From: Trissonchulus latispiculum | Lineage: Eukaryota; Nematoda; Enoplea; Enoplida; Ironidae | Length of the DNA stretch: 64,000 bases | Assembly: GCA_030248195.1 (NCBI GenBank) | Contig: JASAND010030257.1 | Span: forward strand, 1-64,000 | Reading direction: 5' to 3' | Shown: piece by piece, positions 1-64,000 of the stretch | How positions within the stretch are numbered: the stretch's first letter is position 1 | How the letters are laid out: the number at the start of each line of letters is the position of its first letter | Made by a program: the position numbers and the translations under genes | The notes under the pieces: model-generated | Database searches by the model: none | What the model saw: only the letters and a program-made list of their open reading frames with translations | Told to the model about the DNA's origin: nothing

Positions 1-73
1 TCGTCAGCAAGAAAGGGATGGTTTCACAACGACTGAAGAACCCACGTTCTGGCCTCCACTTGACAGAGAAGAG
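1..73 (+). CDS. PLB1: Partial exon of the phospholipase B-like gene at the window edge
   Basis: The reading frame beginning at base 2 is open and ends in GAG directly before a GTAATG donor. This is the same phase-0, acidic-ending pattern as the downstream repeat exons. About 24 residues are visible, rich in Thr, Glu and aromatic residues (TTTEEPTFWPPL). It does not clearly match one of the five repeat exon types. Confidence 0.5.
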
Positions 74-3000
74 GTAATGAATAACAGAATACTCAATACA
101 TAAACCTTGAGACAACATAAGTTCGTTTGTTGTTGACTGGTCACTTTGTGTTTTGGGTTGAATCGTAGTCAGAATCCATCCCTGAGACGAAACTGATACT
201 CATACTCAGGTCCTGGAACCGATCCTATTTTGTACGCCCAACCCTAGAATCCACCCACTCGCCCGATCCTAAAGCTTCAAACCGATGCTGAAATGAATCT
301 AATTTTTGGATACCACATCCTGATTCTGATCCAAATCGTAGTTTTAGTCACCTCCTACATTCTAATGTTGCTATTCGTAAACGATCAGCGCATGAGGACC
401 TTAATACAGAAGATTAAAGATATTAAAATATAAGATAAAACGCTGAATTAGATTTGATCTGCCTATCTAATGTCAAGTTGTACTTAGTATAAGCTGTGAA
501 CATTACAACCAGCGTTTCTAGCCATTACTTATTTGAGTTCCAAAATCTAACACCTACAAGGTGGATGTGGGTGGAATGGAAGATATGTGTGTATGTGTGG
601 TGTTGGGATGAACGTGTTAATCTTTTTAGAATTGAAACTTTGTTTTAATACGTTGGTTCACGTAGCAAAAGTCATGTACATTGGTACACGAATTCTGGTA
701 TAGCTAGCTTGATGCGACTGCCTCCGTAGCTCAGTTGGCAGAGCGTTCGCCTAGTCTGTGAAATGCCGTGTTCGAGTCTCCGAATTTTCGAACCCATTCA
801 TTGGTACAAGACTTTCTTCTTTCCTTCATATTCATACAAAGCTGGCACCCTGGTTATTGTTTGTTGTTTAACATTAATTCAAAATGCAGTGCTTATTGTG
901 GAATCTCACAGAAAAATTGAAAACCTTAGATATAAATGAGTTTCAAACTGTGATTTTAAGGATATGTGTATAATCTATATATATATGAACTTAGGCTTGA
1001 ACCTCTAAAATTGAGTTGTAGACTTCAACTTATTCTTGTTTTAGGATCTGCTGGACGAGACTACAGCTTTCCTACTGCAGTACTTAGCCGAAGAAAGTGA
1101 CAGCGACATTGAAAGTATCGAAGAAAATGGCGATAGCAGAAAACATCATCGTCATCATCATCACCATCACCATCGAAATCATACTCATCATCACAGACAA
1201 CATCGACATACACACCTCAGATCAACTCTTAACGACGAAGGCTACGAAGACAGCAATCCTGAAGCGTTCCTTATTGCAAGTTTACGTCATTTGTCCCAAA
1301 CCGGCCACTGACTATTGGAACATTATCTGCACTAATTGCTAGTCCTAATTCGCAGTGCTGAAATGTCTTTAACTCATCCACAAATTTCAACTTTTTGGGC
1401 CTGAAGTGTCTGGGAAGTGCTGTATACTACAACATATGAGATTATACTATTTTCACAAATACTTTGATTTTCTGTCATACAGATGTATTATTTTTATTGT
1501 TGTGATAGAATACTGGTTTTTATTTTCAGAAGCAGGACATCACTACGGCTGTTTCCATGAACATGTTTGTCGACTTTTTGGTCCGTCGTCATAATCATTC
1601 ACATCATCATCATCATCACCACCACCGTCGACATAGCAACTCTGACTCTTCAGAGGTTAGTGCAAAAACTTTACTTACTTAAATTGAATCAAGAGTGCAC
1701 GATATCATTCGCAGCTTAAAAGAAGAGGAAGCGGAAGATATTCTCTGTAGCTTTCCGTGGTGCTTCTCGACAAAAACGCAGAAACCTCCAATAAACGAGA
1801 GGTCGACACTTCGTAGTTCCCCGGTTTTCCAGAAACGCTGAGGCTGTAGTAAAGTAGGTGAACAACAGCCAATTAAGTACACACATTTTTATTCCACAGA
1901 ACGTGCAAGCCATGAACATCTGCGTGGTGGAATGTTAATTTACTTTTATTTGAATTATATTTGAATTTTCCTTGAACTAAGAATGGTTTGTTTTATTTCC
2001 AGGATTTACCAGAAGGCTCGGACACTGAAGACGAGGATATCTCTGAGGTAAGGTCACTTTGACTAATTAAATAAATTGAGAATAAGCGGGATAAGTAATA
2101 GGTAGATTAGTAAGTAGTTAACCTAATAAAATCAGGACCTGTCTCTGCAAGGAGAAAAGCAAGCTGTTGGGCTTCTTCTATTCTATATTTTTAAAGGTGC
2201 TCCTTCTACCAGAATGTTCTCCGGAAATATCAAACCCCCTCCTCAGTCGGGCATAAGTCGGTCTTAAGCTAGTAATCTTCTGCTCATGGCAGATTCACCA
2301 TTATCTAACCAATCATTAAGCTGATGACCTGTGTAAATTGCATTGTCCAAACCGCAACTCAAACTCATCCTTGCCGCAAGCGTTTGAGCCAGTTTCTCAG
2401 AATCCAGATGGAACCATATGTAGCATCTAGCATATGTAACAAAGTTTAAAATAATTAATTATTGATAGTGATTGTTATTGATATTGATATTGATTGTTAA
2501 TATGCGAACATCATAATTACTCCCACATCGATTAAACTTAATTAAATAATATAATTTAACAATTAACTACATAATTAAAACAAAATATATGCTGTTTTTT
2601 AATCCTTTAGTCTATGGTGGATACACTGGACACGCTGCTGCTGATCACCGATCTTGCCGCTCATTTCGATCAAGTGGATGGCAATGGCGATGACTCCGTC
2701 GAAGGTCCTTCCAGACGAGAAACTCACCACTACAAAAAGTTTCTTCGCTGCGTCAAGCGCCAGGTCGAAGGTCACTCCCATAGCTCCAAATCTTGCACCT
2801 ATCGAGCACTGCCCGAATCCAGTAAACATGTCATCAGAACCTGGAAAGAAGAAAAAAAAAAAAAAAAAAAAAAGAAAGAAAAAAAAAAAAAGAAAAAAGG
2901 AAAAAAGAAAAAAAAGAAACGGCGGGCTCACAGTGCCTATAAACATTATGTTAAGGATGAAAATACAGCTGAGGTTAGTAGCTAAATAAACAGTCTAATT

Positions 3001-6000
3001 TAGGATGTGTTAGATTTCTGTGCAAAGGTGACTTTTGTTTTTAATAAAGTTTGTATGGGAAAGCCTGTTTTCATGGAAACAAAGCCTGCTTCAAAATCTC
3101 TGGTAGCTCACAGGGTAGAGCGGTTGATTCGATGAATACTAAGCAGGAGGTCGAGGGATCGAATGACTGACCCAAGTTTTTTGGTTGCATGTGACAATTT
3201 GAAAATCTGATAATATGAAATTCTGACAATATGACAATTTGACAATATGACATCTACCAAGCAGTATTGGCATCTGGGATGGGATCCCATGGGATCCCAT
3301 GGGATCCCATGGGATGGGATGGGATGGGATTGAGAACTCATCCCACGTGGGATCAGTGGGATTTTGTGGGATCATTTTGCCTTACAATGCTTCAAACACC
3401 GTTTCCAAATTTTGAAAAGGTGCAATATTTTTGTAAATTTGGCATAAAAATGTCCGTTCAATTTCATGACTGGCGTTTTGATGACTTCCAGCAAAGCAAA
3501 GCATGGAGCTCTTTAAGGTGCTGGTATCGCTTTATATAAATGTAACCTTGCAGGCTCCAATTTTTATGATGAAAGTTGATGAAACTTTCCAAATATAGTG
3601 CTTTTTTAACCTTCTGGGACCAGTCCCGCATTTTTAGGTGAAAAGATAAAAAATTTTTGGTTTTTGCCACTATTCTCTCAGTTCGTTATGGAATACACCT
3701 GATTGTTTGATATAAATGGAAAAGGTCACCGAAAAGAACATTTTTGAGCTATGTTAAGCTAGCAGGTAAGGGGGGTCAATCATGAAAGATTTCTAGATCA
3801 TGGATTTCGTTCATTTTCACACATAAACTAACCACATGTGTCGTGCATATCAAGTTCAAATTTTGAGTTGTTTCGTTCAGTTCTCCGCAAGTTCGAGCAC
3901 TCAGTTGTGTGCAATTTACGAGTACAAGAGTTCTGCAGCAGCCAACTGAAGCAAATTTTCGCTAGTCAACTCAAGTTTTTATAAATAAATATGAATAAAT
4001 ATGTTGAAATGCAAACATATGCAATTTTGCAATGTAGTTTGGTCGTAAAATACTTGTCTGTAAAAATCAGCAATTTTCACAAGTTTACAAAAAACCTTAA
4101 TTTCTGTGCCAAAAATCTCTACATTGGCAAAGGATTCCAAGCAACATTGGGTATCGTTTGAAACCTTTATACATGTACTGTGCCACTGTGGAATTATTAA
4201 TTAAAATTTTTTGAATAATTCCTAATTCAAATAATGGTTCAAATAATAATTCAAATAATAGCTTAATTCAAAATTCTAATTCCACAGTGGCACAGTATCT
4301 GCTTAGAGTTTTAAAACTATACAAATGTTACCCGTTATCTTGCACCAGTTTCGAGATTTTTAGGCGCAGAATTATATTACAATAATATTACATATAAATT
4401 ACACTTTTTTGATTTCCTATTTCGACACAGCAGACCTCAGCTTTGAGGTGAATTTTCTCCTTAGTGCCACACCCAGTTGCTTTCGCGATAAGGGGTAGTG
4501 CCATACCAAATTTTGCACTGGGTCCACGGTATGGCACTGAATAATTGCATATCGCAATTAGCCGAGGCGTAGGTAAGGCTAAGCTGAATTTTCTCAATTT
4601 ATATTAAATTTTGTAAACTTATAAATTTAAACTTGAATTTTATAAACTCGTTATAACATCCCACTTAGACAACAAATTTAGACAATGGGTTAAATTAGAG
4701 ATGGTCGAAACAATCACACCAAAGTGGGCCCCCTTAAATTAGTATAAGCCAAAAATGATTTTGGAGGTCAAAAATGGCCGTTCTTGAAGAAATAAGTTTT
4801 GCCAAAATTACCGCCAAATGGTACGGAGAATTTTGATACTCAATCGATTTAGTCCTATTGATTTACTTTTATACAATCTAATGCCTATTAGATGGAGTTC
4901 GTTGCCTTAAGCTAGAGATTTGGCCGAAACACCCATTTGGCAAACTGCGATTACTTTGTTTTAAACATCAATTTCTAAAAACTACCCCATGGATTCGCGT
5001 AAGCTTTGGCAGGATGAAAATTCGCAGTATATATTGCGGAGGGACTATTTTTGACTTGAACTTCACCAGCTGCGAGAATACTTAATGCGAAGTTTCTGGA
5101 GTATTAATACCTGGTGAGCCAAATCCATAAAATTTCCCTCGACCCAAGTGTCCTTCATATCATGGCACAAAATTAAATTTTGCCCGACTCTGTATACTTT
5201 TGAGAAATCGATACTCAATGTTTGATGGTCTATATAGTTAGTATGTCAAAAAAGTTTGCTGTTTTTTTGCAAATTTTGCTTATTTTCGTATTTACTGATT
5301 ATAAGCTTTAAAATGATGTGTCAAATTCTTCCAACTTCCAACCTCAAGACAAAATTGCGAAAGTTTATTGCTTTTCAAAATTCCCCTCACAAAAGGAGCC
5401 ACCACCTTAATACCTTGTGCCAATATTCAAATTTCAATGCTACAGCGATTGTAAGGTCAAATACTGCAAGTGGGATTATATGGGATTGAAAAAAGCAAGT
5501 TCGGACAAATGGGATGGGATGGGACGGTGAATTTGAAAATCTGGTGGGATGGGATGGGATGGGATCGGAGAATTCGTCCCATTTGCCAACTCTGCTACCA
5601 AGACAGGCCACAGATTCGTCGACTTTTTAAAATATGTTCCAAAAATTGGACTATACCATTCAATGTTTTTCAGAGTGGAAACGTATTGAATTTCCTGCTT
5701 AATGCAATTCGATTGCGTGCTTCTGAAATTGGATTCTATGACCCTGAGGTAATTACATATATACCTAATGTTACCATTCTAGACTTATGACTGAACGATA
5801 AAAGTAACAGTCATTTTCATTTCATTCTAACAGAAAGCTTTTACCGCAACTTGTGATAATCTAAATTTCATTTTAATCAAAATTCCAAATATTTTCAAAT
5901 AAGCTTTATTAAATTTTCATTTTTGAATTTTTTAGGCGTTGGTTGATTTCGGTGCTGACTTTATTGTACAGTATCTTTTCGATGAAACTGTCTCTGATGA

Positions 6001-9000
6001 GAATGAATCCGCTGATGATAACGAAGACGAAATTAGTCATAAATTGGATAATAATGAGCTAGATGTGCCCGAAGTAATGTAATAATTAGTTTAAGCACAG
6101 CACTGAAAAGACTGTACTACAAATGCAACCTTCAATTATAAAACTTTTCAAAAATTAAAATTATAATTAAGATTGCAGCTCTGAGTGACCGTTTTCACTT
6201 TCTTCTGTTTTCAAAAAAATTGTATTAACGAATAGGATACCATAACAAGATTTTTTAACAGTTTTAGTGTATTGTACCGTTCTATTGTAGAATGCAGAGG
6301 CCCTGGACGCTCTAGCGACTACGGTGGTTTCTTTTGTAAGACATCATCGGAATAGAACTCATCATCACCATCATCACCACCGTCGCAGTCAGGAATCCGA
6401 ATCAGACGAGGTCTGTACCCAGTAGTGTTAGGATTTGTGTGAAAACATATTCTTATCTTTGTGGTAGTTCTGTGCTATGACTTCTGTAGTTCGTAATGAA
6501 ATGTCAGTAGATAATGTCAGTTGCCGGTTAGCAACTGAAATTGGAAATAGCGAATAGCGGCTGTTAAGAATCTAATATCAAAAGGGGAAAAGTGGGCAAA
6601 AGGCAAAGTCATCGAATCCATTGGCAATCAAATGTATATATCTTTTGCGTTCTGTTGTTGATGGTAACGTTCGTCGTCACGTGGATCAAGTAGACACATT
6701 GGTTTCAGTTTCAGTTACCGTTTCAGCCGTCAGGCGTTTTCTAAAGCCGATTTCACACGATGGGAATTTTCGTGGGGATTCCCCAGGAGATATCCCCAAG
6801 GGGACACCATTTTCCCCGCGGGGACGCAGCAAACGGCAGTTTCCCTCAAAATTAAGTTCAGTTTCGATTTTCAATCAAAACCGACGGTCCAATATCAACT
6901 GGTCAATCAATTTTGCTTCAGAATTCTGTGGAGAATTATTTGGATACTCTATTACTTTCGTGACCCGCAAATATTATCGGTATGGAATTGCTAAAACACT
7001 AACGCTTAATTCCTTTATTCCAGAACGGGGGAACTGATAATGAAAATGAAGACGATCAAATAGCTCAGGTAAAGTGACATGACATGATATTGACATGACG
7101 ACTGCGAAAACTCAGTAACTTTATAAACTTAATTTCTTCAATGTCATTTATGCTTTGATGCTAAATCATTCGTCCATCTTCATAGCGGTTTGCCTCAAGG
7201 ATTAATTATTAATTAATTTGACGTAAACCTTAAAGACGTCCGTTCGACTGCCACTTGACGCCTAAATTTTTGGAGTTGTTGGAGTGGCAAGCTCACTTCT
7301 TGAGATGCTAAATCAAAATATCATTTTGATGAACGAATACTGTTTGTTTTAGGAGGTTGCTGAACACAAAATGCTGTGCTGTAATATTATTCAGAAATTT
7401 AAAAGTTTTTACTAAGCTTTTCGGTGAACTCCTAATTTCACTTTAGTCTCTTATTTTTGTTTCAGGACGTAGCTGATGCCCTGGATTTGTTACTGGTCAC
7501 TTCAGATCTGGCTATTGATGCCAGTGTTGACGGATCAGAAAGTAGTGATGACGATGAAGTGTCTCACGGAACGAAGCATCACTACAAGAAGTTCCTTCGA
7601 TGTGTCAGGCGTCATTCTGAGCACAGCAGTGAAAGAGAGAGGAAGCCTTGCGTCTACAAAGCCCTCCCTCTTTCCACTAAACACGATATTCAGAAGGCAC
7701 ATCGGAAGGCCTCAAAAGCCTACAAGGACTATGTCCAAGACCTCAAGGATGATTTTGAAAATGTACCAAGTACCCACATAATAAATGTTAAGTAGTTTTT
7801 GTCAAATTTTAAAGCACGTACTAAAATAGCTAAAACCACGTTATTGAAGATTAATGGAACAGCTATATATTTAGGTCTTGTGTAATCGATCTTCTTTATT
7901 TCAGCTGGATCAGTTTGACCTAGTTTTGGAAGTTTTGAAGACTAACTTGAAGCAGGAATCAACTGATGCCAGTGTAAGTAGATTAACAGACAAAACCCAC
8001 TCATCTAAGCAATTCAGCTTGATGTTCCAGTTAGTATGTAGTGGCGACGCTATATCATCAATCACAAACGTCTGATCACTCTCACTACATCAAAGGATCA
8101 TAAACTCTAGTTTTAATATTTTTAAGCTTTAACTTCATTTATTTCTACATAGTAAGACATTGACGGGCACAACACTAAAGTTGGAGCCTTATTATTGCGA
8201 CCTACAAAGTTACATACAATTACAATTACCATTATCAATTTGGGCACAAGATATGTTAGATCATTGCAGCTACGCTGGAATGGCATAGCAAACTAACGAA
8301 GCATTTGTAAACTGATGGCAAAAAATATTTACATTTCAGCATTTGCTTGACGCCGCCGAAGAGTTTATCTTTTCATATCTAGTCGATGAGACTGAAAATG
8401 AAGCTGATCGTGACGATTCTAACGACAACGACGTCACGGATAGCAATAACTCTGAAGAGTCGCGTCATCATCGTCGTCATCGCCGTCGTCGTCATAGACT
8501 GCGGCATAAGCTGGATCAGGAAGAAATAGATCCTAGTGATGCTGCAGCCGATGTAAGAAAATTAGTCACTGTCAGCTGTAATAACTGAATCCGCTCAACG
8601 AAAAGTAAGATTAAACTGAAAGCCATAATAAAATCAAAAACACAACCTTAATCCTGTGTTTAAACTGATGTTTAAACATCTTTAGAACTTCCATTTGAAT
8701 AGATTAGTGTCTTGACAATCGCTTTTGTTCGTTTTGACATACTTTAAAGCTTAATTGGTTTGCCAATAGGTAAAAGATATGAACAGAAAAATAGAATAAG
8801 CCAACTTTTTGTGGAATAAATTGTTTTAGGATGCCAAGAGCTTGGAAGCAGCAGCAACCACTGTGATATCGTTTGTGCGACACCATAGAAACCATACTCA
8901 TCATCACCACCACCATCATCATCATAAATCGAAATCACCAGAGGTATCTTGCATCAATTTCAATTTAGTTCTAAAGTGGCATTTATTTAGTATTTTTGAA

Positions 9001-12000
9001 AAACTGAAGTACTTTCTTGCAACATCTATTGACAATTTTTGTTCCCAAGCAGCCCATCAATTTTCAGTTAAGCTACTTAGTCGTAAAACTGTTCATTTTA
9101 TCGGCATTGTAATCTTTCAATTTTTTTATTTTTAATTGTCTCAATTAATTCTCACATTTAAGGAAGTTGACGAAAACAGCGACCCTATTGATGATATCAA
9201 CCAAGTAAGCTACGGCTCCTTGTGCTTTGCCATGGTTTCTAAATTGAGGTTTTGTTTAACAAAGCAAAGCAAAGCTAGCTGTTTACTAGTGCAGAATGAG
9301 TTGCTATCTTAGCTAATCAATGGAAATAAAAACTAAATAAAGTTATGAATTGTGATTCCATGAAGTTGAAGCTTGTTTTTAAATACATCATGTATCCAAA
9401 AAAACATTTTCAGGAAGTTACTGATGCTTTGGATTCTCTAATCATTACATCGGATCTGGCTCTTGAATCTGGCTTTGAATCGTCAGAAAGCAGCGATGAC
9501 GATGAAGTGTCTCACGGAACGAAGCATCACTACAAGAAGTTCCTTCGATGTGTCAGGCGTCATTCTGAGCACAGCAGTGAAAGAGAGAGGAAGCCTTGCG
9601 TCTACAAAGCCCTCCCTCTTTCCACCAAACACGATATTCAGAAGGCACACCGGAAGGCCTCAAAAGCCTACAAGGACTATGTCCAAGACCTCAAGGAGGA
9701 CCTTAACGAGGTAGACATTACTACAGTGTTACTGCAGTGTAAGCTAGTATATATTGGATGGTTGTAAGTTAGTCTACTTTCTTAGATTTACCGAAAAGAC
9801 TTTTGAATTTAGCTTTTGGGTTTTTAAAGAGCTGGTGATTACTTAGATTTTATTAATTTTTTAAGCAATTAGGAAATACGTGCGGTTAAAATGAGGCTAC
9901 AATATCATTAATTTAACGGTATTTAATTATCAAAAAGTAGTATTTAGTTAATTTAGTTAACAGTAATTAAGTGGAAGGGTAGCAGTAACTTGATCATAAT
10001 TATTTATTATTTGCCACTATTTTAGCTTGATCAACTAAATCAACTGCTGTTGATTTTCCAAACTAATTTGAAGCGTCATGCAACTTCAGAAACAGAGACA
10101 GAGGTATATTACTAGACGCAGACGATGTTATACCCTATTACGTGCTGTAGTTAAAATTTTCCGAATACTGAGTGAGCTTGTTTTTAATTAGAAATTAAAG
10201 AGAGAACTTTTGATAACTTATTTAATAAATTAAAACTAATATCTTCAATTTCTCTATTTATTCAAAGTTTATTTAGCCCTTTCTTCACAATAATCTATGT
10301 CTTCTGATTTCTAATTTCTAATATAGTAATTCTTGTCTTGTTTAGGATTTACTGGATGCACTGTATAAGTTTGCCCAAGACTACATGGAAACAGTTGAAG
10401 TGGTCGAACTCTCAGAAGAGGTACCACTAATTATCAGAATTTGCTTTGTTTTTATATTTGTTGTATAAAATTTTGTAGGGAGGGAGCTCAAAACTCAAAA
10501 CATTATGTCACTTTTGCAAAACTTCATAGCGAGCAGTGAGACTTTACTTGACTCTGTTGTTTGAGTTTCTAGTTTCAATGATTATAAATCGATGCAAGTA
10601 AATGGGCTATTAATGCGAAATTAAAATTTTAATATTGTTGTCATAATAGCTGCAGAAAGTTGCAAAAGTGTTGCAAGGCGGCAAACCGTTTACTTCCATT
10701 TTGCATATGTATAGCAAAATTGAGAATTCTCGTTTGATTTCCTAATATTTTAAGCAAAAAGCATTAATGTTTAGGAATTACTGCTCAAAGAATCTTTGGC
10801 AACTTTGGTTGATTTCTCTATTCGACATCACAATCGTTCACATCATCATCACCATCATCATCATCATCATCGACGGGGTGACTCCGACAGCAGTCAGGCA
10901 ACGGATGACACGCCTGTGGAGGAAAACGATGATGAGAATGATGATGACGTAAATTTATTTCCTTTTAATTTCTTTTCATAACCAAGGTGATCAGAAAGCT
11001 GATAAAATATTTGTGGCTGAGCCAGAATTCTCAAATTTCAGCTTTAAAATAACGTTTATACTTCGTTAACCATGTTTGTTATGTTTCTTCATGTTCTGGA
11101 GTGGACAGCTAATTAGACAACTGCTCGACAATTGCAGAATTAGATTACTGGTTTATTGTGATTCTAATTAATTTTCCTTTCAGCTTGTCGACGCCATTGA
11201 GAACATTCTGATGATTACAGACTTAGCAAGTTCTGACATTCCAACTGAAGATGATGATAGCTTAGAAACAGAGGACTCAAGCGAAAGTGACGTAAGACTA
11301 CGGATATTCAAATAGAACATGAAATTCAAAAAGTTATATTTTTCGACACTTAATAGCATGCCGCTTTCTGACAAGTTTGAAGTACACGCTTCATTTTTTA
11401 AACTGATTCCATTTTCTATAGGAGTCTTCTGAAAGCAACGAGAACGAGCCTTTGGAAAGCATGGAATCGCGGCCTTGGGTAAAATGTTTTCGTTTTTGTG
11501 TTAGTTTATGTTAGTTTTCTTGGGTAGCTAGAACAAAGCATGGAAGGAATTTAGCTTTCCAGTGAGCAATCATGAACAGTAATGTGAAGAACGTGTGCCG
11601 TGACGGCCGAGTGGTTAAGGCTTTCGACTAATGATCCAACAGTCCGAGGTTCAAATCTCGCGGCCACAAATCCCCTTGAGCAAAGGACTAGGCACAGCCG
11701 TGAAGTTTGCTCTGAGCTCCAGCCCAACCCAGCTGTCTAACCGGTCGGTATATGTGGTGGGAAAGTAACAGGAGTCTGTGTTCTGGCGTATGCCTGATAA
11801 ATGACGCCCCCGTCCACAGATGTAGTCAGTAGTTGTCAGGCTTCGGACTGAGAATCTCGAGATAACCACCGGCACCCCATAACCTTCTGTAGGTTAGAGT
11901 TCTCTCCACTTTACCTTACCTTTGACCTGTAAAGAATGTATTTTCAAAGGCGAACAGTCCAAGCAATAAGCAGAAAGTCCCGGGTTTTTGTATGCCAAGC

Positions 12001-15000
12001 TTTAAGCAACTTGAGTGCAACTTTCCTTAATTAGAAATTTTGAATGGTTTTTTATCTATTCTGAACAATGCTTAATGTTCTGCAGTAAATTCTCCACAGC
12101 AGGAATCATCGTCTTAAACTTAACTTAGTAAAAGTTTTGTTCCAGTATGACGATATGAGTTTGCTAAGTTTTGGAAGAAAACATCATAGAAATCACACTC
12201 ATCATCATCATCAGCACCATCACCGACATGGTAGTGGAAGTGCTGACGACTCTGCAGAACTCAACAGTGATGATCAGGTCTTTCCATTATGCTTGCTTAG
12301 CTAAATTCCAATAAAAGCTATTACCGAAAGTATGGAGCAACAAATTTCACACTCTATGGCTAAAACTAATATCAATCTTTTCTATAGTAATCTTTAATAT
12401 TTTAGGATTCGAACATAGCAGCTACAGTTGCTGCAACCATTGAGTACGGTGCGCCTGACTTTGACTGCCCTCCAGGCACATCTGATACACCGCCTACTTC
12501 CGGTGAGATAGTAATAGCTGTAGTAATACTACTACTACTAATAATAATAATAACAATAAATAATAATAATAATTAATAAATAATGAGTTTAGGAATAAAG
12601 AAAGGAAATCAGCTGTTCCAACACCTGGTTCATACCTCAAGAATTCAGTTCTCCGGTGGATTTCGAAACCACACTGTTGTATTCACACCCTGACCTTCTA
12701 CAAAATGAGCTGCAGAGGCTATGGTCCCAAACTTTACTCATGTTTACTTTACTCAAGTAGTTAACTGTTAATAGTGGTAACAAGCGAAGCAGGTTACCAT
12801 CCGCAAAGTACTACACAAATTTGTGAATTTTCTTTATTTTAGTGCACAAACTGAGACCTGGAGACTTCAAGATTATTACTGCGATGGGTGATTCAATTAC
12901 AGTAATTCAATAGAATGCAATTTTTGTGAAACTAATTAAGTTCGCTTAGTCGCTGAAGTCAACTGAACTACATTCGATTCAGCTAAAGAAAACTATGCTA
13001 GACATCTTCATTAATCTGTCTAACTTGAGTCACTTCGACCTAAACTTAAACTCGAGCTGAACAACAAAACCTAAAAAACTGCTACTAATAACTTGAAACA
13101 GATACTCAGAATAAGGGCCTAGTCAAGTAATGGTAGAAAGGGCGAAACTTCCTACTTAACTAGATCCTTTTCATGAAAGAGTTAAAAGAGAGAAATTCAA
13201 GCTTGAATGGAGTTAAAATGAGTAAAACAGCTAATTTGAACTGTATTCGGGTCTCTTGCGCAATTCCCCCCCCAGCCCTAACTTTTGATTTTTTTGACCA
13301 ATAACTTCAAAATTTTGTATGGGTGCATACTAGAGGCTGATGAATTCAAAAATTCAAAAATTTTTAAATTTTAAAAAATTTTAAAAAAATTTAAATTTTA
13401 TTTTGGTTAGGGGGGGGGACCAAGGGGAACCAAAAAATTTTTGAAAAGATTTTTGCTGAAGACGTGCATACAGGGGTTTTCAGGGTGCTGAGCACGAATC
13501 CGAATTCTGTTTTTCGATAAAGCTTTTCGTTAGCTCAGGATAAGCTTACATCTTAAGCTTATAACTTTAGCTTGGTTTAAGCTAACGAAAAGCGTTATCG
13601 AAAAACGGATTTCGGATTCGTGCTCAGCACCCCTGAAAACCCCTGTACGCAGGTTTTCAGCAAAAATTCTTTCAAAAAATTTTTCGGTTCCCCTTGGTCC
13701 CCCCTTACCAAAGTAAAATTTAAAATTTTTTAAAATTTTTTTAAAATTTAATAATTTTTTAATGTTTGAGTTCATCAGCCTCTAGTATGCACCCATACAA
13801 AATTTCAAAGTTATTGGTCAAAAAAATCAAAAGTTAGGGCTGGGGGGGGAATTGCGCAAGAGACCCCTGTATTCTACCCTAGTTTTTTGACAAGGCCTCT
13901 AAAAGATAACAGAGGGGAAAAAATACCAGCTGTCTGTTTTCTGACGACAGGATCTTTCCCCTTGAGTTCACATTGTTAGAGTTCCTTTCGACTTTCGGGT
14001 CATGTGCCTAAATTTTGCTGAGCGACTTTTTAAGTTTTGTGAGCTTTTTCTTTTTTATTCTGTTTTAGGCAGGAAACGGTGCAGGTGGAGTGCAACTTGC
14101 TGATGTACTCTTAGAATACCGTGGTCTCAGCTGGAGGTGAGTTGCAGCATTCCTTTGAAAAAACATTTGGTATTTTTTGTAATCCAGATGTATATGAGTT
14201 CAATATTATTGCTACTGCGATTCTCCGTTCTGTATGTTTGAATTGACAGAAACAGCATTGATTAAATACAATTGAGGAATTAGCCCTTTTTATTTAACTT
14301 ACTCCTCTAATTTCTTTTTAATAATCTTAGATTGTTCCGCAGATAATATGATAATATAACATACGATAACATAAGCACTTTTATACCTTTTCAGTATTGG
14401 TGGTGATAATTCTTTGGATACTATGGTAACTTTGCCCAGTAAGTTCCTTTCTCATTTGTAATCTTTTCTTATCACGCTAAGTTAACCATAGTCTACTACT
14501 TAAAATAACTGAGTATAAAGCGTATTCGACCACTTTGGTTGAGGTTTGTGCCTGCCAATCCTTGTATTATACTTCTGTGGCAATATTTCACGATATTCGT
14601 AAAAATAGTGCTTTTTCAGATGTCTTACGTAAGTATAATCCGGAGATTGTTGGACCGTCAAATGGCATTGCGCCTGAATGGAGGGAGGAAAACGCCCGAT
14701 TGAATGTTGCCATTCCAGGCGCTGTTTCTGGGTAATCAGAAAGCACTTTGTTGTAGTACAAATCGATAATCCGCGTAGGCCAGAAAGTAATCAACATTCT
14801 TCAGTGCACTTCAGTAGTAAAGTAATTAATAAATTATCAATTAATTCAGTAGGAATTTAACCTTACGAAAAGACATCAAGAATTAGCCTTAAGCTTTCAG
14901 ATAATAATTATTTCACTTTTTATTTTTATTTACTTTTTTATTTAAGTAAACTTAAAATCAAACAAATAATTTCCAAGTAATAACTACACAAGAAGTCGAC

Positions 15001-18000
15001 GTTTTTTTAAATCTACAACGCGTCTTTTAAGAGATGTGGTGAATGAGGCTCGCGATTTGGTTCGGCGTCTGCAGGAGCTGGAGAATGTGGACTATCAGGA
15101 CGAATGGAAATTGATAACAATATTTATTGGTGCAAACGATCTCTGTGCCTCATGTCATGATAAGTCTGTAAGCTATTTTGGGCACAAACAAGAGCGCTAT
15201 TTATTTACCTATTTACCAGAAAGTACAAAATTTACCTTATGAAATAAGAGCCTACTCTAAGCTCTTTCCTAATGCCAACCTAATGCTGCCGTCCAAAGCC
15301 AAAAAGTCGTAACTAACATTTTTGCCAAAATGGAGTTATGACCATACACAAAATTTTATGCTGAATTTAACTAGCTATGTTAAAACGTCGTATCTACATT
15401 GCATTTGCAGTAATAAACTTGGCAGAAAAACGTATCTGCACATTGGCATTGGATGTAGAATATGATTCTCAACGTGGCAAACAATAATTTATCTAAGAAA
15501 TTCATTGAGATTTATCTGCTTTCTACATGCATCAGTCTTTCCAAATTTCTATAAAATTGAATGGTTGTGCAAATAGAACAACAGACAAGCAACCGTACGC
15601 TTTTTGTGCAACAGATTCATGCCGTTTCGCGTGCGTTTGTAATTTTAGTCCTCATACACCACAGAAGATTACATTTCCAACTTGAAAGATATATTGGATT
15701 TTCTGGAAGGCAACTTGAAGAAGACTTTTGTAAACCTGGTTACGATTGTCAATGTCACACGTTTGGCTGAAACTCAACATATCTCACGATGCAACACTAT
15801 TCACAGGCATGAATTAACATTTGTATGAACTGATCATTAAAATTCAATTTAATAGTTAATGAAATGGGACGAAGCGGACAAATTGAAAAATCATTAAAGT
15901 CACTGCCTTGGACTGGTCTCAGTGTTGATGAAAAAACTTAGTTGTACTTGACTTACCGCGTTTTTTTATTTCCGCCCAGAAACTAACATTTTCAATTTCA
16001 TTGTAACTAGATGTTTCGAATTTTTTAGCTTTGAGTGTCCCTGTGTAACAACGGAGTACACAGAGCAGCTGCCAAATTTCAATAATCTGGTAGAATCCTA
16101 TCAATACTATACTCACCAGTTGATCCATTCTGGCGCCTACGATTTGAGGGACGATTTTGCCGTTGTTCTTCAGCCTTTCTTTGAAAAAGTTGAAGTACCA
16201 AAAACGGTATGTTCCTGCTTGCAAACATGCATCCTGAACATGCATTGTGGTGTGTCTGAGTTCCTGCAATGTTTGTTTAATTTAGTTAAATTTATAATTA
16301 GGGGCGGGCGACTGACCCATGGGTTTTGGTCGACCAGGCTGAATGTTTTGACTGTTTACAGTATTTCGGTTAGGTACGGGTAGTACCAGCTTAGAAATAT
16401 ACTTTTAAGGGTGATACTCATACATTAACATAGGATCGGGTCCTGAGGGTCTTGTCCCTAAACAAATTTTGAGGGGGCTTGTATATACCTTAAGGTCGCA
16501 CTTCCCTTACATTCAGTCCACTTTGGAAAGCTATAACTTATTCAATATTGAGAGTTATGAATTGAGCGACATATCAAAATGAAGCTCTACATCTTCTGCG
16601 TCGTTTGGTATCATTGAAACGTGTCTACCTAGTTTGAATTTTTTGCAAACTTACCAAAAGCTGCCACAATTTTTGACCAAAATTTTTTCTGAAAAAATTT
16701 TAAGCAACAAGAAAATGGTCGTATCCAATGTGTTTATGAGATAATTTGCCAGGGACAGTTTTTTGATTTTGTCAAAATATCATTTCAGTATGCAGAAATT
16801 GAGCATTTTCTGAAAATTTGGCATTTTATCCAACTTTGAAAAATCATTGCTCTTGATTGGAGGCTGATAAAGAGAAAAACAAAAAACCGCCCCGGGCAAA
16901 TTATCCAAACATACTGTGTGCAAAATATCTTTTAGATCCACCCATTGGTTGTGGAGCAATCTTCGGTCAAAAAGTATTGGCCGCAATTTGACGAAATCAG
17001 TTATTCGACCAGAACTTTAGAGTTCTCTTTCATTTGAGTATAAATTTGGCTACGCTTGTAGTGTACACTGGCTCCAATTCGACAAAAACTGTTTCCAACA
17101 AGATCGTGTCAAAAATAACCAATTTTCGAGCAAAAATTGATCAAAAATTGACTGCTAGAAAACGATGAGAGCTAGAGGCTTATGTCTAAAAGCAAAGTTG
17201 TAGAGCACATAATAAGCTTTAAAATGATCATAGTCGCTGGGAATAATTTTCTATACATTAGTTCTAGAACTTCAAATTTCTGTTTCTCACTGTACATGTA
17301 TGTTATGAAGCTGGCGTTTTTGCAGGACGTTTATTATCCTTCCCGATGTATTTTCTAAAAATTTGAATGAAATCGGGCAATAATTGCACTTTCTGCAACT
17401 ATATCTGCACGTAATGGGAGCACGACCTTAAACTGAAATTTTCAGGAGGGCTTGTACCTAAAAATACATTTGTGAAATTTTTCGAAAAATTAAAGCTAAT
17501 CTTATTAAAATTTACATTTTTTACTGAAATTTGCAACAAAATCAATAGTTTTTACAAGAAAAATTTGACATTTTGCCCGATTTTCACGAAAAATTAAACG
17601 TTGGAGCTGACAAATTTCGGCAAAGCCGTAAATTTTTAAAATTTTAGTGTAAAAACTAATTTTCTGGCCATTTTTTCGTTACCCCTTGTCCTTGGCGGCG
17701 GTAAGGCTTGTACCTTGTCCGGGATGGGAGGGGGGCTTGGAACCGCGTTAACCTATCGTGATACTGAATATTTGCCACAGCAGAGGTGTTCTACAAGGCT
17801 ATCAAAAAATTACATTATGTCCACAGTAATGGATGTGCTATGGTAGCTCCACCTGACGCCGACAGGCAGTCACTCCTTGAAAACCTTGGCAATTTGCCGA
17901 AGAGGGATTACAATTTCAAATAAGTTGCCAGAGCTTGTTTTTGCAATCTCTAAGCTTGACATGATCCTCCACTTGTGGCGTAGTACGAAACTATGCGCTA

Positions 18001-19269
18001 TCGCAGACTGTCCATCTATTGAGGACTTTGTTGTACCAGTTCAAGCAATAATTCAAGTTATGTAATTTGTTTGATTTTTAGAATAAGAGCGAAGTTGATC
18101 TGACCTTCTTTGCTCCGGATTGCTTTCACTTCAGTGCGAAGGGTCACGCTGCTCTCGCCAGAAATCTTTGGAATAGCATTGTAAGTATCATAGCAACGAC
18201 TCGAAGGATTGGTTTAAAATGGTAAACTCTGTGAAAACAATTTGAAACGGTTCTGTCAGCTCGGTCAGTAGGCGTTCTTGTGGACGATAGAGCACATCCT
18301 AGGGAATTATGCTTTCAGAAAAAGTGATGTATGCCACACTCTTATCTATTGTGTACTCTTGCCAATATTAAGCAGGAAAATGTAGATGCTAGTTTTAGCA
18401 TTCTAGCAGTTGTAATTTGTACAAAATTTTACCGAACTAAAAGATTCGTAATTGATAAAATTTATAATAAGTATGCTCTTGAATCCAATTGTTCCAAAGT
18501 ACTTTCTAGAAACTAGCCGTACTGTTATTTTGGTTCTAGTTGAGCCCAGTAAACAAGAAGCCACAGCCTGTTACAGTGGATCAGTTTGTACCACCATTGT
18601 CTTGTCCTGATAAGGTTAATGGCAATATTCAAATTTATTATTTTATTATAAAATAATTCTGATTCCCTTCTGCCATGAATAATAAAATAAAATAATAATA
18701 AAATATTGAAAACGATCTGAATTGAGCAGAAATTTTTGTTTGTTGCAAAAGGCTAAGGCTGTTTGTATGAAGGAAATAAAAGTCAGATAATTACTTAATT
18801 TTTATGTCTACTTCGATCACTTAAATATTACACACAACAGATATTGAATCATTATTTCGCATTTTTGCATTTTAACCTTCCTTTAAACTTTAACCTTTAA
18901 CCCATTCATTAGTTACTATTTTAGTCATGTCCATACTTTCGCACCGTCAAAAATTCGTTCAACTGTTCGGATGCGTTCCTGTCAGATCCTCATTCCATGA
19001 GTTTTGATCAGGTTCTGGATTTCTACGGTACCTTCAAACAGCCGCCCCCAGCCGGCTTAATTCTAGCCCAGATGCCGGCTGTTGGCGCTCAACAGAAACA
19101 ACCAACAGGTGGCCTATCGCAAGCCGCAATCGTTGGCACAGTGGCCGCAGTTTGTGCCGCACTTGCACTGGTGGCAGGTGTCTTTGTCACCTGCAAGCGA
19201 CGTCGACTTGTCGAAGTGAATGAGAATACGCCGCTACTGCAGATGGATGATACGATACAAATTTACTAG
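1..19269 (+). CDS. PLB1: Phospholipase B1-like membrane enzyme with long His-rich repeat N-terminus (multi-exon, 5' incomplete)
   Basis: The exon chain ends in a GDSL/SGNH lipase of the phospholipase B1 type, which in animals hydrolyses acyl esters of phospholipids and retinyl esters at the cell surface. Catalytic-part exons are 12406-12502, 12843-12901, 14069-14136, 14395-14438, 14620-14731, 15032-15167, 15649-15806, 16029-16206, 18082-18180, 18540-18614 and 18925-19269. Their phases agree and sum to exactly 456 codons. They contain the GDS nucleophile block, an IPGA block, the GAND block and a DCFH block (catalytic Asp and His), then a membrane helix. Upstream lie about 20 phase-0 exons of repeated His-rich and acidic modules (separate entries). 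The start codon is left of the window. Linking the repeat exons to the enzyme rests on strand, phase and spacing; no transcript is available. Confidence 0.85.
74..1044 (+). other. Intron with tRNA-like SINE fragment
   Basis: No coding exon was recognised. At 721-790 there is a tRNA-like sequence (separate entry). The stretch ends in a pyrimidine-rich TTTTAG acceptor at 1044. Confidence 0.5.
721..790 (+). repeat. tRNA-derived SINE head or tRNA pseudogene
   Basis: It contains a good A box (TAGCTCAGTTGGCAGAGCG) and a B box (GTTCGAGTC) at tRNA-like spacing. The 5' acceptor strand GCCTCCG finds no partner at the 3' end, so this is not an intact tRNA gene. A related head lies near 3105. Confidence 0.5.
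1045..2973 (+). CDS. PLB1: Repeat cassette 1 of the PLB-like gene (exons E1, A1, B1, C1)
   Basis: E1 is 1045-1263 (amphipathic start, then acidic, then a His/Arg run; donor unclear, perhaps GC). A1 is 1530-1655 (hydrophobic start ending in VDFLVRR, then a His run and an Arg/acidic tail). B1 is 2003-2047 (15 acidic residues). C1 is 2611-2973 (121 codons). All are phase 0. C1 shares the THHYKKFLRCVKR and YRALP segments with C2 and C3. Its next part is replaced by a purine-rich tract encoding about 30 residues of mostly Lys, before returning to the family ending (AYKHYV). The cassette has no similarity I recognise to a named domain. Metal binding by the His runs is an inference. Confidence 0.7.
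3103..3172 (+). repeat. tRNA-derived SINE head
   Basis: A-box-like GTAGCTCACAGGGTAGAGCG is followed by a B-box-like GGATCGAATG. The acceptor stem is not preserved, so a SINE remnant is more likely than a functional tRNA gene. Confidence 0.4.
4176..4297. mobile_element. Short MITE with TA ends
   Basis: Inverted ends TACTGTGCCACTGTGGAATT and the complement ending CAGTGGCACAGTA enclose about 80 bp of AT-rich sequence. The outer TA dinucleotides fit a TA target duplication as made by Tc1/mariner-type transposases. There is no coding capacity. Confidence 0.6.
5674..7762 (+). CDS. PLB1: Repeat cassette 2 of the PLB-like gene (exons D1, E2, A2, B2, C2)
   Basis: D1 is 5674-5748, E2 5936-6073, A2 6291-6410, B2 7024-7068 and C2 7466-7762. 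All are whole codons with AG acceptors and GT donors. A2 encodes a hydrophobic helix-like start, then RHHRNRTHHHHHHH and an acidic tail. C2 (99 codons) carries a SESSDDDEVSHGTKHHYKKF segment, then a basic RCVRRH stretch and a Lys-rich helical tail. C2 is almost identical in DNA to C3. E2 lacks the long His run of E1. Confidence 0.75.
7905..9710 (+). CDS. PLB1: Repeat cassette 3 of the PLB-like gene (exons D2, E3, A3, B3, C3)
   Basis: D2 is 7905-7973, E3 8340-8552, A3 8830-8943, B3 9163-9204 and C3 9414-9710, all phase 0. D2 is a short leucine-rich helix (LDQFDLVLEVLKTNLK). E3 is acidic, then a His/Arg run (HHRRHRRRRHR). A3 holds RHHRNHTHHHHHHHHH. C3 repeats C2 nearly base for base over about 200 bp from the acidic DDDEVSHGT segment through the Lys-rich tail, although the surrounding introns and the exon starts differ. 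Confidence 0.75.
10026..11478 (+). CDS. PLB1: Repeat cassette 4 of the PLB-like gene (exons D3, E4, A4, short C4, B4)
   Basis: D3 is 10026-10103, E4 10346-10420, A4 10775-10948, C4 11184-11291 and B4 11422-11478. A4 encodes ten consecutive His followed by a long Asp/Glu-rich tail. C4 starts like the other C exons (LVDAIENILMITDLA) but is cut to 36 codons and lacks the KHHYKKF and Lys-rich parts. The following exon is a 19-codon acidic B type. The array thus decays toward the enzyme domain. Confidence 0.7.
11595..11935 (+). mobile_element. tRNA-derived SINE in a PLB intron
   Basis: The head resembles a class II (Ser/Leu-like) tRNA: GGCCGAGTGGTTAAGG as A box and GGTTCAAATCTC as B box, with an imperfect acceptor stem. 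A non-tRNA body of about 260 bp follows, unlike the flanking AT-rich intron. The length and structure fit a SINE; the exact 3' end is uncertain. Confidence 0.6.
12146..12277 (+). CDS. PLB1: Last His-rich exon (A5) before the enzyme domain
   Basis: There are 44 codons, phase 0. The exon contains KHHRNHTHHHHQHHHRH followed by an acidic Ser/Asp tail. It is followed at 12406 by the exon that begins the phospholipase region. Confidence 0.7.
12406..12901 (+). CDS. PLB1: PLB-like gene: linker and nucleophile exons
   Basis: Exon 12406-12502 gives a Pro/Asp linker with one Cys. Exon 12843-12901 encodes VHKLRPGDFKIITAMGDSIT, which matches block I of PLB1-type GDSL hydrolases. The Ser of GDS is the expected nucleophile. 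The first exon ends in phase 1 and the second restores the frame as V of VHKL. Confidence 0.9.
13249..13866. mobile_element. 618-bp foldback MITE with 8-bp target duplication
   Basis: The arms are nearly perfect inverted repeats of about 280-300 bp, beginning GGGTCTCTTGCGCAATTCC and ending in the complement. The element is flanked on both sides by CTGTATTC (13241-13248 and 13867-13874). An 8-bp duplication and no ORF fit a non-autonomous element mobilised by a hAT-type transposase. Part of the same arm recurs near 35545-35610. Confidence 0.8.
14069..14731 (+). CDS. PLB1: PLB-like gene: exons for blocks after the nucleophile
   Basis: Exons 14069-14136, 14395-14438 and 14620-14731 encode AGNGAGGVQLADVLLEYRGL, then SIGGDNSLDTMVTLP, then NVLRKYNPEIVGPSNG and NVAIPGAVSG. 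AGNGA directly follows GDSIT, and YRGLSW-SIGGD is a PLB1 family signature. The IPGA region corresponds to block II. Phases 2, 1 and 2 agree across the introns. Confidence 0.9.
15032..16206 (+). CDS. PLB1: PLB-like gene: GAND block and following exons
   Basis: Exon 15032-15167 encodes an amphipathic helix and FIGANDLCASC; the Asn of GAND is the block III oxyanion residue. Exon 15649-15806 encodes TTEDYISNLKDILDFL and VNLVTIVNVTRLAE. Its donor appears to be AG|GCATGA, a GC-AG intron. Exon 16029-16206 restores the frame with FECPC and a segment ending FEKVEVPKT. This matches PLB1 domain order. Confidence 0.85.
16207..18081 (+). other. 1.9-kb intron, mostly old repeat sequence
   Basis: No exon is recognised. 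About 16430-17760 looks like one degenerate interspersed repeat (phrases such as GGCTTGTA recur), but I could not place its ends. Confidence 0.4.
18082..18180 (+). CDS. PLB1: PLB-like gene: catalytic Asp/His exon
   Basis: There are 33 codons containing FFAPDCFHFSAKGHAALA. Asp and His of PDCFH are the expected remaining members of the catalytic triad (block V). Flanking AG and GTAAGT sites are strong. Confidence 0.92.
18540..19269 (+). CDS. PLB1: PLB-like gene: C-terminal stalk and membrane anchor exons
   Basis: Exon 18540-18614 and exon 18925-19269 finish the protein. The last exon encodes a Cys-containing extracellular piece, a Pro-rich stalk, and a hydrophobic helix (AAIVGTVAAVCAALALVAGV) followed by a KRRR stop-transfer signal and a short cytoplasmic tail. 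This is a type I topology, placing the catalytic domain and His-rich repeats outside the cell, as for animal PLB1. The stop is TAG at 19267. Confidence 0.92.
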
Positions 19270-20001
19270 ATAACTAATACCTAATTAATTTGAGCTGGTG
19301 TAATTTAAGATTTCTGTGACTGCGCGGGATGTTTGTGATATTAAAATTTTTCCAATATATTCTAAGATCGTTATGCAGTCTTGTAAATTCGGTTCTCATC
19401 AAGTTAGATAGGTCGTAAATGTAAGAAAATGTACAGCACATTGCATTGCTCGAGAAGGGTAACAGTTAAGCAGCAATCGGGTAGAGTTGGCAATATTTCG
19501 AAGTTCTGAAATTTTTGCGGAAATTGGTGATAATTCCTGTAAACTACTATTTGTCAACTATCCTGAAGTTTATTTGCATTTTCTAATTTCCGGACACTTT
19601 CCTTCTCAACCAGAGAGGACCAGTAACCTAAATTAGCAGCCAGTCATATAACTTTTTGTTAAGCACATATATGATACAAGCAGTCCAGAAAGGTAAATTG
19701 GTTTCAAAGTTTTGGAGCTTAGCTGAGCATTAGTGTTCACTGTTCACCGTCCTAGTGACAATAGTGATTAGAAAGCAAGTAGCGAGAGGAACCCACGGAA
19801 GTAGCGAGAGTGAGGAACCTACAGTTACTGCGTTGAACATTTTTCTACTTCATTTCTGATTTCACTCTTTCACATCTACGTAGAAAAGTACATTTTAATT
19901 ACTAACTTATACATTTTTGAGTACTGTTAAAAATACCTACTTAATATTTCAATAACCGTCCACAGTTCGAACACTGTATATTCAGTCGACCACTCAATAA
20001 C
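19270..20001. other. Convergent intergenic stretch
   Basis: About 730 bp lies between the stop of the phospholipase gene and the stop of CLUAP1. It must contain both 3' UTRs. I see no further ORF or RNA. Confidence 0.5.
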
Positions 20002-21936
20002 TTAAAAGTCGTCGTCGGATTCTGGTTGATCTTCAGGTGCCTTTCCGAAAACCTCATCTCGGTCCGGATCCCCACCGGGCTCGTCGTGAGGAAAACTGGG
20101 TCGACGTCCTGGCGGATTTCGCACTCCTGTTTCCTCATTTGACTCTGCTCCTGAAAAAAGAAAATTATGAATAAAATCAAGAACATTTCTTCCTTTTTCA
20201 TTAATTCAAGTTTAATGACTAAGGCTGCGTTGCAAAAGATTCTCCTAAGGCTAGGAGCACTCTCAAGTTCTGCGTAGGACGATTGAGTTTCCAAATCTTG
20301 GACTATTGTCCACCACTGCAAACATATCTCCTCATCCTCGCCCGCGAAACTTAAGAGAAACTTTTGAAACGGTTTAAGTCTCTTAGCTCTCTCCTAAAGA
20401 GCTCGTAGTCAGCCTCCCAGGAGGGTACTTAGGAGAATCTTTTGCAACGCTGCCTTAGTCTGTGTCAAAGTGAAAGTCAGGTACCATCAACCGCACCATC
20501 TCCTGCGCTGACGGCGGCCTGTCGATGCACCGGCGGCCGGACGCTGCGACGACGCTGCGGTCTCGATCCCCCTCCGGCCCCATCCTCCTCGAACTCTTCA
20601 TCATCATCATCATCATCAGACAGCATGCTATCCTCCTGCAGAGAATAAAAATACCATAAGAATTCGTCTGCGAATTAGATGATTGTGTATATAATAATAT
20701 AAATGACTGGTGCGCTATGGGTAATGTTAGTTAAATCATATGATTAGTGGTTTAAAATAAAACTAACTCTAAATAGATAGCTAATTATTATCAGAAATTA
20801 TTAAATCTTTACATCATCTTCCTCTTCTTCATCAGTCAAACCAGCACCAGTCATGGAGCCGAAGACCTTGGGTTGGACCACACCTAAACAAATAATTTAA
20901 TTTAATTAACATTTACATTTTCATTTACTTAAAGAAATTTTCTTAATTTAAATTTTTCAATGACATCAGTCAACACTAACTTGTGTAATTTTACCGAAAT
21001 CATACCTTGATTCAGAGCTAATTTCTCATCACTGATCTCAGCCATTGTGCTGGCCTGTTGTTCAGCCTCTGCCTGCTTAGCCCTTTCTTCTTCTCTCATC
21101 TTTTCTGCCATTTTTCTCAGGGACATTTCAGCTTCCTAGAACATAATAAAAGTTGATGCAAAGAGTATTCCTATTCGGTTCTTATTAGAATAAAAATTTT
21201 TTATCAAAAAGAAAAATTCTGCTAAATTATTCAATATTTTTAGTTTCACCAGTGCTTCAGTGTGTCTATGGTTTTGCTTATCATTCTTACTAGCTAAATA
21301 TTGTGTAAAAAATTTTTCTAATTTTCGGTGAAAGTTTATTCTAAAATTCCTAAACTTTAACTGTTTGAGCCCACTTTGTTACAATTGTTAACACTTAGAT
21401 TTGATAAATAGTAAGTTGATAAAAAGAGTATTCCTATTCGGTTCTTATTAGAATAAAAAATTTCTATCAAAAATTGAAATTATGCTAAATTATTCAATAT
21501 TTTTAGTTTCACCAGTGCTTCAGTGTGTCTATGGTTTTTCTTATCATGCTTACTAGCAAAACATTGTGTAGTTTTTCCAATTTTCGGTGAAAGTTTATTC
21601 TAAAATTCTTAAACTTTAACTGCTTGAGCCCACTTTGTTACAATTGTTAACACTTATGTAGATTTCATGCGTGCAGAGGATGTGTCACGCTTGTGATACA
21701 CATCGTATGTCTGTTGTCACATATTATGTATTATGCACTCTCTAATACTTTTAATTAATGATAACTTGTATATAATTAATTATGTAAACCTTACTATGAG
21801 TCGTTCTTGTTCTGATCGGTCATATTCGTTTTGCATCTGTTCAAGGTATGCCAAGTTTCGAAACTTCTGAATGTATAGCTCGTATAAGTCATGCAGTTCT
21901 TGTTCCAACTTTTCGTATTCGTCCATATAAGCTGGT
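20002..21936 (-). CDS. CLUAP1: CLUAP1 / IFT38, C-terminal exons
   Basis: Five exons on the minus strand are 21795-21936, 21006-21135, 20813-20883, 20485-20635 and 20002-20150. They encode PAYMDEYEKLEQELHDLY, then IQKFRNLAYLEQMQ, an EAEMSLRKMAEKMREEERAK coiled coil, a KVFGSM patch, an Asp/Glu-rich tail and a final ESDDDF. The RPxFMDEYEK and FxNLxYLEQ motifs and the acidic ending match animal CLUAP1 (clusterin-associated protein 1), an IFT-B component needed to build cilia. Splice phases agree throughout. Only about 180 residues are present; the N-terminal calponin-homology-like part is not found in the window. To the right the locus is occupied by Polinton-like DNA. Confidence 0.9.
20219..20457. 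mobile_element. MITE in the last CLUAP1 intron
   Basis: Inverted ends CTAAGGCTGCGTTGCAAAAG and CTTTTGCAACGCTGCCTTAG, with a longer imperfect stem (AGATTCTCCTAA), bound about 240 bp. There is no ORF. The outermost TA pairs may be the target duplication. Confidence 0.65.
21150..21658. repeat. Tandem duplication inside a CLUAP1 intron
   Basis: A block of about 245 bp occurs twice in a row (from about 21155 and about 21418). Both contain GAGTATTCCTATTCGG and CAGTGCTTCAGTGTGTC and end in ACAATTGTTAACACTTA. Copies differ by scattered substitutions and small indels, so the duplication is not very recent. Confidence 0.7.
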
Positions 21937-22267
21937 CTGAATAACATAATAAATAGAGTTTAACAACAACCTAATGCTATCATCATCATGCTACCTTCGT
22001 TGACCTATTTGGAAATAACCCGGTAAAAATATATCGGCAATACACAATCTATGTATGCTACATTAAGATTAAGAATGAAGGTATAAACTGTTATTTGTTA
22101 ATGTGAATTCAACACTGTTTATCTCGCTGAACAAAATGAACTAGTCTTTATTATTAATCAACCTGTGAGCAAACCATACTATGAACACTATGGAGCATCC
22201 TCCTCCGCAAACCTGGTCTTGATGAATAAAACAGGTTCCCTCGCAAGCGAGCTGATGCTGAAGCCTT

Positions 22268-22408
22268 AAGGCCGGTTCACACTGACGCCTTAAAACTCAG
22301 TTTTCAGGTTATCAATCCTTGCTAAAACTAAATTTCTTAAAACTAAAAACGTTAAAACTTAAAACGTTAAAACTTAAAACTTCGGCAGTGAGTGAACCAG
22401 GCTTAAAG
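22268..22408. repeat. Small imperfect foldback
   Basis: AAGGCCGGTTCACACTGACG and, 100 bp on, the near complement GGCAGTGAGTGAACCAGGCTT form an imperfect inverted repeat around a TTAAAACTTAAAACG-rich core. A MITE remnant is plausible. Confidence 0.45.
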
Positions 22409-22532
22409 CACACACAAATAGTGCGCATACACTGTTTGTGTTTTCGAGCTAAGGCTCGTAAATTTAGAGTGAGTGAGCGTACACCCGTATCGAAATGATG
22501 GTGATTGCATGGGGATTGGGGGGGTCATTAGT

Positions 22533-22546
22533 AGTATATAAAAGGG
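22533..22546 (+). promoter_or_regulatory. TATA box ahead of a short ORF
   Basis: The sequence GTATATAAAAGGGG is a near-ideal TATA box. The first ATG downstream is at 22597, a spacing fitting a short 5' UTR. Confidence 0.5.
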
Positions 22547-22596
22547 GCGTTCAGCCTGCGGGCAACTGCGGGCAAAATTTTAGATTAACTTTCATC

Positions 22597-22701
22597 ATGA
22601 ATGAGGCAGTACAGAAACTTTACTTGAGCGTAGCCAATGGTCAACATTTTTCAATTAACCTACTGCATACTAGAAACACTATGTATCCCTGGTCACTATA
22701 A
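22597..22701 (+). CDS. 34-residue ORF, probable 5' stump of an element gene
   Basis: ATG at 22597 lies about 60 bp after a strong TATA box. The product is short (34 residues, MNEAVQKLYLSVANGQHF at its start), has no recognised family and ends in TAA at 22701. It points toward the polymerase gene, as a convergent neighbour would. It may be the surviving start of a longer element gene or a chance ORF. Confidence 0.3.
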   Translation: MNEAVQKLYLSVANGQHFSINLLHTRNTMYPWSL

Positions 22702-22910
22702 TATTTTGTTTGCTAAGTTCAATATAACTCTACACCTACACCTAAACTAAAGACGTCATGATTCAAACTTAAGGAATTCTAAGGTTTAGCAAACTGCTTT
22801 GCAAATTTTAACACCTTCATCTGTTTATGCCTGTCTGGATCTATGCATTTATGTATCCTAATCTTGTACATTTACCTATTCTAAGAAGAAGATCAAACTC
22901 ATTTCATTTC

Positions 22911-22916
22911 TTTATT
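22911..22916 (-). terminator. Polyadenylation signal for the left polymerase gene
   Basis: AATAAA on the minus strand lies about 65 bp beyond the TAA at 22980. Confidence 0.55.
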
Positions 22917-22979
22917 GACACAAATATAAGCATATACAGTTCATAACAAATGAACAAGCATAAGTGAACATTACATAAA

Positions 22980-25900
22980 TTACACAATAGCATAATGTCC
23001 ATAGGCATAGGAAGATATCCCATCATCAAGAATATAACGTTTATCATCAAACGCAGATAAGCTTATTTTATTAGATTTGATTGAAAAAATTTTATGCTTA
23101 TCGCTTCTGATCATATACATTATATCCCGACGAAAATCACCGTTAAACAAACAATTAATAAAATCATCATGACGGAGTACATTATTAACAACACATTTTT
23201 TCACTCCCTTTCCCCGTTTCTTCTCAACACTGTTACACACAAAACTGTACATTTTGGCCCGTAGGCCACAAAATTCAGAAATTGGACTACCCGAAGTCTA
23301 ATCCTTCATTTTGCCGATAACTTTTTTGTTTGTGATAGAATACAAAGGATGATCCCTCGGATAATCACTAAAATCAAAAAGATTACAGTCAGAAGACAAA
23401 TCAGCATATACATCATCGCATTCTATATAATAACAAAGACTGTCTGTATCTGTAAATAACAGCTTTACACAACTACCATACTTTTGCACAATATGGTTAT
23501 AATGAAAGTCGTACATAAGTAGCTTTGACAGCTCAAGTACAGTAAAACCTACATAAATAGGTTTATTGAGCTTGACGGAACCCCGATTCAAACAAACTGC
23601 TGCCAACTCCTCACTGAATGCAGTAGCCCGCTGAAAGCGAGGATTGGAAACAAGCTTGCGGAAACGAGTCTGTTCATATACCAACTCAACATTCATATAA
23701 CGACGAACATTTTCCATTGTTTTCCCAAAAACCGCATTATTAAGTAGCTTAAACAAGTTCTTTTCAAAATCGGAATTAGCCTTCTGTCGCATCTCAGTAT
23801 TAAAACTGATATATGGAAGCATCCAGGCTTTTTGACGAAATGCCAGAACGCGGTGCACACGCTCAAGTTTTAGACCCAAAGACAAATACAATTTTAAATT
23901 ACGAAAATGGATTATATAGTTTTTCTTATTCCAAAGATTGGGAACGAGCTTATGCACCATACCAGATTTAACACCATTATGCGACTTCAGCGCTTTACAA
24001 TACGACGACAACATAACATCACTAATTAACATTTTTTCAGGAGCCAATGGGTAAGTGTTATGCAAATCATGCAGTTCTTTTGGGTACCCCAAGTCGACTT
24101 CCAAAACGTAACCCTCCTCACCCTCCACGTCAACCGTATCCCAAGAAATTTGATTAATTTCGGATTGAGAAAGCCAACGAAAATTGGCATACGGTTGTTT
24201 TTGGCTCATTGCCCAGCCATACAAGTTATTAGCATCAAGATACAGTATATGCGAATTAGGCAATGATGAATCGAAGTTCGACAAATAGGGGCTATTAGCT
24301 TGAGCATAGCGATGAGATATCATAGCCACACCTCCACGAATGCCTTGCTCAAAGAACATGTACTGGTTGGCATCTTGGAGAAGCTCCAATCGAATATCTG
24401 TAAGCTTAAGGCATGCATCCCATGCAAAGCTAGGCAGGGTAATGTAATGAATGGGATCCAGACCGTAGTGCTGCAGACAGAAGGTTCTGAAGTTCTCAAA
24501 GACGTCTGCTAATAGCAAAGTGTCAGTAAGGAGGTATAAATCATAATATTCTCCAAGGTTGTTTAAATTGAAAGAGTTCCAAACAACTTGAGCATGCTGA
24601 TAATCACCATCCGAAATATGTTGTCCTGCTAATCCGTTGTAGAAAGCAGTTTTGGGAGGAAGAGTCGTCTCCTGGAAACGATCCCAGCTGTCCATATAAT
24701 CATAAGGGTAAACTCCCTTCCGAATAAGTAAGTTTCTTAGCAGATGATTGGGTATGTTTTCAGATAAAATCGATAGTTGATCCGTGCTTAAGTTATCAGC
24801 AAGTGTACTTAGGGAAGCCATCAGGAACTGATAACTGTCAATAAATCTGATACTCCAGGATCTGTTGACATATCTAGGTGTTTGTTCACCCTGCCGGCTT
24901 GGACTGTCATCAGAGTTATTTTCACTCCTCATCATTTGTTTCACAGAAAAGCTTAAATAATCCTCCGTTCCTTTAGCAATAACATTTAGCTGAAGCTTAT
25001 TCCTTTTGCAGAATCCAGCTATCTCTTGCATAATCAAGTGCCCATCATACCGACGAAGATTATGCATTACCACAGTGATGTCCCGATTTAATCGATACAA
25101 TTGGTTACATTTATTGTGCGCAGGGCCTCGATATGCCCCACATAGATGACAATGATCTCGAACTCTATCGATGTCGAGCTGTTTCTTGCAAAGATGACAA
25201 TGAAAAGCTGCCTTGTAGCAGTCTTCTTCTTCAGTTGTCAGGTGGAGTGGAGCAGCATGATTTAAATCGTTGTTGTGCTCTTCAGCAATGCAGATAACTT
25301 CATTAAGAAACTTTTTGACACAGTCATGCCCTCTGTAAACGATCGGGTTTCCAAGCTTTCTTGTATCCGCTTCGCAACACTGCCGAACTGTAATTAGACC
25401 AAATCCACACGGTGTATGTTGTTGATAGGCTGTCGTATGAGAATTTAACAGACTTGGTTGACAGGTCTGAATTGCTTCGGTAAGGCATTCAAAGTCAGCA
25501 TAGATTACCGTTGGTGCACGGAGTCGTCGATGATGATTTCGAAACATAAGATTACTTTCGTCTGGCATAACGATCTTGGCTGGACTATTATTTAGGCATC
25601 GGTCCACATGATCCTTCAGTTTCTTCTCAGTATATTGAGGCAGCAAGCATCTTCGACAGAAATACTTCTGCTTATGTCCTCCTCGTTGATCGCTCAGTAA
25701 GCGATCAAGATGCTTGATCCAACAGTAGTGACCCTTATACATCAACAGATCAACATGTCGCTCATATTTACGTTTAGATATGTATATGGGTAAAATGGAT
25801 TGTCCTTCCAGCCCAAACAAGTTCACAGAAATCCCGTTTTTTTGTTCAAAACGAGGGATAGCATTTACGCTGATTGGCATATCCAGCTCTGCTACGTTTA

Positions 25901-26828
25901 ATTCTTGTTCATAAGGCTGATACTTGTATACCAAGTTAGGATTATTCTTTCTATTCACAGGGTATAAGGCCGACAATACAGCCCAGAGAAAGCACTTGTT
26001 GTCACTATTTCTCACGTTGATTACAGCTCGTTTTGCTTCTATCCAGCTTGGAAGCTTCTTATAAGATGAGCCTTTTGGTGGTCGGTGAGCAGCAACGTGA
26101 ATATCTAAATGCAACACTTCTTCTACTGCCCAATCTGATCCAAGCTGTATGAACGTTTCCAAGTTATTATTTACTTCTTGTTCAGCAGCAGATAATTCTT
26201 CTCGTAGCTGTGATTCAAGCTGTGCATCCTTAGCCTTACAGCAAAAATGTGACTCAATTTTCTGCTCTGGTTTCGTAGTTCGATACAGACGAATTCGCAT
26301 ACATAACCAGAACTTTAGCCCAATCATACGTTCACATTCACGTGTTAATACATCAACTATTTGACCATAGGATTCGGCAAAGAAAACATGCAGATCACCA
26401 ACAAAACTTTTTGGCTTTATTTGATATCCCCGCAACCAACCGCGAAATGACTGAGTCAACGGGACTACATCATATTGAGAAGGCATCTCCTGCAACTCTT
26501 CATCAGACTCAATCCTGCTATCATGTTCACCATCAGGAGTCATTGACATGAGATGGACCGCTTCTTGGTCTTGTTTACTCACTGTACGATGTTGATGTTC
26601 GCTTTGATTCAGGTGATCCGCAATCTCAGAGGCCCTCTTTTTGGGACATGGTTCCAGTGCAGATCCTTGATGAGCAGTTAAATGCCTTTTGAGTATATCT
26701 TTTCTCGACAGTACTCGTCCACATTGATCGCAGGGGAAGGCCATTTTATCGTGAACTGATTCGATATGACGTTTTAAGTTCCTTTTGGACTGAAGTTTAA
26801 GGCCACAGATATCACAAGTAGCAGCCAT
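22980..26828 (-). pseudogene. Protein-primed family-B DNA polymerase, left copy, with one in-frame TAG
   Basis: This is the replicative polymerase of Polinton-type elements. From ATG at 26828 the protein begins with two C2H2 zinc fingers (CDICGLKLQSKRNLKRH and CDQCGRVLSRKDILKRH). A Cys/His-rich region, exonuclease motifs YADFECL (about 25.5 kb), NLRRYDGHLI and LLTDTLLLADVF, polymerase motif A DANNLYG (about 24.2 kb), motif B-type NNAVFGKTMENVRR and motif C FTDTDS (about 23.45 kb) follow. An in-frame TAG lies at 23298-23300. The same frame continues for 105 codons through the expected C-terminal SxxHKIF and DDKRYIL signature to TAA at 22980. The family signature beyond the TAG shows it is a break or a recoded codon, not the natural end. 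Otherwise the gene is intact. Confidence 0.9.
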
Positions 26829-27091
26829 GTTCTGAAACAACGACATCAGATATAAGCTTGACCCGTCCACTCTACAATATCCGTAAAAAGGAAACACCAA
26901 CAATCGTTAATCAAAATTACTCTCTCACAGTAGCAAAACCTTCACAAAATTAGACGATGAATCAAATGGAAAGAATTATTTGTCAGATTTATGAACACCA
27001 CTATTAAATAACAAAGCTCAAAGCTTTACCTTCTGCTGCGACCGATTCCAGACATGAATATGAGACTAAATGATTCAAATGAAAATATTCA

Positions 27092-27939
27092 CCCTTTTAT
27101 ACTTTTTGCCTCAAAACTATTCTGAAATCCCATTGGTTGAATATATTATGCTGCAATTTGATTGGATAAAAAGGTCACGTGACTGATATTTTTCAAACTT
27201 TAAAGCTTCTAACAGCCAACGAAGGTTAGCAAACTTTATAATTTACACCAGTGTTCAATGAAAATAACAAAAATCAGTCCGATGCCAGACTCAGCACCGC
27301 AAGGCAAGTCTTGACTGCGACTGCAACTTACATTGGAAAAATCAGTTGACTTTCCTATCGACTTCGGCACCAAATCCATAAAGACATCGAAGGCTAAGTG
27401 ACTTCAATTCCACCGAATAACGAGCAACTGACGAGTCGATGCAAAACAACAGTCTTATATAGTTGAGCAATTTGCCCGAGGACAAATACTTCGGAGTATT
27501 ACAAAAGTCCCTTTCTGACGAAAGTTTGTATGTTCAACACATGAAAATTCCAAGGGTTCTTGCTGTACAAAGGTGGGGACTGGCACCAAAATTTAAGGTC
27601 AGTTGAATTTACTGTGACTAATGTTATTAATGAACCTTGATCTCCAGTTTTACCAGTACAAAAACCTGTTTCTGGTGCGCCACCAACCTGAGAACACTTT
27701 AACAATTGTCCTGACGCAACTACTGCTGGCTCCTCAAAATTGGCAATAAAGGTAGTAACACGGTATCTGACGCAATACTTGATGGAATTTTATGATTTTT
27801 TAACACAATAGGTATTTTTAAAAGATATTTACACTGGTGTCATCAGATTTGAGCTATGCTAATGTCTGAGTGAGATACAAGCCGTGCTAAAAACGGTTGC
27901 ATTTTAATAGCCTCAAGGCATTTCTGAATTTTTTGAAGG
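27092..27939. repeat. Left arm of 1.7-kb near-palindrome
   Basis: 848 bp is the inverted partner of 27964-28820, with a 24-bp spacer. Identity is high, with few substitutions and small indels. The arm lies just upstream of the polymerase start, where a Polinton terminal inverted repeat would lie. Confidence 0.85.
27094..27103 (-). promoter_or_regulatory. TATA box upstream of the left polymerase
   Basis: GTATAAAAGG on the minus strand is 265 bp upstream of the polymerase ATG, at the outer edge of the palindrome arm. The same box is kept at the mirror position in the right arm. A 5' UTR intron is possible because TTGTTTCAG precedes the ATG. Confidence 0.45.
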
Positions 27940-27963
27940 CATGAAAAACAGAACTGTTAAACT

Positions 27964-28820
27964 CCTTCAAATTTTTGCAAACTTTCAGAAATGCCTTGAG
28001 GCTATTAAAATGCAACCGTTTTTAGCACGGCTTGTATCTCACTCAGACATTAGCATAGCTCAAATCTGATGACACCAGTGTAAATATCTTTAAAAAATAC
28101 CTATTGTGTTAAAAAATCATAAAATTCCATCAAGTATTGCGTTAGATACCGTGTTACTACCTTTATTGCCAATTTTGAGGAGCCAGCAGTAGTTGCGTCA
28201 GGACAATTGTTAAAGTGTTCTCAGGTTGGTGGCGCACCAGAAACAGGTTTTTGTACTGGTAAAACTGGAGATCAAGGTTCATTAATAACATTAGTCACAG
28301 TAAATTCAACTGACCTTAAATTTTGGTGCCAGTCCCCACCTTTGTACAGCAAGAACCCTTGGAATTTTCATGTGTTGAACATACAAACTTTCGTCAGAAA
28401 GGGACTTTTGTAATACTCCGAAGTATTTGTCCTCGGGCAAATTGCTCAACTATATAAGACTGTTGTTTTGCATCGACTCGTCAGTTGCTCGTTATTCGGT
28501 GGAATTGAAGTCACTTAGCCTTCGATGTCTTTATGGATTTGGTGCCGAAGTCGATAGGAAAGTCAACTGATTTTTCCAATGTAAGTTGCAGTCGCAGTCA
28601 AGACTTGCCTTGCGGTGCTGAGTCTGGCATCGGACTGATTTTTGTTATTTTCATTGAACACTGGTGTATATTATAAAGTTTGTTAACCTTCGTTGGCTGC
28701 TAGAAGCTTTAAAGTTTGAAAAATATCAGTCACGTGACGTTTTTACCCAATCAAATTGCAGCATAATATATTCAACCAATGGGATTTCAGAATAGTTTTG
28801 AGAGAAAAAGTATAAAAGGG
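27964..28820. repeat. Right arm of 1.7-kb near-palindrome
   Basis: Inverted partner of 27092-27939. Homology stops just after its TATA box (28810-28819) and resumes only at about 29158 within the polymerase gene. Confidence 0.85.
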
Positions 28821-29157
28821 ATGTCGAGAAAAGTTATACTCAAAAGTGTGCTACATTTTACTGCTCATCAAGAATGTCAAAACGGGGGGGGCCAGGACTA
28901 AAGGGGTGGAGATTGTGAGGCCCCGTGGGGGCATTGGGAAATGGGGTTGAAAAACTAATTTAGAAGAGCCAAGGGGGTGGGAGCCGGTGGGGGAATAGAG
29001 GTGAGCCTATTGGTAGGTGGAGTAGATTAGTTGTCGAAAATGTTTAAAGGAGAATAGGAGAAAAAGAGAAATGTAAAAAGAAAAAATGAGGGGGGGGGGG
29101 GATGAGGAAGGGGGAGATCTGCACTGGATGGGTTATCAACTTTCATGCTCCCAAAGT
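28821..29157. other. G-rich sequence replacing the start of the right polymerase copy
   Basis: About 330 bp of purine-rich, G-run sequence unlike the left copy stands where the zinc-finger start of the polymerase should be. An apparent ATG-less frame runs into the polymerase but has no family similarity. Confidence 0.6.
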
Positions 29158-30967
29158 GAAGACGGCCTCTGAGATTGCGGATCACCTGAATCAAAGCGAA
29201 CATCAACATCGTACAGTGAGTAAACAAGACCAAGAAGCGGTCCATCTCATGTCAATGACTCCTGATGGTGAACATGATAGCAGGATTGAGTCTGATGAAG
29301 AGTTGCAGGAGGTGCCGTCTTTTCAATATGATGTAGTCCCGTTGACTCAGTCATTTCGCGGTTGGTTGCGGGGATATCAAATTAAGCCAAAAAGTTTTGT
29401 TGGTGATCTGCATGTTTTCTTTGCCGAATCCAATGGTCAAATAGTTGATGTATTAACACGTGAATGTGAACGTATGATTGGGCTAAAGTTCTGGTTATGT
29501 ATGCGAATTCGTCTGTATCGAACTACGAAACCGGAGCAGAAAATTGAGTCACATTTTTGCTGTAAGGCTAAGGATGCACAGCTTGAATCACAGCTACGAG
29601 AAGAATTATCTGCTGCTGAACAAGAAGTAAATAACAACTTGGAAACGTTCATACAGCTTGGATCAGATTGGGCAGTAGAAGAAGTGCTGCATTTAGATAT
29701 TCACGTTGCTGCTCACCGACCACTAAAAGGATCATCTTATAAGAAGCTTCCAAGCTGGATAGAAGCAAAACGAGCTGTCATAAACGTGAGAAATAGTGAC
29801 AACAAGTGCTTTCTCTGGGCTGTATTGTCGGCCTTATACCCTGTGAATAGAAAGAATAATCCTAACTTGGTATACAAGTATCAGCCTTATGAACAAGAAT
29901 TAAACGTAGCAGAGCTGGATATGCCAATCAGCGTAAATGCCATCCCTCGTTTTGAACAAAAAAACGGGATTTCTGTGAACTTATTTGGGCTGGAAGGACA
30001 ATCCATTTTACCCATATACATATCTAAACGTAAATACGAGCGACATGTTGATCTGTTGATGTATAAGGGTCACTACTGTTGGATCAAGCATCTTGATCGC
30101 TTACTTAGCGATCAACGAGGAGGGCATAAGCAGAAGTATTTCTGTCGAAGATGCTTGCTGCCTCAATATACTGAGAAGAAACTGAAGGATCATATGGACC
30201 GATGCCTAAATAATAGTCCAGCCAAGATCGTTATGCCAGACGAAAGTAATCTTATGTTTCGAAATCATCATCGACGACTCCGTGCACCAACGGTAGTCTA
30301 TGCTGACTTTGAATGCCTTACCGAAGCAATTCAGACCTGTCAACCAAGTCTGTTAAATTCTCATACGACAGCCTATCAACAACATACACCGTGTGGATTT
30401 GGTCTAATTACAGTTCGGCAGTGTTGCGAAGCGGATACAAGAAAGCTTGGAAACCCAATCGTTTACAGAGGGCATGACTGTGTCAAAAAGTTTCTTAATG
30501 AAGTTATCTGCATTGCTGAAGAGCACAACAACGATTTAAATCATGCTGCTCCACTCCACCTGACAACTGAAGAAGAAGACTGCTACAAGGCAGCTTTTCA
30601 TTGTCATCTTTGCAAGAAACAGCTCGACATCGATAGAGTTCGAGATCATTGTCATCTATGTGGGGCATATCGAGGCCCTGCGCACAATAAATGTAACCAA
30701 TTGTATCGATTAAATCGGGACATCACTGTGGTAATGCATAATCTTCGTCGGTATGATGGCCACTTGATTATGCAAGAGATCGCGGGATTCTGCAAAAGGA
30801 ATAAGCTTCAGCTAAATGTTATTGCTAAGGGAACGGAGGATTATTTAAGCTTTTCAGTGAAACAAATGATGAGGAGTGAAAATAACTCTGATGATAGTCC
30901 AAGCCGGCAGGGTGAACAAACACCTAGATATGTCAACAGATCCTGGAGTATCAGATTTATTGACAGT
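29158..30967 (+). pseudogene. Protein-primed family-B DNA polymerase, right copy, truncated at both ends
   Basis: About 600 codons are nearly identical to the left copy, from KTASEIADHLNQSEHQHR-type sequence through YADFECL (about 30.3 kb) and NLRRYDGHL to FIDS. At about 30967 homology ends and a repeat begins. The zinc fingers, exonuclease III and all polymerase motifs A-C are missing, so this copy cannot make a polymerase. Scattered amino-acid differences from the left copy show it is a separate copy, not an assembly echo. Confidence 0.9.
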
Positions 30968-31275
30968 AGTAGTATAGGTCAGCACAAATGGGACCTGTTT
31001 GTACAGGTGTATCTTTGGAGGAGATATAGGGTCATTAATCATACAGGTAAGGTCATTAATCATGGAGGCAGATGTTCTCAAGGTCATTATTGGCCAATTT
31101 TGCCTTTAGCTTGGATAAGCTTGTTTGTAACATTGTACTAAATTTTTAACACAGTGTTATTGGACTATGTTGTCTTCGTATGTAACTTCACCTACGTATT
31201 TGTCTAGTGCCTACCTATTTAACTAGTTAGCTTACCTGCCGAGTTAGAGTTTATTAATTAACGACCTAATTAAGT
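30966..31275 (+). repeat. Direct repeat copy 1 interrupting the polymerase
   Basis: About 310 bp is repeated in the same orientation at 35613-35935. It contains GGACCTNTTTGTACAGGTGT, short tandem units of GGTCATTAATCATACAGGTAA, and the shared tail AATTTTTAACACAGTGTTATT. No terminal inverted repeats are seen. Confidence 0.7.
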
Positions 31276-31595
31276 AATATGAACATTACATATTGCATGC
31301 CACAATCATCACACGTGATCACGTAAACTAAGTTATGACTCTTGCAAGTCGCAGGCATAACCGTAGCGGGTGTACATACATTAAAGTTAATATTATTATA
31401 GTAGCTACTAAATTGTGATCCATTCATATAAAGTTGGCAGCATTTACAGTTTTTCTTATTGCACGTCCTACCAGTACTAACTGCTAAGCTGTCCAGTTTA
31501 TCTCCGTTCACAATCATGCAATCTTCAGTGTCGACATGTACCAGATTAGTTGAAAGATTAGGGATGTCGGAGTCGGCGTTCGTGTGCAGGTCCAA
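31266..31595 (-). pseudogene. Penelope-like retroelement fragment (Cys-rich linker before a GIY-YIG domain)
   Basis: The minus-strand frame encodes CNKKNCKCC, FSSYYNN and then a CKSHNLVYVITCDDCGMQYV segment. This C-x-K-x-C-x-C pattern followed by VVYxIxCxxCgxxYV is typical of Penelope-like elements at the start of the GIY-YIG endonuclease. The frame breaks immediately after YV and no reverse transcriptase is visible nearby, so this is a fragment. Confidence 0.6.
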
Positions 31596-32505
31596 GTCCG
31601 ATTCCGTAGTTCCACCAGTGGGGCATATATTCTCCTCTACAATACAAATGTGTCTTGGTGTGCAATCCAGTTAAGCAATCCCCTGTATGATGAATATTGA
31701 TTAAAACCCAAGTTCCAACAGCAGTCGTAATTTTTATTCCGCTGGAGCGGAATATGTATATTCCCTGGTGTTATAGCATGTAATGCATGTACGCTGTTGT
31801 TGTTTTCAGCTTCTCCTATCTTCAACACATGGGCTAGTATATTTATTTTTAGGGTCAATAAAAATCGGTCAAAGTAATCCTTTATAGTTGCAGAAGAATC
31901 CGATCTAAATTGGTTTCTGAAATTTTATTGAATTTTATCACACAAATTTTCCAAAATGTAGCAATACGCCTTGGCGTTATTTGATTCAGGAATACTCCGC
32001 TGACATTATCGATTACAGGAGGTCCATGCATACATTCAACAGTAACAAACCTCGAATCCGATTGAGTTCAGTAGCAGCGCATTGACAAAATCCAAACTAC
32101 TGTTTCTACGCCTAAAACTTAAGCTTTGCCCTCAGCTAATTTGCATGAGTCCGCTTCCTTTATTTTAGCTAAGACACCGAACATTAATCTGCGAAGAACT
32201 GGAGGAGAAAGAGTTGCAGAAGAACACTGGTTAAGACATTAATTAGTCTCCCTCCGCAATAACCAGAGATCAATTCACAGCTTGATGTTCATGTTTTAAT
32301 TTTCTATTGGCAAAATGTATTTCGCGTTGCATGTGATATGTAACAGAAGGTGCAGTGAAGACTAGTAAACTTTATCTTGGTTCAAAATTCAGTGTTATAG
32401 AAATTGGTTCTTTGTCTTTGAAACCCTACAGTTCGAAACAGCTTGTGCACTTTTTGTATACCTAAACAATCGCATGATTTCTTGACGACTGTAGCTGACT
32501 TTTTG

Positions 32506-32823
32506 CTAGAAGCAGAAACAATTGATGGCTTCTACTATGCATTTTGCTACCTCAAAAACATTAAACCGCAATGATTTCTTGACACTATCATTTTTCGCGC
32601 AAGCTGCTGTCCACGACGAAACAAAACCTTCATGAATCCAGGTGTTTTTATCAATTAATGTTATAAGTGCATGGCTCAATGGCGGAATGTTTCCCCTTTT
32701 AGGGGTAATCTTGTTGTTTTGTGTCCGTCCAGTCGAAAAATAGTAGAGTTGGAGGAAAAAGTTGCACTTGGCAGAATCTAACTTTACTGAAACCAGAAAA
32801 CTGGAGGACCAACAACCAATCAA
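32506..32823 (-). other. Unidentified conserved-looking ORF fragment
   Basis: This 105-codon minus-strand frame contains NIPPLSHALITLIDKNTWIH and VFEVAKCIVEAINC, which read like natural protein. It has no recognised family and overlaps the upstream side of the spliced gene at 32851. Either a transposon remnant or chance is possible. Confidence 0.25.
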
Positions 32824-32850
32824 GTCGCTATGCAGCTGGTTAGTGTTTCA

Positions 32851-34152
32851 GAGACGGCGTCAACTTTATTCCCTGCGATCGGCGCCCTACGTGAGATACT
32901 TCGGGACCTCCGGGCGTCTTGTGGAAGTAACCGTCTCGGAGGACAAGTACTGGACGGCCCGGCGACAACTCACCAGGTTCCTCATCCAGATGGGTCTCAA
33001 TCCCAAAGGCGGCGAAGAGAAGGTCCTCATCCTTTTCACGACAGGTACTGATTCTTTTCCTCGCAATTTCCAGTTATCTCTCTCTCTGCCTTGTTTCCTA
33101 GTTGACCTGGAAACAGAATCAACTTTAATTATATTCTTCAAAGATGTCTACTCAGTACCTCGTGTGCCAGTACCTCGTTTTTAGGTTTACTACTCTCCTC
33201 ACAATAGTTAAATAATCTCCCCGATTTGTAGTGCTCTATGATGTCTGCCGTATCCATGAAATGTGGACTCGTACTTGCAATGTTCAGATTGAATTTCGTT
33301 TCAGACGATCACAACATACACCATGCAATGCCCGATTCCTACAGCCTAAACACCATCAGAGTGGACGAGTTCGAACGGTACACAGAGATACCGCCACAAC
33401 TACTCATGGAGAAGATACATGACTTGGTGGATTACGAGGTTCAAAACTTTGGGTTGCACAACCACGTTGTCCTCTTAGACGAAGTCACCCTCAGAAATTT
33501 CCAGGTACGTGGACATGGGCTAAGCAGGAACTCTATTAAAGAGGAGGACTACGCTACTGTGCACAGTATAAGCACAGGTCCTGCATTATGTAGGTACTTT
33601 ACGTTTTTAAAAATTGCTTATATCATTGAGTTAGGACTCGATCGTGTAACCACGACAGTGGATTCCACAGAAGTGAATCAAACCAAGAGTCTATAATACC
33701 ATTATTATTATTATAGTATTATAGACTCTTGATCAAACTAATCTGTTAGTGTTTACTGGTGAAGTGGAAACTGATTGTGGGATTGGATTCTTGCTATCAG
33801 CGTTCATGTTGCTAAAAACCAAAAACAGTGACCTATTTCTAGCAATTGATTAATGTTGGATTCCCCGTCTTCAGAGTTGTGTGGATGGTTGGTTGTAATG
33901 TTTGCTGTTTAGAGTATGCGTAAGACGGTGTTCCTGGAGGTGGTCCACGCGGAGCTGGCGGATCTGATCAAGCCGAGTCTGACGGTGATCGCGGAGGAGG
34001 TGGAGCCCCTGAGAGTGATCACGGTCGCCGCGACGACCCTCGTCCTCCTCTTCCCCTACAGCTTCTCCAGAGACCTCTGTCAGCGGATCGCCTCCTCCTA
34101 TCTCACTTCCCACACCATTCTCACCAGCTCCGACGCCGTCGAGTCCCTCTAG
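32851..34152 (+). CDS. Unidentified three-exon gene (5' end uncertain)
   Basis: Exons 32851-33044, 33305-33504 and 33913-34152 join in frame with good splice sites (TTTCAG, AG|GTACTG, CAG|GTACGT, TTTAG). The product is about 211 residues. The first exon encodes SAPYVRYFGTSGRLVEVTV and KYWTARRQLTRFLIQMGLNP. The second encodes YTEIPPQLLMEKIHDLVDYE. The third encodes ELADLIKPSLTVIAEEVEPL and a hydrophobic ITVAATTLVLLFPY helix. GC content is far above that of the surroundings. I do not recognise the family. An upstream exon or start is likely but not found. It could be a host gene or element cargo. Confidence 0.55.
33683..33733. repeat. Perfect short palindrome
   Basis: CAAGAGTCTATAATAC and its complement GTATTATAGACTCTTG flank an ATT-repeat loop. 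The same end sequence bounds the foldback at 61000-61527, so this may be a collapsed copy. Confidence 0.6.
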
Positions 34153-35612
34153 CCCGCCACAGCCACCGCCTGGACCTTTCCTCAAATTCCAAGAGACGCA
34201 GCACAGGGATGGAAACAGTGTGTTGCATCTTTGACACTGACTCTCATGTAAATAATAAGATGGACGAGTGAATGCCGTGCCGCGAGTGGGATGTTGCGTA
34301 ATTTCGGGTTTCGGGCAACTCCCCACCCATCCATCCGGAATCTTGACATGCTATTCAGAAACTGACATGTTTTACTGATCCTTCCTATCTGAATTTGCCA
34401 TGGCGCTGTATGTGTACTGAATCGAATTTGCAGAAATAAGAAAGGGATCAAAAATAGTAAAATTTTGAATATAAATCTGAGATTTTGTAAGCGTATTTTG
34501 GGCAGTCAACTGAAAATCAGAATTAAACTGACGTTGGTTTAAATAAAAAACTGACATCCCGACTGGAATGTAAGTTTTAGTCTTTTCTCGAAATAACACC
34601 GAACCTGGACGCAGAACGTAGAGACAGAGCTATATATATGCAGGTGTAAATCGGTTATATGTATTTTGATCATCCCATATTGGACTATTAATGAACCTTA
34701 TAATATTATAATTTGTACCTGAAATACTTAAAGGACGCTAATTAAGTCAAATCAAAGATGAAAACAAAAGAATTGTTGTCAGTGCAATGCTACAGCAAGT
34801 TTTAAAGGAGGGGAGATACTTTGTGCATGCTTTGGCAATTTTACCATAAGGAACGAAAAGCAAAACAGTGGAAACGATGCGATTATAATAAAGTAACGAA
34901 AACCGAAAATGAGAAAATAGGAAGCGGGAGAAATAAACATACAAGTATAACAAAAGTAACTAATGACTGGTGCAGGTGACTGGGATTGTTGGTGAGTATG
35001 AGGGATTTCACAATTAGTAAATCCAAAATCAAGATTCAGTACTCACAAATTTAAAGAAGTACTGAATCTTTCGGTCCCAATCCCTGAGATTCATACTTCA
35101 GAAAATTTATGAGTACCAATAAGGTTGATTGGGGTGGGTGCCGAAATCCGTCATCAGAGGGATCCAGTATTTTCGTTAACTGCAAATAGAAACATCTCGC
35201 TTCATTTAAGTTATACTGGTTGGGCCAAGCCTCGAAGAGACCCGAATTTCGGTCTTTTAATTTGACATGTTTGTCAAATTGCAGACGGGCTTCTGTAAAT
35301 TTTGTGGGGAGGAACTGACTTAATGACTCTATTTACGCTTGATTAGTTTTCAAGTGGCACCCAACTGGGCAGCTTGAACACTGACTGCAGAACGAAAAGG
35401 AGAGAGGCCACTACTTAATGACCTTTGTACTTCTCTCCCCATAAATTTTACATCTTCAATATTAGGAGTTCAGCAAATTAACAAACTGAAATATTAAATT
35501 TTTTAGTTTGATAAGGGAGGACCAACGGGAACCGAACTGAATTCGTCAGCCTCCAGTATGCACCCATGCAAAATTTTAAAGTTATTGGTCAAAAAATTAA
35601 AAGTTAGGAGTA
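34153..35612. other. Non-coding stretch
   Basis: No gene is recognised. Near 35545-35610 there is a fragment of the foldback MITE seen at 13249-13866, including the GCATGCACCC-type arm sequence. Confidence 0.4.
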
Positions 35613-35935
35613 GTATAGGAGCCGACAGATGGGACCTCTTTGTACAGGTGTATCTTTGGAGGAGATATAGGGTCATTAATCATACAGGTAAGGTCATTAA
35701 TCATACAGGTAAGGTCATTAATCATCGGGTGCAGATGTTCTCAAGGTCATTGTTGGCCAATTTTGCCTTTAGCTTGGATAAGCTTTGTAACATTGTACTA
35801 AATTTTTAACACAGTGTTATTGGACTATATTGTCTACGTATGTAACTTTACCTATGTATTCAACTAGTTTGTTTACCTGCCTAATTAGTGTTTATTAATT
35901 TATATGTCTAATTAAGTACGTAAATTAATTAAGTA
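35613..35935 (+). repeat. Direct repeat copy 2
   Basis: Same orientation and content as 30966-31275, with one extra GGTCATTAATCATACAGGTAA unit. The two copies bracket the Penelope fragment and the unidentified spliced gene. Confidence 0.7.
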
Positions 35936-36214
35936 ACATTTTCAAACTTTTTTCAAACTTTTTTATTTACCTGACTGTTTGCCAATGGTGATAGAGTCTT
36001 ACCTATCTATCTCAGCATCGTATAGACCAAAAATATTATTGCAAAATTTTCTTCCCGTAACAACTAAAATTTTCTTTTCCTGCATTTCCTTATATATGAC
36101 ATCTGGACCTTTGTATTAACCTTGAAACGGAAGGAGGGAAACGAACACTTAAAGAAGACAAGATTGTTAGTTACGTACTTCAGAATACACTTTAAATATC
36201 TTCATTTAAAATTT

Positions 36215-36545
36215 TCTCCCTGCTAGCTGCCTTCTAGTGTTAGCATATCTTTAGCATACTGAGGACTCAAAGCTGTCAAAAGTCTTTCTCTCCCTGCTTG
36301 TTTAAAATTTTCTTCCCCTATTAGCTGCCTTCTAGTGTTAGCATATCTTTAGCATACTGAGGACTCAAAGCTGTCAAAAGCCTTTGTCTCCCTGCAAGCT
36401 GCCTGCTAGTGTTAGCATATCTTTAGCATACTGAGGACTCAAACCTGTCAAAAGCCTTTCTCCCTGTTTGTTTAAAATTTTCTTCCCCTGCTAGCTGCCT
36501 TCTAGTGTTAGCATATCTTTAGCATACTGAGGACTTTAACCTGTA
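36215..36545. repeat. Tandem repeat of about 75-100 bp, four copies
   Basis: Each unit contains GCTGCCT(T)CTAGTGTTAG, ATATCTTTAGCATACTGAGG and usually CAAA(G)CTGTCAAAAG. One unit is shorter because the TTTAAAATTTTCTTCCCC part is missing. Confidence 0.8.
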
Positions 36546-36599
36546 TCTCAAAGCTTACCAATTCGCCTTACCTAGTTTGATTGCACCTGTCTCATTGAA

Positions 36600-37310
36600 A
36601 TTAAAGACGTAAACAATAAACATTGGTTGAAAATGAAAATTTTATGTCTCCAATTACGTAATATTGGCAGCACTTATCACTTTAATCTTTGTGTCTACGT
36701 AAAGAGCAAACAATAAACTAACTTCGGTCAACTAATTTGGATTAGTAGTTAACTAATTAGTTAATAATAATTTATTAAAGTTAACTATGAAAATTGGCTG
36801 AAAATGGGTGATTATAATTGTATGTCTCTAATTACGTAAAATTGGGAAAATTTGTTGGGATGATTTTGGTTTCTACGTAAAGAGCATGTGTTGAACTAAC
36901 TTATCACCAGCTAGTAATTATTTGTTGGCTAGTTAGTTAGTAATAATTGGTTAAAGTTGACTACGAAAATTGGCTGAAAATGGGTGATTATAATTTTATG
37001 TCTCCAATTACGCAAGATTGGGAAAACGTTACGTGATAAGTTTTATGTCAACGTAAAGGGCAAACCATGAACCAACTTCGGTCAACTAATTTTGTTTAGT
37101 AGTTAGCTAATTAGTTAGTAATAATTTATTAAATTTAACTATGGCTGAAAGTGGGTGATTATAATTTATGTCTCCAATTACGTAAGATTGTTGACACATA
37201 TTCGGTTAATTATGGTGCCTGTGTAATAAAGTAATAATGAACTAACTTCGGTCACCTGTTGATAATTATAGGTTAACTAATTAGTTAATAATTAATTAAA
37301 GGTGACTCGG
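36600..37310. repeat. Tandem repeat of about 170-180 bp, four to five copies
   Basis: Units share TATGTCTCCAATTACGTAA, CTAACTTCGGTCAACTAAT and AGTTAGTTAATAATAATT-like phrases. Starts recur near 36640, 36820, 36998 and 37168. Copies are diverged. Confidence 0.75.
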
Positions 37311-37526
37311 AAAATTTGTGTGTAAAGAAAATATTGTTACATAGAACTTTTGGTACCAAGACAATACAACTTTTGTTCAATAATTAATGAACAAGGGTAT
37401 ACAAAATTGATGTATGTGTATTTTATGAAACCTAGCACAAGAATGCTGCAAAGTTTAGACATATATTGCAAGTTTGGCAGGTTTATTAACCTTACTGACA
37501 TTTGAATCACCATACTTTACATCATC

Positions 37527-38227
37527 ATGAATTCCGTTGAAGCCGGTAAGATATTTAATTGTAGCATTTTTAAAAGTTGTATTTTTAATGATTGCATTTT
37601 AGTAGTTGGATTTTTTAGTCGTTCAAATTTTGATCGTTTCGTTTGTTAGCAGTTGTACAGTTTGAACATAGTTTTTAGATTAGCATTATTTGTTGTGTGA
37701 AAATTATTACTTATGCTTCAGGTTCACCATCTGTGGAGAAGATTATTGACAATTTGGTCATACTTTGTGATGAAATGGATCCCGCTACAGTGGAAGACTA
37801 TATGGTTGAACATCAGCGCATAACCCCGGATTATCGAGATATCATCAAGTCCGAAACAAGATACGATGGAGTGTTTGATCTCCTACTGCGACTAAAGAGG
37901 AGCAAAGATATAGTGCCCCTGCTCCACGAGGCCTTGGTGAAGTCGAAGCAGTACAACCTAGCCAAACTATTCGAAGGAGGAACCAAGGAGAAAGGAGTCA
38001 CGTGGAAGATTTACACAAAGAGCAAATATTTGCTAAGAGAAAGCCAGGACACCTTCCCTACGGTACAAGCAGCGAGACTGGGCGCAGCGATGGCCCTTGG
38101 ACCCTTGGGATGCGACAACCGTGCCGTCGTATTCATCGAATGGATTGGAAATTCTATGGTGAAACAATGGAATGTGCCGGAATGGTTCGTATCCCCATGG
38201 AATCACCAAGACTGTAAAAACCACTAA
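37527..38227 (+). CDS. CARD-like (death-fold) protein gene with one intron
   Basis: Exon 1 is 37527-37545 (ATG, six full codons plus one base, donor GTAAGA). Exon 2 is 37722-38227. Splicing joins them as a Gly codon and gives 174 residues. Residues of about 10-90 (VEKIIDNLVILCDEMDPATV to SKQYNLAKLF) form a six-helix pattern with CARD-type spacing: a leading helix with NL, an IT-type turn, DLLLRLKR, and a final AL...YNLAKLF. CARD domains mediate caspase-recruitment and innate-immune assemblies. The C-terminal 80 residues (WKIYTKSKYLL, EWIGNSMVKQW) are unrecognised. Next to a TBP homologue and a packaging ATPase it looks like element cargo acting on host death or immune signalling; that is an inference. 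Confidence 0.55.
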
Positions 38228-38540
38228 TATTAACACACTATTAACACTAAAGACACTATTGACAATTACATGCTAATGTACAGTAAACCATTGACTATTA
38301 TTATTATTGCATAACACTGTAAGCCATTATTATTGAATAACAGTATTGTATTGCATAATCACTGTAAACCATTGACTATTATTATTATTTTATGGTATTA
38401 TTATTATTATTATATGGTATTACTACTGTCCAGTAAACCATTGCATAACAGTATTGTATTGCATAATCACTGTAAAAATGTTGCATACAGTAAACGAAAT
38501 GTTACGGATAACATTAGTTGCACTGTAGGTAGGTAGGCAG
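38228..38540. repeat. AT-rich direct repeats
   Basis: The phrase GCATAATCACTGTAAACCAT and TATTATTATT runs recur three to four times. No gene is seen. Confidence 0.5.
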
Positions 38541-38927
38541 TTAGCCATGAAAAAACGGATTTTTAAGCATTTCTGCTTCTAGCCTGTCTAGCATATTGTA
38601 GATAGGTTGAATACTTCTGCGATATCTTTTGTACTCACGTAGGTCCCTCATCTTATCCCTGACTGCATCAATTTCGTAGATATGAGGTCTTGGTGGTAAT
38701 CCGCATTCACGTCTGATGAGATGTTCGTCGCCGTGACATAACGTACCGTAGGCTTTACAAGACACCTCCTCAATGGCAGTACGTGGGTCAGGACATTGTG
38801 AGCTAGTCCATGTCTTACTGCCGATACTCATGACGGCAACATAATGGCCGGTAATCTCAATGCGAATAGGCGGACTTTGGCGCAGGGCCTTTTGTAACAG
38901 TTCGTTCAACAGGCTTCGCGCAGACAT
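38541..38927 (-). CDS. Small protein with a possible dsRNA-binding-like fold
   Basis: There are 128 residues with an ATG 6 bp after the TBP stop. Residues of about 4-62 follow helix (SLLNELLQKALRQ), three strands (IRIEITG, YVAVMSIG, KTWTSS) and helix (PRTAIEEVSCKAYGTL), the order of a dsRNA-binding domain. The conserved KKxAK of the second helix is absent, so this is a weak structural guess. The C-terminal half is a basic helix region (REYKRYRRSIQPIYNMLDRL). Co-orientation and tight spacing suggest one transcript with TBP. Confidence 0.5.
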   Translation of the reverse strand: MSARSLLNELLQKALRQSPPIRIEITGHYVAVMSIGSKTWTSSQCPDPRTAIEEVSCKAYGTLCHGDEHLIRRECGLPPRPHIYEIDAVRDKMRDLREYKRYRRSIQPIYNMLDRLEAEMLKNPFFHG

Positions 38928-38933
38928 GATGCA

Positions 38934-39428
38934 CTAATGAAGTTTAAACCTTATCACCTTCTTATTAACTAAAGACCTTGCATCTAATAGGGCAGACTCA
39001 CTTCGAGCACCAGTTAATATGACCTTGCCAGTGTGGAAGATAAGTGCAGTAACCCCGGCAATCTTACACGTGAGACCATTAAATAGCTCCGGTTCATAGC
39101 AAACTTGATGGGTATGCCTGATACTTTCATATAAATCCCTTAGGTCTATATACCTGCCAAGTGAGAAGGATCCCACCAGGTTCACCACTTCGCCTTCGCG
39201 AAGAATACCGACATTAAGTGCGCCTGCAAGTTGACGAATACACTGTTTAGCTCGTTCGATTGATTTACATCCGAGACAAACAAAACTACCACTCGTGAAT
39301 AATTGGAAAGTTGCCTCCTCGTGTTTCAGACTACCGCCAATAAACCCACGATAGAGTCTAATGTTAGGAATGTTCGTTAGGTGAAGTTCCCTGTCAAAGC
39401 GTCCACTGAGAACAACATTAACAATCAT
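38934..39428 (-). CDS. TATA-binding protein (TBP) homologue in the Polinton-like cluster
   Basis: 164 residues cover the two-fold repeated TBP core with no N-terminal extension. Repeat 1 (about 1-75) has GFIGG, ATFQLFTSGSFVCLGCKS. Repeat 2 (about 80-160) has VNLVGSFSLG, YEPELFNGL and ALIFHTGKVILTGARSE, which match the TBP signatures YEPELFPGL and SGKVxLTGAK. The four Phe expected to wedge into the TATA minor groove (GF, LF-TSG, LF-NG, IF-TG) are all present. TBP nucleates transcription initiation. A short, diverged, intronless copy beside a packaging ATPase suggests an element-encoded initiation factor. The next ORF starts 6 bp after its TAG. Confidence 0.85.
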   Translation of the reverse strand: MIVNVVLSGRFDRELHLTNIPNIRLYRGFIGGSLKHEEATFQLFTSGSFVCLGCKSIERAKQCIRQLAGALNVGILREGEVVNLVGSFSLGRYIDLRDLYESIRHTHQVCYEPELFNGLTCKIAGVTALIFHTGKVILTGARSESALLDARSLVNKKVIRFKLH

Positions 39429-39491
39429 TGTTATCCCCTTGGTATCCTGTCCCTCACTTATTAATGTGGAATACTAAGGTATCGCCTCACG

Positions 39492-39501
39492 TCTATAAAA
39501 A
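39492..39501 (+). promoter_or_regulatory. TATA-like box ahead of the membrane-protein ORF
   Basis: TCTATAAAAA lies about 105 bp upstream of the ATG at 39600 and in the upstream region shared with the divergent TBP gene. Confidence 0.35.
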
Positions 39502-39599
39502 TCATGGTAGTAGGGCTAATACAAAGACGGCATCTAAATTCTATGGTAATAAGAAGCGAATAGAGGTACTGTTAAAGTGCGCCGTACAAGATCCTGACT

Positions 39600-39974
39600 A
39601 TGGCTACTGGTGCAAATTCCCAAGAAGGGTATTCCTTTTTAAACTATACGAAACTCCAATTGGTCAAAGGAGTTCCCTGTATAATCACAAGCCTTCTCAT
39701 AAAATTTTTATTGTCTACGATTGTATTAGCGATTTTGTTGTCACAGCATACCCTGTGTAAACTACCACCACTGAAGGATTCCGTCACGGTAGACAATGCT
39801 ATCTTTATTCATAATGGTTGGACTGAGCACCTTGTATCACTTGATAGTTTTCACGAGATCCGCCAATTCATCTACAATTGTCTAAACTTCCAGTGCCCTG
39901 TCTATATTAACGGATCTATTCCATGTCCCTACACGTCCACATATAACGAGACAACTCTGCCTGGATCAAGATAA
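39600..39974 (+). CDS. Small membrane protein, function unknown
   Basis: There are 124 residues from ATG at 39600. A hydrophobic segment at about 25-50 (IITSLLIKFLLSTIVLAILL) is a clear membrane helix. It is followed by a 75-residue domain with three Cys and two N-glycosylation sequons (NGS, NET), fitting a lumenal or virion-surface side. Divergent from TBP and followed in the same direction by the ORF at 40096. No family is recognised. Confidence 0.5.
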   Translation: MATGANSQEGYSFLNYTKLQLVKGVPCIITSLLIKFLLSTIVLAILLSQHTLCKLPPLKDSVTVDNAIFIHNGWTEHLVSLDSFHEIRQFIYNCLNFQCPVYINGSIPCPYTSTYNETTLPGSR

Positions 39975-40095
39975 GCGTGTCCTTTGTGGCTTTGTTGGTC
40001 CTGTCAGTTTTACAGCAGACCAGATATACCAGCTCTATAGTCAATAAGTAGGCCTACGATACTGGTGTAAATACCACTATTCCATATATTGCACC

Positions 40096-40311
40096 ATGGG
40101 TATCTATAAGGCACTCCAGAGCCTGATCCGCCTCAGCCGCTACCACAAGAATAAATGCAGACGATATCCGAGGCAAAAGATAATCATTTCTATTCCTGGC
40201 ATTGGATGGCGACGAATTCTACATGTCGATATGAAGCAACTGATCAATGAAGATGAAGTAGTCGAAGAACTTATTCTCGATGATGAAGATATAATGGATA
40301 CTACTAAATGA
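40096..40311 (+). CDS. Small basic-acidic ORF, function unknown
   Basis: There are 71 residues with ATG in a good context (CACCATGG). The first half is very basic (RLSRYHKNKCRRYPRQK) and the end is acidic (EDEVVEELILDDEDIMD). An AATAAA lies at 40423. Co-oriented with the membrane-protein ORF and the ATPase. No family is recognised. Confidence 0.45.
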   Translation: MGIYKALQSLIRLSRYHKNKCRRYPRQKIIISIPGIGWRRILHVDMKQLINEDEVVEELILDDEDIMDTTK

Positions 40312-40422
40312 TGATGATACAAATACCACGAAGAATGATATGAAGACAGATAACGAAGAGTGAACAAATTTGACACTATAGTGACTATTGTGTATGTAAT
40401 ATTGTATTGTGTTTTGCACTAC

Positions 40423-40428
40423 AATAAA
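40423..40428 (+). terminator. Polyadenylation signal
   Basis: AATAAA lies about 110 bp after the stop of the 71-residue ORF and just before the ATPase start. Confidence 0.45.
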
Positions 40429-40463
40429 GTCATATAAACAGCGTTGGTGTTTTCATAGTAAGT

Positions 40464-41143
40464 ATGGAGAGAGTTAGGACACCAAAGTTTCAGCATCCGT
40501 TCACTTGTATCGTGGCGGCTCCAACAAAGGCAGGAAAGACCACCTTTGTGTCACGACTGGTAGAGCATGCAGATGAAATGATCTCAGAACCACCTGAAAA
40601 GATTATACTGAGTGGCAAGATGCATATGATAGACTTTCCCAGGTAGAATTTATCAAAGGTCTACCGGATCTAGAGAAACTGAAAACCCCTGACGCAAAAT
40701 TGGTAGTACTTGATGATCTGATGAGCGAGATTAAACAGCAACCTAACCTTGTTCAACTGTTCACCCGCGGTTGTCACCATTGGTCTTGCAGTGTCATCAA
40801 TATCACTCAAGACATATTCTACGATAGGCAGCGGACTAATAGGATAAATAGTCAGTATATTGTCCTCATGAAGAATCCAGCCGATAAGCTAACCCCGATG
40901 AACTTGGCAAGACAAATGTATCCAGGTAGAGTGAAAGGATTTATGGAAGCTTTTGAGCATGCCACCAGTAGACCACATGGATATCTACTGATAGACCTAG
41001 ACCAGAACACACCAGAAAAACTCCGCCTACGAGGGCATATTTTCCCTGATGATTCTTACACCGACGTATATTCCATAAAAACTGACAATATCAAGAAAGA
41101 ATATTTTAGCATGCCGCTTTCGGCTACAATCTATTCTAGCTAA
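40464..41143 (+). pseudogene. FtsK/HerA-type genome-packaging ATPase, frameshifted
   Basis: From ATG at 40464 the frame gives FTCIVAAPTKAGKTTFVSRL, a Walker A P-loop near residue 20, and runs to about 40610. There an indel moves the reading into another frame. That frame continues with LVVLDDLM (Walker B), an NITQDIF segment (sensor-like) and a C-terminal part ending at TAA 41143. Polinton and adintovirus packaging ATPases have this order and a total near 230-250 residues. The original frame stops at 40644. AATAAA follows at 41193. The rest is uninterrupted, so inactivation looks recent unless the base run is a sequencing error. Confidence 0.85.
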
Positions 41144-41192
41144 GAACTTTAGAAATTTTGTGCTTAGTGTTCATACAATTGTTGAGCAAAAA

Positions 41193-41198
41193 AATAAA
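41193..41198 (+). terminator. Polyadenylation signal after the ATPase
   Basis: AATAAA lies 50 bp after the ATPase stop. Confidence 0.5.
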
Positions 41199-41560
41199 AA
41201 ATTTATCCCCCCCCCGGACTTCGGTCCAAACCGCCCCCCCCCTGAAAATTTTTTGTATCTACGCTACTGACCACGTCTCACTTTAAACAACATCTCTTGT
41301 ATTTTTAACCAAGACAATTTATATTAAACCAACATTGGTTGGTTGGCTTGGTTTTTGCAAACACTACAAAGACTACCACCTCTCAGTTTAAACATTTCTT
41401 CTATTTTTAGCCAAGCCAAACTATATTAAACCAACATTGGTTGGTTGACTTAATTTTTACGGACAAAATAATTTTCTCTATTTTTAGCCAAGCAAACTTA
41501 AAACTAAGCCAAGTCCACAGGCATGAATATCTTACCCAAATTTCCTTTGCTAGGATTTCA
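41199..41560. other. Non-coding junction with short direct repeats
   Basis: C-runs (CCCCCCCCGG) mark the likely edge of the element. CCAACATTGGTTGGTTG and CTATTTTTAGCCAAGC-type phrases are then repeated two to three times. Confidence 0.45.
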
Positions 41561-43330
41561 CAATCCGGCCCGAATTAATAATTTTATGTTTTGGGCCGGA
41601 TTTCCACTAAAACACGGCCCGAATTAATAATTTTGACTTCTGGGCTGGGTTTTCACTAAAACCCGGCCCGAATAATAATTTTATCTTTTGGGCCGGATTT
41701 CCACTAAAAATAGGCCCGAATTAATAATTTTATGTTTTGGGCCGGATTTCCACTAAAACCCGGCCCAATTAACAATTTTAACTTTTGGGCCGGGTTTTCA
41801 CTAAAACCCGGCCCGAATAATAATTTTATGTTTTGGGCCGGGTTTTCACTAAAACCCGGCCCGAATTAATAATTTTGACTTTTGGGCCGGGGTTTTCCCT
41901 AAAACCCGGCCGACTTAATAATTTTATGTTTTGGGCCGGGTTTTCACTAAAACCCTGCCCGAATTAATAATTTTGACTTTTGGGCCGGGGTTTTCCCTAA
42001 AACCCGGCCGACTTAATAATTTTATGTTTTGGGCCGGGTTTTCACTAAAACCCTGCCCGAATTAATAATTTTGACTTCTTGGCCGGGTTTTCACTAAAAC
42101 CCGGCCCGAATAATAATTTTATATTTTGGGCCGGATTTCCACTAAAACCCGTCCCGAATTAATAATTTTGACTTTTGGGCCGGGGTTTTCCCTAAAACCC
42201 GGCCGACTTAATAATTTTATGTTTTGGGCCGGGTTTTCACTAAAACCCTGCCCGAATTAATAATTTTGACTTTTGGGCCGGGGTTTTCCCTAAAACCCGG
42301 CCGACTTAATAATTTTATGTTTTGGGCCGGGTTTTCACTAAAACCCTGCCCGAATTAATAATTTTGACTTCTTGGCCGGGTTTTCACTAAAACCCGGCCC
42401 GAATAATAATTTTATATTTTGGGCCGGATTTCCACTAAAACCCGTCCCGAATTAATAATTTTGACTTCTGGGCCGGTTTTCACTAAAACCTGGCCCGAAT
42501 AATAATTTTATCTTTTGGACCGGATTTCCACTAAAATCCGGCCCGAATTAATAATTTTATGTTTTGGGCCGGATTTCCACTAAAACCCGGCCCAATTAAC
42601 AATTTTAACTTTTGGGCCGGGTTTTCACTATAACCCGGCCCGAATAATAATTTTATGTTTTGGGCCGGGTTTTCACTAAAACCCTGCCCGAATTAATAAT
42701 TTTGACTTCTGGGCCGGGGTTTTCCCTAAAACCCGGCCGACTTAATAATTTTATGTTTTGGGCCGGGTTTTCACTAAAACCCGGCCCGAATTAATAATTT
42801 TGACTTTTGGGCCGGGGTTTTCCCTAAAACCCGGCCGACTTAATAATTTTATGTTTTGGGCCGGGTTTTCACTAAAACCCTGCCCGAATTAATAATTTTG
42901 ACTTTTGGGCCGGGGTTTTCCCTAAAACCCGGCCGACTTAATAATTTTATGTTTTGGGCCGGGTTTTCACTAAAACCCTGCCCGAATTAATAATTTTGAC
43001 TTCTTGGCCGGGTTTTCACTAAAACCCTGCCCGAATAATAATTTTATATTTTGGGCCGGATTTCCACTAAAACCCGGCCCGAATTAATAATTTTGACTTC
43101 TGGGCCGGTTTTCACTAAAACCTGGCCCGAATAATAATTTTATCTTTTGGACCGGATTTCCACTAAAATCCGGCCCGAATTAATAATTTTATCTTTTGGA
43201 CCGGATTTCCACTAAAACCCGGCCCGATTTAATAATTTTGACTTCTGGGCCGGGTTTTCACTAAAACCCGGCCCGAATAATAATTTTATCTTTTGGGCCG
43301 GGTTTTCACTAAAACCCGGCCCGAATTTGT
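41561..43330. repeat. Satellite of about 47-bp monomers with GC-rich inverted ends
   Basis: About 1.77 kb of tandem units of the form AATTAATAATTTT-(ATGTTTT or GACTTCT)-GGGCCGGGTTTTCACTAAAACCCGGCC. Each unit contains GGGCCGG and CCGGCCC separated by short AT-rich loops, so every unit, in either phase, can fold. Two monomer types (ATGTTTTGG and GACTTTTGG) alternate over long stretches, giving a higher-order period of about 94 bp. Roughly 35-40 units. Confidence 0.9.
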
Positions 43331-44510
43331 ATTAGTTGTATTTGTATTTGAATTTGTATTATTAAAATTTGGGTATTTTTAGGGTAAATTTTGCAAATTT
43401 TTTCAAAAAAGTGCAAACGTTTGGATTAACGTGTTTACTATCGCGAGAAATATACGCTTATAACGGTTTTATGGACTTCTAGACTCAATATTGACCTTAT
43501 TCCGGACTCAGAAACATGTTGGCAATCAAGGTGTTGAGATTAAAAACACTGTCCAATCTTAAAATTACTTAATAATTTCATGTTTTTCGGCATTAGCAAT
43601 AGCTGAAAATGCGATTTTTGGCATTAAAACATTTTACCCAAATCCCCGTTACACCTATGGTTTGGGTACAGGTTTTGGTAAAAAATCCGATTTTTGAGAC
43701 CCCAAGCCAGATTTGAACCTTTTACTCCCCCTCATAGGTGTACCTTGAGAAAAGGTTGGGGAGGGAGTAGCCGAAATTAGGGTGGGTGGTGTGGGGGACG
43801 GGGTAAAAATTTTTTCCGTCAAAAATTTAGAAAAAAATCGCAAATTCGCTAAAAAATGTTATTTCCAACCATAGGTGTGTTAGGGGGAGGGTGGGGGGGG
43901 ACCCCTCCCCCCAAATGGAGGGGTCGCAACTCGCAGACCCTCCCCCCTAAAAAATTTTTTCTACCCCTCCCCCCAAATCGGCCTTTGGCCGACCCCCCCC
44001 CTAAAAATTTTCAACCCCCTACCTGAATTTTTGCAAATTTTTAGCCAAAAATTCGAAAATTTTCAAAAAATTAGCGAAAAATTGCTAAAATTCGCCTTAT
44101 TAGCTTAAAAATCGCTAAAAATAGCTGGAAATTGAGGAAAATTTTCAGCTTTTGAGCGAAAAACCGATTTTTCGCCGACCCCCCCCCGAAAATTTTTCAT
44201 ACCCCTCCCCCCAAATCGACTTTTTCTCAACCCCCCTCCCCCTTTTTTGCCAAACCCCCCACCCTACTTTTTTCAAACCCCCACCCCCACTTTTTTCGCC
44301 AGCCACACCTATGTTTCCAACTAAAAAAATCAACATTTCTTCATTTTTGCTCCTTTATTCGAAAAAGCTTGGATTTTTTGCTAAAACTTCGACTTTTTTT
44401 AAAAAAATTCGAATTTTTACTAACTTTGAGGCAAAATTTTCAAAATTTTGAGGGTGGGGTCTGTCAAATTTGGGTGAGTGGGGTCTGGGATTTGGCCATT
44501 TGGGGGTGGG
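43331..44510. other. G/C-run interspersed repeats, no gene
   Basis: At about 43868-44312 there is an element with ends ATAGGTGTG and CACACCTAT enclosing CCCCTCCCCCCAAAT tracts and degenerate GCGAAAAATTGC repeats. A related copy is at 44915-45372. ORFs here are by-products of the homopolymers. Confidence 0.5.
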
Positions 44511-44518
44511 GTCGGCAC

Positions 44519-46839
44519 CAGTGGCGGATCCAGGATTTTGAAAAGGGGCAGTGGCGGATCCAGGATGTTGAAAAGGGGGGGGGGCGCTGAAAAATTTTTC
44601 CGGGGGGTAACCAAATTTTTCCGGGGGGGGGTAAAAATTTGCTTTTTCAAGGAACCAAATATTTTTATAAGAAAATTAATATTGTGTATGGAAAAGGTTA
44701 GTTCACTTGCCAATTGGAAAAAACTATATAAATATCCTGTGAGTGAAGCAAAGCATGGAGAATTTAGACAAGCACACGGGGGGTCTGGGGGGCAGACGCA
44801 CAGCCCCCCAGAAGTTGAAGAATTTTTTGAAATTGGAAAAATATCTGCCATGCAAACTTTTGACAAGATTAAATAAATAAAATGGAGATGTATATACATG
44901 TATATATAGTAACATACGTGTGTTAGGGGGGGGGTGGGGGGACCCTCCCCCCAAATGGAGGGGTCGCCAACCCCCCCCCCCTAAAATTTTTTCCTACCCC
45001 TCCCCCCAAATCGATTTTTTTCAGACCCCTCCCCCCTAAAAATTTTCAAACCCCTACCTAAATTTTTGAAAATTTTTAGCTAAAAATTCGAAATTTTTCC
45101 AAAAAATTCCAAAAATTAGCGAAAAATTGCTAGAATTCGCTTAATTAAGCTAAAAATCGTTAAAAATAGCTGTAAATTGAGAAAATTTTTCATTTTTTAA
45201 CGAAAAACCGACTTTTTTCGAAATTTTTCGCTGACCCCCCCCAAGAAAATTTTTCTTACCCCTCCCCCCAAATCGACTTTTCGTGACCCCCCCTCCCCCT
45301 TTTTTCGCCAAACCCCCTACCTACTTTTTTTCTGAACCCCCACCCCCACTTTTTTCGCCAGCCACACCTATGTATAGTAACTTACGAAATGAAAAACTTG
45401 CAGTAAAATAGTATATACAAGGAATAGTGGTAATAAAGAGGTCAAGTTTCAATGGCAACAAAGATAATGTGCGAATCGGGGGGTCTGGGGGGGGCGGAGC
45501 CCCCCAGAAGTTGAAGAATTTTTTGAAATCGTGGAAAATTCAGCAATTCAAATGTTTAGAAAGATTAGTTACGATGAGATGAGTTGTATAAGTATAGGTG
45601 CGCCGCAGGCGAAATTTTTTAAAAATTTGTGAAATTTATTAAAATTATGCTTAATTTTCACTCAAAATATGCATATAAACAGCTGAAAAAATTTTCTAGG
45701 GGGGGCCCGGAATGTCAAAGGAGGGGGCCCAAATCGCAAAGGGGGGGGGCCCGGGTCCCCCCCCTGGATCCGCCACTGGGGGGGGCCCGCTGAAAAATTT
45801 TTCTGGGGGGGTAGCCAAATTTTTCCGGGAAGGGGGGGTGAAAATTTTCTTTTTCCAGGAACAAAGTATTTTTACAAGAAAATTAATATTGTGTATGGAA
45901 AGGTTAGTTCACTTGCCAATTGGAAAACAACTATATCCCGTGAGTGAAGCAAAGCATGGAGAATTTACATAAGAAGCACACGGGTGGTCTGGGGGGGCAG
46001 AGCCCCCAGAAGTTGAAGAATTTTTTGAAATTGGAAAAAAATTAGTCATGCAAACTTTTGACAAGATTAAATATATAAATAAAATGGAGATGTATATATA
46101 CATGTATATATAGTATATAATATAACTTACGAAGTGAAAAACTTGCAGTAAAATAGTATAAAGTATATACAAGGAATGGTGGCAATAAAGAGGACAAGTT
46201 ACAAGGGCAACAAAGATAATGTGCGAAACGGGGGGTCTGGGGGGCTTGAAGAATTTTTTGAAATCGTGGAAAATTCAGCAATTCAAATGTTTAAAAAGAT
46301 TATATAGTTAAGATGAGATGAGTTATTGTGTTGTATAATCAATCAGTGGAAAACCAAAACGGGAATTGGATGCTTTTCAGAATTTTTCACTTCCACGATT
46401 TATTCTAGAACACTTTCAGAAGCTGCCAATTATCAATCTTGCATTGCCCATTTATATACGGAAAGCGAAATAAAATTTGTAAATGCCCGTATATATATAC
46501 AATATAAGCCGGTATATAGTCATAAAATAAACTGAAGGCGTTGAGTACAATTATATAACTTACAAAGCAGGAAAGGAAACAAAATAGAAGACACTTTAAG
46601 AGACAGAAGTTCTGTCACAGAACTAAGTATACGTCATAAAGCAGCACAGAAGTATAAGTGCGCCGCAGGCGAAATTTTTTAAAAATTTGTGAAATTTATT
46701 AAAATTATGCTTAATTTTCACTCGAAATATTGATTATAAACAGCTGAAAAATTTTCTAGGGGGGGGCCCGGAATGTCAAACGAGGGGGCCCAAATCGCAA
46801 AGGGGGGGCCGGGCCCCCCCCCCCCTGGATCCGCCACTG
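44519..46839. mobile_element. hAT-type element with 8-bp target duplication, nested copy inside
   Basis: Ends CAGTGGCGGATCCAGGATTT and CCTGGATCCGCCACTG are inverted, and GTCGGCAC flanks both sides (44511-44518 and 46840-46847). The CAGNG terminus and 8-bp duplication are hAT features. A second copy with the same ends (about 44549-45778) is inserted 30 bp inside it, so the interior is doubled: TGAGTGAAGCAAAGCATGG and GTGCGCCGCAGGCGAAATT each occur twice, about 1.05-1.2 kb apart. No transposase ORF. Confidence 0.85.
44915..45372. mobile_element. CATAGGTGTG-ended C/G-run element inside the nested hAT copy
   Basis: It starts ACGTGTGTTAGGGGG and ends GCCAGCCACACCTATG, parallel to 43868-44312. The other hAT copy lacks it at the equivalent point (about 46112), which shows it is an insertion. 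Confidence 0.6.
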
Positions 46840-46847
46840 GTCGGCAC

Positions 46848-48400
46848 TTTTCCATTTGAAGGGAGGGGCCCCCAGGTACACCTATGCTCCCCCTCCCCAA
46901 CCCAAACAGGTGGTACAACACCTATGTATGGGCCTGCCGGCATAGGTGTAATTGGGGGTGGGTAACCCCCCCACAGCCCCAACCATTTTTCCAAGCCACC
47001 CCCAAAAGTTTTTGGGGCCCCCGCCCCGCCCCCCCTTCTCGGTGTGTTTTTAAATTGGGTGTTTTTAGGGTATATAAATTTTGCAAAAATTTTCAACATT
47101 GTCCAATGTCTTAAGGTGTTCATTATTGCGAGAAATACACATTTTTAACAGTTTTATGGACTTAATATTTACCTTATTTTGGAGTTAGGAACATGTTGAC
47201 AATCAAGTTTTCGAGTTTAAAACACCTGTCTAATGTTAAAATTACTTCATGGTTGGATACTTGGATGTTTTTTGGCATTAGCAATGGCTGAAAATGCGTT
47301 ATCATAAAAATAGAGAACCTTTCTTGGCCTTTTTTAACATTTTTAGCCGTTTTAAGCTTAAGTTTGTTTAAGTTATATATAAATTATTTAATTGTTGCTA
47401 AGCCGAAAAATAGCTATATATATTTTTTAAGCATATCTTGAAACAAATTTGGCCCCCCCTCCCCGGAAATGGGTGCACACCCCTCCAGACTTCCGGGGGG
47501 GCGGGGGCAGCCTCCCAGACTTCCGCATCCAGAAATTTAGGAAAGAGCCAGTACAGTAGACTAAATTGAAAGATTTCCAATGAGCGACACTGCCGTCAGT
47601 TGTGAACCCATTAAGGTGGTGATTCCCTTTGGTCACATAAAGTTTGCACCATTATAACTCATTCATTACTTGGAGTTAAGAAGCCATTTTTTTATCAAAA
47701 TGTAGCTTGACATTTTCTCTTTTTAGTGAGTACAATGAATCTAAGTTTGGCTTTCCAAAATGTTTTTCCTGTATTTTAGAAGAAGTATAATTTTTCAGAT
47801 TTTTTGCAGGCTGAAGTAGATTTTTTCGCAGGACATCGGTTAGAGCATTCGATACCTCTATCAAATAGCTGGGGACCCTTTTTTAGTCATTGTGATATCG
47901 CTCTTCGTTATGGAGAAATAAACTAAAATGTCTGCGCAACCTGGATTTTGCCTACTTTTCACTACTTTGGCAAGCCACTACTTCAGTTAGAAAGCAGCTA
48001 TCGGGGCAACTAAAAAAGGGTCCCGGGGTATTTTTGTGTAGAACACATCTGCTAAGTGGCAACTCTCTAGCTTGCATACTAAATTCTGCACAATCGCTGG
48101 AAAAAATTTGGTCGTGTTTTTGCAAAAACTACATTTTTTGTGATAGCAGCCTAAGGGATAGCAGCCTAAGGGATAGCAATTGTACGATGGTCATGCCTCC
48201 GATAATTGGCCCCTGTGAGACCTTTAAATTGACACCCTTAGTTAAATTTTACGGCTTTCGTAGCTCAAGCAGTAGTGGATTATTTGATTTCTGCAGAAAG
48301 GACAAGTTTTTGACGCCAAAATAAGAAAATTGGCTATATCTCACGAAAGGGAAAAGCTAGAAATTTCCTTCCAAAAGCAAAATTGTAGAGTTTAACGAGT
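46848..48400. other. Non-coding repeat-rich stretch
   Basis: There are more ACACCTATG-type ends (46870-46960), a CTGCAAAT-poor AT-rich segment, and GGATAGCAGCCTAA short tandem units (48140-48180). No convincing gene. Confidence 0.45.
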
Positions 48401-48543
48401 TCTTTCGAATGGAATGGTTTTAACCCATTTGATTCAGTTCTAGGCAAGCCGTCTGGAACTGATACGAAGTGGAAGCGAACGATATTATATATATTATTTA
48501 TTCTGGATTAATATCATTCTATTTGCTGGATTATTTCTGGACC

Positions 48544-49484
48544 ATGGTCAATCCTGTCAATCCTGATAATCGCCCTCTTCGAGGTTCGACCTCATCCGAC
48601 GTTACTGATTCCTGCTCAATGTGCTGCTATGTGATTGGATCTAGAGACTATACAGTTACTTGTCCGCTTTGCCCAGCTAAATTCCACGCAGCCTGTGTTG
48701 GAATTGACAATACCTTGTATCAGAAACTAGATAAATTGGGTGCCTTACGCTATGTTGCTGCAGTCTGTGAGAAGTGCCGTGAACTCCCCAATCGTCTGAG
48801 CCTGGTGGAACAGAGACTGTCAGCTCTTGAAAGTGCTAATCCGAGAGGGACTGACGCTCCGGATAATGGTATTGGCAATGGTTTGTCTACTCCAACTGAT
48901 TCTCGGATTTTGGCACTTGAAAGTGCCTTGGAATCTGTCCTCAAACGGGTTGAACGTTTGGAGGCTCGGACCGCTGCAATTGTTCCGGACTTGAGAAAAG
49001 AAATCGAGGAAGTTGTGACCAAGGATGAAAAGAAAAATAGACTTGTTCTGTTTAGTCTACCTGAACCTACCGGTGACAAAGGGACTGAGCTTGGAATTGA
49101 GGATACGAGAGCCGCTGATCGGGCGGACATCTTGGAAATGGCTGCTGATCTGGGTATACCCGGAGACGAAATTGTTGACGTGTTTCGTGATGGAGTCAGA
49201 AAGAAAGCTGCTAAGAAGCCTCGAATAATCAAAATCGCCTTCCGGCATCAGGAAGCACGAATGACCTTTTTGTATGGTTGCTCTGGTTTACAAGGAAAAA
49301 GCCTGGCTGGAAGTCAATTTGGACGCGTCCCGATCTAACTGAGCGGGAACGAGATGCTGATCTTCATCTGCGCAAACAGCTTGAAGAATACCGAAGTAAG
49401 GAGGATCACAATCCAAACGTAGTAATTCGAAATGGTAAATTTTTTGATAAGGTTAAGAAAGTTGTTGTGAATCTGGCTGCCTAG
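48544..49484 (+). CDS. Retrotransposon ORF1: PHD-type zinc finger protein, frame changes near its end
   Basis: From ATG at 48544 the product shows a Cys/His zinc finger CSMCCYVIGS, CPLCPAKFHAACVGI and CEKC, of PHD type, then a coiled-coil region (LSLVEQRLSALES, RILALESALESVLKRVERLE) and an RRM-like C-terminal part. The frame stops at 49336. A different frame, overlapping from 49278, carries the expected C-terminal sequence (RPDLTERERDADLHLRKQL, VVIRNGKFF) to TAG at 49482. So a frameshift, natural or mutational, lies between 49278 and 49336. ORF1 proteins bind element RNA. Confidence 0.75.
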
Positions 49485-52325
49485 GATCTGTCACCCTCGG
49501 AGAAAAACCATTCTCGATTGCCGACTTGTTGGCTTACAAACGCTACATCCTTACGTAACAAAATTGCAGAATTGAGACTACGTGTATTTGAAGCGGAATT
49601 AAAACCTGTTTGTATTTTTGTTACTGAAACGTGGTTTTCTGTAGGTGAAGATGACGGATCATGGGCAATTCAGGGTTATTTATTATATAGAAGGGATCGT
49701 ACTGGTCATGGAGGCGGGGTTGCCGTATACGTAAAATCAAGTATTAGACACTCTTTTTTACAGGATATTTCAAGTGTAAATTGTGAAAGCCTGTGGATCG
49801 AGGTAACTTTAAGAACAGAAACTTATCGTTTTGGACTTTTTTATCATTCTCCTACTCCTGGTATGTCTAATATTGAAAATGTTCTGCGTAATATGACCTC
49901 TGGTATTACTGGTAGTAGAAATGTAATTGTTCTTGGTGATTTCAATGTGCCGAATATTAACTGGACGGTTCCAATTTCTCACGGAGGTGACGCACAAACG
50001 TTTTTGGATTTTTGTTTAGATAACAGTCTAAAACAATTTGTTAAAGAACCAACTTCGGTTATTGCACCGTTTAATATTCTAGACCTGATTTTAGGAAATT
50101 CACCTTATTGTATTAGAGATATTACCGTAAACCCACCCTTGGGTTGTAGTACACATAACGTTTTGGAATTTATGTTGAATCAAATTGATGATGTTGATGA
50201 GCATGTAAGTATGTATACTTATGATTTCACTAGGGCACGATATAGAGACATTGCTGTATTTCTACAGTCAATAGACTGGCATTTTTTGTTCGGTTTATGT
50301 AACACTATTGATGACTTGTGGGAAGTATTTGAAAATGTTTTGAAGGAGGCAATGAGGCTTTTCGTGCCTTATCGTGCTTTTAAGAAAAAATTTGCATTTC
50401 CAATATCTAGAAAAACGAAACGTCTCTTAAACAAAAAGAGAAGGAGCTGGGCAAAGTTTAAACGATCTAGACTTGCTGAGGATCTGGCGACTCACAAGCT
50501 AGATAACAAAGCACTTTCGAAAGAGATTCATTCCGACCAAGTCAAATTTGAAAATGGTTTGGCAAATAGACAGAACTTAAAACAATTTTATTCTTATGTC
50601 AAAAGTACTTTAAATGGACGTGATGAAATTATTATGCTAAAAACACCAGAAAATGTTGTTTTGGGTGATCCTTGTGAAAAGGCTAACTATCTGAACCAAA
50701 CTTTTGTATCTGTATTTGTGGATGATGATAATGTAAATGTTCCATTCAATATGAGGACTGATAATGTAATGGAAGATGTATTGTTTGATGAAGAAACTGT
50801 ACTTTCTGCCCTTAAACGACTACCGCTGAAGAAATCTAGTGGTCCCGACGACATACCACCTATTTTTCTTAAAAAAGTAGCACATGAAATTGCATCTCCT
50901 TTATCTCAAATTTTTACTAAATCATATACTACCGGTCTCATTCCAAAAAAGTGGAAAGCTGCAAATGTGTGCCCAGTTTTTAAAAAGGGCAACAGAAGTG
51001 ATCCGAAAAATTATCGTCCGATAAGCTTAACAGTGGTGTGCTGCAGAGTAATGGAGGGGATAATAAAAAGTCAGATGATGAATCATTTAGAAACACAAAA
51101 TCTCATATCTTCTGTACAACATGGATTTCGAGCTAAAAAATCTACAGTTTCTCAGATGTTAATAGCTTTGACTGAAATATCACAAATATTGGATAAAGGC
51201 AACTGCGTCGATATAGTCTACATAGATTTGGCTCGTGCGTTTGATACAGTTTGCCATTCGAAATTAATTAAAAAATTAAAATGTTATGGTTTCCCAACCA
51301 AAGTTGTGAATTGGATCAGTCAACTTTTGTCTAATAGAAAACAACGCGTGAAATTAGCTTCTTCGTACTCAAATTGGGAAGACGTTAAAAGTGGGGTTCC
51401 ACAGGGTTCTGTTCTAGGCCCATTGTTGTTTTTAATATTCATTAACGATTTACCTAACTGCATCAATAATTCTAGTATAAAATTATTTGCAGATGACGCA
51501 AAACTTTATAAGGGAATAAGCAACGTCCAGGATCAGATGCAGATGCAATCTGACTTAGATAGTGTTGTGAGATGGTGTTTGCAATGGCAGTTATCGATAT
51601 CTGTGACTAAGTGTTCTGTGCTTCGTGTTTTTCCTCACGGTGTTCGTAAGGATAGCTTCTATTTACCTCATGGTTACGTGTTGAATGGAGCTGAGCTCCC
51701 TTTTGCGAATAGTGTTACTGATTTAGGTGTTGTGATGGATGAACGTTTAGATTTTTTCCACCATGTTGCTAAGACAAGATCTAAAGCTGCAAAAAGAGCT
51801 GGTTTAATTTTCCGTGTTTTTCGATGTAGAAACAGGGAATTTCTGAAGAAGATGTTTGTTGTGTATGTAAGACCTATCGTAGAATATGCAACTGAAGTTT
51901 GGAGTCCGCGTTTCTTGCGTGAAATTAAAGCCATTGAAAGTGTTCAACGGTCTTTTACTAAAAGAATTAGTGGGTTGTCCAGTTTATCATACAACGATCG
52001 TTTGAGTATATTAGGTTTAGAACGTTTAGAACTAAGACGAATTGTTACTGACATGTGTAGTTTGTACAAGATTGTTCATAACTTGATTGATGTACCTTTT
52101 CATTCTATGTTCAATTATGCGAATGATATTGGCGCCCGGAGGCATTTCTTGACGTTGCAGCCTTCCGGTTTTAACAGATTACATACAAAGTACTTTTTTC
52201 ACCATAGGGTTTGTGAAATATGGAATGAATTGCCTGTTGATGTTGTAAGCGCTGGTTCTGTTCATATCTTTAAGCGCAAGCTCGATTCAAACAAAGACTT
52301 GCTTACGAGGTTTCTTCGAGGGTGA
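49485..52325 (+). CDS. Retrotransposon ORF2: endonuclease and reverse transcriptase
   Basis: This 946-codon frame is uninterrupted. The N-terminal endonuclease shows the Asn motif (CWLTNATSLRNK), TETWF, a GHGGGVAVYV stretch and VIVLGDFNVPNINW. The RT has SSGPDDIPP, VFKKGNRSDPKNYRPISL, YIDLARAFDTV, GVPQGSVLGPLLFLIFINDL and FADDAKLY, followed by the thumb and a C-terminal part lacking RNase H. The frame starts directly after the ORF1 TAG and has no ATG before the endonuclease motifs. A first in-frame ATG appears only inside the endonuclease (SPTPGMSN). Translation probably depends on readthrough or re-initiation. Confidence 0.92.
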   Translation, partial: DLSPSEKNHSRLPTCWLTNATSLRNKIAELRLRVFEAELKPVCIFVTETWFSVGEDDGSWAIQGYLLYRRDRTGHGGGVAVYVKSSIRHSFLQDISSVNCESLWIEVTLRTETYRFGLFYHSPTPGMSNIENVLRNMTSGITGSRNVIVLGDFNVPNINWTVPISHGGDAQTFLDFCLDNSLKQFVKEPTSVIAPFNILDLILGNSPYCIRDITVNPPLGCSTHNVLEFMLNQIDDVDEHVSMYTYDFTRARYRDIAVFLQSIDWHFLFGLCNTIDDLWEVFENVLKEAMRLFVPYRAFKKKFAFPISRKTKRLLNKKRRSWAKFKRSRLAEDLATHKLDNKALSKEIHSDQVKFENGLANRQNLKQFYSYVKSTLNGRDEIIMLKTPENVVLGDPCEKANYLNQTFVSVFVDDDNVNVPFNMRTDNVMEDVLFDEETVLSALKRLPLKKSSGPDDIPPIFLKKVAHEIASPLSQIFTKSYTTGLIPKKWKAANVCPVFKKGNRSDPKNYRPISLTVVCCRVMEGIIKSQMMNHLETQNLISSVQHGFRAKKSTVSQMLIALTEISQILDKGNCVDIVYIDLARAFDTVCHSKLIKKLKCYGFPTKVVNWISQLLSNRKQRVKLASSYSNWEDVKSGVPQGSVLGPLLFLIFINDLPNCINNSSIKLFADDAKLYKGISNVQDQMQMQSDLDSVVRWCLQWQLSISVTKCSVLRVFPHGVRKDSFYLPHGYVLNGAELPFANSVTDLGVVMDERLDFFHHVAKTRSKAAKRAGLIFRVFRCRNREFLKKMFVVYVRPIVEYATEVWSPRFLREIKAIESVQRSFTKRISGLSSLSYNDRLSILGLERLELRRIVTDMCSLYKIVHNLIDVPFHSMFNYANDIGARRHFLTLQPSGFNRLHTKYFFHHRVCEIWNELPVDVVSAGSVHIFKRKLDSNKDLLTRFLRG

Positions 52326-52330
52326 TGTGT

Positions 52331-53609
52331 ATTATTTCCAGCAAAAAACTGATTTTCAATTTCTCAAACGTACTAATATACATGTTCGTACTAACAGGGT
52401 TAAAATACTAGTTTTATTTTTAAGTCTAAATTGAGCAGGGTGTAAGTAAGGGGTACATTAGGCACCCATATACACCCTAAACCGCCTTTACCACAGTTTT
52501 TTCTGTATTTCTTGTGTGTACGTAGCCGGTATATATATATTGTATTGTATGAGTATTCGAGTATGTCGTATTGTTGCTGTAGGGACCCAAAAGTGGAATT
52601 GTATGCTGTGCCCCATTTAGGAGTATAATGTATGTTTTTTACGATCAATATAACCCCCAGGGAGGGGAATGAAATGAACTGGTATGCTGCAGACTCCCCG
52701 CTCAAGTTGGGTCCCACGAATATCTGACTATTCGTTTTTTTTGTCTTGCCTCTTAAAAAGTTGCATATACGTAAGCCTTTATGCAGGTTTTCACCTTCTA
52801 GCATCAGGTATTCGTAGCTTGTGCGGTCTAGATCCCACCAAGGTAGTTATGGGTAGGTAGGTGAGATGCAGCATACCGGACGCAAGGGGAAAACTTTTGC
52901 TCCAGAAAAACTGTTAGTTTTTCTGAAAATTTTGATTTTCTAAGTACTTATATATAACTCTTAGTTATATATATAATTTGAGTTTCTGACTATAATTAAA
53001 TGGGTATATATATGTATATATATATATACTCTACATACGTATATACTTTACATGCAGAAAAATGTCGTCTTACTGTGAAGTTTCTAACTACTTATGCATG
53101 TAGACCATTCATTGAAAATTTGAAAATATAAAGTCAAAATTGATAATATATATATAGATTTATATACTTTTGTTTTTTGCTTACTGCTGTTCTTAAAATT
53201 TTACCAAAGATGAAATTAATTTCCATTGCTAACAATGTCTACCATAGGATAAGGAAATGCTTTTAGCTGCATAAATTATATATATACTTCAATCAAAAGT
53301 TGTAGACTGCACTTGTCCGAGGGGCAATGAGTAGTTATGTGTCTTGCGTAAGAGTGAACTGTATTTAAGTATTATAGAAAATAAGTATATACGTATATAT
53401 ACCTTTTTTGACATTAATTTCGATATATTGTTGCTGTGAGTAGTAGGGACTAGGGGCGGACAGGTGCGGTCTACGAGGTGGGTCCACAGTGCTGATTGCA
53501 AACATAGTATACGTATACCTGTTTACGTATAATGTGTAGAAATGTTTGCGTACTGTGGGGCGGTTGTTCATTTCATTCCATTCCATTCCATTAGGATATA
53601 GTCATAGCC
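52331..53609. other. Non-coding, AT-rich with ATATAT microsatellites
   Basis: No gene is seen. TATATATA and GTATATATA tracts are frequent. Confidence 0.4.
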
Positions 53610-55440
53610 ATGCAGCTGCTGCCAAACTTTCAGAAATTGGCAAAAACCGCCCTGAACGCAAATGTTGAATTTTTGAAGCGCGATTGCGCGGAGGGTGTTA
53701 GAACGCTAAAACAACTTATTTTGGAAAGTTTCGTTGAATTTCATCCTGGTTTACGCCGTCAATCAACAATATGTGCTCAAAAGGAATCACCACCTTAAGC
53801 TGTGAGCGCAAAAACAACATTTTGCAAAGTTCCCTCTAACAGTCGTATATACAGCATAATTCCCCCAACATATGCGTATACTAGAGATGCACCAGGGCCC
53901 GCCACTGCCGGAGCTTAATTTAGGGATTTTTCTAGGGGGCCCAAGTGGTGAGGAATTTGGGGAGGGGGGAGAGAAAAATGCTAAAAACTGCGCTTTTTTA
54001 TGGCATGCACTGTAAAAGCTAATTTTTATTACACAAATAAGCAGACTTAATGGTCAGAAACGCAAAAAGAATTAGAAAAAAATCCGGCACAGCCGGAAAA
54101 TTTTTGAAAACTGCCTTCTGAACGAATTTTGTATGGCAAAGGGGGCACCCTTTGGTTTTAGGGGGAGATCGTTTATAGAGAGGAGGGTCCAACTCCAGCC
54201 TCCCCACTAGAGTAAGCCCAGTCACTGGTCTGGAATATATATATACCCAATCAGGAGCAATTTTGACTGCAAAATAAAGTACGCAATGGAATAGTGTATT
54301 TGACAGAAATAGGTGGGTGTTCGTCACAGTTCGTGGGAGAAGTGGAAATCCCCTCTCCCAAAGATTTCATTGCCAAAGGCACGATACTGCAAACGCATGC
54401 TGGTAAACCCTTATCTTGTGATTTCAGAATCCACAATCACCATTTAAGTGACTTACGAGTGACAGTACTAGACTTTGCCGAAGATGACGCTTTCAGAAAG
54501 AAGAAAGCAAAACAGTAGTTCAGCCAACATTTCACTGACTTTCCTTTTGGAATAAATCGGGGTTTGAGAGCCTAGTCCTCGTTTCAACAATTCCTTGCTT
54601 CCGGGTCTCTGGCTTTTTCCTAGGCAAAAATTTCTGGGGGGGAGTTTGGGGGGGGGCGCCCCCCCCAGGTCTGGGGGCTCGGATTTCTGGGGGAGGGAGA
54701 AAAATGTCAAAAAATGGCTAATTTTTGCTGCTGAGCTAAAAAAATTGACTATATATATTTCTAACTTAAATTTAAGCTTAAAATTGGTAAAAATGCTTAA
54801 AATGGGTAAAAATCCGGCAAAACCGGAAAAGATTTTCAAAATTTTCCCTCAAAACCCTATAGAGGTCGGGGAAAAAACCAAGGTAGTCACTTTTTGGACT
54901 CTGCAGAACTACCCAGTGGAGCAATCCGGCTATAAATTATTTTCTTATCAAGCCCTGTCTAGACTGTCATTTTGGTATATAAATCGCCTCTCTAGGTCCT
55001 GTCGTTAATTAGTAATTAACGGTTAATTAGCCGGGGTAAAAAACCAATGGCGGGAAAAAACCAACCGATGGGAAAAAACCAACCCCAGTATTCGGTCAGG
55101 GTAACTCATATTAGCGATTTTATACATGCAACAGGTTAAACCGGCGTCGCTGACTTCATATCTGCACTTATTTTTGCGATATTCCGTATAATAACTAATA
55201 TGCTACCGCGACCCCTATGATATATATATGTATACTTATTGTTGCTTTCTGTTGGTCCTGCTAGCGGTTGTATATATGCGTAAAATATTTACGGATCAGG
55301 TAGCTCAAAAAGAAATTAATCTAGCGCCACCCCTAGTCACCACGCAACCGGCACGTGAAATGTCATATTGAGCGCAATGCTTACGTTACCAGTTCCCAAC
55401 AGAATAATTGCCTATATATTTCCTCCAAAAAAAGAGAAGT
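53610..55440. other. Short ORFs and G-run repeats, no assignable gene
   Basis: ORFs at 53610-53798 and 54294-54518 read plausibly (the latter has a frame including GEVEIPSPKDFIAKGT and LRVTVLDFAEDDAF). They lack recognisable family, splice context or promoter. GGGGGGCGCCCCCC-type runs near 54650 belong to interspersed repeats. Confidence 0.3.
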
Positions 55441-55464
55441 TCGTGCGAATAGGGCGGAAGGAGG

Positions 55465-55622
55465 GAATTCCCTATTCGGCGACAAAGCTGGTTTCTTTCA
55501 TTTTAGTCGCCGAGTAGATTCCCTATTCGGCGCACAAAGCTGGTTTCTTTCATTTTAGTCGCCGAGTACATTCCCTATTCGGCGCACGACAAAGCTGGTT
55601 TCTGTCATTTTAGTCGCTGAGA
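55465..55622. repeat. Three tandem copies of a 50-55-bp unit
   Basis: Each contains ATTCCCTATTCGGCG, CAAAGCTGGTTTCT and CATTTTAGTCGC. The copies are more than 90 percent alike by eye. Confidence 0.8.
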
Positions 55623-55828
55623 AACGGCATTTTTCCGCTTCAGCAGAATCTCAGTTGTAACCATGCACCGTGTATATATTTAACATTCAAGTCTTTCCCT
55701 ATTCTACCAAGTTGGTTGCCCGTCGAGGGCATTTCCCCCCTAGTTTGTGAATTTGAGAGCCAGGAGCAGTTTTCTGAGCTTATTGAAACTAATTTTTAGC
55801 AATTTTCTCTTTATATGTATATATGGTT

Positions 55829-56185
55829 CAGGGTATTTTTTAGGGATTTTTTTCCGGGAGGGGGCTTCCGGGGGGGGGGGGCGGAGATTTTTTGCAAAAA
55901 TGTGCCAAAAAATGGAATTTTTTTATTTTTTGGCGTATTTTGCATGGTGAAACACAAAAAGTTCTCAAAAATGCCAGGATTTAAGGTGAAAATAGCCATT
56001 TTTACGAAAAAACCTCCGGCGGAGCCGGAACATTTTTGCAAATTTGACCATTTTCGGAAAAAATGTAGACCTCATTAAGGGGGAAGACCAAAATCCGGGG
56101 GGGGGCGATTTCGGGGGGGGGAAGGCATTTTCGGAGGGGGAAGGTCAATTTCGGGGGGGCGCCCTCCCCCTGTAAAAATACCCTG
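55829..56185. mobile_element. MITE with CAGGGTATTTTT ends
   Basis: Inverted ends CAGGGTATTTTT and AAAAATACCCTG bound 357 bp containing G-run sequence. CAGGG is hAT-like. A clean 8-bp target duplication is not visible. Confidence 0.55.
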
Positions 56186-56186
56186 T

Positions 56187-58175
56187 GCAGTGGTCGGACA
56201 GTTCCTACTTTTCCTACTTTTTTCCTACTTTTTCGTATGTTCCTACTTTTTTCCTACTTTAGGTCAAAAATTCCTACTTTTTCCTACTTTTTTGCTCTGA
56301 ACGACAAAATCTGCCTGATTTTACAGAAAATTTCCCGAAAAATCGCTGACTTCATCATAATCTGCATTTAGTTTTTCGACAATGTTTAGTTTCTGACAAT
56401 GTTTCTGACAATGTTTAGTGAGATAATCAAACACTAAAATTTTCAGCATCAGTCAGCTAGGTTTCATCTGTTTTACCAGTTTCAATGTTATATAAATAAA
56501 ATACAAAAATTTGTAAATATTTCGGCAGATTGCGGGTCAGGTTAAAATTGCCCACCCGCTTCCAGGTTTAGTTTCCGGATAACTTGACCACATGAGATAA
56601 AATTTGTAGGTTAACTACAGGGGCGTATCCAGGATTTTTAAAAGGAGGGGGTCCAACCCGAATTTCTCCGGGTCCGAGCCTAATTTTTCCTCAAAAATGG
56701 CCAAATTTGTGCAATAAATAGCTAAAAATTAGAAACTTTTTCCGAAAACCGGGGGTCCTGACCCCCTGGATACGCCCCTGGTTAACTATGTAGATGAGGG
56801 AGAACTCCCGATGGATAAAAAATCAAAACTCGGGTTAAGCGTTCATATCTGCTTTGGCTTTGATGTACCCAAACACGCTCTCGGCTTGGCCTAGCACGCT
56901 CTCAAGTTAGCTGCCGTCCTCGACTACGACGTATATAGCTAGTGGTTGGCTTATACTGGACCTTAACTAAAGGTCATAATAGGAAAACTCTGGAAACGTC
57001 AAAATTTTTGATTCTAATAGGTTCTCCGAAATATTCTGATCATAATATTTTTATTCCATACTAGTTCGTTTTGCAATATTTATGTAGGTTCCCCAGGCTA
57101 GCGCAAACTCTGCGACCCGGAAAACCCCCTGAAACTTCACAGCAAAATCTGAAACAAAAACTTTCGGTTCGCCTTGGTCTCCTCTTGCGAATCGAACAAT
57201 TTTAATTTAGTGAAACAGTAAATTTTTTCTATTTTGTACCCAGCTTGGTAGAAAGCATACCCGTACGAAAGCTTATTTATCAGCTTATTTGGTCAAGTTA
57301 AGCGGAATCTGGTCCTTGGAGAGATCTTAACAGACCAAAAGGGCGTACTGTTGCAATCAGGATTTGACTATCAACGAATTGCTAAATTCGAATGCAATTT
57401 TGGGGGTTCACTTGACGTCGTATTAGTCAGAAAAAAGAAAGTCCTGCACTACCGACGATTCAAATAATTCGAATTAATTAATAAGTTTTCGAATCTATGA
57501 CATCGCGTTGTTAAATTAAAAACATCGTAAAACTTTGGTTTTGCTGAAAAATCGCAGGTCGTTAAAAAACTGCAGAAATTGCTAACAATTTAGATAAATT
57601 TTTGTCAAAGGTTCGTACCTACGTAGGTTACAAAAATCGAATTCCACAATGGTCAGAGAAATTTGACCGTTTGTTCAGGTGTTGAGGTTGCTTTCATAGA
57701 AAATATATATAAAGTTACTTAATGCAATGGAAAAGTTGTTGCAAGCCTTCAAAAAGAAAGTTTTGAATTTTAAAGGGGAGGGGGTTGAAAATGCAAAAAA
57801 GACACAAATGTCGTTTGATTTTGCTGATATTTTGTGGGCCCTACTGACTTGCATGCAAAATTTCAGCCTGCTAGCTGCTCGTCTCTACCGCTCAAATTGG
57901 GGAGGGTTTCTCTATGTTTTGGTAAAGTACATACATGATCGTCTTGAAAAAGTTAAAGGCGAATGAAGAATTGATTGTGGCATACAGAAGAGCAGCGTAA
58001 TACTGTTTTGTTGAATGCAAAATTAGATAACTTGCTTGCAAAATCTATTATGTATCCTGAAAATTCCTACTTTTTTGTCATAATTCCTACTTTTTGTTCC
58101 TACTTTTTCCTACTTTTTTGAAAAATTGTTCCTACTTTTTTCCTGCTTTTCCAAAATCGCCATGTCCGAGGCCTG
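56187..58175. mobile_element. Possible 2-kb hAT-like element with TTCCTACTTTT subterminal repeats
   Basis: The left end CAGTGGTCGGACAG is inversely similar to the right end CATGTCCGAGGCCTG. Both ends are followed inward by arrays of TTCCTACTTTTTT (56203-56300 and 58067-58150). Flanking CCTGTG on both sides may be a decayed duplication. An 80-codon ORF inside (57727-57966) is unassigned. Confidence 0.45.
56618..56780. mobile_element. 163-bp hAT-type MITE with perfect 8-bp duplication
   Basis: The ends CAGGGGCGTATCCAGG and CCTGGATACGCCCCTG are perfect inverses, flanked by GTTAACTA on both sides (56610-56617 and 56781-56788). It lies inside the larger candidate element at 56187-58175. Confidence 0.9.
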
Positions 58176-58879
58176 CCTGTGGTTAGAAAATACCAGATGA
58201 AAATACCGCGCAAGCCCTCAATTTTTTCTCGTTTCAGAAAAAGTGTGTCATTGCGCATGTTTTTGAGCAAAAGCAGCACTTCGGTTTCGATCGAGTCCCT
58301 CAATGTCGTTTTCACGCACTCTTCAATAAGCCAGCTGTTTGTTAATACTGTAATTATTACAACTTACATATTACAGTTTATATGCGTGTGTGTTTATACT
58401 TACCTTTATACAGACGTAACGAACATTATAAACGTATATACTTATTAAGTAATTATATAATTATTATTAATAATTACAATACAATATTAGGGGGTTATTA
58501 TATATATATGTGTGCGCGTGTGTGTGTATACATGTCTGGTTAAACCTAGGACATGGCCTTTATTGCCTCCGTCGCCGTCCAAATTATGTGACCATTGTTT
58601 GTTAGTATATACAACTCAGCTGAATCTCTCCTCTTGTCCCATCTATTGGGTTGTTTCTGAAACGTTCTCTAGTATTAGTGGTCTCTTGCTTCTTTTATTG
58701 GGTAGTTTCTTAAACGTCTCCTAATTTGCCAGATATTGTTCCAGTTCGGTGGTTTGTTATTTGGCTTTCATTCTAATGTCCCCTTTCCATAGTGTCTTTT
58801 GGTAGATACAGATGGTCTGCTTCGGCTTAATAGTTATATACGTTGAGTTAGTCCATTGAACAGTTTGCGTGTGAGCATG

Positions 58880-59430
58880 TTAACGTGGGCGGTGGGTCAG
58901 AAGATGTCCATCCCGGACTGGCACGGCCGTCCTGGTCCTCCGTCCGCCTCCGCCGCTCCTCGTCCGGAGACGTCTCTCCTCCGGGCCAATTCCCGGATTC
59001 GCTCCAGTCACCCTTCCGCCTCCTATTCCCGGTCCTCGGCTCAGTTCGAGGTGGGCGGGACCATGCGAAAGACCTCCTCCGCTGGGACCGTCTATCATCG
59101 TGGTCATCCGTTTCCGTCCGGGCGGGTGACTGGGAGATTGTTCCTTGTGGAGAGGAGGGGACTGGGAGGATGTGCGGCGGCGGCGGCGAACGGCTGTGGT
59201 CCTCCTCCCGGACGGAAGATGGGAGTGAGTGGACTGGGTGGGGTGGAGGAGGCCCTCCGCTACTCGAGCGTCCCCGTCATCGTCCCCGCGACTCTCCGCC
59301 ATCCGCCTCCTCCTCCCTCCGCCTCCTCCTCTTTCAGATCCTCCCGGAAGGGGTCCTCAGCGGCTGCCTTGCGCCATGAGTCTGGCCCAGGCCGCGGCGA
59401 CTCCAGACAGGCTCGATGGAGATCAAAATG
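58880..59430 (+). other. GC-rich island, possible first exon of a gene
   Basis: About 550 bp is strongly GC- and CpG-rich within AT-rich DNA. Several frames are open in both strands, as expected from composition alone. A candidate start is ATG at 59376 (GCGCCATGAG), giving an 18-codon exon MSLAQAAATPDRLDGDQN that ends at a GTACGTAC donor (59430). I could not find the next exon. It could equally be a CpG-island promoter with 5' UTR. Confidence 0.3.
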
Positions 59431-60999
59431 TACGTACCTCACAAACTCCTCTGTTTATTGTTTCAGATGTACGTATACGCGTGTATGTATTGTTGTATGT
59501 GTAAATTTGCAAAATGAGGTAAATTTAAAACGAATATTATATCTTTCGTCATGAGCAGTGTCAGTTTCCAGGATCTTAGAAAGGATTAGAAGCATTTATT
59601 TATGTACAAGTTCTCAAATCGTTAGGACGGAGGAAGTCTTATTGTTTTTTAGTTACATATTATATATATACATAAAGGAGGGCAAAGAATATTTTCCGCA
59701 GCGTATGGAATAATGCAAGCGATAAGGCATATACACGTCCGTGTGTATAACTTGAACTTATGTATTAGGAATACGTACGTATATGTGTATTACACGCAGG
59801 TGTACACATACACAACATGTTACGTGGTTTTTGGAATTTATGAAAAAAGAAGTTACAATTTATTGATGACCTGAATGCTGTAATGTTGTTCTGCATTCCT
59901 CTTCTTCGTTTCTTATTCTAAGTGCCTGATGTTGGGCGGCACAGGGAGACCATTAATTTAGGTTTATGATGGTTGGCATGTATTTTTCGCTTCCTACAAA
60001 TGAATGCCACGTGTAGAAGTCAAACTAGACGCTTACCACTACTCGTATATATATATCTCGTAATTCAAAGTCCCCTCAAAATTACAGGGAAGCAGCGAGG
60101 GTTACGACAATACGTCGTGTTTTGGATGCCCTTCAGTTAGGCTATTAAAATCCTCCATAGTTCATACCTTCTTAGCTCGTAGCTCACACTGGGAGTGGGC
60201 TTTTCCGTGTTTCCCAGTTTCCCTATTCTATACGTATATATATATATATATATACTTATGTGTGTGAATAACTTTCTTTAATTTTTTAATTTAATTTTTA
60301 ATTTAATTTTTTAATCTCGAGTAAAATTCGAACAGAGTTTTAATTTTCTGTCGTTTTTCGATTATCTCATAAAGATTAATTATGTATCTGTTTTTGCAAC
60401 TGTTCTGATGGAAATTACAATAAATGTTTCGGGAAGGCGAAACGTGCGATTTGTGAAAAGAGACCGAGAAGTTATTGACGTATGCGTAATATCCATACAA
60501 CCACTGAAAATATTTCTAAATGTGATGAAGTGATATGTGGTGAATCATTCTGTTGTTGGTGTTCTCAACACAGCACATACCCACTTATATATTATATATA
60601 TACATAAACATAACATACGTACTTATTAGATAGTTTTAGTGCGTATATACGTAGTCTAAGCACGTAATATATAACGCGACTACATTTGTCATGTCGGATT
60701 TCTATAGCTCGTGACTAATCAAGAAGTCATTTGTGGCAGAAACATGTTGGTCATTTTGTACGTATATATACCTACGTATGTAAAAAGTATGTTGTTGGAC
60801 AATTTGCTGCTGTCCAACAGCAGGTTTCGGCGAGTTTTTTCAAAAGTTTGACAAAGCCAGACTTGCTATTCCAACCCTTTCTTCGTAGACACAATAAATA
60901 TTCCGCTAAGAAGAAAAGTCGCACCGAGACAGAAAAATTTGAAAACGTGTGCAAATTTTTAAAATTTCTTTTTTCTCTTAATATATATATATACGTATT
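59431..60999. other. Non-coding stretch
   Basis: Rich in TATATA and ACGTATATA microsatellites. No convincing exon. Confidence 0.4.
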
Positions 61000-61527
61000 A
61001 TCAAGAGTTTATAATAGGAAGAGTGAGACACGGCCCTTCCTTTCCTAGTGTGTTAAGCTTGTAATATGCTCGAAACATTACGGCCAAAATCACGAAGGGG
61101 CTTTTCAGCATTTAAACATACAACGCTGACATTTATGTAGCTAGCTTCAAGCAATCTCTTACAAAACCGGCAAAAACATCCTTTCCATGAAAATTCTAGG
61201 AACTTCACCACTTCTTCAAAATGTTTTACATTGTTGCCGGATTTGTCAGAGATTGCTTCAAATTACTACATAATTTTGACATCGTTAAAAAGATCTCGTT
61301 CTGCGCATCATTTGATATAAAAATTATTACTGTACGATTGTCTTAGCTCAAGTTACAGTATTTAATTTGTCGAAAACGGCCGTTTTTGTGAAATGTCAGC
61401 GTTATATGTTTACACGCTGAGAAGCCCCCCCCCGAGATTTCAGCCTTAATGTTTCGAGCATATTGCAAGCTTATTCTATTGAGAAGAGCTGAGTGTCTTA
61501 CTCTTCATATTATAAACTCTTGGTATT
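61000..61527. mobile_element. Foldback element with CAAGAGTTTATAATA ends
   Basis: The two ends pair for over 90 bp: CAAGAGTTTATAATAG, GCTTGTAATATGCTCGAAAC and ACATACAACGCTGACAT have inverse partners at 61380-61527. Mismatches and small indels are present and there is no ORF. The outer end also occurs at 33683-33733 and just beyond at 61529. Confidence 0.75.
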
Positions 61528-61971
61528 ACCAAGAGTACATAATAGAATAAGAGCATGAAACTCTTACGCTACTATGTGTTAAACATGCTTGACATGCTCG
61601 GGTCGTTAACTCGGGACCCCCTCCGAGAGTTTCGGGGGGGTCCCACTTAGCACTAATTACGTGCTTTCATATAAACGCGTGTCTGCTCGCTGATTCGCTA
61701 ATTAACTTAGGCTTACAGTAGGCATTTTATTAGTAATTTTTAATTAATTAATTATAACTTTAATTAGGTTAACGTAATTAAAAAACTAATTCGACAACTT
61801 TGTAGCATTTTTTCTGCTCTTTCTAATGGTATAAAAATTGTTGCACAAAACAAAAATTCGCAGGAATGTAGTGTGCAACAATTTCTATACTTCTATAGGT
61901 ATCTATAAAACCTATTTCTATAGGTTTTAACCCATTTGATTCAGTGTTCTAGCAAATATATATATGATTGA

Positions 61972-62307
61972 TTGATTGATCACCATCACAACAGTGAAGT
62001 CCTTCCTATGATGGCTGCAAATGATGACGATGATCGGGACTGTTCCCTCCACTGTGGAAAAGACATCGCTCACCTCGACCATAAAGTGTCTTGCAATTCC
62101 TGTTCAAGGTGCTTTCATGTCCGTTGCGTCGGTCTAATCCCGCAGCTGTACAATAGCTTCAAAAAGATGACAAATCTCAACGTAGTCTGGCTATGCGATG
62201 AGTGTGTTGCTTCCAGGACTGGTCTGGAAAACGGTATTTGCAGTATATCATGCCAGACGGAGCAAGCACCTACTGTCGCTACAACCACTCAAACCGATCA
62301 GATCGGC

Positions 62308-62338
<31 letters not shown>

Positions 62339-63320
62339 CTACTTCCTTACCCACACAGGATTGCCCTTCCGATAGCCTTCCCCTTCAAGCCAGCGTAGTA
62401 GTATTTTCTGGCACTGCAGACCCTCTGTCCTGTTTTATCAGTTCAACTTTGATTTCGATGGAGTTGACGTTATATCCGCCGAACATGCGTTTCAGCACAA
62501 TCGCTTGCTGTTCTATGGATATGAAGATGCAGCAAACAGAGTTCTCAGTGCCCCCACCCCATTGGCTGCAAAAAAGCTTGGAAAGATCTGTCGGAGTGCT
62601 CCGAATCGTGATATGTCATATGAACGTTTACTGATGATGGACATTCAGAAATCAAAGTTGGAACAGTGCGCATCATTTCGGGATGCCCTGCGATACTCCG
62701 GCGACGCCCTCTTGGCTCATTCGACTTACCCAAGCAAAGATGCTTTTTGGTCTACTGGCATTCATAAAAACAGTCCAATCACTTCAGCTTCCTTTCCTGG
62801 GCAGAACACGCTTGGCGAAATTCTCATGGAACTGCGCCCCTTTGTGGGCACTGAAGACCAATATTCCACGGACACAGGTGTGGTCGATATGGGATATGCG
62901 GTCCAAATTGTCCGGGATGGTGAAGTTCCAATTAAGCCCTCCGAAAAGGTGCGTTATGCCAATAAAGCCAAGATTGCCCATCATAACCACCATCACCCTG
63001 TCCGTTCCGCTCCTTTCTGCTTCCACTGCGGAGTGAAGGGTCACGTTGTTGAAAACTGTAGACTACGCAACCAGGGCCAGGTGGTCTGCTATAACTGTCA
63101 CAGTATTGGGCACAAGAAACGGTACTGCCCCTTCGACATTCTTTATTCCCGCTCCTCCGAAGATATAGTCGGCGGCGATGTCAGATCCCAACCTATTACA
63201 AATCTCTATGGTACCTGTTGGCGATCCCGAAGCCCTCTACTGCCAACTCCCTCGAAGACGTATGCCCAAGTTGTCTCCCTAAATCAAACCCAAAATAACT
63301 TCCCTCCGCTCACCCGCTGA
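61972..63320 (+). CDS. Retrotransposon ORF1: PHD finger, NADAR domain and two CCHC zinc knuckles, one-base frameshift
   Basis: The first ATG of frame 1 is near 62010. The frame encodes a PHD-type finger (CSLHCGK, CNSCSRCFHVRCVGL, WLCDEC), a Ser run from a TCT microsatellite (62310-62342) and FSGTADPLSCF, the start of a NADAR (YbiA-like) domain. At a T-run (62433-62436) the homology passes to another frame, which continues with AEHAFQHNRLL, LAAKKLGK, DALRYSGDALLAHST, KDAFWSTG and GQNTLGEILMELR. CFHCGVKGHVVENC and CYNCHSIGHKKRYC follow, and it stops at 63318. NADAR proteins are N-glycosidases linked to ADP-ribose and nucleotide chemistry. The catalytic-region Glu (AEH) and the FWxTG motif are present. 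Confidence 0.8.
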
Positions 63321-63338
63321 TGGCTAGGCCACGGTAGG

Positions 63339-64000
63339 ATGGCCGATTTCTCAGAGGTAGCATGCACTACTTGCACGGAATCGAGCAGACCTCATATGAC
63401 TACAACTATTGATGCATCTCCTCTGACTACCGCTGCCAATGTCACTACTACTTCTACTGCTGCCACCACCTCTATCACTGAAGCAACTACTACTCCTGCT
63501 ACTACTATTGATAATTCGTGCTATCATAACAGTATCAATATTGTTTTATGTAACGTTAGAAGTATTTGTAACAAATTTCTCCAATTTCATTTTGAAATTT
63601 GTCTTCAGTATAATTTCCCCGACATCATTTGTTTAACTGAAACCTGGCTAAACGAAAGTTGCCCGAACAGTTTGTTTCTGTGTAAAAACATGTATTCTAT
63701 CTATAGAAAAGATCGGTCTGGTGACAGAAGGGGTGGGGGAGTCGCAATCCTAGTTAAAAATACGATTACAAGCAAGGAGGTGAATCTGCCTAATTTGGGA
63801 GGTATGGAGGGTGTTGCTGTAGAAATTGGAAGATTGGGCTCAAAATCAAGCTGCATCTACTGTACTTTGTATCGCCCCTCAGTAGCTGATGTAAATTGTT
63901 TAGTCCCTCTTCAAAACTGCCTTAAATTTTTAATCGAAAAGAACAAACACGTAATAGTTACCGGAGATCTCAACCTACCAGGAGTAGTCTGGTCTATTCC
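63339..64000 (+). CDS. Retrotransposon ORF2, endonuclease domain (runs off the window)
   Basis: Starting at ATG 63339, 21 bp after the ORF1 stop, the frame is open to the end of the window. After a Thr-rich leader it shows the endonuclease motifs NVRSI, CLTETWLNES, a RRGGGVAILV stretch and VTGDLNLPGVVW, which match apurinic-type endonucleases of non-LTR elements. A reverse transcriptase is expected beyond base 64000. Confidence 0.9.
   Translation, partial: MADFSEVACTTCTESSRPHMTTTIDASPLTTAANVTTTSTAATTSITEATTTPATTIDNSCYHNSINIVLCNVRSICNKFLQFHFEICLQYNFPDIICLTETWLNESCPNSLFLCKNMYSIYRKDRSGDRRGGGVAILVKNTITSKEVNLPNLGGMEGVAVEIGRLGSKSSCIYCTLYRPSVADVNCLVPLQNCLKFLIEKNKHVIVTGDLNLPGVVWSI

Follow-up and report, generated by a model that had tools for sequence, protein, structure and literature searches.

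Does a small integrating element of the Maverick/Polinton type carry its own TATA-binding protein (TBP), the cell's basic promoter-recognition factor, and if so, what might the element do with it? The question is raised by a 64,000 nt stretch of Trissonchulus latispiculum DNA (the window), in which the first-pass annotation had described, at 37527–41143, a Polinton-like cluster of a TBP gene, a packaging ATPase, a membrane protein, a possible dsRNA-binding protein and a CARD-like gene, and had suggested an element that starts its own transcription and may interfere with host death or RNA-sensing pathways. The analyses presented here demonstrate that the TBP gene is genuine, that it is linked to Polinton genes, and that this arrangement recurs in the genome under purifying selection.

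The TBP gene and its Polinton setting

The protein encoded at 38934–39428 (minus strand) is a two-repeat TBP as had been called, matching PF00352 over two stretches in a Pfam profile search (E 6.4e-29; 100.1 bits, cut-off 22.9). By alignment it is 29% identical to human TBP, whereas human and Arabidopsis TBP are 84% identical in the same comparison. The four intercalating Phe reported earlier reduce to three unambiguous ones (F44, F116 and F131), the first such position being Tyr26, or Phe29 with a shifted gap; repeat 1 is about 8 residues shorter, and both Phe are kept in repeat 2. The EPELF segment is present in the TBP of the window and of loci L001 and L004, and in 10 of 11 aligned family rows (L065 has ELELF), and is replaced by TPEAF in L066. 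A protein search with the window TBP gave 136 candidates, none at E≤1e-3, and the viral TBPs could not be placed in a tree of six TBP sequences.

We interpret the cluster as the left-hand portion of a decayed element belonging to a Maverick/Polinton family of high copy number. At least 151 TBP matches occur in the window's own genome, and the recurring order (CARD-like gene, 128-aa gene, TBP, small ORFs, ATPase) is fixed in all 30 loci examined. Past the ATPase, PX, an integrase (rve and chromo), a capsid-like protein and a protease follow in each of five sampled copies. In particular, the integrase is found in all five ATPase-side stretches (in L047, rve 5.9e-15 and chromo 7.3e-10), as is the protease, recognized by a 35% match to the L004 protease, which is a Peptidase_C5 (Pfam, 3.4e-05); the protease of the TBP-bearing family itself has no Pfam match. 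The capsid-like gene is a 454-aa ORF with a 29% match to an L002 ORF at the equivalent place and a DJR-like_dom match (0.017) under the cut-off. A pPolB gene was detected in two of the five stretches (PF03175, 8.5e-11 in L050, and 3e-4, under the cut-off, in L047); the window copy is a fragment without its right end, and pPolB would fall beyond its break. We estimate the element at about 15 kb. It shares with Maverick/Polinton elements (adintoviruses) pPolB, the chromodomain integrase, the A32-type ATPase, PX, the protease, the capsid-like gene and the AGTAGT end motif, and differs from them by TBP and the CARD-like gene at one end. The linkage of TBP to this gene set strongly supports the description of a Polinton-like element with its own TBP.

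The AGTAGT motif, described for Maverick ends (PMC8097293), opens the element at 35609, outside the 37527–41143 span first delimited. Flank comparison places the left end, comprising the motif AGTAGTATAGG and a putative terminal inverted repeat, at 35609–36191 (plus strand). AGTAGTATAGG lies at the common end in all five CARD-side flanks, whose blastn matches start at 35609 in three cases and at 35592 and 35689 in the other two. The inverted repeat, as judged from one copy, would extend over at least about 580 nt, and an inverted match to 36064–36191 lies at the far end of one of five ATPase-side stretches (L048:29–154). Subterminal direct repeats, 71–93% alike, occupy 36191–37316, and the CARD-side flanks of further copies contain similar ones. 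A second copy of the terminal sequence at 30968–31276 (plus strand; 79% identity to 35606–35918 over 337 columns) adjoins a truncated pPolB from a different Polinton family. A palindromic pPolB at 23–31 kb was considered as part of the element and rejected, its protein being 41–44% identical to the family's pPolB; its right arm ends where the terminal copy begins, which sets it apart from the TBP element.

The small genes show dN/dS values of 0.05–0.13, indicating purifying selection, as calculated from only those gapless copies, out of 30, that cover at least 95%. The value for TBP (0.121, 30 copies) is biased downward since copies were ranked by TBP similarity. When 1000 Markov surrogates were generated for the 3.65-kb region, 0.7% contained a stop-to-stop frame of at least 164 aa; since surrogates rarely match, and since the cluster is repeated across the genome with its genes under purifying selection, it goes beyond chance and we reject the view of its genes as chance neighbours. 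A codon-usage test was without power, ARAGORN found no tRNA, no PHROGs family scored below E 0.08, and viral-contig scans with six queries (an ATPase piece, an ATPase alignment, TBP, pPolB and two TBP alignments) returned no relatives.

The linkage extends to another family of the window's genome and to two outside contigs, giving three gene arrangements in all. It is seen in L001, in L004, in two further contigs belonging to the same MAG, and in L066, where TBP sits inside the structural module ahead of the capsid-like gene; TBP thus stands beside Polinton genes both in other copies within this genome and on unrelated contigs. This genome also holds other TBP families, with frames of 400–411 aa and of 406 aa. 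Since 20.6 kb of another Polinton (L009) showed no TBP, the gene is not universal in these elements. No report of TBP in Polintons was found in the open literature searched.

These observations bear directly on whether the gene is a processed copy of the host's own TBP, or a resident host gene next to which a Polinton inserted. A different contig, C14517, carries a host-type TBP split into two pieces, which share 87% and 78% identity with human TBP and are so far closer to it than the window TBP, which is therefore not a host copy. Together with the human–Arabidopsis identity, the copy number, the fixed order and the linkage in other sources, this refutes the processed-copy explanation, to which we assign a negligible probability.

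Genes accompanying TBP

The CARD-like gene (37724–38227, plus strand; dN/dS 0.054 over 23 copies), for which the first-pass annotation had proposed a first exon at 37527, lacks a Pfam family match in its window copy. The CARD reading is upheld in part by sub-threshold PF00619 matches, seen in five of the 13 family members (lowest E 0.0034; best score 17.8 bits, under the curated cut-off of 23.9, the homologue aligning over positions 2–82 of 85), and the family profile matches 7vty, a designed relative of the Apaf-1 CARD, at 2.7e-4. Unlike CARD (PF00619), the protein has an extra C-terminal half. A single-sequence model was poor (pLDDT 38) and gave nothing at E≤0.001 in a fold search, and none of 29 candidates from a protein search reached E≤0.01. 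From these profile matches we regard the likeness to CARD as moderate, and the gene, lying at the element end, probably serves host interaction.

The 128-aa gene (38541–38927, minus strand) starts 6 nt after the TBP stop and is present in 30 of 30 loci (dN/dS 0.072 over 27 copies, one with a stop); its alignment omits the homologues of L060, L061, L063, L064 and L065, which contain stops. The suggestion that its product binds dsRNA is rejected because no dsRBD match was obtained at E≤1 in seven members, nor in the PDB at E≤10. Here too the single-sequence model was poor (pLDDT 49), with nothing at E≤0.001 in a fold search. The membrane protein claimed earlier corresponds to a 124-aa ORF with a membrane-type segment (39600–39974, plus strand; matched in 28 of 30 loci; dN/dS 0.047 over 27 copies), which has no Pfam match. 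It is overlapped by a 98-aa ORF (39464–39760, plus strand) matched in all 30 loci, whose dN/dS is 0.132 (27 copies) and which shows little synonymous change. A 71-aa ORF follows at 40096–40311 (plus strand; 27 of 30 loci; dN/dS 0.091 over 26 copies).

The A32-type packaging ATPase (40464–41143, plus strand) was correctly called, but is frame-broken in the window copy: one frame change between 40598 and 40646 separates the Walker A piece (40464–40646) from a remainder open from 40598 to 41143. Among 135 candidates from a protein search, 125 were relatives of the second piece at E≤1e-3, some carrying Pox_A32 (PF04665). The frames of L046 and L047 are open over 228 aa; the L047 ATPase by itself has no Pfam match at E≤0.05. 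The ATPase tree comprised 63 rows: eight came from the window and loci (L007, L009 and L010 were left out), and the rest were proteins of 195 aa or more, taken from the first 60 listed and from six named ones.

Possible roles of the element TBP

A TATA-like box, CATATAAA, lies at 40431–40438 (plus strand), 33 nt upstream of the ATPase start. Scored by script, [CT]ATATAA[AG] precedes the ATPase in all 26 close copies and in all 7 wider stretches, 25–58 nt from its start, although the positions were examined post hoc, the ATPase ATGs are predicted, and the copies of the window and of L046–L047 barely differ. No such box occurs at TBP's own start. CATATAAA and TATATAAG are TATA-like boxes of the element and candidate TBP targets.

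The position of TBP near a packaging gene suggests that the element directs transcription of its own genes. The element TBP may bind TATA-like boxes within the element, the best candidate being that ahead of the ATPase, the first gene of a long morphogenesis module. Neither an RNA polymerase nor TFIIB was seen among the ORFs annotated; because an RNA polymerase is missing from that set, we propose that TBP would use its intact EPELF stirrup to bring in TFIIB and RNA polymerase II of the host. Since its own start has no box, host factors could express TBP first, and it might then switch on the packaging and capsid genes, as an early–late switch. Judged from sequence, we consider it fairly probable that the locus is a degraded Maverick/Polinton copy whose selected TBP acts on element boxes through host TFIIB and polymerase II.

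It is formally conceivable that TBP is instead a host-shutoff decoy, titrating TFIIB or host promoters and not serving element promoters. The altered repeat 1 beside a retained EPELF would suit a decoy; the TATA-like box kept ahead of the ATPase, and the two Phe of repeat 2, which DNA binding needs, argue against it, and we think it unlikely. More doubtful still is a structural or replicative role, outside transcription, in which the TBP fold bends DNA at element ends or origins: TBP does sit toward the end of the window's element, but in L066 it lies within the structural module, and most aligned rows retain the TFIIB-contact segment.

A TBP gene in a virus-like genome has partial parallels. 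Giant viruses such as megavirus likewise encode TBP, but according to PMC11464507 they have RNA polymerase subunits and a TFIIB of their own, of which none was seen among the ORFs annotated here. TBP is also a core gene of mirusviruses, in 59% of genomes according to PMC10132985; their genome sizes reach about 430 kb and their morphogenesis genes are different, in contrast to the small Polinton here. More broadly, the chances seem about even that TBP is a recurrent Polinton gene, gained or moved more than once, which provides element-specific initiation with host TFIIB and polymerase II and an early–late switch, several TBP-bearing families having multiplied in this genome.

If true, a core promoter-recognition factor carried by a small integrating element without an RNA polymerase would constitute a new route of polymerase II takeover, and would bear on the relation of Polinton-type elements to giant viruses, whose transcription equipment is more complete. 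Such elements may be a source of diverged TBP paralogues, and TBP–DNA co-evolution becomes directly testable on more than 100 natural TBP variants, which have candidate boxes close by. Element TBP genes would, moreover, outnumber the single host-type TBP found in this nematode's genome by more than 100 to 1.

The element TBP and its neighbours

The two-repeat ORF at 38934–39428 (minus strand) matches PF00352 at E 6.4e-29, scoring 100.1 bits where the cut-off is 22.9, and the 35 PDB entries that it matches at E<=1e-3 are all TBPs or TBP-containing fusions, so that its first-pass annotation as a TBP is confirmed. Its identity to human TBP is 29% over 158 columns (the comparison pair of human and Arabidopsis TBP are 84% identical); about 8 residues are absent from repeat 1, and the EPELF segment, which we take to be the TFIIB-contact stirrup, is undamaged. 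The claim of four intercalating Phe stood for three, which are unambiguous, but the first reads as either Tyr26 or Phe29.

At least 151 TBP matches are present in the window's genome, a lower bound since 150 of 874 candidates were scored in the scan of 733.8 Mb (21,732 contigs); among the matches listed, identities range from 57 to 100% and most are free of internal stops. Within the 30 best loci, the 128-aa gene and the 98-aa ORF were each matched in 30, the 124-aa ORF in 28, the CARD-like gene and the 71-aa ORF in 27 each, and the ATPase in 26. Wherever an ATPase start is present (26/26 loci), the ATPase is encoded on the strand opposite to TBP, the two starts being 1035–1130 nt apart, and the gene order is kept in ten diverged copies (TBP 61–91% identical), several of which are broken or have lost pieces. 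In the window, the 128-aa gene shares a strand with TBP and begins 6 nt past the TBP stop codon. The packaging ATPase proposed previously is borne out by the relatives of its second piece (125 of 135 candidates, some with PF04665), but in the window copy it is broken into two frames. Immediately past the element's broken end lies a minisatellite whose unit is about 49 nt long (41503–43330), and an open frame of LINE type, comprising an endonuclease and a reverse transcriptase, spans 49518–52325.

Among close copies, mean pairwise dN/dS was 0.121 for TBP, 0.072 for the 128-aa gene, 0.054 for the CARD-like gene, and 0.047, 0.132 and 0.091 for the 124-, 98- and 71-aa ORFs, respectively; the ranking of these copies rested on TBP protein similarity, so the TBP value is biased downward, those of its neighbours not directly. 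Between subfamilies, TBP dN/dS is 0.09–0.30, with synonymous sites often near saturation.

Polinton membership and TBP in other Polintons

The window family is a Polinton. Ten 9-kb flanks were sampled, one from each of ten copies, and all five on the ATPase side match PX, LO, integrase, a 153-like ORF and PRO (the protease), together with ORFs 257, 268 and 454 aa long, the last of them capsid-like; pPolB (the protein-primed DNA polymerase B) comes next in two of these copies, L047 and L050. The integrase domains are found in Pfam (rve 5.9e-15, chromo 7.3e-10), as is pPolB (PF03175, 8.5e-11 in L050; 3e-4, under cut-off, in L047); the capsid-like ORF matches DJR-like_dom at 0.017, under cut-off, and the family's ATPase and PRO gave no Pfam match at E<=0.05. 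On the CARD side, four of five flanks are without a query-gene match and the fifth matches only the CARD gene's own end; the end common to all five reads AGTAGTATAGG and falls at window position 35609. Among vertebrate Mavericks, the 5' end motif seen most often is AGTAGT (PMC8097293). An opposite-strand frame matching the zinc-finger part of a pPolB occupies the pPolB position of other copies at L046:7369–8187, L048:1442–2293 and L049:1517–2287. The frame in L046 consists of C2H2 fingers, and the family may comprise two forms, with either pPolB or a C2H2 zinc-finger ORF. The pPolB of a second Polinton family forms a palindrome in the window (22980–31141; arms 98–99% alike), with an in-frame stop in the left arm (23298–26906) and the right arm truncated at 30967; it is 41–44% identical to the TBP family's pPolB.

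Searching GTDB genome contigs with an ATPase alignment gave ten loci (L001–L010), all from bacterial MAGs and presumably eukaryotic contamination, of which L001 and L004 carry TBP. In L001, TBP (minus) and ATPase (plus) are arranged as in the window, at a distance of about 1.2 kb, with PX next, and the 13.4-kb L004 holds pPolB, ATPase, PX, chromodomain integrase, Peptidase_C5, TBP (5.5e-37) and dUTPase; PRO adjoins TBP in each of two further TBP contigs of the latter's MAG. At L004:11200–11206, TBP and a 264-aa gene stand head to head with their ATGs nearly touching, and relatives of this gene adjoin TBP in both other contigs. Seven of the eight loci without TBP are 3.1–11.8 kb long; the eighth, L009, is 20.6 kb, and the absence of TBP from it indicates that TBP is not in every Polinton.

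Querying the window's genome with human TBP returned a host-type gene in two pieces (87% and 78%) on contig C14517, and many more TBP-like frames at about 26–40% identity. Some TBP-like frames, 26–36% identical to human TBP, lie within open frames of about 400–411 or 406 aa. The one locus among these whose surroundings were read, L066, represents a second TBP-bearing Polinton family of this genome and carries the end of an ATPase along with PX, LO, NADAR, TBP (3.7e-36) and capsid-like matches, on a single strand throughout; its NADAR domain gene (L066:853–1442) is in two overlapping frames, with LO on one side and TBP on the other. Taken together, these layouts give three arrangements of TBP: divergent from ATPase (window family, L001), within the structural module (L066) and past PRO (L004). 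The ATPase tree, with TBP status read only for some rows, has a supported 25-row clade (98/99) uniting the window with L001, and L004 is far off. No report of TBP in a Polinton was found in the open literature searched, most subscription papers lying outside it; term searches within PMC11071296, PMC11071308, PMC10120064, PMC4642659, PMC12220804, PMC8097293, PMC10328495 and PMC4028283 yielded no mention of TBP, and within PMC8363768 none of TATA.

The CARD-like and 128-aa genes

A protein search returned no homologue of the CARD-like protein. PF00619 matched 5 of 13 family members at E<=1, the best at 0.0034 over profile positions 2–82 of 85, but its 17.8 bits fall below the cut-off of 23.9; other weak matches were to an ARM model (0.0045, two members) and DUF2490 (0.09, four members). 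Against PDB, the family profile matched designed helical filaments (best 2e-5), taken as a helix coincidence, and a designed protein, 7vty (2.7e-4, 84 residues), to which the closest natural proteins are Apaf-1 (1e-12) and CED-3. Judged from sequence, the sub-cut-off PF00619 matches and 7vty lend the CARD identity moderate support. The dsRNA binding once suggested for the 128-aa gene gained no support from the searches. A tandem pair of CARD-like frames lies at the element's end in L056 (6551–7712; 45–47% identical to the window's) and L064 (6430–7526; 37–42%), two other copies in this genome.

TATA-like boxes and a possible transcription switch

The motif [CT]ATATAA[AG] occurs 33 or 37 nt upstream of the predicted ATPase start in 26/26 close copies, and 25–58 nt upstream in all seven wider stretches that include the start. 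By eye, this motif precedes the ATPase in 13 of 13 aligned upstream rows; in these, the stricter TATA[AT]A is found only farther up in L056 and is absent in L062. TATA[AT]A is also absent from the 70 nt upstream of TBP in all ten rows shown, six of which have a non-ATG codon at the aligned first position. Across the window, L001 and L004, TATA[AT]A lies at –60 to –20, a range picked after looking, in 5 of 23 gene starts, where 1.2 would be expected (p 0.0035), and all three ATPases are among the five; for seven ATPases in loci where no TBP was seen, it lies at the first ATG in one and at the second ATG in L006. Over 69.5 kb, the motif was counted 28 times in the element sense and 8 times on the other strand, and two sites per copy fall within coding sequence ahead of the next gene, which coding constraint may explain. 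We suggest that the TBP would be made by host factors, and that it would then open the module beginning with the ATPase.
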